Assembly (NCBI GenBank): GCA_944332265.1
Contig: CALVJQ010000009.1
Coordinates: 1 to 57,617 of the forward strand
DNA length: 57,617 bases
Direction: 5' to 3'
DNA from: an uncultured Bacilli bacterium
GTDB lineage: Bacteria; Bacillota_I; Bacilli_A; RF39; UBA660
The translations under genes and the position numbers were made by a program. Positions 1-57,617 of this stretch are shown piece after piece. Under the pieces are notes generated by a model. The model saw only the letters and a list, made by a program, of their open reading frames with translations. It did no database searches and was not told the DNA's origin. Numbering within the stretch: the stretch's first letter is position 1; the number at the start of each line of letters is the position of its first letter.

Positions 1-595
1 TGTGTTCTTCATCAGAACCAGGAATTTTATATATAACATCTAATCCTGCAGTTAATGTTGCTCCATCAGAAGCAAGACTTTCTCCTTCTTGACTTATTGA
101 AACATTACATACAGTTCCCTTACAATTATCTACTGTTATAAATTCAGAACCATCTAAATTAACTTCATGACCAACAATTGTTGCTCCATCAGGTAAAAAT
201 TCTTCTGCTATATTTTTTGTTGGATCATAACCATCAGCAGTAAGTCCTAAATTAATCGTAATTTGACGTTGAGCAATAATATTAAAATTAACTGTTATTT
301 TTTTAGTTTCAGGCTTTCCAGCGCGCTTATAAGTATAATCACAAGTAGCACTATCCGTTTTACCAGAAACAGCTGAACTAGTAGTTTCAAATTTCAAACC
401 TTTATCGCTCATTACACTAACAATAACATAGCCATTTTTACTTGCCGAGCAATTGCTAAAATCATATTTGTGATAAGTTCCAGATTCCCCAACACCAATA
501 TCAAAAGTTAATTGGTCAGCCAGCTTTTCTCCCGCAAACATAAAGAAAGAGAAAAAGCATAACAGTAAAACCATTAAATTCTTTTTCGTATTCAT
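1..595 (-). CDS. Secreted protein, C-terminus outside the window
   Basis: The reading frame opens with ATG at 595 and runs open for 198 codons to the window edge, so only the N-terminal part is seen. Residues 1-22 form a signal peptide (lysines, then a Leu/Phe-rich core). The rest is polar and extracellular in character, with two close cysteine pairs (NCSAS and NCKGTVC) that could form disulfides. A strong ribosome site is not obvious; the gene starts 14 nt after the stop of the anchored surface protein upstream, so the two are probably co-transcribed. No domain family is recognised. It may be a partner of that protein or part of a larger adhesin. Confidence 0.7.
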   Translation of the reverse strand, partial: MNTKKNLMVLLLCFFSFFMFAGEKLADQLTFDIGVGESGTYHKYDFSNCSASKNGYVIVSVMSDKGLKFETTSSAVSGKTDSATCDYTYKRAGKPETKKITVNFNIIAQRQITINLGLTADGYDPTKNIAEEFLPDGATIVGHEVNLDGSEFITVDNCKGTVCNVSISQEGESLASDGATLTAGLDVIYKIPGSDEEH

Positions 596-609
596 ATTAA
601 CACCACCAA

Positions 610-1368
610 TCATAATACTTTCTTCCTTTTCTTTAATATTAGAACTGTTACAACTACACCGATTGCAACAATCACACCAACAACCACATATTTATACTTT
701 GATACACCAGAGATTGCTTTATTTATAATACTAGTATTATCATCAGTAGCTTCACTCTCTTCTGCTTGTGCAGCTAATTTAGCTTTGTACTCATCAACTT
801 TATCATAGAACGTTGCTCCATCTACATCATAAGTAGTATATTGCTGACACAAATAATAATCTGGTATATCCTGACAAATATCTAATTCAGAATAATAATT
901 AAAACGAGGTAATGTCAACTTCATCGTTCTAAGAGTTTTTCCTGTACAACCATAAGCATCAGAGAATATAGTAAATGTATATGTTACAGGCTGATTAATA
1001 GCTTCTTGTCTTATCGTTGCAGCTCCATCAGATCCTACATTAGCTAACGTAAGCAAATGGCTTGAAGACGTAACATTACTTCCCCCAGCTTCTGTTCTTA
1101 CATATAACTTACTCGTAATATTATAGACCTTGACATCTAAATAACGAACAGTAACATAATCAGTTCCAGACTCCTCGTCGAATTCTGTTTTTACATCAGC
1201 TTCCGTTGGAACATAACTTACCTTTACATTAGCAGCCATTGTCCTAAGCTCATTTAAACTAACAGCATTACAAGTTGTATCCTCCTCTGCTTTTACCATA
1301 TTTATCCCTATAAATAGAGATATCATCATCATAAAAATTAATCCTAAAAATACATTTTTTTCTTTCAT
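610..1368 (-). CDS. Membrane-anchored surface protein
   Basis: This 252-residue protein has an N-terminal signal peptide (residues about 1-27, ending near VKA-EED) and a C-terminal membrane helix (about 227-246) followed by the basic tail KKRKKVL, so the chain is exposed outside and held by a single C-terminal anchor without an LPXTG motif. The ectodomain has scattered cysteines (CNAV, YGCTGK, DICQD, YLCQQ). No domain is recognised. It is the first gene of a minus-strand unit continuing into the secreted protein cut by the window edge. The gene for the thioredoxin-like protein is divergent to it. Confidence in the coding call is high, in any function low. Confidence 0.75.
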   Translation of the reverse strand: MKEKNVFLGLIFMMMISLFIGINMVKAEEDTTCNAVSLNELRTMAANVKVSYVPTEADVKTEFDEESGTDYVTVRYLDVKVYNITSKLYVRTEAGGSNVTSSSHLLTLANVGSDGAATIRQEAINQPVTYTFTIFSDAYGCTGKTLRTMKLTLPRFNYYSELDICQDIPDYYLCQQYTTYDVDGATFYDKVDEYKAKLAAQAEESEATDDNTSIINKAISGVSKYKYVVVGVIVAIGVVVTVLILKKRKKVL

Positions 1369-1432
1369 AAAGCACCAACCTTATTTTCTAACTATAATTT
1401 TACCATTAACATTTAAAAATAACAATATTAAA

Positions 1433-1461
1433 TTGCAGATATTTTTTTATTGTGGTATATT
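1433..1461 (+). promoter_or_regulatory. Promoter of the thioredoxin-like/CPBP/phosphoesterase operon
   Basis: TTGCAG at 1433-1438 and TATATT at 1456-1461 are separated by 17 nt. The start codon at 1478 lies 16 nt downstream with GGTGAT between, so the predicted leader is very short. This is inferred from consensus only. Confidence 0.5.
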
Positions 1462-1477
1462 ATCTATGGTGATTTAA

Positions 1478-1933
1478 ATGAAAAAAAAGATATTAATTTT
1501 TGGTTCTATACTTGTAATAATCCTAGCAGTTATAGGAATGGTATATGCTAGTATTACTCTAAAAGGAAAAGAAAAAAATGAAGATAATCATTTACTAGAA
1601 ATAAATTTTACTGACTTAAATAAAAAAGTAGAAAACAAAGAAACATTTATTCTTTTAATAAGTCAAACTGAATGTGCTCACTGTTTAGCATATAAACCAA
1701 TATTTAAAAAAGTTTTAGCTAAATATGATATTACAGCCTACGAATTAGCACTAGATAAATTAAGTAAAAAAGAAAAAATACAGTTAACAAATATTGCTAA
1801 TGTAAGTGGTACTCCAAATACAGTCTTTATCTTTGATGGTGAAGAAAAAAATACTGCTAATCGTATAGCTGGTGAAGCTACAGAATCAGAAATTACTAGT
1901 CGTTTAAAAGCTCTAGGCTTTATACAAGAATAA
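1478..1933 (+). CDS. Membrane-anchored thioredoxin-fold protein
   Basis: The 151-residue product has one N-terminal helix (about 5-25) and an extracytoplasmic thioredoxin-like domain. The redox motif CAHC is at residues 66-69 and the cis-proline turn SGTP is at 110-113, both as expected for the fold. Known relatives (the bacteriocin-accessory/PedC-like and thioredoxin-like groups) act as thiol-disulfide oxidoreductases outside the membrane; substrate here is unknown. It is the first gene of a plus-strand operon, 11 nt ahead of the CPBP protease. Cysteine-rich exported proteins lie nearby, so a role in their disulfide formation is possible but is inference. Confidence 0.8.
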   Translation: MKKKILIFGSILVIILAVIGMVYASITLKGKEKNEDNHLLEINFTDLNKKVENKETFILLISQTECAHCLAYKPIFKKVLAKYDITAYELALDKLSKKEKIQLTNIANVSGTPNTVFIFDGEEKNTANRIAGEATESEITSRLKALGFIQE

Positions 1934-1944
1934 AAAGGTGATCT

Positions 1945-2637
1945 ATGAAAAATATAATAAATATTAAAGAAACTTTCAAAGGCTTATTAATAATTTTGTC
2001 ATATTTCATTGTGCCAACAATTATTTATATGCCTTTTTATTTTTTAGAAAATAGAAATATAATAGACTATCAAATAGCCATGATTCTAACTTACCTAGTT
2101 ACATGTTTAGTCTATTCCTTTATTTATAAAAAAGATCTTATAAACGATTTTAAAAATTTTAAAGAAAATTATAAACTTATCCTAGGTACAACAATAAAAT
2201 ATTGGTTAGTTGGTTTAATAATCATGCTTATCTCTTCAATTATCATCAATATAATAGGAATAACTCCTAATACAAACCAAGAGGAAAACATAGCAATTTT
2301 AAAGCAATATCCTCTCTTTGAAATTACTTGTGCTTGTTTTATAGCTCCAATAATTGAAGAATTAGTATATCGTTGTAGCATGAAAAGAAGTACAAATAAT
2401 AAACATATCTTTGCTATAACTACTGGTTTAATATTCGGTCTAGTTCACGTTATCTCATCAATAAGTTCACCAAATGATTTAATCATGCTTATCTATTTAA
2501 TTCCATTTAGTTCTGTAGGAATTGGTTTTGGATATGCTTATTATAAAACTAATAATATATATGGTACAATAATTATCCATAGTATTCATAATATTATATC
2601 TCTATTACAAATAATTATTATAGGAGGATTATTATGA
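1945..2637 (+). CDS. CPBP family intramembrane glutamic protease
   Basis: This 230-residue protein has about six hydrophobic helices and carries the CPBP/Abi signature: EE at 138-139 with R143 (IIEELVYR), H168 in FGLVH, and H212/H215 with N216 near the C-terminus. The family includes CAAX-type proteases and bacteriocin-immunity proteins. AAAAAGGTGAT precedes the ATG. The stop overlaps the start of the phosphoesterase gene (ATGA), giving translational coupling. Target is unknown. Confidence 0.88.
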   Translation: MKNIINIKETFKGLLIILSYFIVPTIIYMPFYFLENRNIIDYQIAMILTYLVTCLVYSFIYKKDLINDFKNFKENYKLILGTTIKYWLVGLIIMLISSIIINIIGITPNTNQEENIAILKQYPLFEITCACFIAPIIEELVYRCSMKRSTNNKHIFAITTGLIFGLVHVISSISSPNDLIMLIYLIPFSSVGIGFGYAYYKTNNIYGTIIIHSIHNIISLLQIIIIGGLL

Positions 2638-3578
2638 GCGAAGACTTAAAAAAAACAAGATCCCATAAATATATCGAAACTAAAGAAGAAACAAAAGATA
2701 CCGGAATTAAAGAACCTAAAAAAGAAGAGAAAAAATCAACCATTCCTCGTATTCTAACTATTCTAGCCATTATAATAATTGCTTTTTTAGCATATATTAC
2801 ATTAATAACACCATCATTATTTGAAGTCCATGAATTCAAAATACAAACTAATAAAATAACAGAAACATTTCATGGTTTAAAAATAGTCCACTTATCAGAC
2901 ATCCATTACGGAACAACTATTAATCAAAAACAACTAGATAAAATAGTAAAAAAAATAAATAATATAAAACCCGATATAATATTTTTTACTGGTGATTTAA
3001 TTGATAAAAACATTGTAACAACCAAAGAAATAAAAGAAGAAATAATAACATCTTTATCTAAACTAGAATGTACCTTATATAAATATGCTATTTACGGAAA
3101 TGAAGACTATAATAATAAAGAATATCAAAGTATAATGGAATCATCTGATTTTATCTTATTAAACAATGAAATAAAACCATTATATTACGAAAGTAATACT
3201 CCTATCTTAATAATTGGTTTTAATTCCATGGATAACAATCCAGACTATTCCTTAACTGAAAAAAATATAGAAGATTTAAATTCATCTTTACTATATAAAA
3301 TAGTTCTAAGTCATGAACCAGATAGTATAGATAAAATTATAAATTATAAACCAGACTTAGTACTAAGCGGCCACACTCTAGGTGGTTTAATAAAATTACC
3401 ATTTATTAAACCATTATTCCTAGAAAAAGGAGCCACTAAGTATTATAAAGATTATTACAAAATAAATAATACAGAATTATATATTTCCAATGGTTTAGGT
3501 ACATCAGGCATAAACGCTCGCTTAAATAATCATCCATCAATAAATTTATATCGTTTATATAAAAAAGATTCCAAATAA
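2634..3578 (+). CDS. Membrane-anchored metallophosphoesterase, atypical active site
   Basis: The 314-residue protein has a charged cytoplasmic start, one membrane helix (about 37-60) and a calcineurin-like phosphoesterase domain of the YkuE/YaeI type. Motifs seen are SDIH (D89, H91), TGD (D121), SHEP (H227) and SGHT (H247). Two conserved positions differ: the GNHD/GNHE motif reads GNED (E157 for the catalytic His) and GHTHGG reads GHTLGG (L249 for a metal-binding His). The protein may have altered metal use, or be inactive. It is the last gene of a three-gene operon ending at a bidirectional terminator. Confidence 0.85.
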   Translation: MSEDLKKTRSHKYIETKEETKDTGIKEPKKEEKKSTIPRILTILAIIIIAFLAYITLITPSLFEVHEFKIQTNKITETFHGLKIVHLSDIHYGTTINQKQLDKIVKKINNIKPDIIFFTGDLIDKNIVTTKEIKEEIITSLSKLECTLYKYAIYGNEDYNNKEYQSIMESSDFILLNNEIKPLYYESNTPILIIGFNSMDNNPDYSLTEKNIEDLNSSLLYKIVLSHEPDSIDKIINYKPDLVLSGHTLGGLIKLPFIKPLFLEKGATKYYKDYYKINNTELYISNGLGTSGINARLNNHPSINLYRLYKKDSK

Positions 3579-3594
3579 TAATTGGAATCTTTTT
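3562..3594. terminator. Bidirectional terminator between phosphoesterase and CotZ-like genes
   Basis: A 13-bp stem (3562-3574 with 3582-3594, core GATTCCAA/TTGGAATC) has a 7-nt loop. It is flanked by A and T runs and serves both convergent genes. Confidence 0.8.
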
Positions 3595-4024
3595 ATATAC
3601 ATTCTACATATGTATCAGTTAAACATCTTAATGCACAAACGCAACTCAAATCCATTGTAAATACTGAATTAGTTGCTACATATGGGTATAAACTTGTAGT
3701 GTCTGGATTATCTTGCAATACTCTAAAAGTACAACAAGTTCCTTCTATTTTCTCAACTCTAAATACTGATGAACAAGTCGTCGTATTAGTTGATCCAGTA
3801 CAATTAGCTGTTGAATCCTTACTAATAGGCATACTCCAAGGAATACTACCATTACCACAAGTATAAATCATAACAGGTCTCGTATTACAAACCAAACAAG
3901 TTGGTCCTCCACCTAACATTGGTCGATCACAAGAATCTAAGCAACTATCTACACATGCATTTTGTTGTAAAACTAAAATAACACTTAATATTTCTGCTAA
4001 AGAATTAGTTTTATCATTACACAT
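3593..4024 (-). CDS. CotY/CotZ/ExsY-like spore coat protein
   Basis: This 143-residue cysteine-rich protein matches the CotY/CotZ/ExsY pattern: an early CVDSCLDSCDRP cluster, a central FRVEKIEG...CCTFRVL segment, and a C-terminal VFTMDLSCVCALRCLTDT block. In Bacillus these proteins self-assemble through disulfides in the outer coat or exosporium. GGGTGAG sits just upstream of the ATG. The plus-strand frame over the same bases lacks family features and is its shadow. The gene implies a sporulating organism or a descendant of one. The organism's sporulation status cannot be judged from this window. Confidence 0.85.
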   Translation of the reverse strand: MCNDKTNSLAEILSVILVLQQNACVDSCLDSCDRPMLGGGPTCLVCNTRPVMIYTCGNGSIPWSMPISKDSTANCTGSTNTTTCSSVFRVEKIEGTCCTFRVLQDNPDTTSLYPYVATNSVFTMDLSCVCALRCLTDTYVECI

Positions 4025-4081
4025 TACATCTCACCCTTTCCTATGTATCTCACTATTAATTTATGTATCTTTTAAAAATAC

Positions 4082-4098
4082 GTGCTATATGTTAGCAC
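4082..4098. promoter_or_regulatory. Inverted repeat in divergent promoter region
   Basis: GTGCTA-N5-TAGCAC is a perfect 6-bp inverted repeat between the divergent CotZ-like and EIIB-like genes, 24 nt upstream of the TATAAT box at 4122-4127. It resembles the inner part of a CIRCE half-site, but the 9-9-9 layout is missing. It could be an operator; evidence is weak. Confidence 0.3.
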
Positions 4099-4143
4099 TT
4101 TTATTTTTATAAAACTTATAGTATAATGCTAACAGGTGATAAT

Positions 4144-4461
4144 ATGGATTGGATACAATATATAATAATATTTGCTGTTTTACTTATAATTACATTAGTT
4201 ATTATAAAATTAAACCAAAAAGACTTTTCATCAGAAGTTAATAAATTAATTAAATACCTTGGTGGTAAAGATAATATAATAAATGCTGAATGTAATATGT
4301 CTCGTTTTAAAGTTATCTTAAAAGATACTACTAAAGTAGATAAAAATGGAATTCAAAAACTAGGTGCCAAAGGCATAGTTGAAATTGACAATCAATTAAA
4401 AATAATCTTTGATAAAAATGCTAAACAACTTAAAGAATATATCAAAGATATCTTAAAATAA
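4144..4461 (+). CDS. Membrane-tethered PTS EIIB-like domain protein
   Basis: The product is 105 residues: one N-terminal helix, then a domain resembling glucose-type PTS EIIB (KYLGGKDNI..., a central SRFKV strand, KLGAKGIVE, then IIFDKNAKQLKEYI). In true EIIB the phosphorylated cysteine lies three residues before the conserved Arg; here that position is Asn, with a Cys one residue earlier, so phosphotransfer is doubtful. No EIIC or EIIA lies nearby. ATG at 4144 is chosen over the in-frame ATG at 4126, because 4126 lies inside the TATAAT box and AGGTGAT directly precedes 4144. Function is unknown; a sugar- or peptidoglycan-related sensor is possible. Confidence 0.75.
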   Translation: MDWIQYIIIFAVLLIITLVIIKLNQKDFSSEVNKLIKYLGGKDNIINAECNMSRFKVILKDTTKVDKNGIQKLGAKGIVEIDNQLKIIFDKNAKQLKEYIKDILK

Positions 4462-4484
4462 ACATAAAAATGTTTATTTTTTTA
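4455..4484. terminator. Bidirectional terminator
   Basis: AAAATAAACA (4455-4464) pairs with TGTTTATTTT (4471-4480) around a 6-nt loop, followed by T-rich sequence. It overlaps the 3' ends of both convergent genes. Confidence 0.7.
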
Positions 4485-4752
4485 TTTCATAATCAATAAT
4501 TTCATCAAATAATATCTGTTGATTATTTAAAGTTACAAAACAATTCCTTTTACACAAGACTAACTTCGTATTAATCTTATCTCCACTTTTCAAAGTTAAA
4601 ATTACGTTAATTCTATTAGCATATCCATTATTATCAAATAACAACTTCAAATCTTGTAAATCTCTCTTTTTATGAACATCTCCACGATAATAATCAGTAT
4701 TATTTTTTAAATCTTTATCTATTTTATTAGCAAACACACTAGGTAATTTCAT
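4474..4752 (-). CDS. Small cytoplasmic protein of unknown function
   Basis: The 92-residue product is charged and has no membrane helix or signal. The predicted C-terminal half has beta-strand character (INVILTLKSGDKINTKLVL...CFVTLNN), reminiscent of a small barrel, but no family is recognised. AGGAGGAAT precedes the ATG at the normal distance. It is monocistronic: convergent with the EIIB-like gene and divergent from the SEDS gene. Confidence 0.65.
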   Translation of the reverse strand: MKLPSVFANKIDKDLKNNTDYYRGDVHKKRDLQDLKLLFDNNGYANRINVILTLKSGDKINTKLVLCKRNCFVTLNNQQILFDEIIDYEIKK

Positions 4753-4810
4753 AATATTCCTCCTATCTAAGTATATGTATAAATTTTATTAATTTGACAA
4801 TGATAATAAC

Positions 4811-5875
4811 ATGAGAAGAATTTTACGTCATAAATATTCAATTATTATTCCTATTTTAATTTTAAATATAATAAGTTTAATTTACTTAGCCAATACTGAA
4901 TATTTTATAAAACACTTATTATATTTAATTTTAAGCTACTTTATTCTTATTATAACTAGTAAAATAAATTATCACTTTATTTTAAAATATATAAAATATT
5001 TTTATCTTCTATCTATTATTCTTCTTTTTCTTGTTTTAATATTTGGTCGTGAAATAAATGGTTCCAAAGCATGGCTCCACATATACAAATTCTCCTTTCA
5101 ACCAAGTGAACTAACTAAAATAATTCTTATAATCTACCTATCAGTTCTAACAATCAAACAAAAAAATATTATTTATCTATTAATAATAACTATAATTCCT
5201 AGTATTTTAACCTTTTTAGAACCAGATACAGGCGCTATCTTATTTTATATAATAATCTTTATTTCTACTTTAAAATATTATAAATTAAATAAAAAAATGA
5301 TTTATCTAACTACATCAATAATAAGCATATTCCTTATATCTAACATTATCTTATATTTCACAAATAAAGACTTCTTAATCTCCATTTATGGTTCTAAATT
5401 ATTCTATCGCTTAGATCGCTTAATTTCCTTTAAAGAACAAAACAATATTCAAAATATAAATTCTCTTATTTCAATTGGTGCTCATAACTTACTATATATT
5501 CCTGAAAATCATAATGATTTTATATTTGCTTCTATTATAAGTAAATACAATATATTTTCATTTATTTTAATTATAATAAGTTACTTTTATATTTTCTATT
5601 ATTATATAGAAAATACTTTTAACAATAATAAAAAAAACATATCTAATATTATAAATTTTATAATACTAAATATGCTCTTGTTTCAAACTATATATAATAT
5701 TTTAATGAACTTATCCCTTTTACCAATAATTGGGATACCATTACCATTTTTAAGTTATGGTGGAACCTATTTAATAACTTTATTTTTTATTATTGGTTTA
5801 TCTATTAATTTAAACCATCATTCTAATAATAGAAAGGTCCTGGCATTGGTCCGTAAAACGGTGGACGAGGATTAA
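4811..5875 (+). CDS. Divergent FtsW/RodA/SpoVE (SEDS) family protein
   Basis: This 354-residue polytopic protein carries SEDS landmarks: NGSKAWL, FQPSELTK, FLEPDTGA (the PDxG region), PENHNDFIFA (usual PExHTDFIFA), and PIIGIPLPFLSYGGT near the end. SEDS proteins polymerise peptidoglycan glycan strands from lipid II, with class B PBPs as partners; no PBP is in the window. It is shorter than most SEDS proteins, and the Gly-rich loop before the PExH motif is much reduced. Its last 17 codons overlap the convergent small gene 5823-5999. No clear Shine-Dalgarno precedes the ATG. Elongation, division or sporulation paralogue cannot be decided. Confidence 0.8.
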   Translation: MRRILRHKYSIIIPILILNIISLIYLANTEYFIKHLLYLILSYFILIITSKINYHFILKYIKYFYLLSIILLFLVLIFGREINGSKAWLHIYKFSFQPSELTKIILIIYLSVLTIKQKNIIYLLIITIIPSILTFLEPDTGAILFYIIIFISTLKYYKLNKKMIYLTTSIISIFLISNIILYFTNKDFLISIYGSKLFYRLDRLISFKEQNNIQNINSLISIGAHNLLYIPENHNDFIFASIISKYNIFSFILIIISYFYIFYYYIENTFNNNKKNISNIINFIILNMLLFQTIYNILMNLSLLPIIGIPLPFLSYGGTYLITLFFIIGLSINLNHHSNNRKVLALVRKTVDED

Positions 5876-5999
5876 CATAAACTGGTCTAGGTCTTGAAAC
5901 AGCAACAGCTGCACTACCAGTAAGACCACCTAATATAAAAGGAATAAAAAAGCCCCCAAAACGATTATCTCTATTTCTAACGTAAGAATTGTAATACAT
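5823..5999 (-). CDS. 58-residue Gly/Pro/Arg-rich small protein
   Basis: The frame ATG 5999 to TAG 5823 encodes a short protein: MYYNSYVRNRDNRFGGFF, then a Gly/Ala hydrophobic stretch (PFILGGLTGSAAVAV), then a Pro/Arg/Tyr tail (RPRPVYV...PPFYGPMPGPF). AGGAG at 6007-6011 lies 7 nt before the ATG, but inside the 3' arm of the hairpin that ends tyrS transcription. Such small Gly/Pro/Tyr-rich proteins are common in Firmicutes, some of them spore-associated; function is unknown. It overlaps the 3' end of the SEDS gene by 53 bp. Composition and ribosome site support it; the overlap lowers certainty. Confidence 0.65.
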   Translation of the reverse strand: MYYNSYVRNRDNRFGGFFIPFILGGLTGSAAVAVSRPRPVYVNPRPPFYGPMPGPFYY

Positions 6000-6000
6000 A

Positions 6001-6040
6001 AAAAAACTCCTTTCATAATATCATATGCTAGGAGTTTTTT
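6001..6040 (-). terminator. tyrS terminator carrying the next gene's ribosome site
   Basis: AAAAAACTCCT (6001-6011) pairs with AGGAGTTTTTT (6030-6040) around an 18-nt loop. On the minus strand the T-tract follows the stem. The downstream arm contains the AGGAG of the 58-residue gene, whose ATG begins 1 nt after the hairpin. Confidence 0.75.
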
Positions 6041-6053
6041 TATGTTATTACAA

Positions 6054-7295
6054 TTAATCAAAAATTCCAATAAATTGTTTTTTCTTACCTTTTCTAATAA
6101 CTATAACTTTTTCATCAATTGCCATATTTTTATCAACAATTGTATTTTCATCAGTAAACTTAATATTATTTAAAGATATGGCATTACTGCTTAACATTTC
6201 TCTTGCTTCTCTACGTGACGAACATATTCCATTATCAACTAATAAATCTAATAACTTAATTTCACCAGATAAATTAATAGAAGGAACCATCTTCATCCCA
6301 ATTAAAATATCTTTAGCACTTAATCCAGTCAAATCACCACTAAACAAAGCCTTGCTTATTTGTTCAGCCTTATTATACTCTTCTTCTCCATGTATATCAG
6401 TAATAATACATTTAGCTAATGTTTTTTGCCCAATTCTTAAATGTGGTTCTTTATTGTGTTTTTCAACTACATCCATAATTTCTTCTGGAGTTAAGAAAGT
6501 AAACACTTTTAAATAGTGTTCTATCATTGAATCATCAGTATTAATTAAATATTGATATAATTCATAACTAGAAGTTTTATTTATATCTAACCATAAAGCA
6601 TTACCTTCACTTTTACCAAATTTATTACCATTAGCATCTAAAATAAGAGGCATTGTAAAAGCATATGCTTCTTTACCATCTATTTTTCTAATTAGATCAA
6701 TACCTGTCGTAATATTTCCCCATTGGTCACTACCTTCAACTTGCATAATACATCCCATATTACGATACATATTTAAAAAATCATAACCTTGAATCAACAT
6801 ATAACTAAACTCTGCATATGTAATACCAGTTTCTAAACGACGATTTATAATATCTTTAGAAAGCATATAATTAACATTTATATATTTACCAACATCTCTT
6901 AAAAAATCTAAGAATTCATACCCTTTAAACCAATCATAATTATTAACTAATTTAGCTTTTCCTTGAAATAAACGATCAATTTGACTTCGTATGCCTTGAA
7001 TATTCTTTTCTAATTGTTCAATCGAAATAATTTCTCTTTCTGCTGTAGGACGAGGATCTCCTATTCTACCAGTTGCCCCTCCACATAGCAAAATAGGTTT
7101 ATGTCCCATCATCATAAGTCTTTTAGCTGTAACTAATGAACTATAATGACCGATATGTAAACTATCTGCTGTTGGATCAGTTCCCCAATAAAAGGTCACA
7201 CTCTCATTATTAATTTTATCAGCAATATCATCACCAGCAACATCTTTAACCAATCCACGCCATTGCAATTCTTCCCAATTTGTCATTTTCTTCAT
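6054..7295 (-). CDS. tyrS: Tyrosyl-tRNA synthetase
   Basis: This 413-residue class I synthetase attaches tyrosine to tRNA-Tyr. HIGH is at residues 47-50 (DSLHIGHYSS), the KMSKS equivalent is KFGKSEGN, and the S4 RNA-binding domain is C-terminal (RREAREMLSSNAISLNN). Length is normal for the bacterial TyrS type. The start chosen is ATG 7295 (MKKMTNW), 9 nt after AAAGGA; the ATG three codons earlier abuts the ribosome site. Further upstream the frame enters the T-box terminator and is not coding. Transcription is controlled by the T-box leader. Confidence 0.97.
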   Translation of the reverse strand: MKKMTNWEELQWRGLVKDVAGDDIADKINNESVTFYWGTDPTADSLHIGHYSSLVTAKRLMMMGHKPILLCGGATGRIGDPRPTAEREIISIEQLEKNIQGIRSQIDRLFQGKAKLVNNYDWFKGYEFLDFLRDVGKYINVNYMLSKDIINRRLETGITYAEFSYMLIQGYDFLNMYRNMGCIMQVEGSDQWGNITTGIDLIRKIDGKEAYAFTMPLILDANGNKFGKSEGNALWLDINKTSSYELYQYLINTDDSMIEHYLKVFTFLTPEEIMDVVEKHNKEPHLRIGQKTLAKCIITDIHGEEEYNKAEQISKALFSGDLTGLSAKDILIGMKMVPSINLSGEIKLLDLLVDNGICSSRREAREMLSSNAISLNNIKFTDENTIVDKNMAIDEKVIVIRKGKKKQFIGIFD

Positions 7296-7313
7296 TATTT
7301 TCATTCCTTTCTT

Positions 7314-7450
7314 ATAAATAAAAAAACTCATAAATCTAAGGACTGAAAACCAGCGGTACCACCTTAGTTTATGAGTTTTTATCATACACTTTATCTCTTA
7401 ACGCGAGTAACGTTTTAGCTCCAGAGTCGTAAATTCCTTCATCACTAATT
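7314..7450 (-). promoter_or_regulatory. T-box riboswitch leader (Tyr), very short Stem I
   Basis: The minus strand carries the T-box sequence GGTGGTACCGC (7353-7363) and a terminator whose arms are 7321-7341 and 7362-7380 (CTCATAAA/TTTATGAG), with the T-box overlapping the upstream arm. The candidate specifier is UAC (Tyr) at 7429-7431. It is followed after 6 nt by GGAGC, the same spacing as CUU and GGAGC in the leuS T-box of this window. Only about 15-20 nt lie between the predicted transcription start and the specifier, so little of a normal Stem I can form. When tRNA-Tyr is uncharged the antiterminator should form and tyrS be read. Confidence 0.85.
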
Positions 7451-7457
7451 AAAATAA

Positions 7458-7485
7458 ATTATATCATCTAAAATCTATTTGTCAA
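7458..7485 (-). promoter_or_regulatory. tyrS promoter
   Basis: TTGACA (7480-7485) and TATAAT (7458-7463) are perfect consensus boxes with a 16-nt spacer. The -35 box lies inside the last codons of the upstream cadherin-like gene. Confidence 0.8.
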
Positions 7486-9532
7486 ATACATTTTTTACTT
7501 TTTCGCCCATTCCCCTAAAGAATGCACCAATAACAGAAGCGTTGAAGTAAATTCTATATCCTAATAATCTTAAAATTAAATATACTAAAACTAAAATTAC
7601 TAAGATAACAACAATTATAATAAAGAATACATTTGTCCCTTTTTCAACACCATCAATTGCCAAAGTATACTTTTGAACATCTTCATCATCTTCAGAAGTA
7701 CAAGTTATTTCAACACTATCTCCAACTTTTAAGTCTTCATTACCTTGTATTTCACAATTAGCATTTGGATCTTTCTTTTCGTACTCAATCTCTAATTTAG
7801 TTTCGTTCTTCTTAAGAGTAATTCCATAAGAAGTTTTCTCTGGTGAAAATTCAACTTCATCTTCATGACCTTTAACAATAATATTTGTTAATTCTCCACT
7901 TGTTCCCAACGTTTTTTCTGGTTGTCTAGTTACAGACAAAGTATAAACTTTAGAAAAACTAGGACATTTCTTACTTGTTACAGTAATTGTAATTTCTTTT
8001 GGAACATCAACTTCCAAATCAGAAGCACCTTCAATTACCACTTGATCTTCCTCATCTTGTGTCAAAGCTTCAACTGTTAAATTAGAAACTTCATAAGGTA
8101 CTTTTAAATCAGGATAACTTGTAACTTGTGGATCAAAGTCTTCAATTTGGTCAATATCAACACCATTTATATCTACTGATAAAATGATTCCCTTTAATAA
8201 AGCCAAATTTTCTGTTTCCGTTGTACAGGCACTAGGAGTTGTTTCACGGTTAATTGTAATAGTATAAACGTTTATATCTCCCTTTTGACTTTTAACTTTA
8301 ATATAAAATTTATTAGGTCCAGGATTCAAAGCTGTAGAACCAGGTCCATATCCTGCCACAAAAGAAGATTTACTATCTGTTAAAGTTGCATCAACAGATA
8401 TGGAAGACACTTCATTTCCTACATTTACTATATAATCATTTATATTACTAGAAAAAGCAGGAGATAAAGTACCTGAACTAACTTTTAAATTAGATAAAGT
8501 ACTAGTAGAACTACGATTATCCGTTCTAGTAACAGTTATTGTATAAGTGGTTACTTTATTAGCTGAATTTTTAACTTTAACTTTAATAGAATTTGAACCA
8601 TAATTTAATTTAACCGTTCTAGATCCATATCCAGAAACAAAAGATGAACCACTAGCAGCTTTAGCATTTACTTTTATTGAAGAAACATTAGCTGCAACCG
8701 TAACCTTATAACTCTTAGTTGAACTCTTAAATGAAGGGGATAACGAACCACTACTAACAGATAAAGATGAAAGCTTAGCAGCAGCCACGCTTGGTTTATC
8801 TCCTCCAGAAGAGCCAGAATTCCCACCACTAGATTGTTTTACACATGTACCCGAAAAAGACGCAGTACAATATCTCTTAGAAATATTATTTGATAAACTC
8901 TTAGAAGAACAGTTATCAGATTTTTTAACTTCACTCATTTTATATCCACTAGCACAAGTTGCAACAGTTCCAGATGACTCAGGTTTTACATTTCCACTAC
9001 GATCTTTAACATAACATCTTTGAAAAGAAAATGAACCAGTTTGATTAAGTCTTGTCTCATTTTTACATGATTTAGTAATTTTAACTGGACCCTTAGCAAT
9101 AAAAGACATATTATTTAAATTATAAGTCCAAAAATAATAAGTGCCATTCTTTAAACTTATATAACCATTACCGCCACTACGATATCCACCACCTGAAGTA
9201 ATATTAACAGAACTATTATAACTATTAGAAGTATTATAATAGAATCCTCCAGCAGGTGTATAATTTAAAGAAACAAGATCTGAACTAATAGTAATAGTTA
9301 AATCAGAAGATGAAGCAATAGAATTATATGATAAAGCATTATTTAAATCCACCTTTTTATTATTATCTTCATCATAAACTCCATTTAAAACTTCCAAAGA
9401 ATCATCAGATAGAAGAATATGATTATCTATTAAATTGTCATTAGTAAAATGATTATAAACACCTATACCTGATATTCCAACTAAGAAAAATAATAATATA
9501 TATATAAATAATTTAAAATGCTTATCCTTCAT
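7475..9532 (-). CDS. Membrane-anchored surface protein with cadherin-like beta-sandwich repeats
   Basis: The 685-residue protein has an N-terminal signal/anchor helix (about 7-27), a Ser/Gly-rich stretch (about 85-250, with a Cys-containing region), then about four tandem cadherin-like beta-sandwich domains (PF12733-type, roughly 250-340, 345-432, 440-535, 545-628). The repeats show the pattern LSxLxVSSGxLSPxF...YxVxV...GSNxxxVxVxS...YTITVTR. A C-terminal helix (about 632-655) and a basic tail of about 30 residues anchor it. Such domains occur in cell-surface adhesins and glycan-binding proteins of Firmicutes; ligand unknown. It appears to be monocistronic, ending at the tyrS promoter. Confidence 0.85.
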   Translation of the reverse strand: MKDKHFKLFIYILLFFLVGISGIGVYNHFTNDNLIDNHILLSDDSLEVLNGVYDEDNNKKVDLNNALSYNSIASSSDLTITISSDLVSLNYTPAGGFYYNTSNSYNSSVNITSGGGYRSGGNGYISLKNGTYYFWTYNLNNMSFIAKGPVKITKSCKNETRLNQTGSFSFQRCYVKDRSGNVKPESSGTVATCASGYKMSEVKKSDNCSSKSLSNNISKRYCTASFSGTCVKQSSGGNSGSSGGDKPSVAAAKLSSLSVSSGSLSPSFKSSTKSYKVTVAANVSSIKVNAKAASGSSFVSGYGSRTVKLNYGSNSIKVKVKNSANKVTTYTITVTRTDNRSSTSTLSNLKVSSGTLSPAFSSNINDYIVNVGNEVSSISVDATLTDSKSSFVAGYGPGSTALNPGPNKFYIKVKSQKGDINVYTITINRETTPSACTTETENLALLKGIILSVDINGVDIDQIEDFDPQVTSYPDLKVPYEVSNLTVEALTQDEEDQVVIEGASDLEVDVPKEITITVTSKKCPSFSKVYTLSVTRQPEKTLGTSGELTNIIVKGHEDEVEFSPEKTSYGITLKKNETKLEIEYEKKDPNANCEIQGNEDLKVGDSVEITCTSEDDEDVQKYTLAIDGVEKGTNVFFIIIVVILVILVLVYLILRLLGYRIYFNASVIGAFFRGMGEKVKNVFDK

Positions 9533-9557
9533 ATTAATCTATCCTTATCTACTATTA

Positions 9558-9586
9558 ATAATAACATTTACAACCACATTTATCAA
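9558..9586 (-). promoter_or_regulatory. Promoter of the cadherin-like protein gene
   Basis: TTGATA (9581-9586) and TATTAT (9558-9563) are spaced by 17 nt upstream of the ATG at 9532. Inferred from consensus. Confidence 0.45.
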
Positions 9587-9604
9587 TAATAAAATAATTT
9601 ATCT

Positions 9605-9637
9605 CCAAAAAAATAATCCAATTTTTGGATTATTTTT
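9605..9637 (-). terminator. Terminator of the lipoprotein-YtxH operon
   Basis: AAAAATAATCCA (9609-9620) pairs with TGGATTATTTTT (9626-9637) around a 5-nt loop; on the minus strand a T-run follows. It overlaps the stop of the ytxH-like gene. Confidence 0.75.
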
Positions 9638-10073
9638 CACTTTTTTTTGGTAAAGCTTTTTTTGCTTTAGGTTCCTCTAATTTTTTAACAGTATCTTTTA
9701 AAACAGCAATTGTTTTATTTCTTAAATCTTCAACAGTTGCTTGAATAACTGGTGTTGCTTTTGCTTTAGCTTCACTAAGTAATTCATCTAATTTAACTTT
9801 AATTGCTTCAGCTTTTTCTTTAGCAATAGCTAAAACTTTTTCTTTATCCAAGTCTGCTAGCTCTTCTTTTATATCTTCAATTTTCTTTAAGAAAGATTCT
9901 CTAACTTCATCAATATCAATTTCTTTAATCTTTTTTACAATTTCATCGAATTTTTGTTTTAATTCTTTTCTTGTTTCAGAACCAGCCTTTGGGGCAAATA
10001 AAACACCTAAACCAACACCAATAGCTGCTCCAGCTAAAAACTTACCTAATCCACTACTTTCTTTTTTAGACAT
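9630..10073 (-). CDS. YtxH domain protein
   Basis: The 147-residue protein has the YtxH signature near its N-terminus: a Gly-rich hydrophobic segment (FLAGAAIGVGLGVLFAPKAG) followed by SETRKELKQK. The remainder is a long Lys/Glu/Ala-rich amphipathic helix with coiled-coil character. YtxH-type proteins are small membrane-associated Firmicute proteins, in Bacillus encoded with YtxG in a stress-induced operon; the biochemical role is not known. It follows the DUF948/YtxG-like gene by 2 nt and is the last gene of a four-gene operon. Confidence 0.88.
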   Translation of the reverse strand: MSKKESSGLGKFLAGAAIGVGLGVLFAPKAGSETRKELKQKFDEIVKKIKEIDIDEVRESFLKKIEDIKEELADLDKEKVLAIAKEKAEAIKVKLDELLSEAKAKATPVIQATVEDLRNKTIAVLKDTVKKLEEPKAKKALPKKSEK

Positions 10074-10075
10074 TC

Positions 10076-10372
10076 TTATTCCTCCTCATCATTGTCTATT
10101 TTTTTATTTTTACGTTTAAATATCGCACCAATAAGACCACTAATACCTTCTACTACTTTATCAGTAACAGAAACTATTTTATCAGTAGTAAAATCAATTA
10201 AGTTAAAGAAACCATTTAATGATTGAACCTTATCATTAACATCATCTACCACCTTGTCAACCTTATTTAAAGTTTGAATAGATCTTATACCTAATATTAT
10301 TCCAATAATTAATAAAATTATTAACAAAAAATATATTATTATTGGTAAAAACGTTTGTAGAAAACTAATCAT
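10076..10372 (-). CDS. DUF948/YtxG-like membrane protein
   Basis: The 98-residue product has one N-terminal membrane helix (about 5-28), then an amphipathic helix (LNKVDKVVDDVNDKVQSLNG) typical of DUF948/YtxG proteins, and a charged tail. The start is ATG 10372: the ribosome site AGGAGAGGAGG lies just upstream, and the start overlaps the stop of the preceding gene (ATGATTAG). The pairing with a YtxH-domain gene supports the family call. Confidence 0.8.
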   Translation of the reverse strand: MISFLQTFLPIIIYFLLIILLIIGIILGIRSIQTLNKVDKVVDDVNDKVQSLNGFFNLIDFTTDKIVSVTDKVVEGISGLIGAIFKRKNKKIDNDEEE

Positions 10373-11597
10373 TTTCTTCCTCCTCTCCTTCTTCATACAT
10401 TGAATCTATCAAATTAAATAAATCATCTTCCAAAGTATCATTATCATCCTTTTTTTCTTCTGTAACAGTCTCATCTTTATCTTTAGTAATAGGTTTAATA
10501 GAATTTAATTCTTTTTCTATATCATCTAAAATCTGCAATGTACTAGTTTTTTCTAACTCATCTAATAACTTTGGATTTTTCTTTGTATTAGAATTATCAA
10601 CTTTCTTCGTTTCAATAACTTTATCTACGACTTTATCTAAATCATCAGTTAAAGATGATTCCATATCCTCTTCAATTGAATTACTTATTTCAAATTTTTC
10701 ATCTAATTGATCTTCAACACTTAGTTTTTCTGGCTTTACAACTTCAACATCTAATGAATCTTCTTTAGTATCATGTTCTAATTCTTTTTTATTTTCTTTT
10801 AATTCTGGAATATCATTACTAGTTAAAGTTTTTTCTAAATCTTCTAATGATCCATAAGCTTTTTTACGAACTGAATCTATATCCACTTCATAAACTGCTT
10901 CTTTTTCCACTTCTTCAATATGTGGTTCTTCTTTTACTTTTACAATTGGTTTAACAACCACTTCTCTTTTCATACCATCTTTTCGATCAATAATATCTTC
11001 TTTAGTATAATTACTACCTAATATTCCATATACTGGCGAAATTACAGGCGATGGCGTAAAAGGTTTTTTACCACTTCCTAAAGTTCCACTATTAATTTTA
11101 TATCTATCATTCTTTTCCATTCTTGTATCACGATTAGTTGATGTAGAAGAAAAATTATTATTAGCCTTACGCGCTATATTATTATTAACTGGAACACTAA
11201 TTGATTTTACTTCCTTCTTAACTTTATTTTCATTTCGTATAACTCGCGAATTTAATCTTTCAAATTCTTCTTCATCAAATGACATAAATATTGATGACTT
11301 TTTTTCTTCTTGCGGCTTTTCTTCACTCAACTTATTAACATTATTAATTGCTTCACTAGCTCCAGGAACTTCGCCTAAAACATCCTTTTCATCATAATTT
11401 AAATCAATATCTCTTTTTACATTACTAAAACGATAATGCTCACTTGGTTTAATTGGTTCAACTTCATGAGAAGGACTTTTTTCTTCTACATTTTTCTTTA
11501 CGACTTCATTTGTTTCTTCTTTAGTATAAACTGGCATTTCTTCCACTTCATCGTCATCTTCGAATAAAATGTTTTTTATTTTACCAAAAAATCCCAT
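10365..11597 (-). CDS. Highly charged, largely disordered cytoplasmic protein
   Basis: The product is 410 residues, starting MGFFGKIKNILFEDDDEVEE. It is rich in Glu, Asp, Lys and Asn with no membrane helix. A short conserved-looking island, SPVISPVYGILGSNYTKEDI (about residues 185-205), lies between low-complexity stretches, and the C-terminus is acidic (EEGEEEEND). AAGGTGG precedes ATG 11597; the GTG four codons earlier lies inside that site and is rejected. The island is the sort of motif found in Firmicute proteins of unknown role near cell-envelope genes. Its operon partners are a lipoprotein and the YtxG/YtxH-like pair, which suggests an envelope-linked role. Confidence 0.75.
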   Translation of the reverse strand: MGFFGKIKNILFEDDDEVEEMPVYTKEETNEVVKKNVEEKSPSHEVEPIKPSEHYRFSNVKRDIDLNYDEKDVLGEVPGASEAINNVNKLSEEKPQEEKKSSIFMSFDEEEFERLNSRVIRNENKVKKEVKSISVPVNNNIARKANNNFSSTSTNRDTRMEKNDRYKINSGTLGSGKKPFTPSPVISPVYGILGSNYTKEDIIDRKDGMKREVVVKPIVKVKEEPHIEEVEKEAVYEVDIDSVRKKAYGSLEDLEKTLTSNDIPELKENKKELEHDTKEDSLDVEVVKPEKLSVEDQLDEKFEISNSIEEDMESSLTDDLDKVVDKVIETKKVDNSNTKKNPKLLDELEKTSTLQILDDIEKELNSIKPITKDKDETVTEEKKDDNDTLEDDLFNLIDSMYEEGEEEEND

Positions 11598-11610
11598 CTT
11601 TAACACCACC

Positions 11611-12255
11611 TTAATTTATTAAATCTGAATCATGAATTTCTTCCTCTTCATATATATCCCCTTCTACAGCCTGTAAATATTCACTTTCTGTTGAAGAAGT
11701 TTCAAATATATTAAATTCAAATTCTTTAAATTGTGAAGTTTCTTCATCTAATAACGTTTTTAAAACGCTATCATTAAAAGAAATCGAAGACAAAACACTA
11801 AGTGAATTAGCCACTGTAACATTTATATCACGATACTCCACTATTACTTCTATTTTAGCATAATTATACATAATTTCAATAAAATACTTACCATTATCTA
11901 TTTCATTTATTTCCAAATAACCGTACTTATCTTCAAAGCTTATAGCTTTAGAATAAAATGATACATCATTTTCCTCATATGTCTCAATTATTTTATTATA
12001 ATAACTAACAGCATCAACATACAAATAATATGTATAATCACTACTAGCAATGACTTCATTATATTCCGTACTGTCTAAAACGCCTAACCCTTTAGGTAAA
12101 TTATACTTATATCCTTTACGATATTTATTATATACAGATACTTGGCGATTAGTTCCATTATCTATAATGTCATCTAATGACATTTCTTGTAAAGGTGTAC
12201 ACCCTGTCAAAACAACGCACATAAAAAAGGCAAGTAGTACAATTTTCTTTTTCAT
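11611..12255 (-). CDS. Lipoprotein of unknown function
   Basis: This 214-residue protein begins with a lipoprotein signal peptide whose lipobox is LTGC (Cys about 19), so it should be lipidated and tethered outside the membrane. The mature part is mixed alpha/beta with an acidic C-terminus (YEEEEIHDSDLIN). No family is recognised. It is the first gene of the operon that continues to the ytxH-like gene. AGGAGGTACT precedes the ATG and a TATAAT box lies about 35 nt upstream. Confidence 0.8.
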   Translation of the reverse strand: MKKKIVLLAFFMCVVLTGCTPLQEMSLDDIIDNGTNRQVSVYNKYRKGYKYNLPKGLGVLDSTEYNEVIASSDYTYYLYVDAVSYYNKIIETYEENDVSFYSKAISFEDKYGYLEINEIDNGKYFIEIMYNYAKIEVIVEYRDINVTVANSLSVLSSISFNDSVLKTLLDEETSQFKEFEFNIFETSSTESEYLQAVEGDIYEEEEIHDSDLIN

Positions 12256-12311
12256 AGTACCTCCTACTTCTTTCTATGATATTATAACATCTCTAATATT
12301 AAATTTAAATA

Positions 12312-12944
12312 TTATTTTTTCCTAGCATACAAATAATTTATTTTAATACCTTGATTTCTAAATTTTACTTCATATTCAGTTAAAGAAGTATCTTTACCCG
12401 AATTAGCCAAATCTAAAGAAATATCTTCAATAATATAACCATAACTAGTTAAATTGATAATCGAACTTTCAAATAAACCTTCATTATCTGTTTTTTGAAT
12501 AATTACTTTATCTTTCTTAAAGACCTTATCATAAATTTGCAAAAAAAGTGGTGAAGTAAGTCTCCTTTTAGCATGACGTTTTTTAGGCCATGGATCACTA
12601 AAATTAAGGTAGATAACATCAATCTCTTTATCAAAAATATCAGCTAATTCCTTAGCATCAATACATAATATTCTAATATTAAAAAGTTTTTCAGCTTCTA
12701 ATTTTTCCAAAGCACGACACACAATACTTGGATATTTTTCTACCCCAACAAAATTAATATTAGGATTCTTTTTAGCCATATCAATAAGAAAATTACCTTT
12801 TCCCATCCCTATTTCTAAATGAATAGGATTACTATTTTGAAAAATTTCACTACTAAATTTACTTTTATAAGCATATGGATCATGAATAATATAAGAACTA
12901 TTATCCACAATCATTTTAGCATTTTTCACATTTCTAAGTCTCAT
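12312..12944 (-). CDS. trmB: tRNA (guanine-N7-)-methyltransferase
   Basis: The 210-residue protein is a class I SAM-dependent methyltransferase that makes m7G46 in tRNA. Diagnostic motifs are HLEIGMGKGNF (SAM loop), FVGVEKYPSI, and SDPWPKKRHAKRRL near the catalytic site. Length matches TrmB. ATG 12944 is preferred over TTG 12953 because of its spacing from AAAGG. It stands alone between the lipoprotein operon and the small coiled-coil gene. Confidence 0.95.
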   Translation of the reverse strand: MRLRNVKNAKMIVDNSSYIIHDPYAYKSKFSSEIFQNSNPIHLEIGMGKGNFLIDMAKKNPNINFVGVEKYPSIVCRALEKLEAEKLFNIRILCIDAKELADIFDKEIDVIYLNFSDPWPKKRHAKRRLTSPLFLQIYDKVFKKDKVIIQKTDNEGLFESSIINLTSYGYIIEDISLDLANSGKDTSLTEYEVKFRNQGIKINYLYARKK

Positions 12945-12999
12945 TTTATTCAACCTTTCTATTAATCAAACATATAATTTTAATAAGGAGGATTTCTTT

Positions 13000-13290
13000 A
13001 TGAAAAAAGATCGTAACACCTTTTTTACAAACTATAATGCCCAAACTGAAAGTTATATTCCAAACTTTCCTCAAATACCGAATTCTCAATTTGGACCATT
13101 TCAACAAGCCAATCAAAGTTCTAGCTATTATAGCGGACCAGATTTAGGAGCTATAAACGATTTAGAAAATCGTTTATCTAAAATCGAAAGACAAATTAAT
13201 CGTTTAGATAATCGTCTAACAAAATTAGAAAATTCATTAAATGTTGAAGTAAAAGAAAATAACTATTCCAGTAACATGTATATGCTCTAA
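13000..13290 (+). CDS. Small protein with C-terminal coiled coil
   Basis: The 96-residue product has a Gln/Pro/Asn/Phe-rich first half (FPQIPNSQFGPFQQANQSS) and then a heptad-like helix (LENRLSKIERQINRLDNRLTKLENSL), likely a dimeric or trimeric coiled coil. TAAGGAGGATT precedes the ATG. No family is recognised. The composition is like some spore-coat or surface-associated proteins of Firmicutes, but that is only resemblance. It overlaps the convergent flippase gene by 4 bp. Confidence 0.7.
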   Translation: MKKDRNTFFTNYNAQTESYIPNFPQIPNSQFGPFQQANQSSSYYSGPDLGAINDLENRLSKIERQINRLDNRLTKLENSLNVEVKENNYSSNMYML

Positions 13291-14948
13291 ATACTTACCT
13301 TACCAAAGGTAAGTTTTTTTAAAAACTTATTTACCATTCTTTTCCCCAAAACACTTTCTACAATTCCCATTTTCCATGAAATGCCAATATAAACAATCGC
13401 CCCAACTACAGCAATAATAGCAATATTAACAATACAAGACAATTTACTAGCATAATTAATAGGAATTAAAGTATTTAATAATATTACAACTAAAATCATT
13501 GCCAAAGTTGGAACTATCATTTTTCCCAATACTTTTAAAGTACTACCATATGCTAATTTACAATCTTTCTTTAAAGAAATTAAAGCTATTATAATACTTA
13601 AACTATAACCTATAATACTTGCAGTAACTGCTCCTAAAAAAGGAGGTATACCTATCTTATTATATAAAAGCATAATTGGAACATCTAATAAAGCATTTGA
13701 TACAAATCCAACTATTGTTGATAAATAGACAGTTTTAAATTTGTTCAATCCTTGTAAAGCAGAAGAAGTCGTCATATAAATATTTATAAATAATCCAGTA
13801 AAGACATTAAGAGCTAATATATAACTACCATAAACATTATATCCATAGAATACACTCCATACTGCCATACTTAGTAAAGAAATTCCTATTGTCATTGGTA
13901 ATGAAATAAATATTAATATTTGTAAAGCTTGGTTAAATTTATTATTAACCTCAGTCCAATTTTTCAAAGTATAAGCAGTTACCATAGTTGGAATTAAACT
14001 AGTGCTCATTCCCATTGCCACACTAGTTATAATCATATTTATCTTAGGTGCCCATGTTGTAACAGCTGAAGTAACAAACTCAATATCACTAGTTTCTAAA
14101 TTCAAATAATTCATTGTTCTAAGTAATAAAGTCATATCAACAAAATTATAACAACTACTTACAATATTAATTATTATAAACGGAACTGCATAAGTAAATA
14201 TTTTTTTTACAATTTCTTTATTACTAACATTATCTTTTTCATATTTCTTATTAATACTTAATTCTTTACCATCTTTATGTATCATAAAACGAATAAAAAG
14301 ATAAGCAACTAATCCACTTATAAAAGCCCCAAAAACAGACAAACAAATAGCTTGCGTAACAGTACCTTTAAAAACATTTAATATTAAATAAGTTCCTCCA
14401 AGAATAATCGAAACTCTAACTACTTGTTCAATAACTTGACTATAACTAGATACATTAATTACATTATGTCCTTGTAAATAACCTTTAATAACACTTAAAA
14501 AAGGAACTATTAATATTGCAAAAGAAACACATCTAATCGCTAAAGCAACATCCCGAATTGTATTTCCACCCGATAAATCACCAAGTAATAATTTAGCTAT
14601 TTGCGGAGCAAAACACATAAGCAAAATAAAAATTGCAACTGCTAAAAAAGCCATAACACTTTTACCTATACGATAAGCTCTAACCTTAGCATCCATCATT
14701 CCTAAAGTATTATATTCATTAATTATCTTACTAATTGCAATTGGTAAACCAGCACTTGAAATATCTAAAAATATTATATAAATATTATAAGCATAAGCAT
14801 ATAAAGCACTACCTTGAATTCCAACCATCGCATAAAAAGGTATAACATAAAGCATACCTAATATTTTAGTTAAAACAATTGCTAATGTCGCAATAAATGT
14901 ACCTTCAACAAAAGAACTTCTTTTCATCTTCAACCACTCATTTTTCAT
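13287..14948 (-). CDS. SpoVB/YtgP (MurJ-like) lipid flippase
   Basis: This 553-residue protein has about 14 membrane helices and starts like the YtgP/SpoVB branch of the MVF/MOP superfamily (FVEGTFIATLAIVLTKILGMLYVIPFY). YtgP moves lipid II across the membrane; SpoVB acts in spore cortex synthesis. The ATG at 14948 overlaps the stop of the Cse60-like gene by 11 nt; an ATG seven codons later gives MKRSSFVEGTF and is also possible. Coupling to a Cse60-like gene fits a sporulation role, but a vegetative MurJ role cannot be excluded. Confidence 0.88.
   Translation of the reverse strand: MKNEWLKMKRSSFVEGTFIATLAIVLTKILGMLYVIPFYAMVGIQGSALYAYAYNIYIIFLDISSAGLPIAISKIINEYNTLGMMDAKVRAYRIGKSVMAFLAVAIFILLMCFAPQIAKLLLGDLSGGNTIRDVALAIRCVSFAILIVPFLSVIKGYLQGHNVINVSSYSQVIEQVVRVSIILGGTYLILNVFKGTVTQAICLSVFGAFISGLVAYLFIRFMIHKDGKELSINKKYEKDNVSNKEIVKKIFTYAVPFIIINIVSSCYNFVDMTLLLRTMNYLNLETSDIEFVTSAVTTWAPKINMIITSVAMGMSTSLIPTMVTAYTLKNWTEVNNKFNQALQILIFISLPMTIGISLLSMAVWSVFYGYNVYGSYILALNVFTGLFINIYMTTSSALQGLNKFKTVYLSTIVGFVSNALLDVPIMLLYNKIGIPPFLGAVTASIIGYSLSIIIALISLKKDCKLAYGSTLKVLGKMIVPTLAMILVVILLNTLIPINYASKLSCIVNIAIIAVVGAIVYIGISWKMGIVESVLGKRMVNKFLKKLTFGKVSI
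13293..13321 (+). terminator. Terminator inside the flippase 3' end
   Basis: ACTTACCTT (13293-13301) pairs with AAGGTAAGT (13306-13314) around a 4-nt loop and is followed by T7. It serves the plus-strand small gene while lying within the last codons of the minus-strand flippase gene. Confidence 0.75.
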
Positions 14949-15114
14949 AATAAATTACCATCGCAGAAAAACAATAAATCTGATCCTCTCCAGACATTGT
15001 AATTGCCACTTGGTACTTGATATCTATTATATCATAAATGTTGCTACTAAGAAATTCATTAACACTATTCTCTAAGTCTTTTTCATGATTTTCATCAAAT
15101 ACCTTTACATTCAT
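14938..15114 (-). CDS. Cse60-like sporulation protein
   Basis: ATG 15114 to TGA 14938 encodes 58 residues: MNVKVFDENHEKDLENSVNE, a DIIDIKYQVAITMSG middle, and DQIYCFSAMVIYYEK at the end. This is the pattern of the small Cse60 family (a sigma-E-controlled sporulation gene in Bacillus subtilis). AAGGTGAT lies 3 nt before the ATG. The gene overlaps the flippase start by 11 nt. The terminal TGA here is one of the clear uses of UGA as stop in the window. Confidence 0.8.
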   Translation of the reverse strand: MNVKVFDENHEKDLENSVNEFLSSNIYDIIDIKYQVAITMSGEDQIYCFSAMVIYYEK

Positions 15115-15207
15115 AGCATCACCTTAATTATATTCTAAAAAACAAAAAAGTCGAAAAATGTAGTAAAAAGTTATAAATATTTATATAATATTTTTAAAGG
15201 TGATACT

Positions 15208-17469
15208 ATGAAAAATATAAAAAAATTCCTTCCTTACTTAATAAATGCTTCCATATGTATATCTATTTTTTTAATATCTTTATATATCTGTGATATCTTT
15301 CCTTTCGGAGATATTACAATTGGTAAATCAGATGCTCTTGTCCAATTTAAACCAATGTTATACAATTTCATAATGGAATTAAAAACCAAAACTATTGAAC
15401 TATATTCTTTCAATAATGGTTTAGGTAACCCCTTTACTTTTAATTTCCTTTATTATTTATCAAGTCCCCTAAACTTAATTGCTCTTTTCTTCAAAGATGC
15501 CAACTCTATGTATTTAAGTGCTATTCTAATAAAATTAATTATTGCTTCCTTTATCATGACTTTCTATGCTAAAAAGAAAACAAATAATAACTTTTTTACA
15601 ACTATTATTACCATAACTTATATTTTCTCTAGTTGGTTTATTGCTTATTACTACTATCTACCTTGGCTAGACATCTTCATGATATTTCCTCTTTTCAATT
15701 ATGGTCTTGAAAAAATTCTTAATCAAGAAAAACCATATATCTATATTTTCAGTCTATCATATGCTATTCTAACTAACTTTTACTTATCTTTTGCCATTAT
15801 ATTTTATACCATCTTATATTTTGTTATTTATGAAATATATACTAAAAAGAAACGAAAAGAAATAATTAATACCTTATGTATTCTAATCTTATCATCACTA
15901 GTATCTCTATTAATAATTCTTCCTTTTGTTTATTCTTTATATTCATCCTACTTAAAAATGGGAATATCTTTTTCTCAAGAAATAAACCAAGGATTTAATA
16001 CATCTATAATAAATATTATTAAATCTTTATTCTATGGTAATATTAGTTTTACCGTCAATACTTCTGGTAGCATATATCCCAATATTGCTTTAAACACTTT
16101 TGCTCTATTAAATATCATTTATTATTTCTTTAACAAAAATATTAATAAAAAAGAAAAATTATTAGTTATCATCATTATTATAATCTGTCTCTTACCAATA
16201 TTCATAAATCAATTTGATTTTGTTTTAAACTTCTTTCATAATGTAAACGGTTTAACATTCCGCTATAGTTATCTATATATTTTCTTAGAAATCCTTCTTC
16301 TTATTCGTAATCTCAATACTATCAATTTAAAACAAAAATATTTATTTCATCTAATATCTATTCCTTTAATAATAATTCTTCTTATCTTAAAAGATAAAAT
16401 AAACTTTGAAATCTTTATTCTTAACATCGTTATCCTATTATCAATTAATATTCTAATCTTCTTTTATAAAAATAACAAAATATCTAAACTGTTACTTACA
16501 TTACTAATTATTATTGAAAGTATAGTTGCTGTAAGTTCAAACATTTCATCAGACATCAAAAAAGAAGCAGAATATTTTCCTAATAACTTTAATACTACTC
16601 CAATAAAATATCGTTTAAATCGAACTAATTATGACATTCCTGAATATTCTAACTATAATCTATATACCAATGAAAATGTTACTTATTTATTATCTTCAAT
16701 GCACTATAATAGTACAATAAACTTACTAAGTAATTTAGGATGTCAAGCTACTACTAACTACATAACATACTGTGGCGATGAACATAAACTATTTTCAATG
16801 TTCTTTAATATAAAAAATGATAAATACTACCTAGAAAAAATATTTGCTGTTAATAATGATATTCTAATTATTGATTTAGACCCTTATAATATCAAAAACT
16901 CACTTGAATATTTATCATATGCTACAACTGGTATAAAAGACATCTTTGATAAACATATATTAGAAAGCACAGAAAAAGATAACAAATACTACTTTAATAC
17001 TGATTATAAATTTTACTTAATTGAAAATGGAAATACTATTATTCCACAAACATATCAAGAGTTCTATATTGAAAAAAATGAAACAGTTCCAGATACTGCA
17101 ACCATCTATACATATAATCAAGAAAAACTAAATGAAATATATAATAAATTAAAAGACAATCAAATAAAATATACTACTTACAGTGATTCCCATATCGAAG
17201 GAACTATAAATATAAAAGAAAACCAAATTATATTTACAAGTATTCCTTATGATACATCATGGGAAATCAAAATAGATGGTAAAAAAATAGAACCAACTAA
17301 AATTCTCGATAGCTTAATTGGAATTGAATGTTCAAAGGGAACTCACACTATAAGTATGAAATACAAAAAAGATAATCCAATTTTTCTTATTATTTCTATC
17401 TTTACCATCATACTTATTTTAATAAAAATAATTAAAGAACATAAAAAAGATACTAATTTCCTAAACTAG
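15208..17469 (+). CDS. YfhO family membrane protein
   Basis: The 753-residue protein has about 12 membrane helices in its first two thirds, with the YfhO-type early motif GKSDALVQFKPMLYNF and LPWLDIFMIFPL, then an extracytoplasmic C-terminal domain ending IPYDTSWEIKIDGKKIEPTK...GTHTISMKYK and a final helix. YfhO proteins of Firmicutes act in lipoteichoic-acid or other surface-polymer glycosylation as lipid-linked sugar-using GT-C-like enzymes. AAAGGTGATACT precedes the ATG. Its end overlaps the thymidine kinase gene by 17 bp. The sugar and acceptor are unknown. Confidence 0.87.
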   Translation: MKNIKKFLPYLINASICISIFLISLYICDIFPFGDITIGKSDALVQFKPMLYNFIMELKTKTIELYSFNNGLGNPFTFNFLYYLSSPLNLIALFFKDANSMYLSAILIKLIIASFIMTFYAKKKTNNNFFTTIITITYIFSSWFIAYYYYLPWLDIFMIFPLFNYGLEKILNQEKPYIYIFSLSYAILTNFYLSFAIIFYTILYFVIYEIYTKKKRKEIINTLCILILSSLVSLLIILPFVYSLYSSYLKMGISFSQEINQGFNTSIINIIKSLFYGNISFTVNTSGSIYPNIALNTFALLNIIYYFFNKNINKKEKLLVIIIIIICLLPIFINQFDFVLNFFHNVNGLTFRYSYLYIFLEILLLIRNLNTINLKQKYLFHLISIPLIIILLILKDKINFEIFILNIVILLSINILIFFYKNNKISKLLLTLLIIIESIVAVSSNISSDIKKEAEYFPNNFNTTPIKYRLNRTNYDIPEYSNYNLYTNENVTYLLSSMHYNSTINLLSNLGCQATTNYITYCGDEHKLFSMFFNIKNDKYYLEKIFAVNNDILIIDLDPYNIKNSLEYLSYATTGIKDIFDKHILESTEKDNKYYFNTDYKFYLIENGNTIIPQTYQEFYIEKNETVPDTATIYTYNQEKLNEIYNKLKDNQIKYTTYSDSHIEGTINIKENQIIFTSIPYDTSWEIKIDGKKIEPTKILDSLIGIECSKGTHTISMKYKKDNPIFLIISIFTIILILIKIIKEHKKDTNFLN

Positions 17470-17479
17470 TATCTTTTTT
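17443..17479. terminator. Bidirectional terminator inside overlapping gene ends
   Basis: AAAAAAGATACT (17443-17454) pairs with AGTATCTTTTTT (17468-17479) around a 13-nt loop. It lies within the 3' coding ends of both yfhO and the thymidine kinase gene. Confidence 0.75.
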
Positions 17480-18040
17480 AATTCCTAAATATAACTTCTT
17501 AGCATCTTCTAATCCTCGTCTTTTAGCTAAACAACGTCGACATAAAGGAATATATCCTTCATCGCCAACTTTAATTTTTTCAACCTTATTTCCTTCATAA
17601 TAAGTATGTGTTGCATCTCTTCCACAATCATAACAACTAGCTTTAATAACTTCAACCTCATCACTAATTGCCAATATATAGGGCATTATCAAAAAAGGTT
17701 CTTGCTCCGAGGTCATATTTAATCCACCTAAATATATATCAATATCTTTAATAATTGACAAATAAGTTAAAACATTAACATTACCTTCCATTAATTGAAC
17801 TTCATCAATAAAAATAGTTCTTGTTTTATCATCAATATAATGTAAAATATCTTCAAAATAATCTATTCCAATTGAAGAAATTGTTACATCATAATCTTTA
17901 CTTTTTATCTCCCCAATATCCCTAGTATCACGATTTGGTTTAAAACATAATATATGATCTTTATTCCATATTTTCTTATATGTTGCTATCATCGCCGCTG
18001 TTTTTCCACTGTGCATTGGACCAGTAAAAGTCTTTATCAT
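17453..18040 (-). CDS. tdk: Thymidine kinase (type II)
   Basis: The 195-residue protein matches bacterial thymidine kinase, which phosphorylates thymidine with ATP in pyrimidine salvage. The P-loop is GPMHSGKT (7-14), the Walker B/catalytic segment is FIDEVQ, and zinc ligands are CYDC and CRRC. The lasso region reads GGLNMTSEQEPF instead of the usual GLDxxFxGEPF, so it is a divergent member. Its start overlaps the stop of the NTPase-CYTH gene (ATGA), and it is the last gene of a three-gene unit. Confidence 0.9.
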   Translation of the reverse strand: MIKTFTGPMHSGKTAAMIATYKKIWNKDHILCFKPNRDTRDIGEIKSKDYDVTISSIGIDYFEDILHYIDDKTRTIFIDEVQLMEGNVNVLTYLSIIKDIDIYLGGLNMTSEQEPFLIMPYILAISDEVEVIKASCYDCGRDATHTYYEGNKVEKIKVGDEGYIPLCRRCLAKRRGLEDAKKLYLGIKKDTSLGN

Positions 18041-19140
18041 TTTTTCGCCAACTTTCTACCATCTCTTTTAGCAATATTTTTATTATAAAAAGATAAATCA
18101 TCCGTAACTAATCCTAATACTTCAACAAAATCAGGAATTAATACTTGATCATTTTCTCCTATATTTATTTCCAATATTCCAATATCTTTCATATCATCAA
18201 ATACATCAAGATAAAAATATTGTCCTTGATAATCAAAATAATACCTTACTTTATTAATCGAGTCATAAGCTTTATCTTTAAATTCCATAAAAGCCTCATA
18301 TTCTAATTCTTCTAAAGTTTTTTCACTCACATACAATTTAGTACCGTCTTCCATAATCTTATAGACACTAAATATATAATTTACTGAATCATTAAACTCT
18401 ATTTTTCTTAATCTCTTCTCAATATTAGTAGGACTCTCTAAGTATGTTTGTGTTATATGCATAGCTCTTCCTTGCTCAATAATACGTTTAAAATCAGTTT
18501 TATCTAATAAAACAGCATATTTAGCTTGTCTTTTTACTTGTTTAATATTCAATAAATCATTAATAATATTTAAAACTTCATTAATCTTATCATTCATTTC
18601 ATCTTTAGGTAAAACAATTTTTAACCTCTTATGTCCCATCCAAGACTTTAAAGTTGTTTTACCTAACTCCAAAGCCTTTTCAACATCTTCACTACGTGCT
18701 TTATTATTCTCCGTTGTATAAAAATCTTTTCTACTAACTAAATTAATAACTAAATCATACTTATTCATTAATTCCCCAAAAGAATGAACACGATTTAATC
18801 TAGCCATTACTTCCTTAAATTCCTCTTCATTTACATATGCACTATTATCAATTGCTCCGCGATCATATATAATAATCGTCTTATCATCATCCAACATTGA
18901 TACTGCTCGGTCAACAATATCTTCCTTTGCTAATTGTAATTTTAAAACTAATTCTTGAAAATCAATCATTGAAACAGCCTGTTCTCCAAAAGGTCTAATC
19001 CCCATATTAATTAAATACGTAGCTGTTTCATCAATAACAATTACCTTATAACCTTGATTTGTATATACTTGTTTAACCTTCTCTATAACTGTCGTCTTTC
19101 CACTTCCTGGTCCACCTGTAAAAACAATTCTTCTTACCAT
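18037..19140 (-). CDS. TTD14-like protein: P-loop NTPase plus CYTH-like domain
   Basis: The 367-residue protein begins with a kinase-like AAA_28 domain (P-loop GGPGSGKTT at 9-17; IIIYDRGAIDNSAYV as Walker B region; SRKDFYTTENNKARSED). After a linker comes a CYTH-like barrel (about 200-345: YAVLLDKTDF...KRLRKIEFND...KVRYYFDYQGQYFYLDVF). The same two-domain plan is known from the eukaryotic TTD14 protein, which binds GTP and phospholipid. CYTH domains bind triphosphates or polyphosphate. The reaction is unknown. It sits between histidine phosphatase and thymidine kinase, suggesting nucleotide metabolism. Confidence 0.83.
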   Translation of the reverse strand: MVRRIVFTGGPGSGKTTVIEKVKQVYTNQGYKVIVIDETATYLINMGIRPFGEQAVSMIDFQELVLKLQLAKEDIVDRAVSMLDDDKTIIIYDRGAIDNSAYVNEEEFKEVMARLNRVHSFGELMNKYDLVINLVSRKDFYTTENNKARSEDVEKALELGKTTLKSWMGHKRLKIVLPKDEMNDKINEVLNIINDLLNIKQVKRQAKYAVLLDKTDFKRIIEQGRAMHITQTYLESPTNIEKRLRKIEFNDSVNYIFSVYKIMEDGTKLYVSEKTLEELEYEAFMEFKDKAYDSINKVRYYFDYQGQYFYLDVFDDMKDIGILEINIGENDQVLIPDFVEVLGLVTDDLSFYNKNIAKRDGRKLAKK

Positions 19141-19144
19141 AACT

Positions 19145-19705
19145 CTACCTTACCTTTTTTATTAATTTATGTTCTTTATCTAATTCATGAATAGATGCTG
19201 TATTCACCTTAAATTGTTTCTTATCCATATTTAATGAAATATTATTAAATATAAAATATATCATATTAATTACTCCACGATGAGTAATTAACAAAGTATT
19301 ATCTTCTAGTTTTAATAATTGCTCTAAATAACTATAAATTCGTTTATATAAATCTCTTAAAGATTCTCCCTCCGGATAAATAGTATCAACTGTAACAGAA
19401 TCATCCATATATAAAGGATATTTTTCCATAGCTTCTTCTTTCTTCATACCATTAAGCAATCCTTTATTCTGTTCACGTAAATTACTATTTAATTCATAAG
19501 GAACACCAAGTATTTCACTAACTATTTTAGCTGTCTCAATCGCTCTCTTTACATCACTACAAACAATTTTTTTAATTGGCAAATTTTTTTGTATCCATAA
19601 AGCTGCTTCAGTAACTTGTTTTCTTCCTTCGTCAATTAAATTAACATCACTCCATCCTCCAATAAAACTCTCATCATCTTGACCATGACGCATCAAATAT
19701 ATCAT
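19145..19705 (-). CDS. Histidine phosphatase (phosphoglycerate mutase-like) family protein
   Basis: The 186-residue protein carries the RHG motif (MRHGQDD, residues 5-11), SDVKRAIETA with the conserved Arg, and the second histidine in LLITHRGVIN. The family removes phosphate from small molecules such as nucleotides and sugars through a phospho-His intermediate. AAGGAGGTGAG precedes the ATG and is abutted by the palindrome 19721-19739. It is the first gene of a unit with the TTD14-like and thymidine kinase genes, so a nucleotide substrate is a reasonable inference. Confidence 0.88.
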   Translation of the reverse strand: MIYLMRHGQDDESFIGGWSDVNLIDEGRKQVTEAALWIQKNLPIKKIVCSDVKRAIETAKIVSEILGVPYELNSNLREQNKGLLNGMKKEEAMEKYPLYMDDSVTVDTIYPEGESLRDLYKRIYSYLEQLLKLEDNTLLITHRGVINMIYFIFNNISLNMDKKQFKVNTASIHELDKEHKLIKKVR

Positions 19706-19720
19706 TATCTCACCTCCTTT

Positions 19721-19739
19721 AAGTGTACTTTGTACACTT
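19721..19739. promoter_or_regulatory. Perfect palindrome, candidate operator
   Basis: AAGTGTAC-TTT-GTACACTT is a perfect 8-bp inverted repeat directly upstream of the Shine-Dalgarno of the histidine phosphatase gene and 23 nt after the stop of the Nudix regulator gene. Position and symmetry fit a repressor site. An AAGTGTA half-site also occurs in the spacer of the Nudix gene promoter. Confidence 0.55.
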
Positions 19740-19762
19740 TATAAATCAAAAATAAAAATATA

Positions 19763-20437
19763 TTAAAATATATCTTTATCTTCTATAATTTTTTTAAATT
19801 GATAAACCTTAGCTGGTTTATTACCTTCAAATTTATCACTAGTATTTGTATCTTCAATTAAATCAAGACTTAACATTTTCTTTCTAAAATTACGACGATC
19901 AAATTTCTTATTTAAAATTGCTTCATAAGTTTTTTGTAATTCTGGCATTGTCACACCATCAGGAAATAAACTTTTCAAAATATTACTCTTAATTATCTGT
20001 TTACGTAATTCTAATAAAGCTTCATGTAATATTTCTTCATGATCAAATCCAAGTGGTGGTATTTTATCTATTGGAAACCAATCAGCATTAGAAGTATTCT
20101 TCGTTTCTCTTAATACATTAACTCTTTTACTATCAATAATCCCAATAAAACCTACTGCAACCATTCTCATTACCGGAGAACGATCAACTTTCCCAAAAGC
20201 TTTAAACTGCTTAATTTCTACACCTGTAATTCCTGTTTTTTCTTTCAGTTCTCTTAATGCTCCATCTATTAAATCTTCATTATTATATAAAGCTCCGCCA
20301 GTTAATACCCAATCTCCTAGAAAAGGTTCATTTTTTCTTTTAATAAGTAATACCTTAGTTACCCCTTGTTCTACTGTAAATAAAGCTGTTATAACATGAA
20401 TACCTTGATTCTTATATAATTTATTTTTTACATCCAT
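19763..20437 (-). CDS. NrtR-type Nudix transcription regulator
   Basis: The 224-residue protein has an N-terminal Nudix domain and a C-terminal winged-helix-like region (TMPELQKTYEAILNKKFDRRNFRKKMLSLDLI), the architecture of NrtR regulators that sense ADP-ribose or related nucleotides. The Nudix box (GALYNNEDLIDGALRELKEK...) has REL.EK where hydrolases have REL.EE, losing a metal-binding Glu, which favours sensing over hydrolysis. Its target may be the palindrome just downstream in front of the histidine phosphatase-thymidine kinase unit, and its own promoter. The ligand cannot be told from sequence. Confidence 0.82.
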   Translation of the reverse strand: MDVKNKLYKNQGIHVITALFTVEQGVTKVLLIKRKNEPFLGDWVLTGGALYNNEDLIDGALRELKEKTGITGVEIKQFKAFGKVDRSPVMRMVAVGFIGIIDSKRVNVLRETKNTSNADWFPIDKIPPLGFDHEEILHEALLELRKQIIKSNILKSLFPDGVTMPELQKTYEAILNKKFDRRNFRKKMLSLDLIEDTNTSDKFEGNKPAKVYQFKKIIEDKDIF

Positions 20438-20454
20438 ACCGTCACCCTATAATA

Positions 20455-20484
20455 ATTATAATGCGTAAAAAATACACTTGTCAA
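20455..20484 (-). promoter_or_regulatory. Promoter of the NrtR-type regulator gene
   Basis: TTGACA (20479-20484) and TATAAT (20455-20460) are perfect boxes with an 18-nt spacer. The spacer contains AAGTGTA, matching one half of the downstream palindrome, so autoregulation is possible. Confidence 0.6.
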
Positions 20485-20541
20485 TATATAAACAAAAAAA
20501 TAAATTAATATGATATAATATTTACAATAAGGAATGATGCT

Positions 20542-21042
20542 ATGGGAAATATAATAATACCTCTACTATTACTTGCTTCTTTAATAATAGTAGAACTTGT
20601 TAAAAAAAGTAATAATGATGATTTAATAAAAGAAAATTGTAAAAATCAAGAACAATACGAAAATATTATAAATGCACAGAAAGTATATCATCGCACAAAA
20701 TTATCTAAAATTTTAATTGCTATCACTGCTCTTATCCTAATAATTTTTATTCTTTGGGATTTTACTAGTATTGAAGTAGCAATCATTGAATTTATTTCAC
20801 CAGAATTCTACACCGAAACACCTTTTGATCGAACATTATACTTTATTCCTATATATGTTTTAGTAGCACGTGAAATAATAATTCAAGTTAAAATCGGTGA
20901 ATTTCTCCTAAAATATTTTAATGTCGAAGAACCGGTACTTGAAGAAAATATCATAAAAAGTATTCTCTATAAAAAGAAAACTCCAGTAGAGAAAAAACCA
21001 ATTATAAATAATACTATAGAAGAAACAAAAAAAGACTCCTAA
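20542..21042 (+). CDS. Membrane protein of unknown function
   Basis: The 166-residue product has an N-terminal helix (about 3-20), two further helices (about 56-76 and 96-115) and a charged tail (EKKPIINN...EETKKDS). No family is recognised. AAGGAATG precedes the ATG, with TATAAT at 20514-20519 upstream. It is divergent from the NrtR-type gene and convergent with a SipW-type exported protein, sharing a terminator with it. Confidence 0.7.
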   Translation: MGNIIIPLLLLASLIIVELVKKSNNDDLIKENCKNQEQYENIINAQKVYHRTKLSKILIAITALILIIFILWDFTSIEVAIIEFISPEFYTETPFDRTLYFIPIYVLVAREIIIQVKIGEFLLKYFNVEEPVLEENIIKSILYKKKTPVEKKPIINNTIEETKKDS

Positions 21043-21052
21043 GAGTCTTTTT
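21029..21052. terminator. Bidirectional terminator
   Basis: AAAAGACTC pairs with GAGTCTTTT (stem 21029-21038/21043-21052) around CTAA, with flanking A and T runs. It serves both convergent genes. Confidence 0.8.
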
Positions 21053-22072
21053 CTAATTAATCATTGCAAATTCTACATTATATAATAACTGACTAGCTGC
21101 TACACTATTATCCATATCGACATCTTGACCTTCTAGCCACATATAAATTCTAACTTTTGTTATTCCCGCTGGAATATTCATTAACTGTTGATTTTCAACA
21201 AAGTTCTTTACCGTTGCTACTCTTGGATTAACCGTTGTAAAATAAGAACTTTTATCAGTTTGATCTATATAAACTGGAGTTTGAAAAGCACGATTAACTC
21301 CTTTATATGGAATTCTTGAAGCCCCAGATAAAGATGTTGTAACTCCATAAACATTCTTTGCTGCTTCTACGCCTTCAGGCGTGTGAACATCATAATTTGG
21401 TTCCCAAATTAATGAAGAAGTTCCACCTTTTAAAGCTTGAGCAGCTGCTGAAGAGCCACTATTAACTGTTCCTTCAATAACAAAAGCAACACGAGCAGCA
21501 TTTTGTGAACCCTTATCACGAGTATCAGGTTGAGGAATAACATTAGAATTACCAGTTAAAGCAATAGTTGCAGGAGTTGTAACTAACAAGAAAACATCAA
21601 ATGCAATATAATGTTTATCTCCACATTCTTCACCACCTGTACATTGCATTTCTGTTTGTTCTAAAGTAGTTAAAGTAAAACCACCATCTTTTTCTTCCGA
21701 AGTAACCCCATAATACATATCTAATTTACCATTTGTTACATTACCAGCAGTTGAGACATTAGACAAAGTATCAGGTAACTGATTCTCTGCGGCAGGATAC
21801 GTTTTATAGGCATTAATTATCTGATCCTTAGTAACTTCATTACCCCACTCAATAGCATCCGCAGATATTTGTAAACCTGTAACAGTCGCTACATTAATAT
21901 CTATTGAATCAATAACCCCATGCTTATTAGAAGAAAACCAAGCCATCGTTGAAAAACCTAAAACGCCTATTAAAAATAAAACCAATAAAATAAGAATTAA
22001 TATTCTTCTTTTTTTAGAATTATATTCTTTTCTTTTATCTACTTGCTTTTTTAATTTTTTATCTTTATTCAA
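21053..22072 (-). CDS. SipW-type exported protein (TasA/camelysin-like), paralogue A
   Basis: The 339-residue protein has a basic start, a long signal helix (ILILILLVLFLIGVLGFSTMAWFSS) of the type cleaved by SipW, and a large extracellular part. Near the end it carries the motif MWLEGQDVDMDN, shared with the next two upstream genes. It is a diverged duplicate of the 22195 protein: both share ADxxxWG, QLPDTL/SLG, YxAFDVFL, ARVAFVIEG, LIWEPNxDxHT and WxEGQDVD. SipW substrates such as TasA build biofilm fibres. The start is probably TTG 22072, 6 nt after AGAGGTG; an in-frame ATG at 22090 lies before that site. It has its own promoter region. Confidence 0.8.
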   Translation of the reverse strand: MNKDKKLKKQVDKRKEYNSKKRRILILILLVLFLIGVLGFSTMAWFSSNKHGVIDSIDINVATVTGLQISADAIEWGNEVTKDQIINAYKTYPAAENQLPDTLSNVSTAGNVTNGKLDMYYGVTSEEKDGGFTLTTLEQTEMQCTGGEECGDKHYIAFDVFLLVTTPATIALTGNSNVIPQPDTRDKGSQNAARVAFVIEGTVNSGSSAAAQALKGGTSSLIWEPNYDVHTPEGVEAAKNVYGVTTSLSGASRIPYKGVNRAFQTPVYIDQTDKSSYFTTVNPRVATVKNFVENQQLMNIPAGITKVRIYMWLEGQDVDMDNSVAASQLLYNVEFAMIN

Positions 22073-22094
22073 GTTAAACACCTCTATCATTAAT

Positions 22095-22129
22095 ACTTAC
22101 TATAATAAGTATAAAGCATTTAATGCTTC
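22095..22129. promoter_or_regulatory. Two adjacent inverted repeats upstream of paralogue A
   Basis: ATACTTA-N6-TAAGTAT (22095-22114) and AGCATT-T-AATGCT (22117-22129) lie 20-60 nt upstream of the start, over the likely -10/-35 area (TTGAAG ... TATTAT on the minus strand). They are candidate operators; no regulator can be named. Confidence 0.4.
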
Positions 22130-22159
22130 AATGCAAATATAATAAATACTTTTTGACAT

Positions 22160-22187
22160 AAAAAAAGAAGTATTAAAATACTTCTTT
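22160..22187 (-). terminator. Terminator after paralogue B
   Basis: AAAGAAGTAT pairs with ATACTTCTTT (22164-22173/22178-22187) around a 4-nt loop, followed on the minus strand by T6. It separates paralogue B from paralogue A, so A is transcribed on its own. Confidence 0.7.
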
Positions 22188-22194
22188 CTAATTT

Positions 22195-23286
22195 CTAGTC
22201 AATACCAAATTCTAGACTTAATTTCATATCAGAACCAGTAGCATTGTTTTCAGCATCAACATCTTGACCTTCTACCCAGAAATAAACTCTTAACTTAGTA
22301 ACACCATTTTTTAAAGTAATCTTAGTAGATTGTCTTACAGCTCCCTCAGCAGGAGAAGTAATATCAGGAGTTACAGAAGCAAAGTAACCATTATGAGATG
22401 TTGAATTAGTTTCTGTTAAAGGAACTGGTTCAGAGAATGCAGTTTTAACGCCTTCATAGTTTAATAAACTATTTCCATTACCAGCAACTATACTTTCAAT
22501 ACCATAGAAGTTTTTAGCAGCAGTAACAGCAGCTTGTGTATGTGCATCAAAATTTGGTTCCCATAAAACTACTTGTTCACCATTTTGTAAAGCTTGAACA
22601 TCTTGAATAGCAGATTCAGAAGTTCTATAAGTATCAGAATCCATATTACCTTGTACAATAAAGGCAACACGAGTAGTATTCTTAATACCTAAATCATTTA
22701 AACTAGTATTACTAACACCAGCATTTTCAGTTAAATATAATACTGTATCATCTCTATCAACTTTTAAGAAGATATCAAATGCTACTAAACGTTGTCCATC
22801 ACAGTTAGGAACAGATGATGAATTAGCATTACCAGTTCCATCACTATCATAGCATCTCTTTTCAGTAGCTTCAGTAGTTGTTAAAGTATAAGTAGGATCG
22901 TCACAATCCGTTCCACCACCTGGACAATTAGTTGCAACAGAGCCATCAAATACTTTTAATAATTTAGCATCTGTTAACTCTTTTACAGATGACATTGCTC
23001 CTAAAGAATCAGGTAGCTGATTCTTTTGAGTAGTATACTCAGGAGTTTCAATTAAATCATCTTTACTAACTTTAACTCCCCAGTTAACACCATCAGCTGA
23101 AATTTCAAGGCCATTAACTGCTCTTACATCAACATTAATATCTCCAACATTAACTCTCTTATTTGAAGTAAACCAAGCATAAGATGAGAATGCCGTAAGA
23201 CTTAAAGTAAGCACTAGCAACAAAATCAATAATAATAGTCTTTTTTTCTTGTTTTCACTTTTATTTTTTCCATTTGTTTTAGTCAT
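22195..23286 (-). CDS. SipW-type exported protein (TasA/camelysin-like), paralogue B
   Basis: The 363-residue protein starts with a Lys-rich segment and a signal helix ending FSSYAWFTSNK, the usual SipW-type processing region. The exported part has ADGVNWG, QLPDSLG, LVAFDIFLKV, TRVAFIVQG, VLWEPNFDAHT and FWVEGQDVDAEN, all matched in paralogue A. Two to four cysteines (TNCPGGGTDCD, KRCYD, PNCDG) may form disulfides. GAGGAGT precedes the ATG. It is co-transcribed with the 23303 gene 16 nt upstream. A structural role in a surface fibre or matrix is inferred from the family. Confidence 0.82.
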   Translation of the reverse strand: MTKTNGKNKSENKKKRLLLLILLLVLTLSLTAFSSYAWFTSNKRVNVGDINVDVRAVNGLEISADGVNWGVKVSKDDLIETPEYTTQKNQLPDSLGAMSSVKELTDAKLLKVFDGSVATNCPGGGTDCDDPTYTLTTTEATEKRCYDSDGTGNANSSSVPNCDGQRLVAFDIFLKVDRDDTVLYLTENAGVSNTSLNDLGIKNTTRVAFIVQGNMDSDTYRTSESAIQDVQALQNGEQVVLWEPNFDAHTQAAVTAAKNFYGIESIVAGNGNSLLNYEGVKTAFSEPVPLTETNSTSHNGYFASVTPDITSPAEGAVRQSTKITLKNGVTKLRVYFWVEGQDVDAENNATGSDMKLSLEFGID

Positions 23287-23302
23287 AACTCTTTACTCCT
23301 CA

Positions 23303-24016
23303 CTAATTTTTTCTTTCTTCGACATGTTCTTCATTTATATCCATATGCATTTTCATCTCTCCACCTAAAATTGCATTAACACATTCAGGATCATCACCCT
23401 CAAGCCAAATGACAATCGTAATCTTATCAATATCTTTAGGATTCATTCCTTCTCTTTTTTCTAAGATTATCGTCTCATCATCATCTCTAAAAGGAGTTGT
23501 ATCTGGTTCTGGCTCACCAGTTATTGCACTCTTTTTAGCATATACGACTTGATCATCATTTACGAAAATCATTATTCTAACAGCATCATCAACATTCTTA
23601 ATAATGTCATCAATTGTAATAGAATACCAATAGTTTATCGTTTCCTCTCCTTGGTTTTCAAGATAAAACGTATAAGCTATATAATTTTCGCCATTATGAG
23701 CTCCTTCAGCTTCATTATTGATGTTATCAGGTAACCACTTAATAGATATGTTATCCATAAATGCAATTTTTGACGTAGAGAGTCTATATACAGAGCTTCT
23801 ATCGTTCAATGACTCATACATAACTAAATTTGATTCTAAATACGTATTCTTATCCATACTTATGGTAAAACTACCTTCATTATAGACAATATTTAGAATG
23901 AAATAAGCTATTACCAAGAATAACAACAAGGCCAATAATGAAATAAGAACTATCTTCTCAGTCTTCTTGCGCTTCTTAACTTTCTGCGCCGTTAAAACGA
24001 CTTCTCCTTTAGCCAT
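23303..24016 (-). CDS. Membrane-anchored exported protein sharing the WLEGxD motif
   Basis: The 237-residue protein has a basic cytoplasmic start, one helix (about 25-46) and an extracellular domain. The C-terminal motif IVIWLEGDDPECVNAILGG is related to the WxEGQDVD motif of paralogues A and B. The membrane helix ends in FILNIVYNEGSF without an AxA or AWF site, so it may remain anchored and act as a base or anchor for the other two. AAAAGGAGAG precedes the ATG. It is the first gene of the two-gene unit 24016 to 22195. Confidence 0.75.
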   Translation of the reverse strand: MAKGEVVLTAQKVKKRKKTEKIVLISLLALLLFLVIAYFILNIVYNEGSFTISMDKNTYLESNLVMYESLNDRSSVYRLSTSKIAFMDNISIKWLPDNINNEAEGAHNGENYIAYTFYLENQGEETINYWYSITIDDIIKNVDDAVRIMIFVNDDQVVYAKKSAITGEPEPDTTPFRDDDETIILEKREGMNPKDIDKITIVIWLEGDDPECVNAILGGEMKMHMDINEEHVEERKN

Positions 24017-24068
24017 ACTTCCAACTCTCCTTTTTATTTTTAGTCACCTATAACAATGAATGGAGATT

Positions 24069-24096
24069 AACGAATATGAACACCTACCATATCGTT
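24069..24096 (-). promoter_or_regulatory. Hairpin in the 5' leader of the 23303 gene
   Basis: AACGA.TATG pairs with CATA.TCGTT, with one bulged base and a 9-nt loop, in the roughly 80-nt leader between the promoter and the start codon. It may affect message stability or translation; no known riboswitch class is recognised. Confidence 0.35.
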
Positions 24097-24102
24097 ATTA
24101 TC

Positions 24103-24131
24103 ATTATAGCACAAGAGAATTTCAAAAACAA
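24103..24131 (-). promoter_or_regulatory. Promoter of the 23303-22195 unit
   Basis: TTGTTT (24126-24131) and TATAAT (24103-24108) are separated by 17 nt. The predicted leader is about 80 nt, longer than most in this window. Confidence 0.55.
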
Positions 24132-24218
24132 TAGTGGAAATTCCAATTTAACCAAAAATAATTATGTAATTAAAAAGCTCTATATGATATAATTAATCTA
24201 TAATAGATAGGAGGTATT

Positions 24219-24806
24219 ATGAAAACAAAGAAAAAACTACTATTAATCATGGCCTTTATTTCATTATTTATATGTCTCTACCAAGTTGCCTCAACATATG
24301 CCAAATACTTTACACAAACAACTAGTTCAATTGGTTCAAACATAAAAAAATGGAATATTAAAGTAAATGGTGAATCAATAAAAAACGGCTATAAACTAAC
24401 TAATCCAATAACTGCATATTTTGAACCAAGTGAACACATAGCTGACAATCAAATAGCTCCTACACGTGAAGGTTACTTTATTATAACCCTTGACTATAGT
24501 AACGTTGATTTATCCTTTAAATATGAAATAAATATTGAAGATAATGATATAGTAAATGATATAAGTATATTTAAATTAGAAGTTGATGGAACTGAAATAA
24601 CCACAACAAATAATACTATTTCTAATAATGTAAATATAAATGATCCAAATGATACTACTAAAACCAAAGAAATAAAAGTATATATTAAATGGAACGATGA
24701 TGAAAATACTGGTGCTACAATGACAAATGAAGAAGATACAGAAATAGCAACAAATTATGAAACAATCGATTTCAACATCGGTATAAAATTAACTCAATTA
24801 ACATAA
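24219..24806 (+). CDS. SipW-type exported protein with YAKY motif
   Basis: The 195-residue protein has a signal helix followed by STYAKYFTQTTSS, then a domain beginning WNIKVNGE. This layout recurs in the 32070 protein (SSYAFSKYNSEVT, then WNITVNDC), and both share the IAP.xxGxFxI segment. It is the only plus-strand member of the surface cluster. GATAGGAGGTATT precedes the ATG and TATAAT is at 24188-24193. Likely an exported matrix or fibre component; function inferred from the family only. Confidence 0.75.
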   Translation: MKTKKKLLLIMAFISLFICLYQVASTYAKYFTQTTSSIGSNIKKWNIKVNGESIKNGYKLTNPITAYFEPSEHIADNQIAPTREGYFIITLDYSNVDLSFKYEINIEDNDIVNDISIFKLEVDGTEITTTNNTISNNVNINDPNDTTKTKEIKVYIKWNDDENTGATMTNEEDTEIATNYETIDFNIGIKLTQLT

Positions 24807-24834
24807 AAAAAATTCCTATTAAAGGAATTTTTTT
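24806..24834. terminator. Bidirectional terminator ending the ten-gene operon
   Basis: AAATTCCT pairs with AGGAATTT around ATTAA (loop 24818-24822), with long A and T flanks. It closes both the plus-strand YAKY gene and the minus-strand operon that starts at 33255. Confidence 0.8.
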
Positions 24835-25528
24835 ATGGATTAGATTGAACAATATCAATCGTTAATTCTATTACCAATGAAGACTCTTGTGCATTATCAG
24901 GATTACTTGAAAATTCATATGATTTCTCTCCCAATTCTGTATCTTCACGATCACATTTATTATAAGTTCCTGTATCATCAGTAACCATACACTCTGCTTC
25001 ATCATTTTCATAATCCCACACTAATTCAAAGCTTAGTTGTGATACTCCATTAGAAGCAATTTGCTTATCTGCAATCTCAAAATGTAAATCAAAAGGATAT
25101 CCCTCAATCGTAAATACTCGACCATCATCTGAAACAGTTACTTGATAATCATCTTCTGATTGAACTTCTCCAAATAACGTAATCGATTTTATATTAATAC
25201 TTAAATCTGCACTAACTTCACCATTATTAACAATATTTATTTTATCAGTACTACTATCCATTCCAGGATATAAATCAGATATTTTAAATTCATGTGTTCC
25301 TTCTTCGCCATCTCCAATAACAACATCCCAAGACTTAACATGACCATGAATACTCATATCAACTGTCTTATTATAAATAAACCAAGCAAAAGAAGTACTA
25401 GCAAACCCAAAGAAAAGAAGCAATAACAAGACTATTTTATGTTTTTTTAAAACGACAAATAATATATTTCGCTTTTTAGCATCATGTACATTTTCATTAT
25501 TTGCAATATTCTGTATATCATGCTTCAT
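24833..25528 (-). CDS. SipW-type exported protein (AWF signal)
   Basis: The 231-residue protein has a 30-residue basic start and a signal helix ending FGFASTSFAWFIYNK. The following domain (VKSWDVVIGDGEEG, then a DLYPG.DSSTDKI..NNGEVSADL segment) has the immunoglobulin-like strand pattern of camelysin/TasA-type proteins. It is the last gene of the ten-gene operon, 18 nt after the signal peptidase gene that probably processes it. Substrate status is inferred from signal type and context. Confidence 0.8.
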   Translation of the reverse strand: MKHDIQNIANNENVHDAKKRNILFVVLKKHKIVLLLLLFFGFASTSFAWFIYNKTVDMSIHGHVKSWDVVIGDGEEGTHEFKISDLYPGMDSSTDKINIVNNGEVSADLSINIKSITLFGEVQSEDDYQVTVSDDGRVFTIEGYPFDLHFEIADKQIASNGVSQLSFELVWDYENDEAECMVTDDTGTYNKCDREDTELGEKSYEFSSNPDNAQESSLVIELTIDIVQSNP

Positions 25529-25546
25529 AAAAAAACACTCCTTATC

Positions 25547-26242
25547 TTATTTCTTTTCTTCTAGAGGCAATATATCTTCACTATTCTCTTTTATTATATC
25601 ATCTTTTTCTAAATCTGTATCTATTTTATCTTTATCACGAACTATCTTCTTAACAGATTCATCATTTTCTTCTATTATTTTTAAATCAGCATCTTCATCT
25701 TCATCATCTTTTTTATATATTAATTTAATTATTTCAATTGCTATTAATATAGCAATTGGAATAGCTATAAAACAAAATAATAATAGTTTACTAGTTGTTA
25801 TTCTTCCTATAAAACTTAGTAAAAAGAAACGATAAATAACTTTTCCTAAAACTTGTTCTTCTGAAACAATAGGATCTTCTATATTATTTGCAATCCCTTT
25901 CGTATGAAAATAATATTTCCCATCTTCGCCCATTTCAACTTCTTGTACTTGATGCGTTATAATCATACCATCTATTCCAACATCATCACCTATATAAGTA
26001 ACAGCATCACCTTTTTTTATATTTGAAGCATCCATTTCTTTTATAAGTAAAGTATCTCCAATATTGTAAGTTGGAATCATACTTCCAGAAGCTACAATAT
26101 AAACACGATATCCAAATAAATTATGTTGATTAGAAAATCTCTGAAAACCTGATAAAATAACTAAAAATAATAACAATAAAATGATAATCCATTCAACAAA
26201 AGCAACAATTTTACTACCAATACCATTAAATATAGCTTTCAT
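25547..26242 (-). CDS. SipW-type signal peptidase I with acidic cytoplasmic tail
   Basis: This 231-residue serine protease of family S26 (SipW/ER type) has an N-terminal helix (about 13-32), the catalytic serine in ASGSMIP (S54), and the general-base histidine in IITHQV (H97) instead of the Lys of ordinary bacterial enzymes. A second helix (about 150-172) is followed by a strongly acidic tail of about 55 residues. SipW enzymes release TasA-type proteins. The tail is unusual and may bind a cytoplasmic partner such as the AAA+ module. It lies 7 nt after the DUF2357-like gene. Confidence 0.88.
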   Translation of the reverse strand: MKAIFNGIGSKIVAFVEWIIILLLLFLVILSGFQRFSNQHNLFGYRVYIVASGSMIPTYNIGDTLLIKEMDASNIKKGDAVTYIGDDVGIDGMIITHQVQEVEMGEDGKYYFHTKGIANNIEDPIVSEEQVLGKVIYRFFLLSFIGRITTSKLLLFCFIAIPIAILIAIEIIKLIYKKDDEDEDADLKIIEENDESVKKIVRDKDKIDTDLEKDDIIKENSEDILPLEEKK

Positions 26243-26249
26243 AATAGCC

Positions 26250-27359
26250 TCAATTTAATTTTACATTGTTAATTTTATTAAAATACTTATCAATATGTTT
26301 ACGATATATTTTACCAATACCATCCATTGTTGCTGTATTACGATATTTAACAAGTGTAAATTGTTCTCCAACCATATCTTTTAACTCTTCTTCTGTTAAA
26401 CTTGCATTTAAATCTATAATTTTTTGAATAACTTGTTTCATAACTTTTTCTTTAACATTTTTAGTTGAATATTCATCTTTATTAAGTGTACATAAAGCTA
26501 AATAATTAAGTAAGAAAGTATCATCAAAGAAACCTCTTAAAGCTCCTTCCTCTTCATAATTTTTATCTTTCTTATCTCTTCTGTTATCATCACCAAAATG
26601 TTCTTGCAAATAATTCCATAATATCAACGCATATTGAAAATTAGTATTTTTTAAAATAACATTAGTTTTCTTAATTGGTGGTCTAACTAAAGCAACATGC
26701 GCTCTATGTAAAGCTTTAAACACTTCACTATTTTTTAAATCTATAATCTGTTGCTCTATACGATCTATTCGAGCAGCTAAACTCTCCCCATTTTTTCTAC
26801 CATCATCTTTTTTAGTATGTAGACTTGTTTTAATACTCAAATCAATCGAAATATGTTCTTGTCCCACTACTGATGCTGCTTTATATTGAACTGACTTATC
26901 ATCCTTTAAATAAGAACCATCAACCAATTTTCTCTTTTTAGCAGCAACAAAAGCTTCCATATTAATTATTAATGTATAAATAAATCTATTTTCATAAGTA
27001 TCAAAAGTTTCTTCTTTATTAATATTTAATATTTTAGAAGGTTTAATCTCATCATCTTCATTAACTTCTTGTATCAAATTTGTATGTTTAGCTAAATGTT
27101 TTATACTATCAACAGTAACTCTTTTAGCCATTTCTATTTTTACTATTTCATCTTCATTTATAATAAAGCGATTGGGATTACGTAAAATATTATCTAGATA
27201 TCTCATCGTATCTTCAATAATATCAACCCATTCAAAATTAGCTTCCACTTTATCATAATGCAAATCAACAACCATATCAGATTTACTTTTTTTCGTAAAA
27301 GAACTTACACGTTGTTCATCAGCATTTTCAAATAAAGAAGTTACATTTAATTCATCCAT
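26250..27359 (-). CDS. DUF2357-like protein paired with the McrB-like ATPase
   Basis: The 369-residue soluble protein shows the DUF2357-type signature TYENRFIYTLIINM (about 137-150) followed by a long helical segment (IDRIEQQIIDLKNSEVFKALHRAHVALVRPP) and LKNTNFQYALILWNYL. DUF2357/McrC-like proteins accompany McrB-type AAA+ ATPases. No PD-(D/E)xK nuclease motif is visible in the C-terminal part, so this is probably not a restriction nuclease. It follows the ATPase gene by 28 nt and precedes the signal peptidase gene by 7 nt. Family assignment is moderate, function unknown. Confidence 0.65.
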   Translation of the reverse strand: MDELNVTSLFENADEQRVSSFTKKSKSDMVVDLHYDKVEANFEWVDIIEDTMRYLDNILRNPNRFIINEDEIVKIEMAKRVTVDSIKHLAKHTNLIQEVNEDDEIKPSKILNINKEETFDTYENRFIYTLIINMEAFVAAKKRKLVDGSYLKDDKSVQYKAASVVGQEHISIDLSIKTSLHTKKDDGRKNGESLAARIDRIEQQIIDLKNSEVFKALHRAHVALVRPPIKKTNVILKNTNFQYALILWNYLQEHFGDDNRRDKKDKNYEEEGALRGFFDDTFLLNYLALCTLNKDEYSTKNVKEKVMKQVIQKIIDLNASLTEEELKDMVGEQFTLVKYRNTATMDGIGKIYRKHIDKYFNKINNVKLN

Positions 27360-27387
27360 AATCCCAACCTCTTTTCGATTTTATCTA

Positions 27388-28917
27388 TTATGTTAATTTC
27401 TTAAGTCTTAATAAATATTCAGTACATTCTTTCATTTTTCCTTTACCAAAAGTAGTATCAAGGAATTTAATAAATCCATCTATTTCATCACGGATATAAG
27501 AAACATTTAATTGTTCAAATTTACGTAAAATTTTCTTTGCAATAAAGTAATCAACACCATCTATTTCTGTACCACCACAAGCTACATAAACAGGAACAAA
27601 TTTTTTCATATGAGCAACAATACGGTTACCAAAAGCAATACGGAAATGTTGTATTACATAATCATCCATCTTTTCAATCTTATCTAATGTCTCATCACTG
27701 ATTTGATTATCATTAATTGCTGATTCATATAATTTTTCTAGATAAGAATAATTTACATCCATAGCTTGTGTAGGAACAGGTTCAAAAGGAGTTCCTTTAT
27801 CATTAATATCAATTGGCATAGCACGGTCATAAACTTTATCAGTAACCATAAATGTTGAGTCATCGTTATTGATTGTACCAATATACCAAACATTAGGAGC
27901 AATTTTTAATTTACCATCTTTTAAACGCTTAGGATCTGAACTCCAAGCACTTGGTGTCAATTCAACTATCCATTCATCTTGACTTGGCATTTCTAGAATA
28001 GATAACATCTCAGCAAAATAATATTCAACACGTGAAATATTCATTTCATCTAAAATAATTGTATAAATATCATCAGTATAACCTGCCATATATATTTCGG
28101 CTAATAAATCAGTCTCAGTAAATTTTTTGGTAAATTCATTAAAATAACCAAATAATTCTGTTCTATCACGCCAAGATGGTTGAACAGATGCAACACATGA
28201 ATCGTGTTTCATAAATTTTCCCCAAGCATAAGCAAGTGAAGTTTTACCTGTACCAGAAATACCTTGTAAAATAACTAATTTAGTACTTGATAAAGCAGCA
28301 ATAAATAATCTAATTAAATCCAAATGATAATATAACTTTAACTCAGAAGCACAGAAGTTTCTAAAATTGTCACAAAGTTCAGGCAATGTAAATGAATTGT
28401 TATAATTGACAATTTTGTAATCTTTAAACATTTCATCAATATGTACAAGTTTTGGAAATCTAGTGTCAAGTGCGTGTCCATCATCAACTTCTTCTGGAGT
28501 ATCACCTTCACTAACAGTTGCTTCTTCATCAGGATTAAGTCCTAATTGTGATACCTTCATAGCATACAACTCATCTTTTTCCTTCATCAAAGTTCTAACT
28601 TGTTTATGTAAATCAGCTAATTCTTCAAGTAAAGACTCTTGTTCAACCAAAGTCTTTCTAAATCTTATATACTTTCTTACTAAAAAGTATATACAAAAAA
28701 TAAATAACGCTAATAATAACATTGTACAAATAATTGCAACAACTACTAAGAACCATTCTCCACCAGAGAAATCTGTACTATAGTGTTTAATCAAATTAGC
28801 ATAAGCACGTACATCAAACATCTGTAAAATTCCTAAAAAGAAATCTTTTACAGCTTCAACAACTCCTCCAAATAATTGATCTAAGAATTCATATAAAAAT
28901 CTAACATATGTATCCAT
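27388..28917 (-). CDS. Membrane-anchored McrB-like AAA+ ATPase
   Basis: The 509-residue protein has an amphipathic start, a membrane helix (about 55-80), a coiled coil (about 86-118), and an AAA+ domain. Walker A is GISGTGKT (219-226), Walker B is IILDEMN (D290, E291), and the sensor-1 segment IGTINNDDSTFMVTDKVYDRA lies at about 343, with GxxN and DRA as in McrB/AAA_5 proteins. DNA-targeting domains of true McrB are absent, and a membrane anchor replaces them. Its start overlaps the stop of the 335-residue gene by 1 nt. It lies in one operon with signal peptidases and exported proteins, so it may power assembly or remodelling at the membrane (inference). Confidence 0.85.
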   Translation of the reverse strand: MDTYVRFLYEFLDQLFGGVVEAVKDFFLGILQMFDVRAYANLIKHYSTDFSGGEWFLVVVAIICTMLLLALFIFCIYFLVRKYIRFRKTLVEQESLLEELADLHKQVRTLMKEKDELYAMKVSQLGLNPDEEATVSEGDTPEEVDDGHALDTRFPKLVHIDEMFKDYKIVNYNNSFTLPELCDNFRNFCASELKLYYHLDLIRLFIAALSSTKLVILQGISGTGKTSLAYAWGKFMKHDSCVASVQPSWRDRTELFGYFNEFTKKFTETDLLAEIYMAGYTDDIYTIILDEMNISRVEYYFAEMLSILEMPSQDEWIVELTPSAWSSDPKRLKDGKLKIAPNVWYIGTINNDDSTFMVTDKVYDRAMPIDINDKGTPFEPVPTQAMDVNYSYLEKLYESAINDNQISDETLDKIEKMDDYVIQHFRIAFGNRIVAHMKKFVPVYVACGGTEIDGVDYFIAKKILRKFEQLNVSYIRDEIDGFIKFLDTTFGKGKMKECTEYLLRLKKLT

Positions 28918-29924
28918 TACTTCACCTCGTCTACACTTACTATTCTATCCTTTATTTTAACACTTTTTTTCATATCTTTGTAATAATATTTATTAAAATC
29001 AAAGAAAATCTTTTCAAATAATTCTAAATATTGAATATTATCGCTACTATAATCAAAACTATCATCTAGTATAATCGCAAAAAAATAGCCTTTTCTCATA
29101 TATTCTCTAACATAAGTTCCATATCTAAGGAAACATTTATAACTAATAACAATCCTTATTCTATCCTGAATAAATAAATTATCTATAATGTTTAATACTC
29201 TATTAATTTTAGTCTTCTTATCAAATAATGATTCAGGAAACTCTACAAAATAAGTCTTATCAAAATTACATCCTACTAAATCTTTTACTACTACACTAGC
29301 TAACTGTAAATAAGTAATAGCTACCATATCTTCAGATATACTATCTTTTTCTGAAGCTTTCTTTATAGCAATATCACTATATAATTCAGGAAAAACAATT
29401 TTATTTTCTAACTTAACAAAAAATTCATTCTTACCAATTTTCTTATAATCCAAATAAAAAGTTGGACTCTCAAAATTATCTAAAAATTCTTTTCTTATTT
29501 TAATATCATCACGAATCATCATACTAAATTGATTAACAAAATCTTTATCTTCACCAAACAATTTCTCTTTCTCAGTAGCAATACTTTGAATAACATTTTT
29601 TTGTGCTTCTAGTAAATACAACTGATCTAAATGATAAAAATATTGTGCAAACTTAGCAATCTTATCTATTACATCAATTTTAGCTTTACCATATTCAACT
29701 TCTAACCTTTTAGCAGTATCTTGAATAACTTTACTAATTTTTCTCTGTAAAGAAACATTCTTACTTGCTTCATCAATATAATTACTATATCTTACATTAA
29801 GATAAGCATTTATAAATTCTTCAGCAATCTTTTTATCATATTTATAATCCTTAAAAAACAACTTTAAATAATTATGAAAACACTTTATTGTAAAAGAAAT
29901 ATATTCATCCATAACATTTATCAT
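28917..29924 (-). CDS. Unrecognised cytoplasmic protein next to the AAA+ ATPase
   Basis: The 335-residue product has no membrane helix. The first half is helical (IAEEFINAYLNVRYSNY, then VIQDTAKRLEVEYGKAKIDVIDKIAKF), and the second half looks alpha/beta (KTYFVEFPESLF, RIRIVISYKCFL, FFAIILDDSFDY). No family is recognised. It overlaps the ATPase gene by 1 nt, so the two are translationally coupled and likely physically linked. AGGAGGGG precedes the ATG. Confidence 0.7.
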   Translation of the reverse strand: MINVMDEYISFTIKCFHNYLKLFFKDYKYDKKIAEEFINAYLNVRYSNYIDEASKNVSLQRKISKVIQDTAKRLEVEYGKAKIDVIDKIAKFAQYFYHLDQLYLLEAQKNVIQSIATEKEKLFGEDKDFVNQFSMMIRDDIKIRKEFLDNFESPTFYLDYKKIGKNEFFVKLENKIVFPELYSDIAIKKASEKDSISEDMVAITYLQLASVVVKDLVGCNFDKTYFVEFPESLFDKKTKINRVLNIIDNLFIQDRIRIVISYKCFLRYGTYVREYMRKGYFFAIILDDSFDYSSDNIQYLELFEKIFFDFNKYYYKDMKKSVKIKDRIVSVDEVK

Positions 29925-29935
29925 ATTACCCCTCC

Positions 29936-30892
29936 TTACTCAATAATCCTTTTATCAAAACTAATGACAGGTTGATTAGTATCACCATTTACATAGCTAT
30001 AGTTATTACTAGGAATTTTCTTATAATAACGAACCATTATACTTGATTTAGGTTCAACTACAAAAGTAATTTTTTTAATATAATTATGTTTTGTAGCATC
30101 ATCATCTATTACTCCATCACCATCATCATCTTTATAGTCATATGTAAGTTCTGTTTCATACCTTGTATTTGGATCTTCTAATATATTTGTACTCATATCA
30201 ATAACAATTGAAGGATCATTTATAGTAAGAGTTATTTCAGCCCTTGAAGTATCCAAAGTATTAGACACAATAGCATCTAAATAAACATTTCCAGGGGTAT
30301 CTTCAATTTCATAATTTATACCATAGTTACCAATAATTAAATTAAATGTAGCAGATAATTCCTCTATATAAGGTGATTTTGATTTAGCTGTAACAACTAC
30401 TGAAACCTTATCTCCATCATGTAATGTTACCCCACTTTTAGGAGCTATAGTAATAATAAAATTATCTGCGTTATCTTCACTTTTTATTGTTCTTTCAACC
30501 GTTGTTACTCCAGGTGTATTAATATAACATTCTACATTATTATCAGTAGAACAAGATAAATCATAAATAATATCGGTATCTGTTCCTTTTAAACTATTAA
30601 GTAAACTACTCATACTAATACTTAAATTATAATTAGTAGTACCACCCCAAGGATTAATTTCATAATCCTTCCCATGAATAGTCAATTTATCACTAGTAAA
30701 ATAAAAATTTTTAGTTCTTAAATAATAAACTTCGATAATATCTTTTACATATCGCCCATAATTAATTGTTAAGAAAGAGCCAAGAAGAACAAATGCAACA
30801 ATTAAACAAGTCGTAATCCTTTTATGCTCTTTAAAAAATCTTAAAGATATTTTCTTATTTAATTTAATTTTATCTTCTTTTCTCCTTTTCAC
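29936..30892 (-). CDS. Membrane-anchored exported protein with a DxDGDG calcium-type loop
   Basis: The 318-residue protein has a long basic start, one helix (about 27-47) ending TINYGRYVKDIIEVYYLRTK, then an extracellular domain. The segment FYFTSDKL...YEINPWGGTTNYNLSISM is followed by strand-rich modules. A Ca2+-type acidic loop DYKDDDGDGVIDDDA lies at about 265-280. Three cysteines are present. The start is probably GTG 30892, 4 nt after AGGTGAT; the GTG at 30901 lies inside that site. It sits between the 221-residue exported protein and the ATPase group. Confidence 0.75.
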   Translation of the reverse strand: MKRRKEDKIKLNKKISLRFFKEHKRITTCLIVAFVLLGSFLTINYGRYVKDIIEVYYLRTKNFYFTSDKLTIHGKDYEINPWGGTTNYNLSISMSSLLNSLKGTDTDIIYDLSCSTDNNVECYINTPGVTTVERTIKSEDNADNFIITIAPKSGVTLHDGDKVSVVVTAKSKSPYIEELSATFNLIIGNYGINYEIEDTPGNVYLDAIVSNTLDTSRAEITLTINDPSIVIDMSTNILEDPNTRYETELTYDYKDDDGDGVIDDDATKHNYIKKITFVVEPKSSIMVRYYKKIPSNNYSYVNGDTNQPVISFDKRIIE

Positions 30893-30897
30893 TTTAA

Positions 30898-31563
30898 TCA
30901 CCTACATATATCGCCAATATTATCTTCATTTAAAACTTGTTTTGATAATAACTGAATCTTAATTGATTCAACTAAATCTTGATATTCACTACTTGAATAA
31001 TCTTTTGGAAAAGTAACTTTCAAAGTATACTCATCATACTTTTCTTTACCATATTTAAAACATTTATCAGGAACTGTAAATACCCTAAAATAAGTACCAT
31101 AACTATCTTTCATAATTTGATTATCTAACTGATTATCGTCTATCAAACTAACAGCATTCGCACTCGAAGCATTCTGATTATAATATAAATCATAATCTAA
31201 TCTAATGTTAGTTGTTGTTATAATTTTTAATGCATATGAAATATTAGTATCTGCAACATTACCTTCATTATCTGTATTATAAACTCTAAACTTATAATAT
31301 TTAGTTTCACCAGGACCGATATCACCTAAATTAATATCTAGAGTTTCTTGAGCATTAAATTCAGCATTTTCATTTTCAACATCATCTACTCCACTAAAAT
31401 TAAAAGCATACAAAGCAACATCCATCTCCGTTGTCGAAAAAGCTTCTGATACATATGTTGCACTAGAGGTTTTAAAGAAAACTGCCATAATAAAAATATC
31501 CAAGATTAAAAATATAGTTAAAAAATTCATCATTCTTCTATTCTTGAATCTTCTCAATTTCAT
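30898..31563 (-). CDS. Exported protein with SipW-like N-terminus
   Basis: The 221-residue protein has a basic start and a signal helix (FLTIFLILDIFIMAVFF) leading into KTSSATYVSEAFSTTEMDVALYAF. The domain then shows LGDIGPGETKYYKFRVYN, a segment typical of TasA/camelysin-like proteins in which an extracellular Ig-like fold begins. AAGGAGG precedes ATG 31563, inside the end of the signal peptidase gene (26-nt overlap), so the substrate and its peptidase are translationally coupled. Probably cleaved near ATY. Confidence 0.78.
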   Translation of the reverse strand: MKLRRFKNRRMMNFLTIFLILDIFIMAVFFKTSSATYVSEAFSTTEMDVALYAFNFSGVDDVENENAEFNAQETLDINLGDIGPGETKYYKFRVYNTDNEGNVADTNISYALKIITTTNIRLDYDLYYNQNASSANAVSLIDDNQLDNQIMKDSYGTYFRVFTVPDKCFKYGKEKYDEYTLKVTFPKDYSSSEYQDLVESIKIQLLSKQVLNEDNIGDICR

Positions 31564-32077
31564 TTTTCTTAACCTCCTTCTTACCTATAGACAAAGCTAT
31601 ATTAAATAAAAACACTGTTACAAAAAAGGATATAAATACTCGAGGCTCCGTAACAATATTCATATATTTACCATAATCTGCACCAATATATGTAACTTTA
31701 CCAATTACTTGATTCTTATTAACAGGTTCATCGATAGCATTATTATTATCTCCTTTAGTGTAAATAAGACCATCTTCTATTTTAACAACTCTATGAGTAA
31801 CAACACTATTATCAGTATAATATGAAACAATATCATCAACATCAATATTATCAGTAATCTTAACAAATACATAATCATCCACTTGAATTAATGGTTCCAT
31901 ACTACCTGTTTGAATTTCAAAAAAAGTATATCCAAAATAATTAGTATATTTATTTTTTAAAACATTAATTTGAATATAATTATAAAAAGCCAAAACCAAT
32001 AAAATTACAACTATCCCAATTAATAAATTTAATAAAATATTTCCTATTTTTTTTAATACTTTCATCATGTTATCCAT
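31538..32077 (-). CDS. SipW-type signal peptidase I
   Basis: The roughly 179-residue S26 protease has an N-terminal helix, the catalytic serine in QTGSMEP (S59), the histidine in VTHRVV (H95), and the box GDNNNAIDEP followed by VIGKVTYIG, all classical for SipW. A C-terminal helix (about 150-170) completes the topology. It removes signal peptides from TasA/camelysin-type proteins. ATG 32077 is preferred because it overlaps the stop of the preceding gene (ATGGATAA); ATGs 12 nt upstream and 9 or 12 nt downstream are alternatives. Its neighbours on both sides are probable substrates. Confidence 0.9.
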   Translation of the reverse strand: MDNMMKVLKKIGNILLNLLIGIVVILLVLAFYNYIQINVLKNKYTNYFGYTFFEIQTGSMEPLIQVDDYVFVKITDNIDVDDIVSYYTDNSVVTHRVVKIEDGLIYTKGDNNNAIDEPVNKNQVIGKVTYIGADYGKYMNIVTEPRVFISFFVTVFLFNIALSIGKKEVKKNEIEKIQE

Positions 32078-32720
32078 TATATTGTTCAAAAACTATCTGA
32101 ACTGGTACTTTTAATTTTGGTGTACCTCCATTCGTTCCCAACTCAGTATCAGTTAAATTAGTTTCTTCATCAACTTCTGCAACCCAATCTACATATATAG
32201 TAATCACATCTTCATAATTTAAATTATTAGGTGAATACTTAATTATACCTGCATATCCCTCTTCATCTAAAGGAATTTTATTATCCATATTAGGATCGCT
32301 TCTATATAGCTTTATTGAAACATTTTCTGTTGCTAACCAAGCTTTTATTGTATATTTAATGGAAACTTCTGTGTCATTTGGTCTAATTTTAATTTTAAAA
32401 CTCCCACTTGAACCAGGTGCTATCTTATTATTAACAACATTATCATTTCCGTTATTAGAATAAAAGATTTCACTAACCCCAAAATTCTTTATTAATGTAA
32501 CTTCACCAGTCTCATCATTAACACTCTCTTCAAAACAAGCAGTATTATTTTTATCAGGTTTTGTTATACTACAATCATTAACAGTAATATTCCAATTAGC
32601 AATATCAGCTTCCGCTTCACCAGTAACTTCTGAATTATATTTACTAAAAGCATATGAACTACCTAGTATTATAATTAGTAAGAAAGATAATCCAATTAAA
32701 TAATTTACCTTTCTCTTCAT
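32070..32720 (-). CDS. SipW-type exported protein (YAFSKY motif)
   Basis: The 216-residue protein has a signal helix (LIGLSFLLIIILGSSYAFSKY), then a domain starting NWNITVNDCSI. The core shows KIAPGSSGSFKIKIRPN, the IAPG/GS segment common to TasA/camelysin-like folds, and ends DWVAEVDEETNLTDTELGTNGG...VPVQIVFEQY. It is related to the plus-strand 24219 protein. It is 2 nt after the pseudo-peptidase gene and overlaps the active SipW gene. Two cysteines (DCSI, TACFEES) may pair. Confidence 0.82.
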   Translation of the reverse strand: MKRKVNYLIGLSFLLIIILGSSYAFSKYNSEVTGEAEADIANWNITVNDCSITKPDKNNTACFEESVNDETGEVTLIKNFGVSEIFYSNNGNDNVVNNKIAPGSSGSFKIKIRPNDTEVSIKYTIKAWLATENVSIKLYRSDPNMDNKIPLDEEGYAGIIKYSPNNLNYEDVITIYVDWVAEVDEETNLTDTELGTNGGTPKLKVPVQIVFEQYNG

Positions 32721-32721
32721 A

Positions 32722-33255
32722 TTAAACCTCTTTTTTTAATTCTACTATTTCTATTATAATGGCATAAATTTCAAAAATAATTGCAATCATTGTTGGTAAT
32801 ATAATTAAGGCTAAAAAACCCATTTGTGATTCTAATACTGCTAAAACATTACCTACACCTTTTAAATTAACAACATCTTTACCTACATAGTAATCATAAT
32901 AAATATTATAATCATTACCTACTACATAAGTATAATAACCATCCGTATCATGTACTTCTTTTACTTCAGCATAATTAATTACATATGACTCAGATGGATT
33001 ATAAAAGAAAACATAATCTCCTTCAGTTACCTCAGCACCTTTTTCTTTACCTTTACTTATTACTAAAAGATCTCCCTTTTTATAATCAGCTGATAAATCA
33101 TCATCAGCAATTACTAACGAAGTATCCCCAAACTCTGTAATTCCTTGATCATTTAAACATAACAAACAAGCAGTTACAAAGATTGCAACTCCAACATACA
33201 AAACTAAAAATACTGCAAATAAAATTTTCAAGATAGATTTTAGAATACTCTTCAT
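32722..33255 (-). CDS. Signal-peptidase-like protein lacking both catalytic residues
   Basis: The 177-residue protein aligns by eye without gaps to the 25547 enzyme across its active-site strand: FGDTSLVIADDDLSADYKKG against FGYRVYIVASGSMIPTYNIG. The catalytic Ser becomes Asp (D53), and the His position reads Tyr in VINYAEVKEV. The topology (N-terminal helix about 8-30, C-terminal helix about 140-165) and the GDLLVI strand are kept, so the fold seems intact. It may be a non-catalytic partner, chaperone or scaffold for SipW substrates. It is the first gene of the ten-gene operon. Confidence 0.78.
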   Translation of the reverse strand: MKSILKSILKILFAVFLVLYVGVAIFVTACLLCLNDQGITEFGDTSLVIADDDLSADYKKGDLLVISKGKEKGAEVTEGDYVFFYNPSESYVINYAEVKEVHDTDGYYTYVVGNDYNIYYDYYVGKDVVNLKGVGNVLAVLESQMGFLALIILPTMIAIIFEIYAIIIEIVELKKEV

Positions 33256-33272
33256 ATATTATCACCATACTA

Positions 33273-33301
33273 ATTTTATCATAATAACACAATACTTTCA
33301 A
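33273..33301 (-). promoter_or_regulatory. Promoter of the ten-gene surface operon
   Basis: TTGAAA (33296-33301) and TAAAAT (33273-33278) are spaced by 17 nt. The start codon at 33255 follows a short leader with TGGTGAT. The upstream terminator at 33304-33330 isolates this operon. Confidence 0.6.
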
Positions 33302-33303
33302 TG

Positions 33304-33330
33304 CAAAAAAGACCAACAAAATTGGTCTTT
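33304..33330 (-). terminator. Terminator of the giant-protein operon
   Basis: AAAGACCAA (33308-33316) pairs with TTGGTCTTT (33322-33330) around CAAAA. On the minus strand a T6 run follows. It closes the unit 42667 to 33332. Confidence 0.8.
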
Positions 33331-33331
33331 A

Positions 33332-34906
33332 TTAAATATTTTTATACATTTCAATTAATTTTTTACTTTCAAATAAATCTAAAATAAAATCAATTGTAAC
33401 GTCATTTTCTTCCAAGCAATGATCAATAATAATTATTATTAAATCATTAAGCATTTCATCTACACCATCAATTGTCATATTTTCTTTTTTTAGATTAATA
33501 TCTAATAATTTATAATGATCCATTATAATTTCTGCAACATCATTATCAACACTAAATACAACATTTCTTAAAATCATAACATTTGGATCTAATAAAAATG
33601 CTTCAAAATCTTTTACAGTAGCTTTAACTTTATTAATATCAACATCTTCTTCATGAGCTTTAATACAAGATCTTAAATATCCTTTAAAGCCTAATACAAA
33701 GCGAAATACATCATATACAGAAGAAGTATCTGTTATATAACTATTCATCTTATCATATATTAAAGCTTTATCATATTCTTCATATTTAGCATCTAACTCT
33801 TTAACTTTTTCATTAACTAATAAATAATGTTTATCAATATCTATTTTCTTTTTAAAGAATAAGAAACCTTTTGTTGATCCTTCATTAATCTCAGCAGTTA
33901 AACGTGCTAATTCATTAACCAAATCATCAATTTCTTTCAATATTTTAGAAGCTTCACCAATATGTGTTTCTCTTTCTTTATACTTAGCTTTAACATCATC
34001 TAAAACATAAGAATATTTTAAATAATTTTTAAATTCTCTTAAATTAAAATATAAATTTTTAAAATCTTCAGCTTTCTCTTTACCTTTAGCTACATCACAA
34101 TTGTCGCCTAAGAATTTTGAATAACATTTACTAACATTAACAATACTATAATTATTTAATAACAAATCACCATTCATAAATTGATTCATTATAACATCAA
34201 TATCAAAATTCTCTAAATTAAATAATTCTTTAGCAAGATTATTTCTCTTTAATAAATAATCATCATAAGTTAAATTATCTTTTATAATTTCTTTTTGTTT
34301 ATCTTCAATATATTTTTCGAATGTTTTAATATGTTTATTAAATAATATTCTAAAACTTGTCTCAATATGTGATATAACATCAGGACACTTCCAATGCAAG
34401 TCTTCAAATATATCTTTCATTCTTTCCAAATCATCATTTTTCAAAAATTCTTTAATATACTTTCTTGCATAATTACTATAAACAAAATCATCTTCAGTTA
34501 ATGTAATTCCAACAGTTTCAAACTTACTTAAAGCTTCTTTTATATCACTATTAACTGATGCTAAATCATTCTTATAATAATGCGTTAAACTATAAAGTAA
34601 TGTATCAAATCCCATTTTTTCAAATGGTGAATTCATTGGATTAAAAAGAGCTAAATCTTTATAATCCAATAATTCCTTTTTAACTAATTCTAATCGACTA
34701 GAAGGTTTATATTCTAAATATTTTGCCGAACGTCGTTTCATCTCAGAGAATAGCTGATCTCTATAACCTTCATATTCTTTTTCTAACTCTGACACTTTAT
34801 TTTTATATAAAGCTAAGTTCTTAGCATTATTAATCGGCATACTAGAAAGAACTTCTTTAGCAACTTCAATATCATGATTAAAATCTTCTAATTTCTTTAC
34901 TCCCAT
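33332..34906 (-). CDS. Large helical cytoplasmic protein, unknown function
   Basis: The 524-residue protein is nearly all helix, with coiled-coil stretches (about 25-60 and 325-385) and no membrane segment or signal. A short hydrophobic hinge GFLFFKKKIDID lies between two helices near 355. No family is recognised. It follows the 46-residue gene by 1 nt (TAACATG), so it is translationally coupled to the giant repeat protein operon. A role as cytoplasmic scaffold or export partner is inference only. Confidence 0.72.
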   Translation of the reverse strand: MGVKKLEDFNHDIEVAKEVLSSMPINNAKNLALYKNKVSELEKEYEGYRDQLFSEMKRRSAKYLEYKPSSRLELVKKELLDYKDLALFNPMNSPFEKMGFDTLLYSLTHYYKNDLASVNSDIKEALSKFETVGITLTEDDFVYSNYARKYIKEFLKNDDLERMKDIFEDLHWKCPDVISHIETSFRILFNKHIKTFEKYIEDKQKEIIKDNLTYDDYLLKRNNLAKELFNLENFDIDVIMNQFMNGDLLLNNYSIVNVSKCYSKFLGDNCDVAKGKEKAEDFKNLYFNLREFKNYLKYSYVLDDVKAKYKERETHIGEASKILKEIDDLVNELARLTAEINEGSTKGFLFFKKKIDIDKHYLLVNEKVKELDAKYEEYDKALIYDKMNSYITDTSSVYDVFRFVLGFKGYLRSCIKAHEEDVDINKVKATVKDFEAFLLDPNVMILRNVVFSVDNDVAEIIMDHYKLLDINLKKENMTIDGVDEMLNDLIIIIIDHCLEENDVTIDFILDLFESKKLIEMYKNI

Positions 34907-34907
34907 G

Positions 34908-35048
34908 TTACTTCCTCTTTTCTACTTCAGTATTTTCTTCAATTTTTAAGAATTCAACAAATTCTTGAGCCGCTTTAAATAAATCAATTAATTCATTAAA
35001 ACTAAGATCTTCAACTTTTACTTCCATATTATCAACTACTCCCTTCAT
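34908..35048 (-). CDS. 46-residue acidic helical protein
   Basis: ATG 35048 overlaps the TGA of the giant gene (TGATG), and the frame ends at TAA 34908, 1 nt before the next ATG. The product is MKGVVDNMEVKVEDLSFNEL...DLFKAAQEFVEFLKIEENTEVEKRK, one amphipathic acidic helix. An internal ATG at 35027 preceded by AGGGAG would give 39 residues. It has the feel of a small adaptor or chaperone-like partner for its neighbours. Tight coupling on both sides supports it as a real gene. Confidence 0.7.
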   Translation of the reverse strand: MKGVVDNMEVKVEDLSFNELIDLFKAAQEFVEFLKIEENTEVEKRK

Positions 35049-38000
35049 CACTCATCAACATCTAAACTTCTAATAATTAAATACTCATACACTTCACCTA
35101 CTGGAACATCACCATCGTACATAGTAAATATAACTCTATACGTTCCTGATTTCCACTCTGAATTAACTTTATCATTAATTTCATCATCAGTAGGACCATT
35201 CTTCATTGTTAATGAAACATTATAAGTATCTCCTTCAAAACTATTACCAATATCAGTTAAATTATAAATTAAACATTTACCATCAGTATCTGTACTAAAA
35301 CAAGAATCTAACATATTAGTTGCACTATCATCAACATACATAGAAGATGCTACTCCTTTTAAATCAATATTTTCATATACAGCATCATATGTTGAATCAT
35401 AACTACGTCTTTGAAGTGAAACTTTTAAATTAGGATCAGCTAAACCATTTTTAGTCATTACTTTATAATTAATCTCTAAGCTACCATTCTTATCTAAACC
35501 AGTATTAACATCATGTGTTACCTGAATTGGATCTACATCAACATCCAAACCGTATTGATTATTTAATAACTCAAACGTGTACTCATTATAAGTAGGAGTA
35601 TAATCACCATAATATAAACCATCATATGTAGCAAATGTTTCAACAACTAATTTATATTTATCATGATTCAAACTAGAATTTGCAAAATCAATATTTAAAC
35701 TTGAAATTACATCTGTAATACGACCAGCCAACTCAATACGTGTTGTTCCATCAGTTTGAGGGAAATAATCAACGCCATTAATTGATATTACTGTACCAAA
35801 TAAATCTTGTGTTACCCTTTCATAAACAACTTCACCATTTTCAATAATTTCATTACCCTCAGAATCTAGTTTAGGTCTCATAACCGAAATTATTGCTCCT
35901 AATTTATAATCATCATACGTTGAATCAGATACATTATTCAAAATATTACCAGCACTATCCTTTTGAATCAATGTCGTATTTAAATTTAGATTAGTAGACT
36001 CTCCAACGTATAAAGTTGTTTCATTAGCATAACTTCCATCATCCATAACAAAACCACCAGTAGTTGTTATTTCAGAAGAAACATCAGGATAAATTGTATA
36101 TGTCATATCTTGCGTAGGAATACCTTGTGGTGTTAAAATTACTCGCTCTGAACCATTTTCCTTACGAGCTAAATTCATATATAAATGAGCCTGTGTAACT
36201 TCAGTAACCAAATCCCGTTCAGCTACCCCTGAAAAATCAACAGTAAAGACAAACTCCTCAATCGCTAATTCAGTTTCATCATCACCACTGCCTTCGACAT
36301 GGTAATATTTTGTACTATCTTCACCATTCATATCATCATCATACTTATTATTGGCATCCGTACTACCCATGCGAATAAAATCTTCCAACATGTATTTAGC
36401 TACACCTTCATCATTCTTAACCTGTAACATATCCTCATACGATTCTTGATTAACTACATAATAATATTGTTCTCCATCAGCTAAATCTAACATTGTTATC
36501 TTTGTTCCCACAGGGAAAACATAAGAAGAATTCAAATAACGATAAGATTCACTTACTTCAAGAGGTTGACCATTGTCATCTGTCGTTGTATAAGCTTTAT
36601 TGTAAACTTTATCAACACTCCATTTTTCACCTTTACTACTACTTAACATTTCTGAATTCAAATCCAATGATAAAGATTGATAAATACTAAATGAACTACT
36701 TGATGAAATAGACGTTGGTCTATTTTGGAATACTTCATACTTCTTACCAGGTGAAATAGCTTTACCATAAGTATCAGTATCTCCTTCGAACATTGAAACA
36801 TTAACTTTTATAACAACAGATACTGTTGAACCAGCATCAGTAGGATCACCATGTGGATTTGTAAATGTCGTATAAATATAAATTGTACCTAAAGGAATAA
36901 TAATATTTTCTTCATCTTGATTACGAGCTACCGTAAAATCAAGATTTTTAGAATAATATAGCCAAAAAGATAAACTTCTTTGTGTTATTGTTGAATCATA
37001 TAAATAAACACTATCACCGATACAATCACCAGTTGCATCAACAGTACAGAAATTATCTCCAAAGCCATCACTATTGCCATTATCATAGAAATTAGTCTTA
37101 TAATTATTCAACCATCCAGCAGAAGTAGTACCCATTGACAAAGCAAAATTTTGATTAGCATCTACTACTCCATTACCATCGACATCATCTAAGTTATAAG
37201 ATTTAATTTCACTCTTATCGATTAAAACTGTATCATAAGGATTTACTACATCATTACTACGTGCTTGGAAATCAGACGTATCAATATTCTCAATCTTCAT
37301 TGTTGCATCACGCCACTCTTGTGACTCGCCATCAACAATTTCTCTTAATTCTTCAAGTGTAATCGTTTTATTAACTGCACCATCTACAGAATAACGTGTT
37401 GCCTGTAAATCAACATTAATTTCCGTTAATTCTTTACCAATAACCCACTTATAATATAAAGCATTTGTTGGAGTAACACCGACATAATCAACATTAACCT
37501 TATTAGTTTCAACATCATAGTAATTAGTATAATACCCGTTAGTTCGTATTTGCTCATCAGGCTCATAATCATGCTTACCATAAACGAATGTATAAGCATC
37601 ACTACTTATTTGATTATAAATATCCACATCAACTACATCATCATCTTTATAAACAGAATTATATATACCAGTTTGAATAGAATCACCTTGAGACACATAC
37701 ATTCCTAAGAAAGTCATACCATGTACTGAACCAGCAGGTGTTGATGTTGCATCATATGAAGGCTCTTCAGAAGCCGAAATAGACAATACTTTATTTGCAT
37801 ACATATAAATACGGTTATCTGAATTAGCATTTACTAAAGTTCCATTATTCTCTGTTGTTGTTTGTGCAACAAAATTATCCGGATTAATTGAACCATTCAT
37901 TGTTCCACTATAAATACTATTCAACCAAGTAGAACCACTTACTAAGTATAATGAAGAACCATTTAATTGATTATTACTACTTTCAGTACCAAGTAAATAT

Positions 38001-41000
38001 AAATTATCTATTCTAACAAAAGAATATCTATATATTTTTCCATTAGCTCTATCTCGATCACCATTTAAAATCCAATTACTGTCGTTAATATATACATAAT
38101 TAAATCTTTGTACAGAAGTTGATTCAACAGGCTTTTCTTTTAATCCAAAACTATCAACATATAAAGTAGTTATACCAGCTGTTGCTGAATTATTACCAGA
38201 TCCATATATTGAACCAACGATATTTAATGAAGGTTTATTAGCATTTACGTAAGATTTACCATATACGTTAATCGTCGCATCTCCAGTAACACCTTTATAA
38301 CTATAATCATATTTTGTCGACTCTTCAGCATTTGTTTCACTACCACCAAATACACTACCATTAATCGTTAAAACTTTATTAACACTATTAGAATTTAATC
38401 CTAGCTCATCAATTGCCGCATCAGCTATATTTACTTCTGTTGAACCATAAACAAAGGAAGAGTTACCTGAGCCATAAACATTTTTATTTACCGTTCCACT
38501 AACTACATTAACTACTGTTGAACCTTCATCAGCTCCAGAAACAAATTCGCCAGCACTTCCAGCTACAGCATCGCCGATAAATGACGATTTACCACCACCA
38601 TAAAGGCTTCGTACTGTTCCGGCATACATATTTACTTCTGTTGAACCAATAACTTTGGCTTCATTTCCTCCACCAAAAACATCTTGTGTTACTGTTCCAT
38701 TTCGTATTTCTGTATAAGTGTTTCCACCTATAGTAGCACCGCTACCATTACTTCCACCAAAGACATTTTCAACACTTAATATTCCGTTACTTTCATTAAT
38801 AGAAACATTCGAATTAACAGTTGAACCACCAGCATTATTACCACCAAATACTGTTTGAACATTTCCATTGTTTATAACAACATTTGAATTACTAACTGTT
38901 CCTGCTTGATTAGAGCCGCCATATACATTTAATAATGTACTACCTTTTAAAGTAATATTAGAATTATTAACATCAGCTTTAGCTCCACCACCAAAAGCGT
39001 TTCCACATGAAGTATTATAAACAGTTTCGTTATCCTTTAGCTTATATGTGTATTCTGTTCCATTCAAATTATTATTTGAAGTTGTAACTTCGGCGATATT
39101 TCCACCACCATAAGTATTACATAAAACATTTCCACCATTATTATTAACATTTGATGTTCTAACTAAACCTTGTTGATTAGAACCACCATATACATTATAA
39201 ACATTAGAACCATTTTCGATATTAACATTTGTTGTTGTTACGGCAGCAGCATATCCACCACCATAAACTTCTCCAGCCGTTCCTACCAAATATCCTTCTT
39301 GATCAAACTCTGCAAATGTGCCTCCATTAACTGTTACATTTGAAGTTGTTGTAGTTGCTTGATTACCGCCACCATAAACAGCAGATAAAATACGGCCACC
39401 ATTAATTGTTACATTCGTTTCAGTAGCACCAGCATTACTACCATTACTACCACCAAACACTTCATTAATAGTTCCACCATTAACAATTACTTGTAACTCA
39501 TCACCACTATGACTTAATGTACCTCTTAAATTATTGCCACCAAAAACACGATTTATATTACCGTTCAAAACAGTAACTGTAATATCTCCACTTGTTTGAG
39601 GTGTAGCAGTTTCTCCTTTACCAGCTCCATACACAGAATCTGTAACAGTTCCACCATCTATTGTTACATTAGTTGTATCACTATATGAACTATTAACATA
39701 TCCATTAGCACTACCACCATAAATATTTTTAGCAATTAAACTAGAATCATCATTAGTCTTTGTATCAATATTAATAGTTCCATTTGCTCTTGTATTACTA
39801 CCATATCCTCCACCAAAGACATCATTAACAATTGTTCCTCCAGTTATATCAATATCAACATCCGCATAAACAGTTCCTGTTGAGTTAGATCCACCATATA
39901 AATATCCAACAGTACCACCAGACATATTTATATCAACTAAATATGTATTGTCACCATTTGAGCCAAATCCATTACTATTTGCACCACCAAAAACAGAACC
40001 TTCTACAACACCATCTAAAATATCAATTTTTGATGTCGCTGAACCACTATACCCAGCTTTACCGTAATTACCGCCGCCATAAACATTATTTTTTATAGTA
40101 CCACCATTGATAATTACATGCGTTTCATAAGCAACTCCACGACTACTTTGATTTTGCAATCCAAGTCCAGCACCGAATACACTTCCGGGAGTAACTGCAT
40201 AAAGCATTCCAGGATAATCATCACGATTACCTTCAACAGTTGCCGGCGTTCCACCAATGACTGCATTACCACCAATATATACTAAAGTATCTCCTCTAAA
40301 TGGACCAGCACTTGAACCACCACTAGTACTATAACTATTACTTCCACCGGCAACAGCATTATTAACTGTACCTCCAGTTACCGAAACAATACGATTTCCA
40401 TAAGTCTCAGATGTACCGGCACCACCAACTATATTATCTACAGTACCACCTGTCATATGTATAGCAATAACATTTCCAACACTATTAGAACTATAAATAC
40501 ATGGTCCACCATTAACACTAAAGATACGACCACCTTCAATTTTCAAAGTTCTAAATGAAGTTGAATTACCTCCAGATATACCTCCAGCATAAACACCATA
40601 TGTATAATAAGAAGAAGTTGATGTACTACCACTTCCATTAATTATATGTTCACCATACGTTCCACTTTTGATAACCATTTGTGAAGTTGGTGTTATCGAA
40701 GAACTATTATGATTACCAGAATCAGAAGCTAAAGCTTGAAATTCAACAATTAAATTATTATCATTTCCGGTAACACGATCATAATCATTACCATACCATG
40801 AAATAACTCTTTCATCTGTTAAACTTCCATTACCTGTAGCTTTCAAATAATTATAATGTCCGGTTTCAACAATAACCTTGTTTCTAACATCATTTCTACC
40901 AGTACTAGAACTAATTACTCCATAAGCAACCATGCCTTCAGAACCATAATATCCACCAGTTGCAGTCATTCCTCGTCCGATTTTTAAATTAAAATCATTA

Positions 41001-42667
41001 GCAAAAATAGCATATGAAGTAGACCTAGAAGTTCCAGTCGAAACATTTAAACCTGTAACTTCTAAATGTTCTATAACCATATCATCTTCAAGAGATAAAG
41101 ATCCTCTATCTATTTCAACAGTACCATTACCAGTTCCATCATAGTTACCACTTAACGTATAAGGAACGTCAAGACTCATATCACCTAAATCATTATTATT
41201 AGAAGATAAATCTAAAATATTTGTATCTCTTGTAACTAAATAATAATAATCATTTGCTTGATTAACATTAACTTCTTTAATATCATATACAATCTCGCCA
41301 TTTTCATAGACAATATTTCCCTCATCATCTAATCTAGGCGTTTGAATATTACATTTTTTCCATACATCAATTGTCGTCTTACAAGTTGAACCATCATCGC
41401 CTTCAACCCATTTTTCTCCGTTTTTTAAAACATAAGATATCTCTGTATTTTCACCATACTGAATCAATTTATAAACCGTTGAACCACTTCTACAAGTTGT
41501 ATCATCACAAGATACACCATTAGTATTGTAATATAAAGAAGCATCATCACCAGAATTATAAGTTGTTTTATAATAATAACCAGTTAATAAATCTCCGTCA
41601 TTATAATCTACTTCATAACCAACTATAGCTTCTTCATAATCAATTATTTCATCAGTTTGAATTACATCAAAATCACTTTCAACTGCTTCACGCTGATTAT
41701 ATAATCGATTTCCAAACCATGAACTAGATATTTCACCAACATAATAGGTTAGATTTTCATCGTAACTATCATTCCATTCAACTTCCTCTAAATATTGACA
41801 ACCATTACGACTATTACATCTAGTATTATTAATATAACTACCACCACGTACTGGATATCCTGAATAATAAGTATATCTATTAGCAGTCCTTAAAATAAAA
41901 TATGTAACATTATCTTTAAACTCATAAATAACTCTATATACTGGAACAGTTTCTATAATAGGTGTTCCACCTATATTTTGCATTGATTTATCTTTAAAAT
42001 TATAATAAGCTGTATTAATAGATGTCTCTACATCAGCCGTTGTCCAACTAGCTTTAAGATTTAACACTACTGTATAATCTCCGTTAGAATCAGGATTAGC
42101 AGGTTTATCAATAGTAACATATCTAGTATAATATTCATCATCATAAGAGAATGTTAACTCTGAGCAATCTAAACCATTCGTTGCTTCATCATCGCATACC
42201 CAACCATTAAATCCATGTCCTGTAGGTCTAGCTGTATAAGGATTATCAATCAATTCAATTGTTACTTTACCATTTACAACAGGATAATACTTATAATAAA
42301 CCAACTTAGATTGAGGCTCCGTACCAGATATTTTTCCAACTAAAGAAGAATCATTTATATCATGACCATCATAATTAATTTGTACAGCTACTAAAGTATC
42401 TTGATTATATTTATTACTATTTCCTGTTGGTAATTCTCTTTTACTTGTAATTTCTGTATAATTAAGACTCGTATAATAATTCCAATCATTTTCTAAATCA
42501 TTTACTACTACTGTATCTCCAGAAATACCACTATTCATAGCCCCCATTGAAGCAACAGCATAATATCTAACCATTGAATATATTGAAAAAACAAAAAGAA
42601 AAACTAAGGTACACCAAATAAGTATTTTTCTTTTTGGTAACTTTTTTAATCTATATTTAAGTACCAT
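35048..42667 (-). CDS. Giant surface protein with Gly-Gly beta-helix repeats
   Basis: The 2,539-residue protein has a basic start and one helix (about 15-35) ending SIYSMVRYYAVAS. An InlB-B/Flg_new-like module (FNGWVCDDE...LNLKASW) lies at about 80-170. A right-handed beta-helix field spans about 525-1500, in which units of roughly 20-30 residues end in INGGTV..VYGGGN or close variants and recur dozens of times. About 1,000 residues of Ig-like or mixed modules follow. No LPXTG, C-terminal anchor or S-layer motif is seen, so it is either held by its N-terminal helix or released. Beta-helix arrays of this kind occur in adhesins. ATG 42667 follows AGGAAG by 8 nt. Confidence 0.88.
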   Translation of the reverse strand: MVLKYRLKKLPKRKILIWCTLVFLFVFSIYSMVRYYAVASMGAMNSGISGDTVVVNDLENDWNYYTSLNYTEITSKRELPTGNSNKYNQDTLVAVQINYDGHDINDSSLVGKISGTEPQSKLVYYKYYPVVNGKVTIELIDNPYTARPTGHGFNGWVCDDEATNGLDCSELTFSYDDEYYTRYVTIDKPANPDSNGDYTVVLNLKASWTTADVETSINTAYYNFKDKSMQNIGGTPIIETVPVYRVIYEFKDNVTYFILRTANRYTYYSGYPVRGGSYINNTRCNSRNGCQYLEEVEWNDSYDENLTYYVGEISSSWFGNRLYNQREAVESDFDVIQTDEIIDYEEAIVGYEVDYNDGDLLTGYYYKTTYNSGDDASLYYNTNGVSCDDTTCRSGSTVYKLIQYGENTEISYVLKNGEKWVEGDDGSTCKTTIDVWKKCNIQTPRLDDEGNIVYENGEIVYDIKEVNVNQANDYYYLVTRDTNILDLSSNNNDLGDMSLDVPYTLSGNYDGTGNGTVEIDRGSLSLEDDMVIEHLEVTGLNVSTGTSRSTSYAIFANDFNLKIGRGMTATGGYYGSEGMVAYGVISSSTGRNDVRNKVIVETGHYNYLKATGNGSLTDERVISWYGNDYDRVTGNDNNLIVEFQALASDSGNHNSSSITPTSQMVIKSGTYGEHIINGSGSTSTSSYYTYGVYAGGISGGNSTSFRTLKIEGGRIFSVNGGPCIYSSNSVGNVIAIHMTGGTVDNIVGGAGTSETYGNRIVSVTGGTVNNAVAGGSNSYSTSGGSSAGPFRGDTLVYIGGNAVIGGTPATVEGNRDDYPGMLYAVTPGSVFGAGLGLQNQSSRGVAYETHVIINGGTIKNNVYGGGNYGKAGYSGSATSKIDILDGVVEGSVFGGANSNGFGSNGDNTYLVDINMSGGTVGYLYGGSNSTGTVYADVDIDITGGTIVNDVFGGGYGSNTRANGTINIDTKTNDDSSLIAKNIYGGSANGYVNSSYSDTTNVTIDGGTVTDSVYGAGKGETATPQTSGDITVTVLNGNINRVFGGNNLRGTLSHSGDELQVIVNGGTINEVFGGSNGSNAGATETNVTINGGRILSAVYGGGNQATTTTSNVTVNGGTFAEFDQEGYLVGTAGEVYGGGYAAAVTTTNVNIENGSNVYNVYGGSNQQGLVRTSNVNNNGGNVLCNTYGGGNIAEVTTSNNNLNGTEYTYKLKDNETVYNTSCGNAFGGGAKADVNNSNITLKGSTLLNVYGGSNQAGTVSNSNVVINNGNVQTVFGGNNAGGSTVNSNVSINESNGILSVENVFGGSNGSGATIGGNTYTEIRNGTVTQDVFGGGNEAKVIGSTEVNMYAGTVRSLYGGGKSSFIGDAVAGSAGEFVSGADEGSTVVNVVSGTVNKNVYGSGNSSFVYGSTEVNIADAAIDELGLNSNSVNKVLTINGSVFGGSETNAEESTKYDYSYKGVTGDATINVYGKSYVNANKPSLNIVGSIYGSGNNSATAGITTLYVDSFGLKEKPVESTSVQRFNYVYINDSNWILNGDRDRANGKIYRYSFVRIDNLYLLGTESSNNQLNGSSLYLVSGSTWLNSIYSGTMNGSINPDNFVAQTTTENNGTLVNANSDNRIYMYANKVLSISASEEPSYDATSTPAGSVHGMTFLGMYVSQGDSIQTGIYNSVYKDDDVVDVDIYNQISSDAYTFVYGKHDYEPDEQIRTNGYYTNYYDVETNKVNVDYVGVTPTNALYYKWVIGKELTEINVDLQATRYSVDGAVNKTITLEELREIVDGESQEWRDATMKIENIDTSDFQARSNDVVNPYDTVLIDKSEIKSYNLDDVDGNGVVDANQNFALSMGTTSAGWLNNYKTNFYDNGNSDGFGDNFCTVDATGDCIGDSVYLYDSTITQRSLSFWLYYSKNLDFTVARNQDEENIIIPLGTIYIYTTFTNPHGDPTDAGSTVSVVIKVNVSMFEGDTDTYGKAISPGKKYEVFQNRPTSISSSSSFSIYQSLSLDLNSEMLSSSKGEKWSVDKVYNKAYTTTDDNGQPLEVSESYRYLNSSYVFPVGTKITMLDLADGEQYYYVVNQESYEDMLQVKNDEGVAKYMLEDFIRMGSTDANNKYDDDMNGEDSTKYYHVEGSGDDETELAIEEFVFTVDFSGVAERDLVTEVTQAHLYMNLARKENGSERVILTPQGIPTQDMTYTIYPDVSSEITTTGGFVMDDGSYANETTLYVGESTNLNLNTTLIQKDSAGNILNNVSDSTYDDYKLGAIISVMRPKLDSEGNEIIENGEVVYERVTQDLFGTVISINGVDYFPQTDGTTRIELAGRITDVISSLNIDFANSSLNHDKYKLVVETFATYDGLYYGDYTPTYNEYTFELLNNQYGLDVDVDPIQVTHDVNTGLDKNGSLEINYKVMTKNGLADPNLKVSLQRRSYDSTYDAVYENIDLKGVASSMYVDDSATNMLDSCFSTDTDGKCLIYNLTDIGNSFEGDTYNVSLTMKNGPTDDEINDKVNSEWKSGTYRVIFTMYDGDVPVGEVYEYLIIRSLDVDE
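38160..41085 (-). repeat. Protein-coding repeat field (GGT-V-YGGGN units)
   Basis: Within the giant gene, the DNA repeats degenerate units encoding T(N/D)VTINGGTV...(V/I)(Y/F)GG(G/S)N. Unit length varies from about 20 to 35 codons and the codons vary, so the array is an old diverged protein repeat, not a recent DNA tandem. Coordinates are approximate. Confidence 0.8.
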
Positions 42668-42695
42668 ATACTTCACTTCCTAGACTATACTATTA

Positions 42696-42710
42696 ATCAT
42701 TATTAATGAT
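42696..42710. promoter_or_regulatory. Palindrome upstream of the giant gene
   Basis: ATCATTA-T-TAATGAT is a perfect 15-nt palindrome 29 nt upstream of the giant gene's start. It lies just upstream of a TATAGT box (42681-42686 region) and so could be an operator. Confidence 0.4.
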
Positions 42711-42722
42711 ATCATAAATCAC

Positions 42723-42752
42723 AAAAAAAAGGAACATATTTAAACGTTCCTT
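42723..42752 (-). terminator. clpB terminator
   Basis: AAGGAAC (42729-42735) pairs with GTTCCTT (42746-42752) around a 10-nt loop; T8 follows on the minus strand. It overlaps the clpB stop. Confidence 0.75.
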
Positions 42753-44860
42753 ATGAAAAAATTATCATTACTATCTAAATCAACAAGAACTTGAGTATTA
42801 TCTTTTATAGTTCCTTCAATTAACTGCATAGCAATTAATGTTTCTATATTTTCTGAAAGATACCTTTTAATTGGACGTGCTCCAAAAGCTTCATCACTAG
42901 CATTATCAATTACTTTCTTTTTAGCTTTATCACTTAAAGAAATTACAATATCTCTATCTTTTAAACGATTATTAATTTCTGCAACAAATTTATCTAGTAT
43001 TTGATAGAAAATATCTTTATTTAAACTCTTAAAGAAGACTATTTCATCAATACGATTCAAAAATTCTGGTTTAAAAGTACGTCTTAAATCACGATTTATT
43101 AATTCTTCCTTATTAGGCAAATTTTCTAGAATATATTCACTACCTAAATTACTAGTCATTATAATTATTGTATTTTTAAAATCAACAGTACGTCCTTGAC
43201 TATCTGTAATACGTCCATCATCTAATATTTGTAATAAAATATTAAAAACATCAGGATGAGCTTTTTCAATTTCATCAAATAAAACTATTGAATACGGATT
43301 TCTTCTAACAGCTTCTGTTAACTGTCCACCCTCTTCATATCCTACATAACCTGGAGCTGCACCAATTAAACGTGAAACATTAAAAGCTTCCATATATTCA
43401 CTCATATCAATGCGAATCATATGACGTTCATCATCAAATAATTCATAAGCTAAAGTCTTAGCTACTTCCGTTTTACCTACACCAGTAGGTCCCAAAAACA
43501 AAAACGAACCAATTGGACGATTAGGATCTTTAATACCTGCACGACTACGTATAATAGCGTCACTTACTTTCTTTAACGCTTCATCTTGACCAATTACTCT
43601 TTTCTTCATATTATCTTCTAGTTTTAATAACTTCTCTCGTTCACCTTCAACCAATTTTGATAAAGGTACATTTGTCCATTTTGAAATAACTTGGGCAATA
43701 TCTTCTTCATTAACAGTATCTCTTATTAAAACATTCTTATTATTTTTTCGTAATTCTTCTAATTCATGCTCCAATTTAGGAATATCTCCATGGCGTAATC
43801 TCGCTGCAGTATCCAAATCATAATTATTTTCAGCATCTTTTAATTTATATTTATATGTTTCTAGTAATTTTTTCTTTGCTAATATTTCCTCATTAACTTC
43901 TTTTTCTTTATTAAAATCATCTTTCAATTTAGATTCTTTTAACTTAAGTTCATACAATTGATCATCCAATTCTTGTAATCTCTTTTTACTCTGTTCATCC
44001 TTTTCTTTTTTTAAAGACTGACGTTCTATTTCCAGTAACATAATCTTTCTCGTTAATTTATCAAGACTAACAGGGACACTATCCATTTCTACTTTAATTG
44101 TTGCACAGGCCTCATCTATCAAATCAATTGCTTTATCTGGTAAATACCTATCAGTTATATATCTATCAGACATCGTTGCTGCTGCTATAATAGCTCTATC
44201 TTTAATATTAACTCCATGATGAACTTCAAACCTTTCTTTTAAGCCACGTAATATAGCAATTGTGTCTTCTACACTAGGAGCTTTAACAATAATCTTTTGA
44301 AATCTTCTTTCTAAAGCTCCATCTTTTTCAATATACTTACGATATTCATTTAAAGTAGTCGCCCCAATACATTTAATCTCTCCACGTGCTAACATTGGTT
44401 TTAACATATTTCCAACATTCATCGTACCTTCATCGCCACTACCAACTATCATATGAATTTCATCAATAAATAAAATAATTTTTCCGTCTGATTCTTTTAT
44501 TTTATTTAAAACTGCTTTTAATCTTTCCTCAAATTCTCCACGATACTTAGCTCCAGCAACTAAAGCTGCTAAATCTAGTTCCCAAATTGTCTTATTTTTT
44601 AAACTTTCGGGAACATCCCCACTAATTATACGTAAAGCTAATCCTTCAACAATAGCCGTCTTACCGACACCTGGTTCACCTATTAAAACTGGATTATTCT
44701 TTGTTTTACGTGATAAAATTCGCGTAATACTACGAATTTCATCATCACGTCCAATAACAGGATCTATCTTATTATTTTTAGCACTTTCAGTAATATCTCG
44801 ACCATATTTTTTTAATACATCTTCATCTTCTTGATTCATATTAGGATAACCATAATTCAT
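42740..44860 (-). CDS. clpB: ClpB disaggregase without the N-terminal domain
   Basis: The 706-residue protein has NBD1 (Walker [21 protein letters not shown]), a coiled-coil middle domain (about 270-400), and NBD2 ([19 protein letters not shown], a GYVGYEEGG pore loop and the GAR sensor-2 motif). ClpB works with DnaK to resolubilise aggregated proteins. Full-length ClpB is about 860 residues; here the Clp_N repeats are missing, as in Mollicutes. The start is secure (AAAGGAGGAATAATT before the ATG; upstream is the promoter). HrcA control through CIRCE is strongly indicated. Confidence 0.95.
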
Positions 44861-44884
44861 AATTATTCCTCCTTTTCATCAACC

Positions 44885-44912
44885 ATTATACACCAAAATT
44901 AGCACTTGTCAA
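44885..44912 (-). promoter_or_regulatory. clpB promoter overlapping CIRCE
   Basis: TTGACA (44907-44912) and TATAAT (44885-44890) are perfect boxes with a 16-nt spacer. The -35 box lies within the CIRCE element, so HrcA binding would block RNA polymerase. Confidence 0.85.
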
Positions 44913-44925
44913 TAGAGAGTGCTAA
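44899..44925. promoter_or_regulatory. CIRCE operator (HrcA site)
   Basis: TTAGCACTT-N9-GAGTGCTAA matches the CIRCE consensus (TTAGCACTC-N9-GAGTGCTAA) with one mismatch and exact 9-9-9 spacing. HrcA represses heat-shock genes through it. Confidence 0.93.
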
Positions 44926-44953
44926 TTTATTTTATTTTTCATCAAACTATCAC

Positions 44954-44982
44954 AAAAAAAGTAAGAATTCACTCTTACTTAT
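44954..44982 (-). terminator. Terminator of the alpha/beta hydrolase gene
   Basis: AAGTAAGA (44959-44966) pairs with TCTTACTT (44973-44980) around a 6-nt loop, followed on the minus strand by T7. Confidence 0.75.
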
Positions 44983-46108
44983 TATCCATATCATTATCAA
45001 ATTTTATTGTTTCACTTCTATTTAAAGATGCCTCTTGTTGCTTTTGCAATTCTCCTGCAACAATCGACTCTTTTACAACATTTGATGATACTTGTGCTTT
45101 AGATAATGCCTTTTCATAACGACTTTCATTATCTTTAACACCATCTAAAGAAACCTCATCTTCTAAAATAGGAATACTACGTAATAACTTACTATGTAGC
45201 CAGCCATAAATATCATCATAAATAGCAAAGCGATTATCTTCATGTAAAATATCATGACGTAAATTATCATACATCTTAACTGAAACATCTAATATTCCAG
45301 CTTTTTTATAACTATTATATACTTTATTAACTCCTTTACCAAAGTCTCCTACTGGATCATCTTTACCTGATAATATTAAAATAGGTTTATTAACATCTAC
45401 TTTTTTTACATTAGTAAAATTAGCTGTATATTTCATTCCATCTAGCAATTCTCTAAATAAACCACAAGACATTGCTTCACCACGCAAAGGATCATTTATA
45501 TAATTATCAACTGCTGTTGTCGATGCACATAACCAATCATACATAGTTCTATTAGGTCTAAAATGTTTATTATAAGTTCCAAAAGTTAATTTTTTAATTT
45601 TTTCTGTTATTGCTTTCTCTCCATATTTTAAACTTTCTTTAATTGCCACTTTATGAGCTATATTTAATAAAAAATTACTCATTTGTCCAGTACCAACCAA
45701 TATAGCACCATCTACTTTACCAGGATAATCAATCATATAGGTACGTGTTAAAAAAGAGCCTAAAGAAAAACCTAACATTATATGTGGTACATCAGGATAC
45801 AATTCCTTAGCGTGTAAAAAACAAGTATCCAAATCCCCAACAACATATTGCCAACTTCCAGATGAACCAAAATACATTTTATTAGCCCCATTATTAGTTG
45901 ATAAACCATGGCCAATTAAATCAATTCCAACTACCGCTATTCCGCCCTTATTTAAATAATTAGCAAATTCTTCATAACGCATTATATGTTCAGTAACTCC
46001 ATGAACTACTTGTATAACTCCATAAACCTTATTATCTGGTTCCCAAATTACCATATGAATATTAGTTTGATTATCTTTTGATAAAAAAAACAATTCACTC
46101 TTTTTCAT
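44975..46108 (-). CDS. Alpha/beta hydrolase (serine aminopeptidase S33/monoacylglycerol-lipase type)
   Basis: The 377-residue cytoplasmic protein has the hydrolase fold: VVHGVTEH (oxyanion region), GIDLIGHGLS, the nucleophile elbow GFSLGSF, the acid in LSGKDDPVG, and the His in LRHDILHE. Relatives hydrolyse lysophospholipids or monoglycerides. A C-terminal extension of about 60 charged residues past the fold is not typical. GGAGGATTCGAA precedes the ATG. It is monocistronic, with its own terminator. The substrate is unknown. Confidence 0.85.
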   Translation of the reverse strand: MKKSELFFLSKDNQTNIHMVIWEPDNKVYGVIQVVHGVTEHIMRYEEFANYLNKGGIAVVGIDLIGHGLSTNNGANKMYFGSSGSWQYVVGDLDTCFLHAKELYPDVPHIMLGFSLGSFLTRTYMIDYPGKVDGAILVGTGQMSNFLLNIAHKVAIKESLKYGEKAITEKIKKLTFGTYNKHFRPNRTMYDWLCASTTAVDNYINDPLRGEAMSCGLFRELLDGMKYTANFTNVKKVDVNKPILILSGKDDPVGDFGKGVNKVYNSYKKAGILDVSVKMYDNLRHDILHEDNRFAIYDDIYGWLHSKLLRSIPILEDEVSLDGVKDNESRYEKALSKAQVSSNVVKESIVAGELQKQQEASLNRSETIKFDNDMDNK

Positions 46109-46151
46109 TTCGAATCCTCCCTATATAATTACCTATCTCTTATTATACAAC

Positions 46152-46179
46152 AAAAAAGAATGAAATACCTCATTCTTTT
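46152..46179 (-). terminator. leuS terminator
   Basis: AAAGAATGA (46155-46163) pairs with TCATTCTTT (46170-46178) around a 6-nt loop, with a T-run on the minus strand. Confidence 0.75.
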
Positions 46180-46181
46180 AA

Positions 46182-48596
46182 TTATTTAACAACTATATTA
46201 ACTATTTTTCCCTTAACAACAATAACTTTAACAATCTCCTTATTCTCTGTAAATTTAATAACATTTGGTTCCGCTAAAGCTTTCTTCTTAATTGACTCTT
46301 CCTCTTCATCAATTGTTATAGTAATTGAAGCTCTTAATTTACCATTTACTTGAACACCAATTGTTTTTTCATTATCAATTGTTTTGCTCTCATCATATAA
46401 TGGCCAATCACTTTCACAAATAGGTTTATAACCTAATTTTTCATTAAGTTCCTCAGTAATATGTGGTGCTAAAGGATTTAATAAAGTTAATAACACATGA
46501 TAATCAGCTTTAGTAATATTCTTTTTATCATCATAAGCATTAGCCATTATCATTAAAGTAGAAACTACTGTATTATATGCCATATGTGTTAAATCATATT
46601 GAACTTTCTTAATACTCTTATGTATTAAAGATTCTAAATCATTTGAATAATCTTCGCCACCTACCACTTTTTCGCTTAAACGAATTACCTTATCAATAAA
46701 ACGTTTACATCCACGCAATGAATCAGTACTCCATGGTGCGTCTTGTTCATAATCACCCATAAACATTTCATAAACTCTTAAAGTATCAGCGCCATATTCT
46801 CTAACAATATCATCAGGATTAATAACATTCCCTTTTGATTTACTCATTTTTTCATTATTAGAACCTAATACCATACCATGACTAACACGAGTCCATATCA
46901 TTTCTTTATTAGGAACTAAACCAATGTTATATAAAAACTGTACCCAGAATCTAGCATATAATAAATGTCTTGCCGTATGTTCCATTCCACCATTATACCA
47001 ATCAACTTTTTGCCAATATTTCATAGCATCCATTGAAGCAAATTCTTTATCATTATGAGCATCCATAAAACGTAAGAAATACCAACTTGAACCAGCCCAA
47101 TTTGGCATTGTATCTGTTTCACGTTTAGCCTCTCCTCCACAACAAGGACAAGTTGTATTTACCCAATCAGTAATTTTAGCAAGTGGTGATTCCCCATTAT
47201 CGGTTGGTTCATACTCAGCAACATCTGGTAATAAAAGTGGTAAATCCTTTTCATCCATTGGTTGCCAACCGCATTTTTCACAATAAATCATTGGAATTGG
47301 CTCTCCCCAGAATCTCTGTCTAGAAAATATCCAATCCCTCATTTTATAATTATTAACCTCACGAGCAATTCCCATATCAACTAACTTTTTCGTAATTGCT
47401 TTTTTAGCTTCTTCAACAGTCATTCCACTAAATTCAGCACTATTAATTAACTTACAACCTTTACCTAAATAATCTTGCTTTTCAAAAGCCTTTTCACTTA
47501 CATCTCTTCCATCAATAACTTGTAACATTGGAATATTATGAATAACAGCATATTCAAAATCTCTTTGATCATGACTAGGAACAGCCATAACAGCCCCTGT
47601 TCCATAATCTCCTAAAACAAAGTCACCTAAGAATATTGGAAGTTCTTCTCCTGTAATTGGATGTTTAGCTTTTATTCCTTTAACTAACACTCCAGTTTTA
47701 CCTTTATTAAGTTCAGTTCTATCCATATTTGACTTCTTAGCAGTTTCTGCAATATAAGCTTCTACTTCTTCTTTATTTTCCACTCTTGGCATTAATTCTT
47801 TTATAATTTTACCATCCGGTGCAATAACGAAAAATGTAATTCCATAAATAGTTTCAATACAAGTAGTAAATATTGAAAACTTACCACCACCTACTATTTC
47901 AACATCTACTTCTACTCCAACAGACTTACCAATCCAATTAATTTGGCCCAATTTAACTTTTGGAGCAAAATTAGTATCATCTAATCCTTTTAACAAATCT
48001 TCAGCATAATCACTCATCCTTAACATCCATTGTGATTTTTCTTTTTGAATAACTGGTGATCCACATCTTTCACATACTCCACCAGCAGCATCCTCATTTG
48101 ATAAAACAGATTTACAAGTAGGACACCAATTAACTGGAATCGTATCTTTATATGCCATTCCATGTTTATAGAATTGTAAAAATTGCCATTGTGTCCACTT
48201 ATAATATTCTGGATCAGTTGTCGAAAATTCTCTACTCCAATCAAAAGAAAATCCTAATGACTTCATTTGTCCTTTAAAAGTTTTTATATTTTCTTTTACT
48301 GCTTCCTTAGGATGAATATGATTCTTTATTGCATATTGCTCAGCCGGAGCTCCAAAAGCATCCCATCCCATAGGATATAACACATTATACCCTTGCATTC
48401 TCATCATTCTTGCCATAGCATCTTGTGCTGTATAACTTCTTACATGACCAACATGTAATCCTGCTCCTGATGGATAAGGAAACTCTACTAAAATATAATA
48501 AGGTTTTTTATCTGCTCCTGTCTTAGCTTCAAAAGTATGATTATCATCCCAATACTTTTGCCATTTTGCTTCTATATCTTTAAAATTAATTTCCAT
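46182..48596 (-). CDS. leuS: Leucyl-tRNA synthetase
   Basis: This 804-residue class Ia synthetase has the HIGH equivalent HVGH (PYPSGAGLHVGHVRS), a zinc finger CPTC...CERC (about 155-180), a CP1 editing domain with DYGTGAVMAVPSHDQRD, the KMSKS motif (NEKMSKSKGN), and a C-terminal domain ending in a small beta barrel. Length is normal for bacteria. GGGGAAAG precedes the ATG, within the end of the small membrane-protein gene (11-nt overlap). It is regulated by the leucine T-box in front of that gene. Confidence 0.97.
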   Translation of the reverse strand: MEINFKDIEAKWQKYWDDNHTFEAKTGADKKPYYILVEFPYPSGAGLHVGHVRSYTAQDAMARMMRMQGYNVLYPMGWDAFGAPAEQYAIKNHIHPKEAVKENIKTFKGQMKSLGFSFDWSREFSTTDPEYYKWTQWQFLQFYKHGMAYKDTIPVNWCPTCKSVLSNEDAAGGVCERCGSPVIQKEKSQWMLRMSDYAEDLLKGLDDTNFAPKVKLGQINWIGKSVGVEVDVEIVGGGKFSIFTTCIETIYGITFFVIAPDGKIIKELMPRVENKEEVEAYIAETAKKSNMDRTELNKGKTGVLVKGIKAKHPITGEELPIFLGDFVLGDYGTGAVMAVPSHDQRDFEYAVIHNIPMLQVIDGRDVSEKAFEKQDYLGKGCKLINSAEFSGMTVEEAKKAITKKLVDMGIAREVNNYKMRDWIFSRQRFWGEPIPMIYCEKCGWQPMDEKDLPLLLPDVAEYEPTDNGESPLAKITDWVNTTCPCCGGEAKRETDTMPNWAGSSWYFLRFMDAHNDKEFASMDAMKYWQKVDWYNGGMEHTARHLLYARFWVQFLYNIGLVPNKEMIWTRVSHGMVLGSNNEKMSKSKGNVINPDDIVREYGADTLRVYEMFMGDYEQDAPWSTDSLRGCKRFIDKVIRLSEKVVGGEDYSNDLESLIHKSIKKVQYDLTHMAYNTVVSTLMIMANAYDDKKNITKADYHVLLTLLNPLAPHITEELNEKLGYKPICESDWPLYDESKTIDNEKTIGVQVNGKLRASITITIDEEEESIKKKALAEPNVIKFTENKEIVKVIVVKGKIVNIVVK

Positions 48597-48942
48597 CTTT
48601 CTTTCCCCATTTCTTATTTAAATACTTACCATATAAAAAATATAAACCAAACATCAAAATCATTATCATTACGAATGCTATTAATAATTTAATCGCATAA
48701 TTAAAAGGAATTAAATCAACAACCGCAACAGTACTTCCCATTATAAATGCATTAATTATAGCAATTCCATTAAGCAAACTTCGATAATTCATTTTTTCTT
48801 TATCTAAGTTAAACTTCCTAGTTAACAAAACTAATTCTGATATTTTAGCATATTTTTCCTTTTTGAGCATATCGTCAAAAATAAAATAATATGCAAAATA
48901 AACAATTATAAAAACAATTATAAAATATAATAGACTAGCCAT
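48586..48942 (-). CDS. Membrane protein between the Leu T-box and leuS
   Basis: The 118-residue product has an N-terminal helix (about 3-22), a charged segment (KKEKYAKISELVLLTRKFNLDKEKMNYR), two further helices (about 53-70 and 78-105) and a basic tail. No family is recognised. ATG 48942 is chosen: GGAGATGAT precedes it, and the frame upstream lies inside the T-box terminator. Its end overlaps leuS by 11 nt, so both are made under leucine-tRNA control. A link to leucine supply or to membrane-associated LeuRS is possible but unproven. Confidence 0.8.
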   Translation of the reverse strand: MASLLYFIIVFIIVYFAYYFIFDDMLKKEKYAKISELVLLTRKFNLDKEKMNYRSLLNGIAIINAFIMGSTVAVVDLIPFNYAIKLLIAFVMIMILMFGLYFLYGKYLNKKWGKKDGN

Positions 48943-48954
48943 TTTATCATCTCC

Positions 48955-49152
48955 AATAAAAAAGACATATTCATCATAAGGACGAATATGTCGTGGTACC
49001 ACCTTAATTTCTAATAAAAATTAGCTCTAAATTGATAAAGGAATCACCCTATAAGCTCCAAAAGCAAGTTCATATTTTCCTTTTCTTAGTTTCCACCAAC
49101 CACTAAGTCTCTTTCAAAAATTCCAATATTACTACTCTTTCTTCAACACATA
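48955..49152 (-). promoter_or_regulatory. T-box riboswitch leader (Leu)
   Basis: The minus strand has a full-length T-box leader: AAGAAAGAGTAGTA near the start, Stem I (ACTTAGTGGTTGGTGGAAACTAAG), the specifier CUU (Leu) at 49066-49068 in GAACUUGC, GGAGC 6 nt on, the T-box GGTGGTACCACG at 48992-49003, and a terminator (GACATATTC at 48964-48972 with GAATATGTC at 48984-48992, then T6). Uncharged tRNA-Leu should stabilise the antiterminator and allow reading of the membrane-protein gene and leuS. Confidence 0.93.
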
Positions 49153-49158
49153 TCAAGT

Positions 49159-49187
49159 ATTATAAATTAATTTTTTTAAATATTCAA
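49159..49187 (-). promoter_or_regulatory. Promoter of the Leu T-box operon
   Basis: TTGAAT (49182-49187) and TATAAT (49159-49164) are spaced by 17 nt, just upstream of the T-box leader. Confidence 0.75.
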
Positions 49188-49193
49188 GAAAAA

Positions 49194-49715
49194 CTAACGA
49201 CTACGACCTTGAGTCTGTTGTGTAGAATAATCATCTACATAATTTACAGAAATTGACTTAGCATATTTACTCATTGACTCACGGTATTCTTCTCTATCAA
49301 TATAGCCATTTTTAAATAAATAGCCATAATATTTTTTGGCTGCCATCATTTTTCTTTCTTTACATTGATTTTCAGTTATACGATTTTCTTTGAGTTGTGT
49401 TTCATACATAGCAACTTTTCCAACAAATGAATGATATCTTAAAGATCCTGAAGTTAAAACACGAGCTCCTAAAAAAATTCCACCTACTATTCCTTTTCTT
49501 TCAATAGCTTGAGCAAAAGTATCTTTAAGTTTATATATTTTTGCTGCGATAGATTCTGTAACAGTTTTCCCAGTAACCTCAACATGTCCTCCTGGTGCCG
49601 GTCTATTAGGTCCTCCTGGTCTAAAATAATTATATCCAACATTACCTGGTCCTGGTCCAAATCCAGGTCCTGGTCCCATAGGTCCTCTAGGACCTGGTCC
49701 AAATGGTCTTGGCAT
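49194..49715 (-). CDS. Protein with Gly/Pro-rich N-terminus, unknown function
   Basis: The 173-residue product begins with a Pro/Gly/Phe/Arg-rich tract of about 40 residues (PRPFGPGPRGPMGPG and similar GPGPG units), then a helical domain with a short Gly-rich hydrophobic segment (GIVGGIFLGARVL), and an SHOCT-like C-terminal stretch (ERKMMAAKKYYGYLFKNGYIDREEY). The N-terminus resembles spore-coat and surface-sticking proteins. No family is assigned with confidence. GGGGATGAG precedes the ATG. It is alone between the Leu T-box promoter and the GH31 gene. Confidence 0.7.
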   Translation of the reverse strand: MPRPFGPGPRGPMGPGPGFGPGPGNVGYNYFRPGGPNRPAPGGHVEVTGKTVTESIAAKIYKLKDTFAQAIERKGIVGGIFLGARVLTSGSLRYHSFVGKVAMYETQLKENRITENQCKERKMMAAKKYYGYLFKNGYIDREEYRESMSKYAKSISVNYVDDYSTQQTQGRSR

Positions 49716-49774
49716 AAACTCATCCCCTAACTAATATTCATTATACATATTTTTTATAAATTAAGCAATTTTTT

Positions 49775-52258
49775 CTATATCTGAGCAACATATTCTAATA
49801 ATTTCATAAACATATTAACAAACGATCTATCCAAACCTTTCTTTTGCAATTGACGAATATCCATTCTCTTCTTTTCAATACTATTTTTAGAGAATACTAT
49901 TTTTCCAATTTCTTCCTTTAAATTCGTCTTAATTTGTAAATCCGAAATAATTGAATCAATATCATCATTTATTAATCGTACAGCATCTATTTCAATATCT
50001 TTTCCTTTACAATTAATTGTTAATTGCTTAGTTGTTGGCACATCACTAACTTCAACAATAAAATCAGTATCATCAACAAAAGAATCACACTCTACTTTTT
50101 CACTATCTACATATACAATAACATCATTAGCTTCACGAGTATTTCTAAAACGAATACGATAATTTCTCTTAGCTGGAACAATCCCTGTTTTACCTTCTAC
50201 TGGTCTTATAATCAAAGTATAATTATTTGCCATATAATTATAATCAACACGCGTCAACAAATAATAGCCTTCTTCATATAAATTACTAAATCCATCATCT
50301 TCATATAAATTATATTGATTACTCTTTCCAGGAAAAACATGAATTTCCATTGTTGTTGGTGAATTAGTAACATTCATATTCTTTTCTAAATCAGCCATAC
50401 AAACTATTGAACCATCTCTAGCAAAAACAGGATAATCTTCATCTTTATAAAATAATATATACCTTTTATTTCCCAAATACTTTTTACCTGTTTTAAAATC
50501 ATACCAAGTTCCTTTAGGAAGGAAAATCTTTTCTACAGAACGATTCATTACTGCATCCTTAGGCTTAGTAATAGGCGCCACAAACAATTCTGTCCCAAAA
50601 TAGTATTCATTTTTATAATCAATTTCATCATATATTTCAGGATATTGATAATAAAGTGGCTGAATAAGCGGTAAACCAACCTTATGATATTTAAAAGCTT
50701 CACTATACAAATATGGTATTAATCTATGCCTCATTTGACAATATTCTCTAACAATACTAAGTGTTTTAACATCCCATTTCCATGGTTCCCTTTTATAATA
50801 TCTTCCATACTTAGCACTAAATCTAAATATTGGACTAAAAGTACCATATTGTACATATCTCGCATATAATTCAGAATCTTCAACACCATCTTTATATCCA
50901 CCAATATCATGACTCCACCAAGATAGTCCTAAATTAGAAGAAGTACTATTATAATAAGGCAACACCTTTAAAGTACTCCAACTAACTGAAGTTTCTCCAC
51001 TATAATGAACAGGAAATAAATGAGGAGCATACGTACTACTTCTTGATAATATCATTGGACGAAGTCCTTCCATCTTAGTATAATCAACAAAATGATAATA
51101 ATTCAATATATCATTACTTGTATGATCTTTTAAATTACGATAATTAATCCAAAAGAAATCAACACCAATTTTATATAATGGATCAATCAAACTATTTAAA
51201 TATGCGCTCATAAGCTCTCTATCAAAAACATTAAAAGGAATAGTCTGCTTCTCCGAATTTCCTATTGCTTTAGCTATTTCATCAAATTTTGGTTCATGTG
51301 GATGGATTCCTTCACTAGGATCTAAGCTAACTCCTACTCTAACTCCTCTATCATGCATGTATTTAGTAAATTCTGCTGGTTTATAAAATAACTCTCTATT
51401 AAAAGTAAATCCCGAATTAAATCTAGACAAATTATTTTTATCTTTTAAATGCCAATTATCTCCTAATAATAAAATACTCAATGGAATCTTATACTTATTA
51501 AAATCATTCAATAATTTTTGAATATCATTAAAATAATAAAAATCATTTTTATTCCACCATATTCCAAGTGCATATCTTGGTATTAAAGGTGGCATTCCAG
51601 TTAATAGAAAATAACTCTGTAAACAATTACCAAAATCTCTATTATATAAAAAGACATACATATCTATTCTTTTACGATCATTATAGATAATTGATCCATC
51701 TTCACCTATAAAATTTGATTTACTATCATCTATTGATACAAAACCATCAGTTGAATACAAACCTTTTTTCTTTACATTCAACATGTTTTCTACTTGCCTT
51801 TTTATATGCTTTAAATCACGTACAGAAGCTTCTTCGATAAATGGATCTACTGTTTTATCTAAATTAGCAACTATTCCATAATAATTACGTGCCTCAGGAT
51901 GACCAAAATACCATTCCTTATTTGAATCTACTAATCTAATTTTTAAAACACTATCTGGAGAATATTTATTTCCATAAAAAGCTTTTTCTTTTTCATAACG
52001 TAAATGAAAATACTTTGTAGTAACATCCAAATAACGTTCATTTTGATCAACTTTCATTTGCGGAATTGGGAAATTTCTAAATCTTGCTAATTCTGTAGGA
52101 CGATCTTCAAAATATCCTTCTTCACTAAATTCTAAACGAACTAATAAATCACTTAATATTGTTATTCGATAAAATTGTCCTTTAAATACTGATTGTGGTT
52201 TACTAATATTATTACTATAATCTGCAACTTTTTTAAAATGTTCACCAAAATTAGCCAT
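49775..52258 (-). CDS. GH31-family protein with substituted nucleophile
   Basis: The 827-residue protein has the GH31 layout: an N-terminal beta-sandwich, a TIM barrel (about 220-560) and C-terminal beta domains. Family landmarks include PPLIPRYALGIWW, LLGDNWHLKD, SRSSTYAPHLFPVHYSGE and the acid/base region SWWSHDIGGY (D451). At the nucleophile strand, where GH31 enzymes have W-x-D, this protein reads VDFFWINYRN (N372). It may be inactive, a binding protein or use another mechanism. ATG 52258 is chosen because AAAGGTGATACTT directly precedes it. It has no signal peptide, so it should be cytoplasmic. Confidence 0.87.
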   Translation of the reverse strand: MANFGEHFKKVADYSNNISKPQSVFKGQFYRITILSDLLVRLEFSEEGYFEDRPTELARFRNFPIPQMKVDQNERYLDVTTKYFHLRYEKEKAFYGNKYSPDSVLKIRLVDSNKEWYFGHPEARNYYGIVANLDKTVDPFIEEASVRDLKHIKRQVENMLNVKKKGLYSTDGFVSIDDSKSNFIGEDGSIIYNDRKRIDMYVFLYNRDFGNCLQSYFLLTGMPPLIPRYALGIWWNKNDFYYFNDIQKLLNDFNKYKIPLSILLLGDNWHLKDKNNLSRFNSGFTFNRELFYKPAEFTKYMHDRGVRVGVSLDPSEGIHPHEPKFDEIAKAIGNSEKQTIPFNVFDRELMSAYLNSLIDPLYKIGVDFFWINYRNLKDHTSNDILNYYHFVDYTKMEGLRPMILSRSSTYAPHLFPVHYSGETSVSWSTLKVLPYYNSTSSNLGLSWWSHDIGGYKDGVEDSELYARYVQYGTFSPIFRFSAKYGRYYKREPWKWDVKTLSIVREYCQMRHRLIPYLYSEAFKYHKVGLPLIQPLYYQYPEIYDEIDYKNEYYFGTELFVAPITKPKDAVMNRSVEKIFLPKGTWYDFKTGKKYLGNKRYILFYKDEDYPVFARDGSIVCMADLEKNMNVTNSPTTMEIHVFPGKSNQYNLYEDDGFSNLYEEGYYLLTRVDYNYMANNYTLIIRPVEGKTGIVPAKRNYRIRFRNTREANDVIVYVDSEKVECDSFVDDTDFIVEVSDVPTTKQLTINCKGKDIEIDAVRLINDDIDSIISDLQIKTNLKEEIGKIVFSKNSIEKKRMDIRQLQKKGLDRSFVNMFMKLLEYVAQI

Positions 52259-52357
52259 AAGTATCACCTTTCCCATACTCTTATTCTAAAAAAATTATAT
52301 CATATTTTCTTTTAAAATATATAACTATTTAATGTTATAATAAAAAAGGTGATTTAA

Positions 52358-53287
52358 ATGTTTAAATATACTCTCGATAATAAACGATATCATACTTTAA
52401 ATTATCATTACAAAAATAAATATGGTAAAAAAACATTTAAAGTTTCCTTAAATGGTAATTTTTCATGTCCAAATAAAGAAAAAGATGGTCATGGATGTAT
52501 TTTCTGTTCACGTTTAGGTTCTGGAGACTTTGCTGGTAATAAAAATGATGACTTAATAACTCAATTTAATAAAGTAAAAAAAATAATGGAACAAAAATGG
52601 CCAAATAGTTATTATATTGGTTATTTTCAAGCTAATACAAATACATATGCTCCATTAAATGAATTAAAAGAAAAATATGAAACAATCCTAAATTTGCCAA
52701 ATGTTATTGGTCTTAACGTTGCCACTCGTAGTGATGCTATAAATAAGTCATGTTATGATTACCTAGAAGAATTAAATAAAAAAACTAATCTTACTATCGA
52801 ACTAGGATTACAATCAATTCACGAAAAAACATTAAAATTTATTAATCGTGGCCACGATTTAGCTAACTTTAAAAAAGCTGTAAAAGAATTGCAAAAAAGA
52901 AACATAGAAGTAGTTGTTCATATCATAAATGGTTTACCAGGTGAAACAAAAGAAGATATGATAGAAACTGTTAAATACTTAAATAACCTAAAAATAAACG
53001 GTCTAAAAATACATATGCTTCATATAATTAAAAACACTGATTTAGCCGATTATTACGAAAAATATCCTTTTCATATTTTAACTGAAGAAGAATATATTGA
53101 TATTGTTATATCACAATTAGAATATCTTGACCCTAAAATAGTTATTCATCGTATTACTGGAGATCCCAAAAAAGAAGACCTAATAGCTCCAACATGGTTA
53201 CTAAAAAAATTTTGTGTTTTAAATGATATTGATAAAGAAATGGTAAAAAGAAATACCTATCAAGGAGCTAAATTAAAAAAGCAATAA
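52358..53287 (+). CDS. YtqA-family radical SAM protein (TIGR01212 type)
   Basis: The 309-residue protein has the long-spaced iron-sulfur motif CPNKEKDGHGCIFC (C37, C47, C50), the SAM-binding region YIGYFQANTNTYA, and ATRSDAI, LGLQSIHE and HIINGLPGET segments typical of YtqA. The family is widespread in Firmicutes; a tRNA- or sulfur-related modification has been suspected, but I cannot state its reaction. AAAAAGGTGATTTAA precedes the ATG. It converges with the DUF5662 gene over a shared terminator. Confidence 0.92.
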   Translation: MFKYTLDNKRYHTLNYHYKNKYGKKTFKVSLNGNFSCPNKEKDGHGCIFCSRLGSGDFAGNKNDDLITQFNKVKKIMEQKWPNSYYIGYFQANTNTYAPLNELKEKYETILNLPNVIGLNVATRSDAINKSCYDYLEELNKKTNLTIELGLQSIHEKTLKFINRGHDLANFKKAVKELQKRNIEVVVHIINGLPGETKEDMIETVKYLNNLKINGLKIHMLHIIKNTDLADYYEKYPFHILTEEEYIDIVISQLEYLDPKIVIHRITGDPKKEDLIAPTWLLKKFCVLNDIDKEMVKRNTYQGAKLKKQ

Positions 53288-53303
53288 CGAATTATTGCTT
53301 TTT
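53276..53303. terminator. Bidirectional terminator
   Basis: AAAAAGCAATAA (53276-53287) pairs with TTATTGCTTTTT (53292-53303) around CGAA. It overlaps both convergent gene ends. Confidence 0.8.
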
Positions 53304-54278
53304 ACTTGGCACTTTTTCTAATCTTAAAGCTGGTTTTCGATAACGATAAACAACAGTTGTATCAGAATATTCACATGGTTTAAAACCTAACTCTTCAATA
53401 TCTTTCTTCATACAAGAATTATCTTTTCTTACACTTATAAATAATTCCTCCATTGTTGAAGTTTCAATAAATTTTGATAAAGCTTCTATTGTATATCCAT
53501 TACCTAAATAATTTTCATATATTTTATATTCCATATATTTATTGAATTTCAAAGATATATAGCCTATCTCTGTATTATCCTCTCTTAAATATAAAACATA
53601 TGATACCGATGCAAAGTCTGGTGTTTCTTCTTTTTGTAAATACAACCTTTCAGTTTTTATATAATCCGTATAACAAGATTCATCAAAATCTTCTAACATT
53701 TCCATTGTAGAATCTTTAAGATTAAAACATAATGGTTCACTATCATTTAAAACTGCCGAATAATCATCATTTTTAGTTAAATGAACCAATATGGTACAAT
53801 ACTCTAATAGCTTCTTATAATGTTCTTTATCAAAATGAAAACGTAAATCTTGTTGTATTTTAATATAAGCTATTAAATCACTATTATATTGTCTACTTCT
53901 AGCATGACAATCACAAGCCATTTCTAATAAATCCAAATCGGACATATCATTAGGACTCTCATAGTACTCTGGATGATGAGAATTATTTTTCCAATGCAAT
54001 GCTTTAGCTTCAATTTGTTCACGTGTTGGAACATGTTCTATATCTGACATCTGATCAATATCATCAATAATACTTGCCAATGCCATAAATTCCTCGGTAT
54101 TTTGAATTTTAGATATATCATGAACAGAACATCTACCAATTAATCTAATAGCATCTACACTTCTATTTTTTCTTATCAAGTAAGAAGCCAAATATTCTCC
54201 ACTACGCATGACACAAGCGCGATGAACAAGTGTATCTTGTACTTCTTTTGATAATTTTTCAGTATCAATCTTTTTCAT
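53292..54278 (-). CDS. DUF5662 domain fused to a GNAT-like acetyltransferase domain
   Basis: The 328-residue protein has an N-terminal helical part (about 15-170) with His/Asp motifs of DUF5662: CSVHDISK, ALHWKNNSHHPEYYE and DLLEMACDCHARS, suggestive of an HD-like metal site. The C-terminal part (about 210-315) looks like a GNAT fold (VSYVLYLREDNTEIGYISLKF, YLGNGYTIEALSKFIE, NSCMKKDIEELGFKPCEY). The fusion suggests a two-step or regulated small-molecule modification. AGGAGGCCGTT precedes the ATG. No substrate is known. Confidence 0.75.
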   Translation of the reverse strand: MKKIDTEKLSKEVQDTLVHRACVMRSGEYLASYLIRKNRSVDAIRLIGRCSVHDISKIQNTEEFMALASIIDDIDQMSDIEHVPTREQIEAKALHWKNNSHHPEYYESPNDMSDLDLLEMACDCHARSRQYNSDLIAYIKIQQDLRFHFDKEHYKKLLEYCTILVHLTKNDDYSAVLNDSEPLCFNLKDSTMEMLEDFDESCYTDYIKTERLYLQKEETPDFASVSYVLYLREDNTEIGYISLKFNKYMEYKIYENYLGNGYTIEALSKFIETSTMEELFISVRKDNSCMKKDIEELGFKPCEYSDTTVVYRYRKPALRLEKVPSKKQ

Positions 54279-54312
54279 AACGGCCTCCTAAAATGCCATA
54301 GATGTATTATAC

Positions 54313-54345
54313 ACTAAAAAAAAAAAAGGTCAAATATGACCTTTT
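54313..54345 (-). terminator. Terminator after the small thioredoxin-like gene
   Basis: AAAAGGTCA (54324-54332) pairs with TGACCTTTT (54337-54345) around AATA, followed on the minus strand by a long T-run. Confidence 0.75.
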
Positions 54346-54577
54346 AAATTAAAACTTTTTTTAATTCTCTCTCAGTCAAAACTTTTCCCTGACTAACAAC
54401 ACAACCGTTTACTACTATCCCAGGAAAGTTCTTTATATTATACTTGTTTTTCGTCTTATCATCATCTAAAAGTAACAAATTAACTTTTAAATCACTATCT
54501 TCAATTGTTCTTTCGATTATTTTCTTCATCTTCAAACCATTTTTTGTTTTAGCACCAATTAAAGCAATTTCTATTAT
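54344..54577 (-). CDS. Small thioredoxin-like protein without CxxC and without an AUG start
   Basis: The frame encodes a product like the small thioredoxin_3/redox-disulfide family (beta-alpha-beta start IEIALIGAKTKNG, then KYNIKNFPGIVVNGCVVSQGK with the cis-Pro region), usual length 75-80. The CxxC position reads KTKN, so it has no redox pair. AAAGGAGGA (54584-54592) lies 6 nt before AUA 54577; no AUG, GUG or UUG lies at a normal distance. Later starts (TTG 54535, ATG 54529) would remove the first strand. Either AUA initiates, or the gene is decaying. The coordinates assume AUA. Confidence 0.5.
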   Translation of the reverse strand: MIEIALIGAKTKNGLKMKKIIERTIEDSDLKVNLLLLDDDKTKNKYNIKNFPGIVVNGCVVSQGKVLTERELKKVLI

Positions 54578-54667
54578 TTATAATCCTCCTTTCATAATTT
54601 AATGATAAAACCTAAATGTGTTCATTTTTTGTCTAAATTATGAAAAAAGAATGTAATTTTAGTGAAA

Positions 54668-55039
54668 TTATTTTATATTATCTAAATCTCCTTTTAAAGG
54701 AATAACTCCCCATCCAACTAACTCGTCTTCATATGGTTCATAAATATCATTAAGTAAATATATTTTCTTATTAAAATAAAATGCAAAAGCAATTTCAGCA
54801 AAACTATTAGGACCAATATAATTTTCAATTCCTTTTTTAGTTGCATTTACAATTAATATATAATCGTTATCTTTATCTATTATTCTTTCAAAATGCTTAC
54901 GCGATGCAATTATCTTAGGTAGTCCTTCCATACATTCTTTAGGAAGTAAAACATTAAAATCTCTCTTTTCCAACTCATCCTTTACTTCAAGAATCTTATC
55001 TTTAACTTTCATACTACCACATAAAACTATATTCTTCAT
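54668..55039 (-). CDS. Nucleoside 2-deoxyribosyltransferase-like protein
   Basis: The 123-residue protein begins KNIVLCGSMKVKD, with a Gly-Ser-Met turn as in the nucleoside deoxyribosyltransferase-like superfamily. It continues with IIDKDNDYILIVNATKKGIENYIGPNSFAEIAFAFYFNKKIYLL, where the N..K.G..NYIG and the Glu in FAEIAFA fit the family's substrate site. The reaction is exchange or hydrolysis of deoxyribonucleosides, but many members are uncharacterised. AAGGGCGAT precedes the ATG. It is 17 nt after the HExxH gene. Confidence 0.72.
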   Translation of the reverse strand: MKNIVLCGSMKVKDKILEVKDELEKRDFNVLLPKECMEGLPKIIASRKHFERIIDKDNDYILIVNATKKGIENYIGPNSFAEIAFAFYFNKKIYLLNDIYEPYEDELVGWGVIPLKGDLDNIK

Positions 55040-55056
55040 TTTATCGCCCTTTCTAT

Positions 55057-55989
55057 TTATAATATCTTCAATAAACTAGCAATATCAGTTTCTTCAATAC
55101 ATTTATCAAATGATAACTCATATTTATTTAAAAAATCTTCCAAACATATATTATAATCAATAACTTTTTGAATATACTCTAATATTTCTTTTCTAATACC
55201 TATATTATTATAATACAATAAAAACAAATTAAAAGCTTTAATTATAGATACAACATATTTACTACTAACTAAGGCTTCAGTCATTAATATTTGATTATCA
55301 TTTTCATAATAATATTTAAATAATTTATAGAATTCTAAAATCAAATAATTAATTCTGCTAATAAAAATTTCTTTTAATTGCTTATTATCAAATGGACCTT
55401 CAAAAAGATATACTAATTCTAAAAATATACTAATTATCTCCCCATTTTTATAATCTTTTATCATAGATTTATCTAAACTTAACTGCGTATGAATTAATTC
55501 ATGTACATAACACATTCCTGTATAACAAGTTATTTGTTTACTAAGTTTAATCTTATTTATATATAATTTCATTTTTTCTAAAAAAATTCTATCATCACAT
55601 ATATTAAGATGTTGAACTAATACTCCATATAAAGGATTCGCTTTAATAAAAGAAATAGGAATTTCAAAACAATTTACATCTCTACCAAGCTGATTATAAA
55701 TAGCAATTAATTCATTTATATCACCAACTAATAAACCATTTAATTTTTGTAATTCCTTCTCATCTAATAAATGAACAAAACGCAGATTAAAACGTTCAAC
55801 CAAAAATTCTTTAGCTAAGTTCATTTCATATACCTTACTAGATTTTATCCAAGTAGATAAAGAACTATCAATATCTAATAAAGATAATTTATAAATATAT
55901 TCAACTAATTTAGAATCTAAGTTAATTAATGACATATCTTCAAATCCATAAATTGTCTTATATTCTTCTAACAAACTATTTTCTGTCAT
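55057..55989 (-). CDS. HExxH putative metalloprotease-like protein
   Basis: The 310-residue cytoplasmic protein has one HExxH motif (CYVHELIHTQ, H163 E164 H167) followed 17 to 30 residues later by Glu candidates (E184, E191), the layout of gluzincin-type zinc peptidases. The rest is helical with no known domain. ATG 55989 is chosen, with AGAGG 7 nt upstream; the longer frame back to 56157 would run through the tRNA and is rejected. It sits directly behind the tRNA-Gln terminator and before the deoxyribosyltransferase-like gene. Activity is unproven. Confidence 0.7.
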   Translation of the reverse strand: MTENSLLEEYKTIYGFEDMSLINLDSKLVEYIYKLSLLDIDSSLSTWIKSSKVYEMNLAKEFLVERFNLRFVHLLDEKELQKLNGLLVGDINELIAIYNQLGRDVNCFEIPISFIKANPLYGVLVQHLNICDDRIFLEKMKLYINKIKLSKQITCYTGMCYVHELIHTQLSLDKSMIKDYKNGEIISIFLELVYLFEGPFDNKQLKEIFISRINYLILEFYKLFKYYYENDNQILMTEALVSSKYVVSIIKAFNLFLLYYNNIGIRKEILEYIQKVIDYNICLEDFLNKYELSFDKCIEETDIASLLKIL

Positions 55990-56007
55990 CCCAAAACCTC
56001 TATATAT

Positions 56008-56033
56008 AATAAAATCCCGACTATTACCGGGAT
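56008..56033 (-). terminator. tRNA-Gln terminator
   Basis: ATCCCG (56014-56019) pairs with CGGGAT (56028-56033) around an 8-nt loop, with a T-rich run following on the minus strand. GC-rich relative to its surroundings. Confidence 0.7.
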
Positions 56034-56041
56034 AATAAACT

Positions 56042-56117
56042 TGGTTACCCCAGTAGGATTCGAACCTACGGAATGTCAGGGTCAGAGCCTGATGCCTTAC
56101 CACTTGGCGATGGGGTA
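56042..56117 (-). tRNA. tRNA-Gln (anticodon CUG)
   Basis: The minus strand gives a full cloverleaf: acceptor TACCCCA/TGGGGTA, D-arm GCCAAGTGGTAAGGC, anticodon stem TCAGG/CCTGA with loop CTCTGAC (anticodon CTG), T-arm CGTAGGTTCGAATCCTACT-type with TTCGAAT, discriminator A, and an encoded CCA at 56042-56044. It reads CAG codons. Confidence 0.95.
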
Positions 56118-56129
56118 ATAACAACTTAT

Positions 56130-56157
56130 ATTTTATCACTAACTTATTTTTTTTCAA
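56130..56157 (-). promoter_or_regulatory. tRNA-Gln promoter
   Basis: TTGAAA (56152-56157) and TAAAAT (56130-56135) are spaced by 16 nt, ending 13 nt upstream of the tRNA 5' end. Confidence 0.6.
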
Positions 56158-56207
56158 ATATTTTTATTAACTATTATCATATGATATAATATTGACAGGA
56201 GGTAAAT

Positions 56208-56624
56208 ATGTCAATTGTATGGTTAATTATTATTATCATTTTAGCAATTATTGAAATAGCTACAATCAACTTAGTAACAATATGGTTTGTCGCATCAGGT
56301 CTCGTCTCTTTAATCCTATCATATTTCAATACTACATTCTTAACCCAATTTGCCGTTTTTGTTATTCTAGGAACTTTATTATTAATCTTAACAAGAAAAT
56401 CACTAGTAAAAATGTTAAACAAAAATAAACAAAAAACCAACCTAGATTTAATTATTGATAGTGAAGGTATAGTAACAGAAAATATAACTAAAAACCATCC
56501 GGGAGAAGTAAAAGTCGAAGGCAAAAAATGGACAGCTATTGCCGATAAGAATATTGCTAAAGGCCAAACTGTTAAAATCAAAAAAATTGAAGGTGTAAAA
56601 TTAATTGTTGAGGAGGTAAAATAA
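56208..56624 (+). CDS. NfeD-like membrane protein
   Basis: The 138-residue protein has two hydrophobic hairpin regions (about 3-40 and 46-62) and a C-terminal OB-fold domain (LIIDSEGIVTENI...GEVKVEGKKWTAIAD...GQTVKIKKIEGVKLIVE), the NfeD-C pattern. NfeD proteins pair with SPFH/stomatin proteins in membrane microdomains. GACAGGAGGTAAAT precedes the ATG. The SPFH gene follows after 1 nt. Confidence 0.92.
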   Translation: MSIVWLIIIIILAIIEIATINLVTIWFVASGLVSLILSYFNTTFLTQFAVFVILGTLLLILTRKSLVKMLNKNKQKTNLDLIIDSEGIVTENITKNHPGEVKVEGKKWTAIADKNIAKGQTVKIKKIEGVKLIVEEVK

Positions 56625-56625
56625 C

Positions 56626-57522
56626 ATGGAAATTTTAATTCCACTTTTAATTATTGTCTTTATTTGTATAATTTTATGTATTAAAGTAGTTCCCCAAGCA
56701 GAAGCTTATGTAGTAGAAAGAGTTGGTTCATACCTAGAAACATGGAAAAATGGACTTCATTTTAAAATTCCATTTATCGATCGTATTGCCAATCGTCTAA
56801 CTCTAAAAGAAATCGTAAAAGATTTTAAACCCCAACCAGTTATTACAAAAGATAATGTAACAATGCAAATTGATACAGTTGTCTATTATCAAATAACTGA
56901 TCCTAAATTATATACATATGGAGTAGAAAACCCAATAGTTGCTATTGAAAATTTAACAGCAACTACTCTACGTAATATAATTGGTGAACTTGAATTAGAT
57001 CAAACTCTTACTTCAAGAGATATAATAAACGCTAAAATGCGTTCTATTCTTGATGAAGCAACAGATCCTTGGGGAATTAAAATAAATCGTGTCGAAGTAA
57101 AAAACATTCTTCCACCACGCGATATCCAAGAAGCTATGGAAAAACAAATGCGTGCTGAAAGAGAAAGACGTGAAAAAATTCTTCAAGCCGAAGGCGAAAA
57201 GAAATCAAGTATTTTAATCGCTGAAGGTGAAAAACAAAGTGCAATATTAAGAGCTGAAGCTGATAAAGAAACAGCAATCCTTAAAGCAACTGGTGAAGCC
57301 GAAGCTATTTTAAGAATCAACCAAGCTGAAGCCGAAAGTATTAAACTACTACGTGAAGCTAACGCTGATAAAAATGTAATTGCTCTAAAAGGATTAGAAG
57401 CTGCTACTAAAATGGCTGATGGAAAAGCAACCAAAATCATTGTTCCATCTAACCTACAAGATATTGCTTCTATAACTACTACTATAAGCGAAATGCTAAA
57501 AGATCAAAATAATACAAAATAA
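56626..57522 (+). CDS. SPFH/stomatin-like (QmcA type) membrane protein
   Basis: The 298-residue protein has an N-terminal helix (about 3-20), an SPFH/band-7 domain (VPQAEAYVVERVG...YQITDPKLY...LTATTLRNIIGELELD), and an Ala/Glu-rich coiled coil (about 175-250, with the ILQAEGEKKSSIL pattern). SPFH proteins form large membrane rings that organise microdomains and regulate proteases. GAGGAGGTAAAATAAC precedes the ATG. It is the second gene of the NfeD-stomatin pair and ends at a strong terminator. Confidence 0.93.
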   Translation: MEILIPLLIIVFICIILCIKVVPQAEAYVVERVGSYLETWKNGLHFKIPFIDRIANRLTLKEIVKDFKPQPVITKDNVTMQIDTVVYYQITDPKLYTYGVENPIVAIENLTATTLRNIIGELELDQTLTSRDIINAKMRSILDEATDPWGIKINRVEVKNILPPRDIQEAMEKQMRAERERREKILQAEGEKKSSILIAEGEKQSAILRAEADKETAILKATGEAEAILRINQAEAESIKLLREANADKNVIALKGLEAATKMADGKATKIIVPSNLQDIASITTTISEMLKDQNNTK

Positions 57523-57540
57523 TAAAAAATAATAAAAAAT

Positions 57541-57571
57541 ACATATCATAACAAATATGATATGTTTTTTT
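57541..57571. terminator. Bidirectional terminator after the SPFH gene
   Basis: ACATATCATA (57541-57550) pairs with TATGATATGT (57556-57565) around ACAAA, followed by T7. It also follows the likely minus-strand gene end at 57570. Confidence 0.8.
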
Positions 57572-57617
57572 ATTTTAATAACTCATTAATTATTATAAAT
57601 TCTTCTTGATGATTAAC
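57570..57617 (-). CDS. Possible C-terminal end of a minus-strand gene
   Basis: From the window edge a minus-strand frame reads VNHQEEFIIINELLK and stops at TAA 57570-57572, next to the shared terminator. Convergent packing like this is common in the window, so it is probably the tail of a gene, but 15 codons cannot prove it. Confidence 0.35.
   Translation of the reverse strand, partial: VNHQEEFIIINELLK

Follow-up and report, generated by a model that had tools for sequence, protein, structure and literature searches.

A CoCoPALM-class operon in an uncultured Bacilli bacterium points to a membrane-anchored McrBC-type NTPase that may serve SipW-processed surface fibres

In Bacillus subtilis the signal peptidase SipW and the fibre protein TasA belong to the tapA-sipW-tasA locus, and to our knowledge the model of this system includes neither an energy source nor a second-messenger switch. 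Degenerate EAL receptors such as LapD and FimX are involved in the control of a surface adhesin and a pilus. The combination of a McrB-type NTPase, a DUF2357 protein and a signal peptidase was named CoCoPALM in 2024 in eLife, in two sentences that leave the class uncharacterised (PMC11090510); its N-terminus was described as FtsB-like, its NTPase as carrying an NxD signature with D or E as the usual next residue, and its CoCoNuT relatives as predicted defence systems. In Staphylococcus aureus, PcdA is a McrB-family protein that was co-opted for division-site selection (PMC10602043).

This article describes an operon in a window of 57,617 nucleotides, the whole stretch of DNA that was analysed, from an uncultured Bacilli bacterium. 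An earlier note on this DNA had proposed ten co-transcribed genes at 24833-33255, and all ten reading frames were found there on the minus strand (Table 1), with successive spacings of 18, 7 and 28 nt, an overlap of 1, a gap of 11, overlaps of 4, 26 and 20 and a gap of 1 nt; every gap is below 30 nt or an overlap, and the operon is real. The terminator claimed for it is indeed a strong bidirectional hairpin (MFE -12.1 kcal/mol, z -5.4), which a consensus scanner missed because the stem is poor in G+C. The claimed promoter matches the consensus at 10 of 12 positions but belongs to a class no commoner than in shuffled sequence (117 sites vs 112), which makes it weak evidence; it gains support from its place directly downstream of a terminator-like hairpin (33330-33308) that ends the preceding gene.

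Table 1. Features of the operon and of the module around it, in window coordinates.
Feature	Position	Strand	Basis
Exported AWF protein, one end of block	22195..23286	-	SipW-type signal YAWF; absent together with block
p237, anchored beta-sandwich, TasA-like	23303..24016	-	Model pLDDT 84.9; top VIA match TasA fibre
Exported 195-aa protein inside module	24219..24806	+	Reverse orientation kept in 36/37 loci
Terminator hairpin, bidirectional, between two convergent genes	24806-24834 (hairpin 24807..24832)	.	Strong, AT-rich
Exported AWF protein, last operon gene	24833..25528	-	SipW-type signal FAWF; position conserved
Second SipW-type signal peptidase, active-looking	25547..26242	-	TIGR02228 81 bits, cut-off 52
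DUF2357 protein, McrC N-domain type	26250..27359	-	PF09823 44 bits, cut-off 23
McrB-clade AAA+ NTPase, membrane-anchored	27388..28917	-	PDB match to McrB E 8.5e-6; hhalign 96.6%
p335: helical domain and predicted catalytically degenerate EAL fold (residues 153-335)	28917..29924	-	AF2 pLDDT 90.5
Exported or anchored 321-aa protein; calcium-like loop unconserved	29936..30901	-	Homologue comparison
Exported 221-aa protein	30898..31563	-	SipW-type signal; position conserved
SipW-type signal peptidase, active-looking	31538..32089	-	TIGR02228 67 bits, cut-off 52
Exported protein, SipW-type signal YAFSKY	32070..32720	-	TM then aromatic SipW-type site; orthologues in place
SipW paralogue, predicted catalytically dead (pseudo-peptidase), first operon gene	32722..33255	-	35-sequence alignment
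Promoter-like site	33301-33273	-	10/12 consensus matches
524-aa protein, no known family, in block	33332..34906	-	Full-length homologues adjoin module in many loci
Giant 2542-aa repetitive surface protein, other block end	35048..42676	-	N-terminal TM; absent with block

Three genes of the operon encode members of the SipW family. Judged from their sequences, two are SipW-type signal peptidases with intact motifs: the catalytic Ser, His and Asp are each present in 40/40 aligned sequences for the peptidase at 25547-26242, and in 45/46, 46/46 and 46/46, respectively, for that at 31538-32089. The third, at 32722-33255, appears to be a conserved but catalytically dead SipW, in which the Ser position is mostly D, N or E and the His is lost, in its relatives and orthologues likewise. 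Among the exported proteins, p237, encoded outside the operon, is the best conserved anchored beta-sandwich protein of the module. No sequence model matched it; its structural model aligned with the TasA fibre 8aur at Z 7.6 (rmsd 3.3, 133 residues), below the Z of 8 that VIA calls safe, and Foldseek returned mixed beta-sandwich matches, all weak. The calcium loop to which attention had been drawn in the 321-residue protein is found in just 1 of 37 homologues and was discarded as a functional clue. Long tails on the cytosolic side of these exported proteins, considered as handles for the AAA+ protein, were also discarded, since no difference was seen from a control set of just 12 proteins from SipW loci that lack an AAA+ gene.

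The gene annotated previously as a membrane AAA+ ATPase does encode a membrane AAA+ protein, more exactly a McrB-like one. An N-terminal transmembrane segment is present in 43/43 full-length copies, and a coiled coil was judged by eye; no DNA-reader family was matched in this region, which consists of the transmembrane segment and a linker, and the Walker and NNDD motifs are invariant in the alignment. N350, D352 and D353 are essentially invariant and fit the NxD signature, although NNDD is also compatible with NxxD, and when the protein is aligned to McrB without gaps it is D353 that falls opposite the D of McrB. The DUF2357 domain was found in 36/36 homologues of the partner protein. No nuclease family, including PD-(D/E)xK, was detected by Pfam in these 36 members at the sequence level, nor did the operon proteins that were scanned match a HEPN or other nuclease family. 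Since a direct profile match of this protein to Escherichia coli McrC was also absent, its link to McrC rests on PF09823 and on the brief description of the class in PMC11090510.

One alternative is that the system is still antiviral, an envelope-based McrBC relative sensing phage attack, in which the surface proteins would be bait, a barrier or effectors. Most of the McrB/McrC family acts in defence, the AAA+ protein matches the PADLOC candidate PDC-M26A, the CoCoNuT relatives are predicted to act in defence (PMC11090510) and the module is patchily present within the genus, a frequent trait of defence systems; however, the module contains no nuclease or other recognisable effector, and its constant partners are SipW and exported subunits. 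At 80% coverage, plasmids and phages yielded no full-length AAA+ protein, which also argues against a mobile defence island, and we consider an antiviral role unlikely. A second alternative makes the AAA+ protein a positional or septal factor with an FtsB-like anchor, which would place surface proteins in the manner of PcdA and not drive their assembly. The co-option of PcdA (PMC10602043) and the FtsB-like label given to the CoCoPALM N-terminus (PMC11090510) favour it, but the NTPase motifs are here intact and invariant, unlike those of PcdA, the tight link is to SipW and not to division genes, and FtsL/FtsB profiles gave weak matches in 2 of 25 members; the chances of this reading are also low.

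The association of these genes was followed across genomes. AAA+, DUF2357 and SipW genes occur together in most of 78 loci from many families of Bacilli, and SipW lies at most three genes from the AAA+ gene in 73 of them (39/40 of the window type and 34/38 of related types). The proposal that the genes stay together across genera was thus borne out, as one conserved unit in the loci compared, and chance or artefact is ruled out by this conservation. The earlier note had also held that SipW genes found as a rule without the AAA+ partner would speak against a joint system: SipW without AAA+ is indeed common, in 98 of 313 other genomes, but AAA+ without SipW is rare: of the 79 genomes that match the AAA+ protein strongly, 77 have SipW and 2 lack it (Fisher p 1e-29 for 77 of 79 against 98 of 313). 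Relatives of type D combine the motor with surface proteins and have no SipW, so that gating of SipW cannot be what the clade as a whole originally did.

The genes of the operon are conserved together, as had been supposed, but the conserved unit reaches past it on both sides: a module of 15 genes (about 22195-42676) has the operon as its core. Within the genus this module has a patchy distribution and is present or missing as a whole block at a single chromosomal site. Both G003 and G005 lack the 524-residue protein together with the block. Homologues of the giant protein were detected in 13 module loci. Divergence is correlated among the module proteins (r 0.63-0.92), p237 reaching r 0.92 with the AAA+ protein. 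These data bear on the possibility of an incidental neighbourhood, in which the SipW genes and the McrBC-like pair would function separately although they lie in one operon. Unrelated genes can share operons and SipW is often found without the AAA+ gene, yet the association persists across many families despite differing gene orders, the block comes and goes as a unit and SipW is fused to p335 in some relatives; this explanation is very improbable.

The 335-residue protein (p335), formerly listed as unknown, is predicted by its structural model to have an EAL fold without catalytic residues. The model aligned with the EAL domain of LapD (3pjt) at a VIA Z of 14.2 (rmsd 3.0, 167 residues), and all 50 VIA matches listed were EAL domains; there was no Pfam EAL match, and catalytic and c-di-GMP-binding motifs were absent from the conserved columns. 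The p335-SipW fusion occurs in three relatives (three genomes). The operons of other families contain true EAL or GGDEF-EAL genes: these are present in 20 of 38 loci without p335 and in 0 of 40 with it. The p335 profile gave no significant match to the neighbouring GGDEF-EAL proteins, although its single local match aligns the DDFG region. An active c-di-GMP circuit is unlikely in the window genome, which has no Pfam EAL protein and one GGDEF protein with the motif DGNEY; identification of the latter as GdpP proved wrong. The signalling link is weaker in this genome because p335 has lost the c-di-GMP motifs.

Taken as a whole, the evidence points to a system, NTP-driven and cyclic-di-GMP-derived, that would control or assemble surface fibres processed by SipW, and we infer that the module products form such fibres. 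It suggests that relatives of Candidatus Coprovivens in the gut turned an antiviral machine into one for building or controlling surface fibres. We give an even chance to the explanation that the NTPase of this operon is of McrBC type, anchored in the membrane, free of a nuclease and at work on the cell surface, a CoCoPALM system, by the following mechanism. The two active SipW peptidases would cut the TasA-like exported subunits, perhaps the giant surface protein too, and the dead paralogue would probably hold those subunits. The AAA+ protein, probably ring-forming, would sit at the membrane via its N-terminal helix and coiled coil, and its hydrolysis would be switched on by the DUF2357 protein, by analogy with McrC acting on McrB. 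NTP would be spent on remodelling or gating the SipW-precursor complex, leading to ordered processing and assembly of subunits. An EAL-fold protein would give SipW an on/off input; this would be p335 here, its place being taken in other families by true EAL or GGDEF-EAL proteins. With its catalytic residues lost, p335 may act in the window lineage as a scaffold or non-nucleotide sensor.

Extraction machines, FtsH-like proteins among them, are commonly built as an AAA+ ring in the cytosol that is anchored to the membrane, and the AAA+ protein could instead be an unfoldase acting in quality control, which would pull stalled SipW precursors from the membrane. We regard this as improbable: the module has no protease domain or partner, the long cytosolic tails of the substrates are no special feature and we know of no McrB-clade protein with unfoldase activity. 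Within the proposal of an NTPase serving the cell surface, a more daring version can be formulated, in which McrB and the activating half of McrC became an engine in the membrane for assembling or gating TasA-like surface fibres in Bacilli, switched by a c-di-GMP receptor acting directly on SipW, the receptor being now a nucleotide-free pseudo-EAL in the window lineage; this version is speculative and we lean against it. CoCoPALM has so far been a name without a function, and the parts list, the dead peptidase, the EAL partner and the SipW fusion turn it into a testable model, in which a descendant of McrBC is tied to surface biology and not to DNA cutting and which would supply SipW/TasA-type systems with a source of energy as well as a second-messenger switch.

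The energised surface-fibre machine put forward earlier is a reasonable reading, because a membrane NTPase is linked to SipW-exported TasA-like proteins far above chance; its supposed novelty did not hold, since the locus matches the class already named, in passing, CoCoPALM (PMC11090510). The constant presence of AAA+ and DUF2357 genes rules out an ordinary tapA-sipW-tasA locus: the B. subtilis locus shares the SipW peptidase and TasA-like exported proteins but has no NTPase, DUF2357, EAL or giant protein, whereas here there are several subunits and two SipW peptidases plus a dead one. McrBC, the type IV restriction system of E. coli K-12, likewise joins an AAA+ core and a DUF2357 partner in one operon; here a membrane helix replaces the DNA-reading domain, no nuclease domain was detected and the partners are export proteins. 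The scan of the operon for HEPN and other nuclease families also separates it from CoCoNuT. As in LapD and FimX, whose degenerate EAL domains are tied to surface structures, and of which the LapD domain is the best structural match of p335, an EAL fold accompanies a surface system, but p335 has also lost the nucleotide-binding motifs and carries a helical domain at its N-terminus, and relatives of it occur fused to SipW. PcdA resembles the AAA+ protein in having been co-opted from restriction for work at the cell surface or in division and differs in its degenerate NTPase motifs, its EVE domains and its lack of a DUF2357 partner. In the main text on CoCoPALM (PMC11090510) we did not see reported the full gene set, the TasA-like exported proteins, the conserved dead SipW, the EAL fold of the 335-residue protein without catalytic residues, its fusion to SipW in three relatives or the true EAL and GGDEF-EAL genes in operons of other families. 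The likeness to that class, as briefly described there, lies in a McrB-clade NTPase with the NxD signature, a membrane anchor and a putative coiled coil, in a McrC homologue with DUF2357 as its partner and in linked signal peptidases.

The ten ORFs proposed to form a single operon are all present on the minus strand, overlapping or spaced by less than 30 nt, and the terminator placed at the operon end corresponds to a strong two-way AT-rich hairpin. The predicted promoter is plausible, but its site class is no commoner than by chance; an operon boundary at this point is supported by a terminator-like hairpin just upstream, which belongs to the gene before the operon.

Coordinates of the module components and related genes (CALVJQ, contig CALVJQ010000009.1)
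Feature	Sequence	Positions	Strand
p237, exported protein	CALVJQ	23303-24016	
p195, 195-aa protein	CALVJQ	24219-24806	+
Ten-gene operon	CALVJQ	24833-33255	-
SipW, active-looking	CALVJQ	25547-26242	-
DUF2357 protein	CALVJQ	26250-27359	-
Membrane AAA+	CALVJQ	27388-28917	-
p335, 335-residue protein	CALVJQ	28917-29924	-
SipW, active-looking	CALVJQ	31538-32089	-
PseudoSipW, operon gene 1	CALVJQ	32722-33255	-
Giant 2542-aa protein	CALVJQ	35048-42676	
GGDEF protein (L150, L171)	Window genome, contig C22	about 10500-12914	
SipW-p335 fusion	L028	6803-9238	
SipW-p335 fusion	L029	6813-9218	
SipW-p335 fusion	L112	5935-8343	

The membrane AAA+ protein is assigned by sequence to the McrB clade of NTPases: E. 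coli McrB was found in the PDB at E 8.5e-6 (phmmer) and aligned with 96.6% probability (hhalign), and McrB entries were the only matches of the family profile. In alignments of up to 48 sequences, Walker A, Walker B and the signature NNDD show virtually no variation, and a TM segment, the membrane anchor, lies near the N-terminus in 43/43 full-length copies. Its neighbor, previously called DUF2357-like, is a true DUF2357 protein (44 bits vs a cut-off of 23; 36/36 homologues match), and a family search of the 36 homologues found no nuclease family behind the domain. DUF2357 is the N-domain of McrC, and it is this domain that activates McrB (PMC11090510); ring formation and activation would be expected of this pair.

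The products of both SipW genes score above the TIGR02228 cut-off, and their Ser, His and Asp are retained. The product of operon gene 1 is indeed a pseudo-peptidase, a SipW paralogue that is dead in its relatives as well. Additional SipW-type domains occur outside the module in ORFs of ~520 and ~380 aa (contigs C34 and C15 of the window genome; L151, L152). In most exported proteins of the module, a TM precedes a SipW-type site that contains an aromatic residue. The best conserved of them, p237, lies beyond the span of the earlier note; it is modeled as an anchored beta-sandwich (pLDDT 84.9), and among its structural matches the TasA fibre ranks first (Z 7.6), other fibre subunits being also listed, which is suggestive, not proof, of a TasA-like protein. 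The p195 gene, which lies inside the module and encodes an exported protein, is on the opposite strand, an orientation shared by 36 of 37 related loci. The giant protein contains many glycine-rich repeats of the GGTV..VYGGG type; Pfam gave nothing significant for it, nor was an LPxTG motif seen at the end.

In the p335 model (pLDDT 90.5) the N-terminal half is helical, and the structural neighbors of the C-terminal half are EAL domains throughout. Foldseek probabilities to EAL domains are near 1.0 with modest E-values (about 1e-3), and residues 153-335 match the LapD EAL domain with Z 14.2 (VIA-align), 50/50 rows being EAL proteins. The catalytic and nucleotide-binding EAL motifs are lost, and a Pfam search gave no EAL match. 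In three genomes of one genus, the p335 domain and an active-looking SipW occur as one protein of 801-811 residues; against a profile from which the fusion proteins were left out, the domain scores 161-166 bits. The fusion suggests cooperation between the EAL-fold protein and SipW. The two parts are joined by an acidic, repeat-bearing linker; within this linker a repeat like EEELGKTALYRIVSVD recurs several times and may be a linear motif for binding or phosphorylation.

Outside the window type, 20/38 loci without p335, from at least four families, have genes in or adjoining the operon whose EAL or GGDEF-EAL domains match Pfam over their full length. These genes either form a pair upstream (about 460-490 and 770-870 aa) or follow the second SipW immediately. 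An EAL gene occurs in 0/40 p335 loci; since loci were sorted by p335 presence, the two counts are non-independent. Most simply, p335 can be read as a degenerated substitute for the EAL proteins of other families. The window genome (1.42 Mb in 48 contigs, including the window) has no Pfam EAL and the motif of its sole GGDEF protein reads DGNEY, so that c-di-GMP has probably been lost. DGNEY is a degenerate motif; the protein also shows two apparent solute-binding-like sensor parts and TM.

About 40 window-type relatives, the nearest being G002, keep the near-constant order p345-AWF-p237-p195(opposite strand)-AWF-SipW-DUF2357-AAA-p335-321-221-SipW-exported-pseudoSipW (AWF, exported proteins named after signal-site residues). 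Regarding whether these genes stay together across genera, the core SipW-AAA-DUF2357-SipW persists in other families with different surroundings. Of 392 wider-group genomes, 79 match the AAA+ strongly, and SipW occurs in 77 of these vs 98/313 of the remainder (Fisher p 1e-29, uncorrected for phylogeny). Pairwise distances of AAA+ and its neighbors correlate (r 0.63-0.92). Two same-genus genomes (G003, G005) have the flanks on both sides and lack everything from a 363-aa exported gene through the giant protein, and p237 is absent from 5/5 tested same-genus genomes without AAA+; the module is thus present or absent as a ~20-kb unit, which takes in the proteins of 524 and 2542 aa. Some module copies lack a DUF2357 gene of their own (L119 and L154 in G182; L155, G111; L159, G095; L153, G228); in G182 a second, DUF2357-bearing module lies ~15 kb off on the same contig, and one DUF2357 may serve two AAA+. 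In a further type (L033, L135-L138, L147), the AAA+ (588-663 aa) has about five TM segments and adjoins a SipW of about 290-350 aa, and a 425-453-aa gene of no known family occupies the DUF2357 position in five of the six loci.

Most likely, the module encodes an NTP-driven membrane complex that would gate or order both SipW processing and the assembly of TasA-like surface proteins into fibres, the EAL-fold protein serving as its input. A defensive module, a positional one as PcdA (PMC10602043) and a quality control system are possible alternatives.

A tree of AAA+ domains places the window type within the EAL-associated types, and all SipW-linked types form one group with modest support (84/74). 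The sister of this group (98/93) is a type without SipW that is linked to surface proteins and has two AAA+ genes flanking one DUF2357 gene; in its loci (L139, L140, L141, L142) the two McrB-like AAA+ differ and the surface proteins exceed 1000 aa. Plasmid-borne CoCoNuT-like operons branch outside both; the deepest part of the tree is unsafe because branches are long.

In the literature searched, which left out most subscription journals and the supplements of PMC11090510, no report was found of the gene set, the dead SipW, the EAL-fold partner, the SipW-EAL fusion or the EAL/GGDEF link. In the same literature the word CoCoPALM occurred only in PMC11090510 and its preprint, other matches being unrelated. 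The earlier note, which did not recognise a described system here, has to be corrected at the level of the class, which is known by name: systems combining McrB and a signal peptidase were termed CoCoPALM in two sentences, with details deferred, and their signal peptidases were considered likely pilus assembly factors (PMC11090510).
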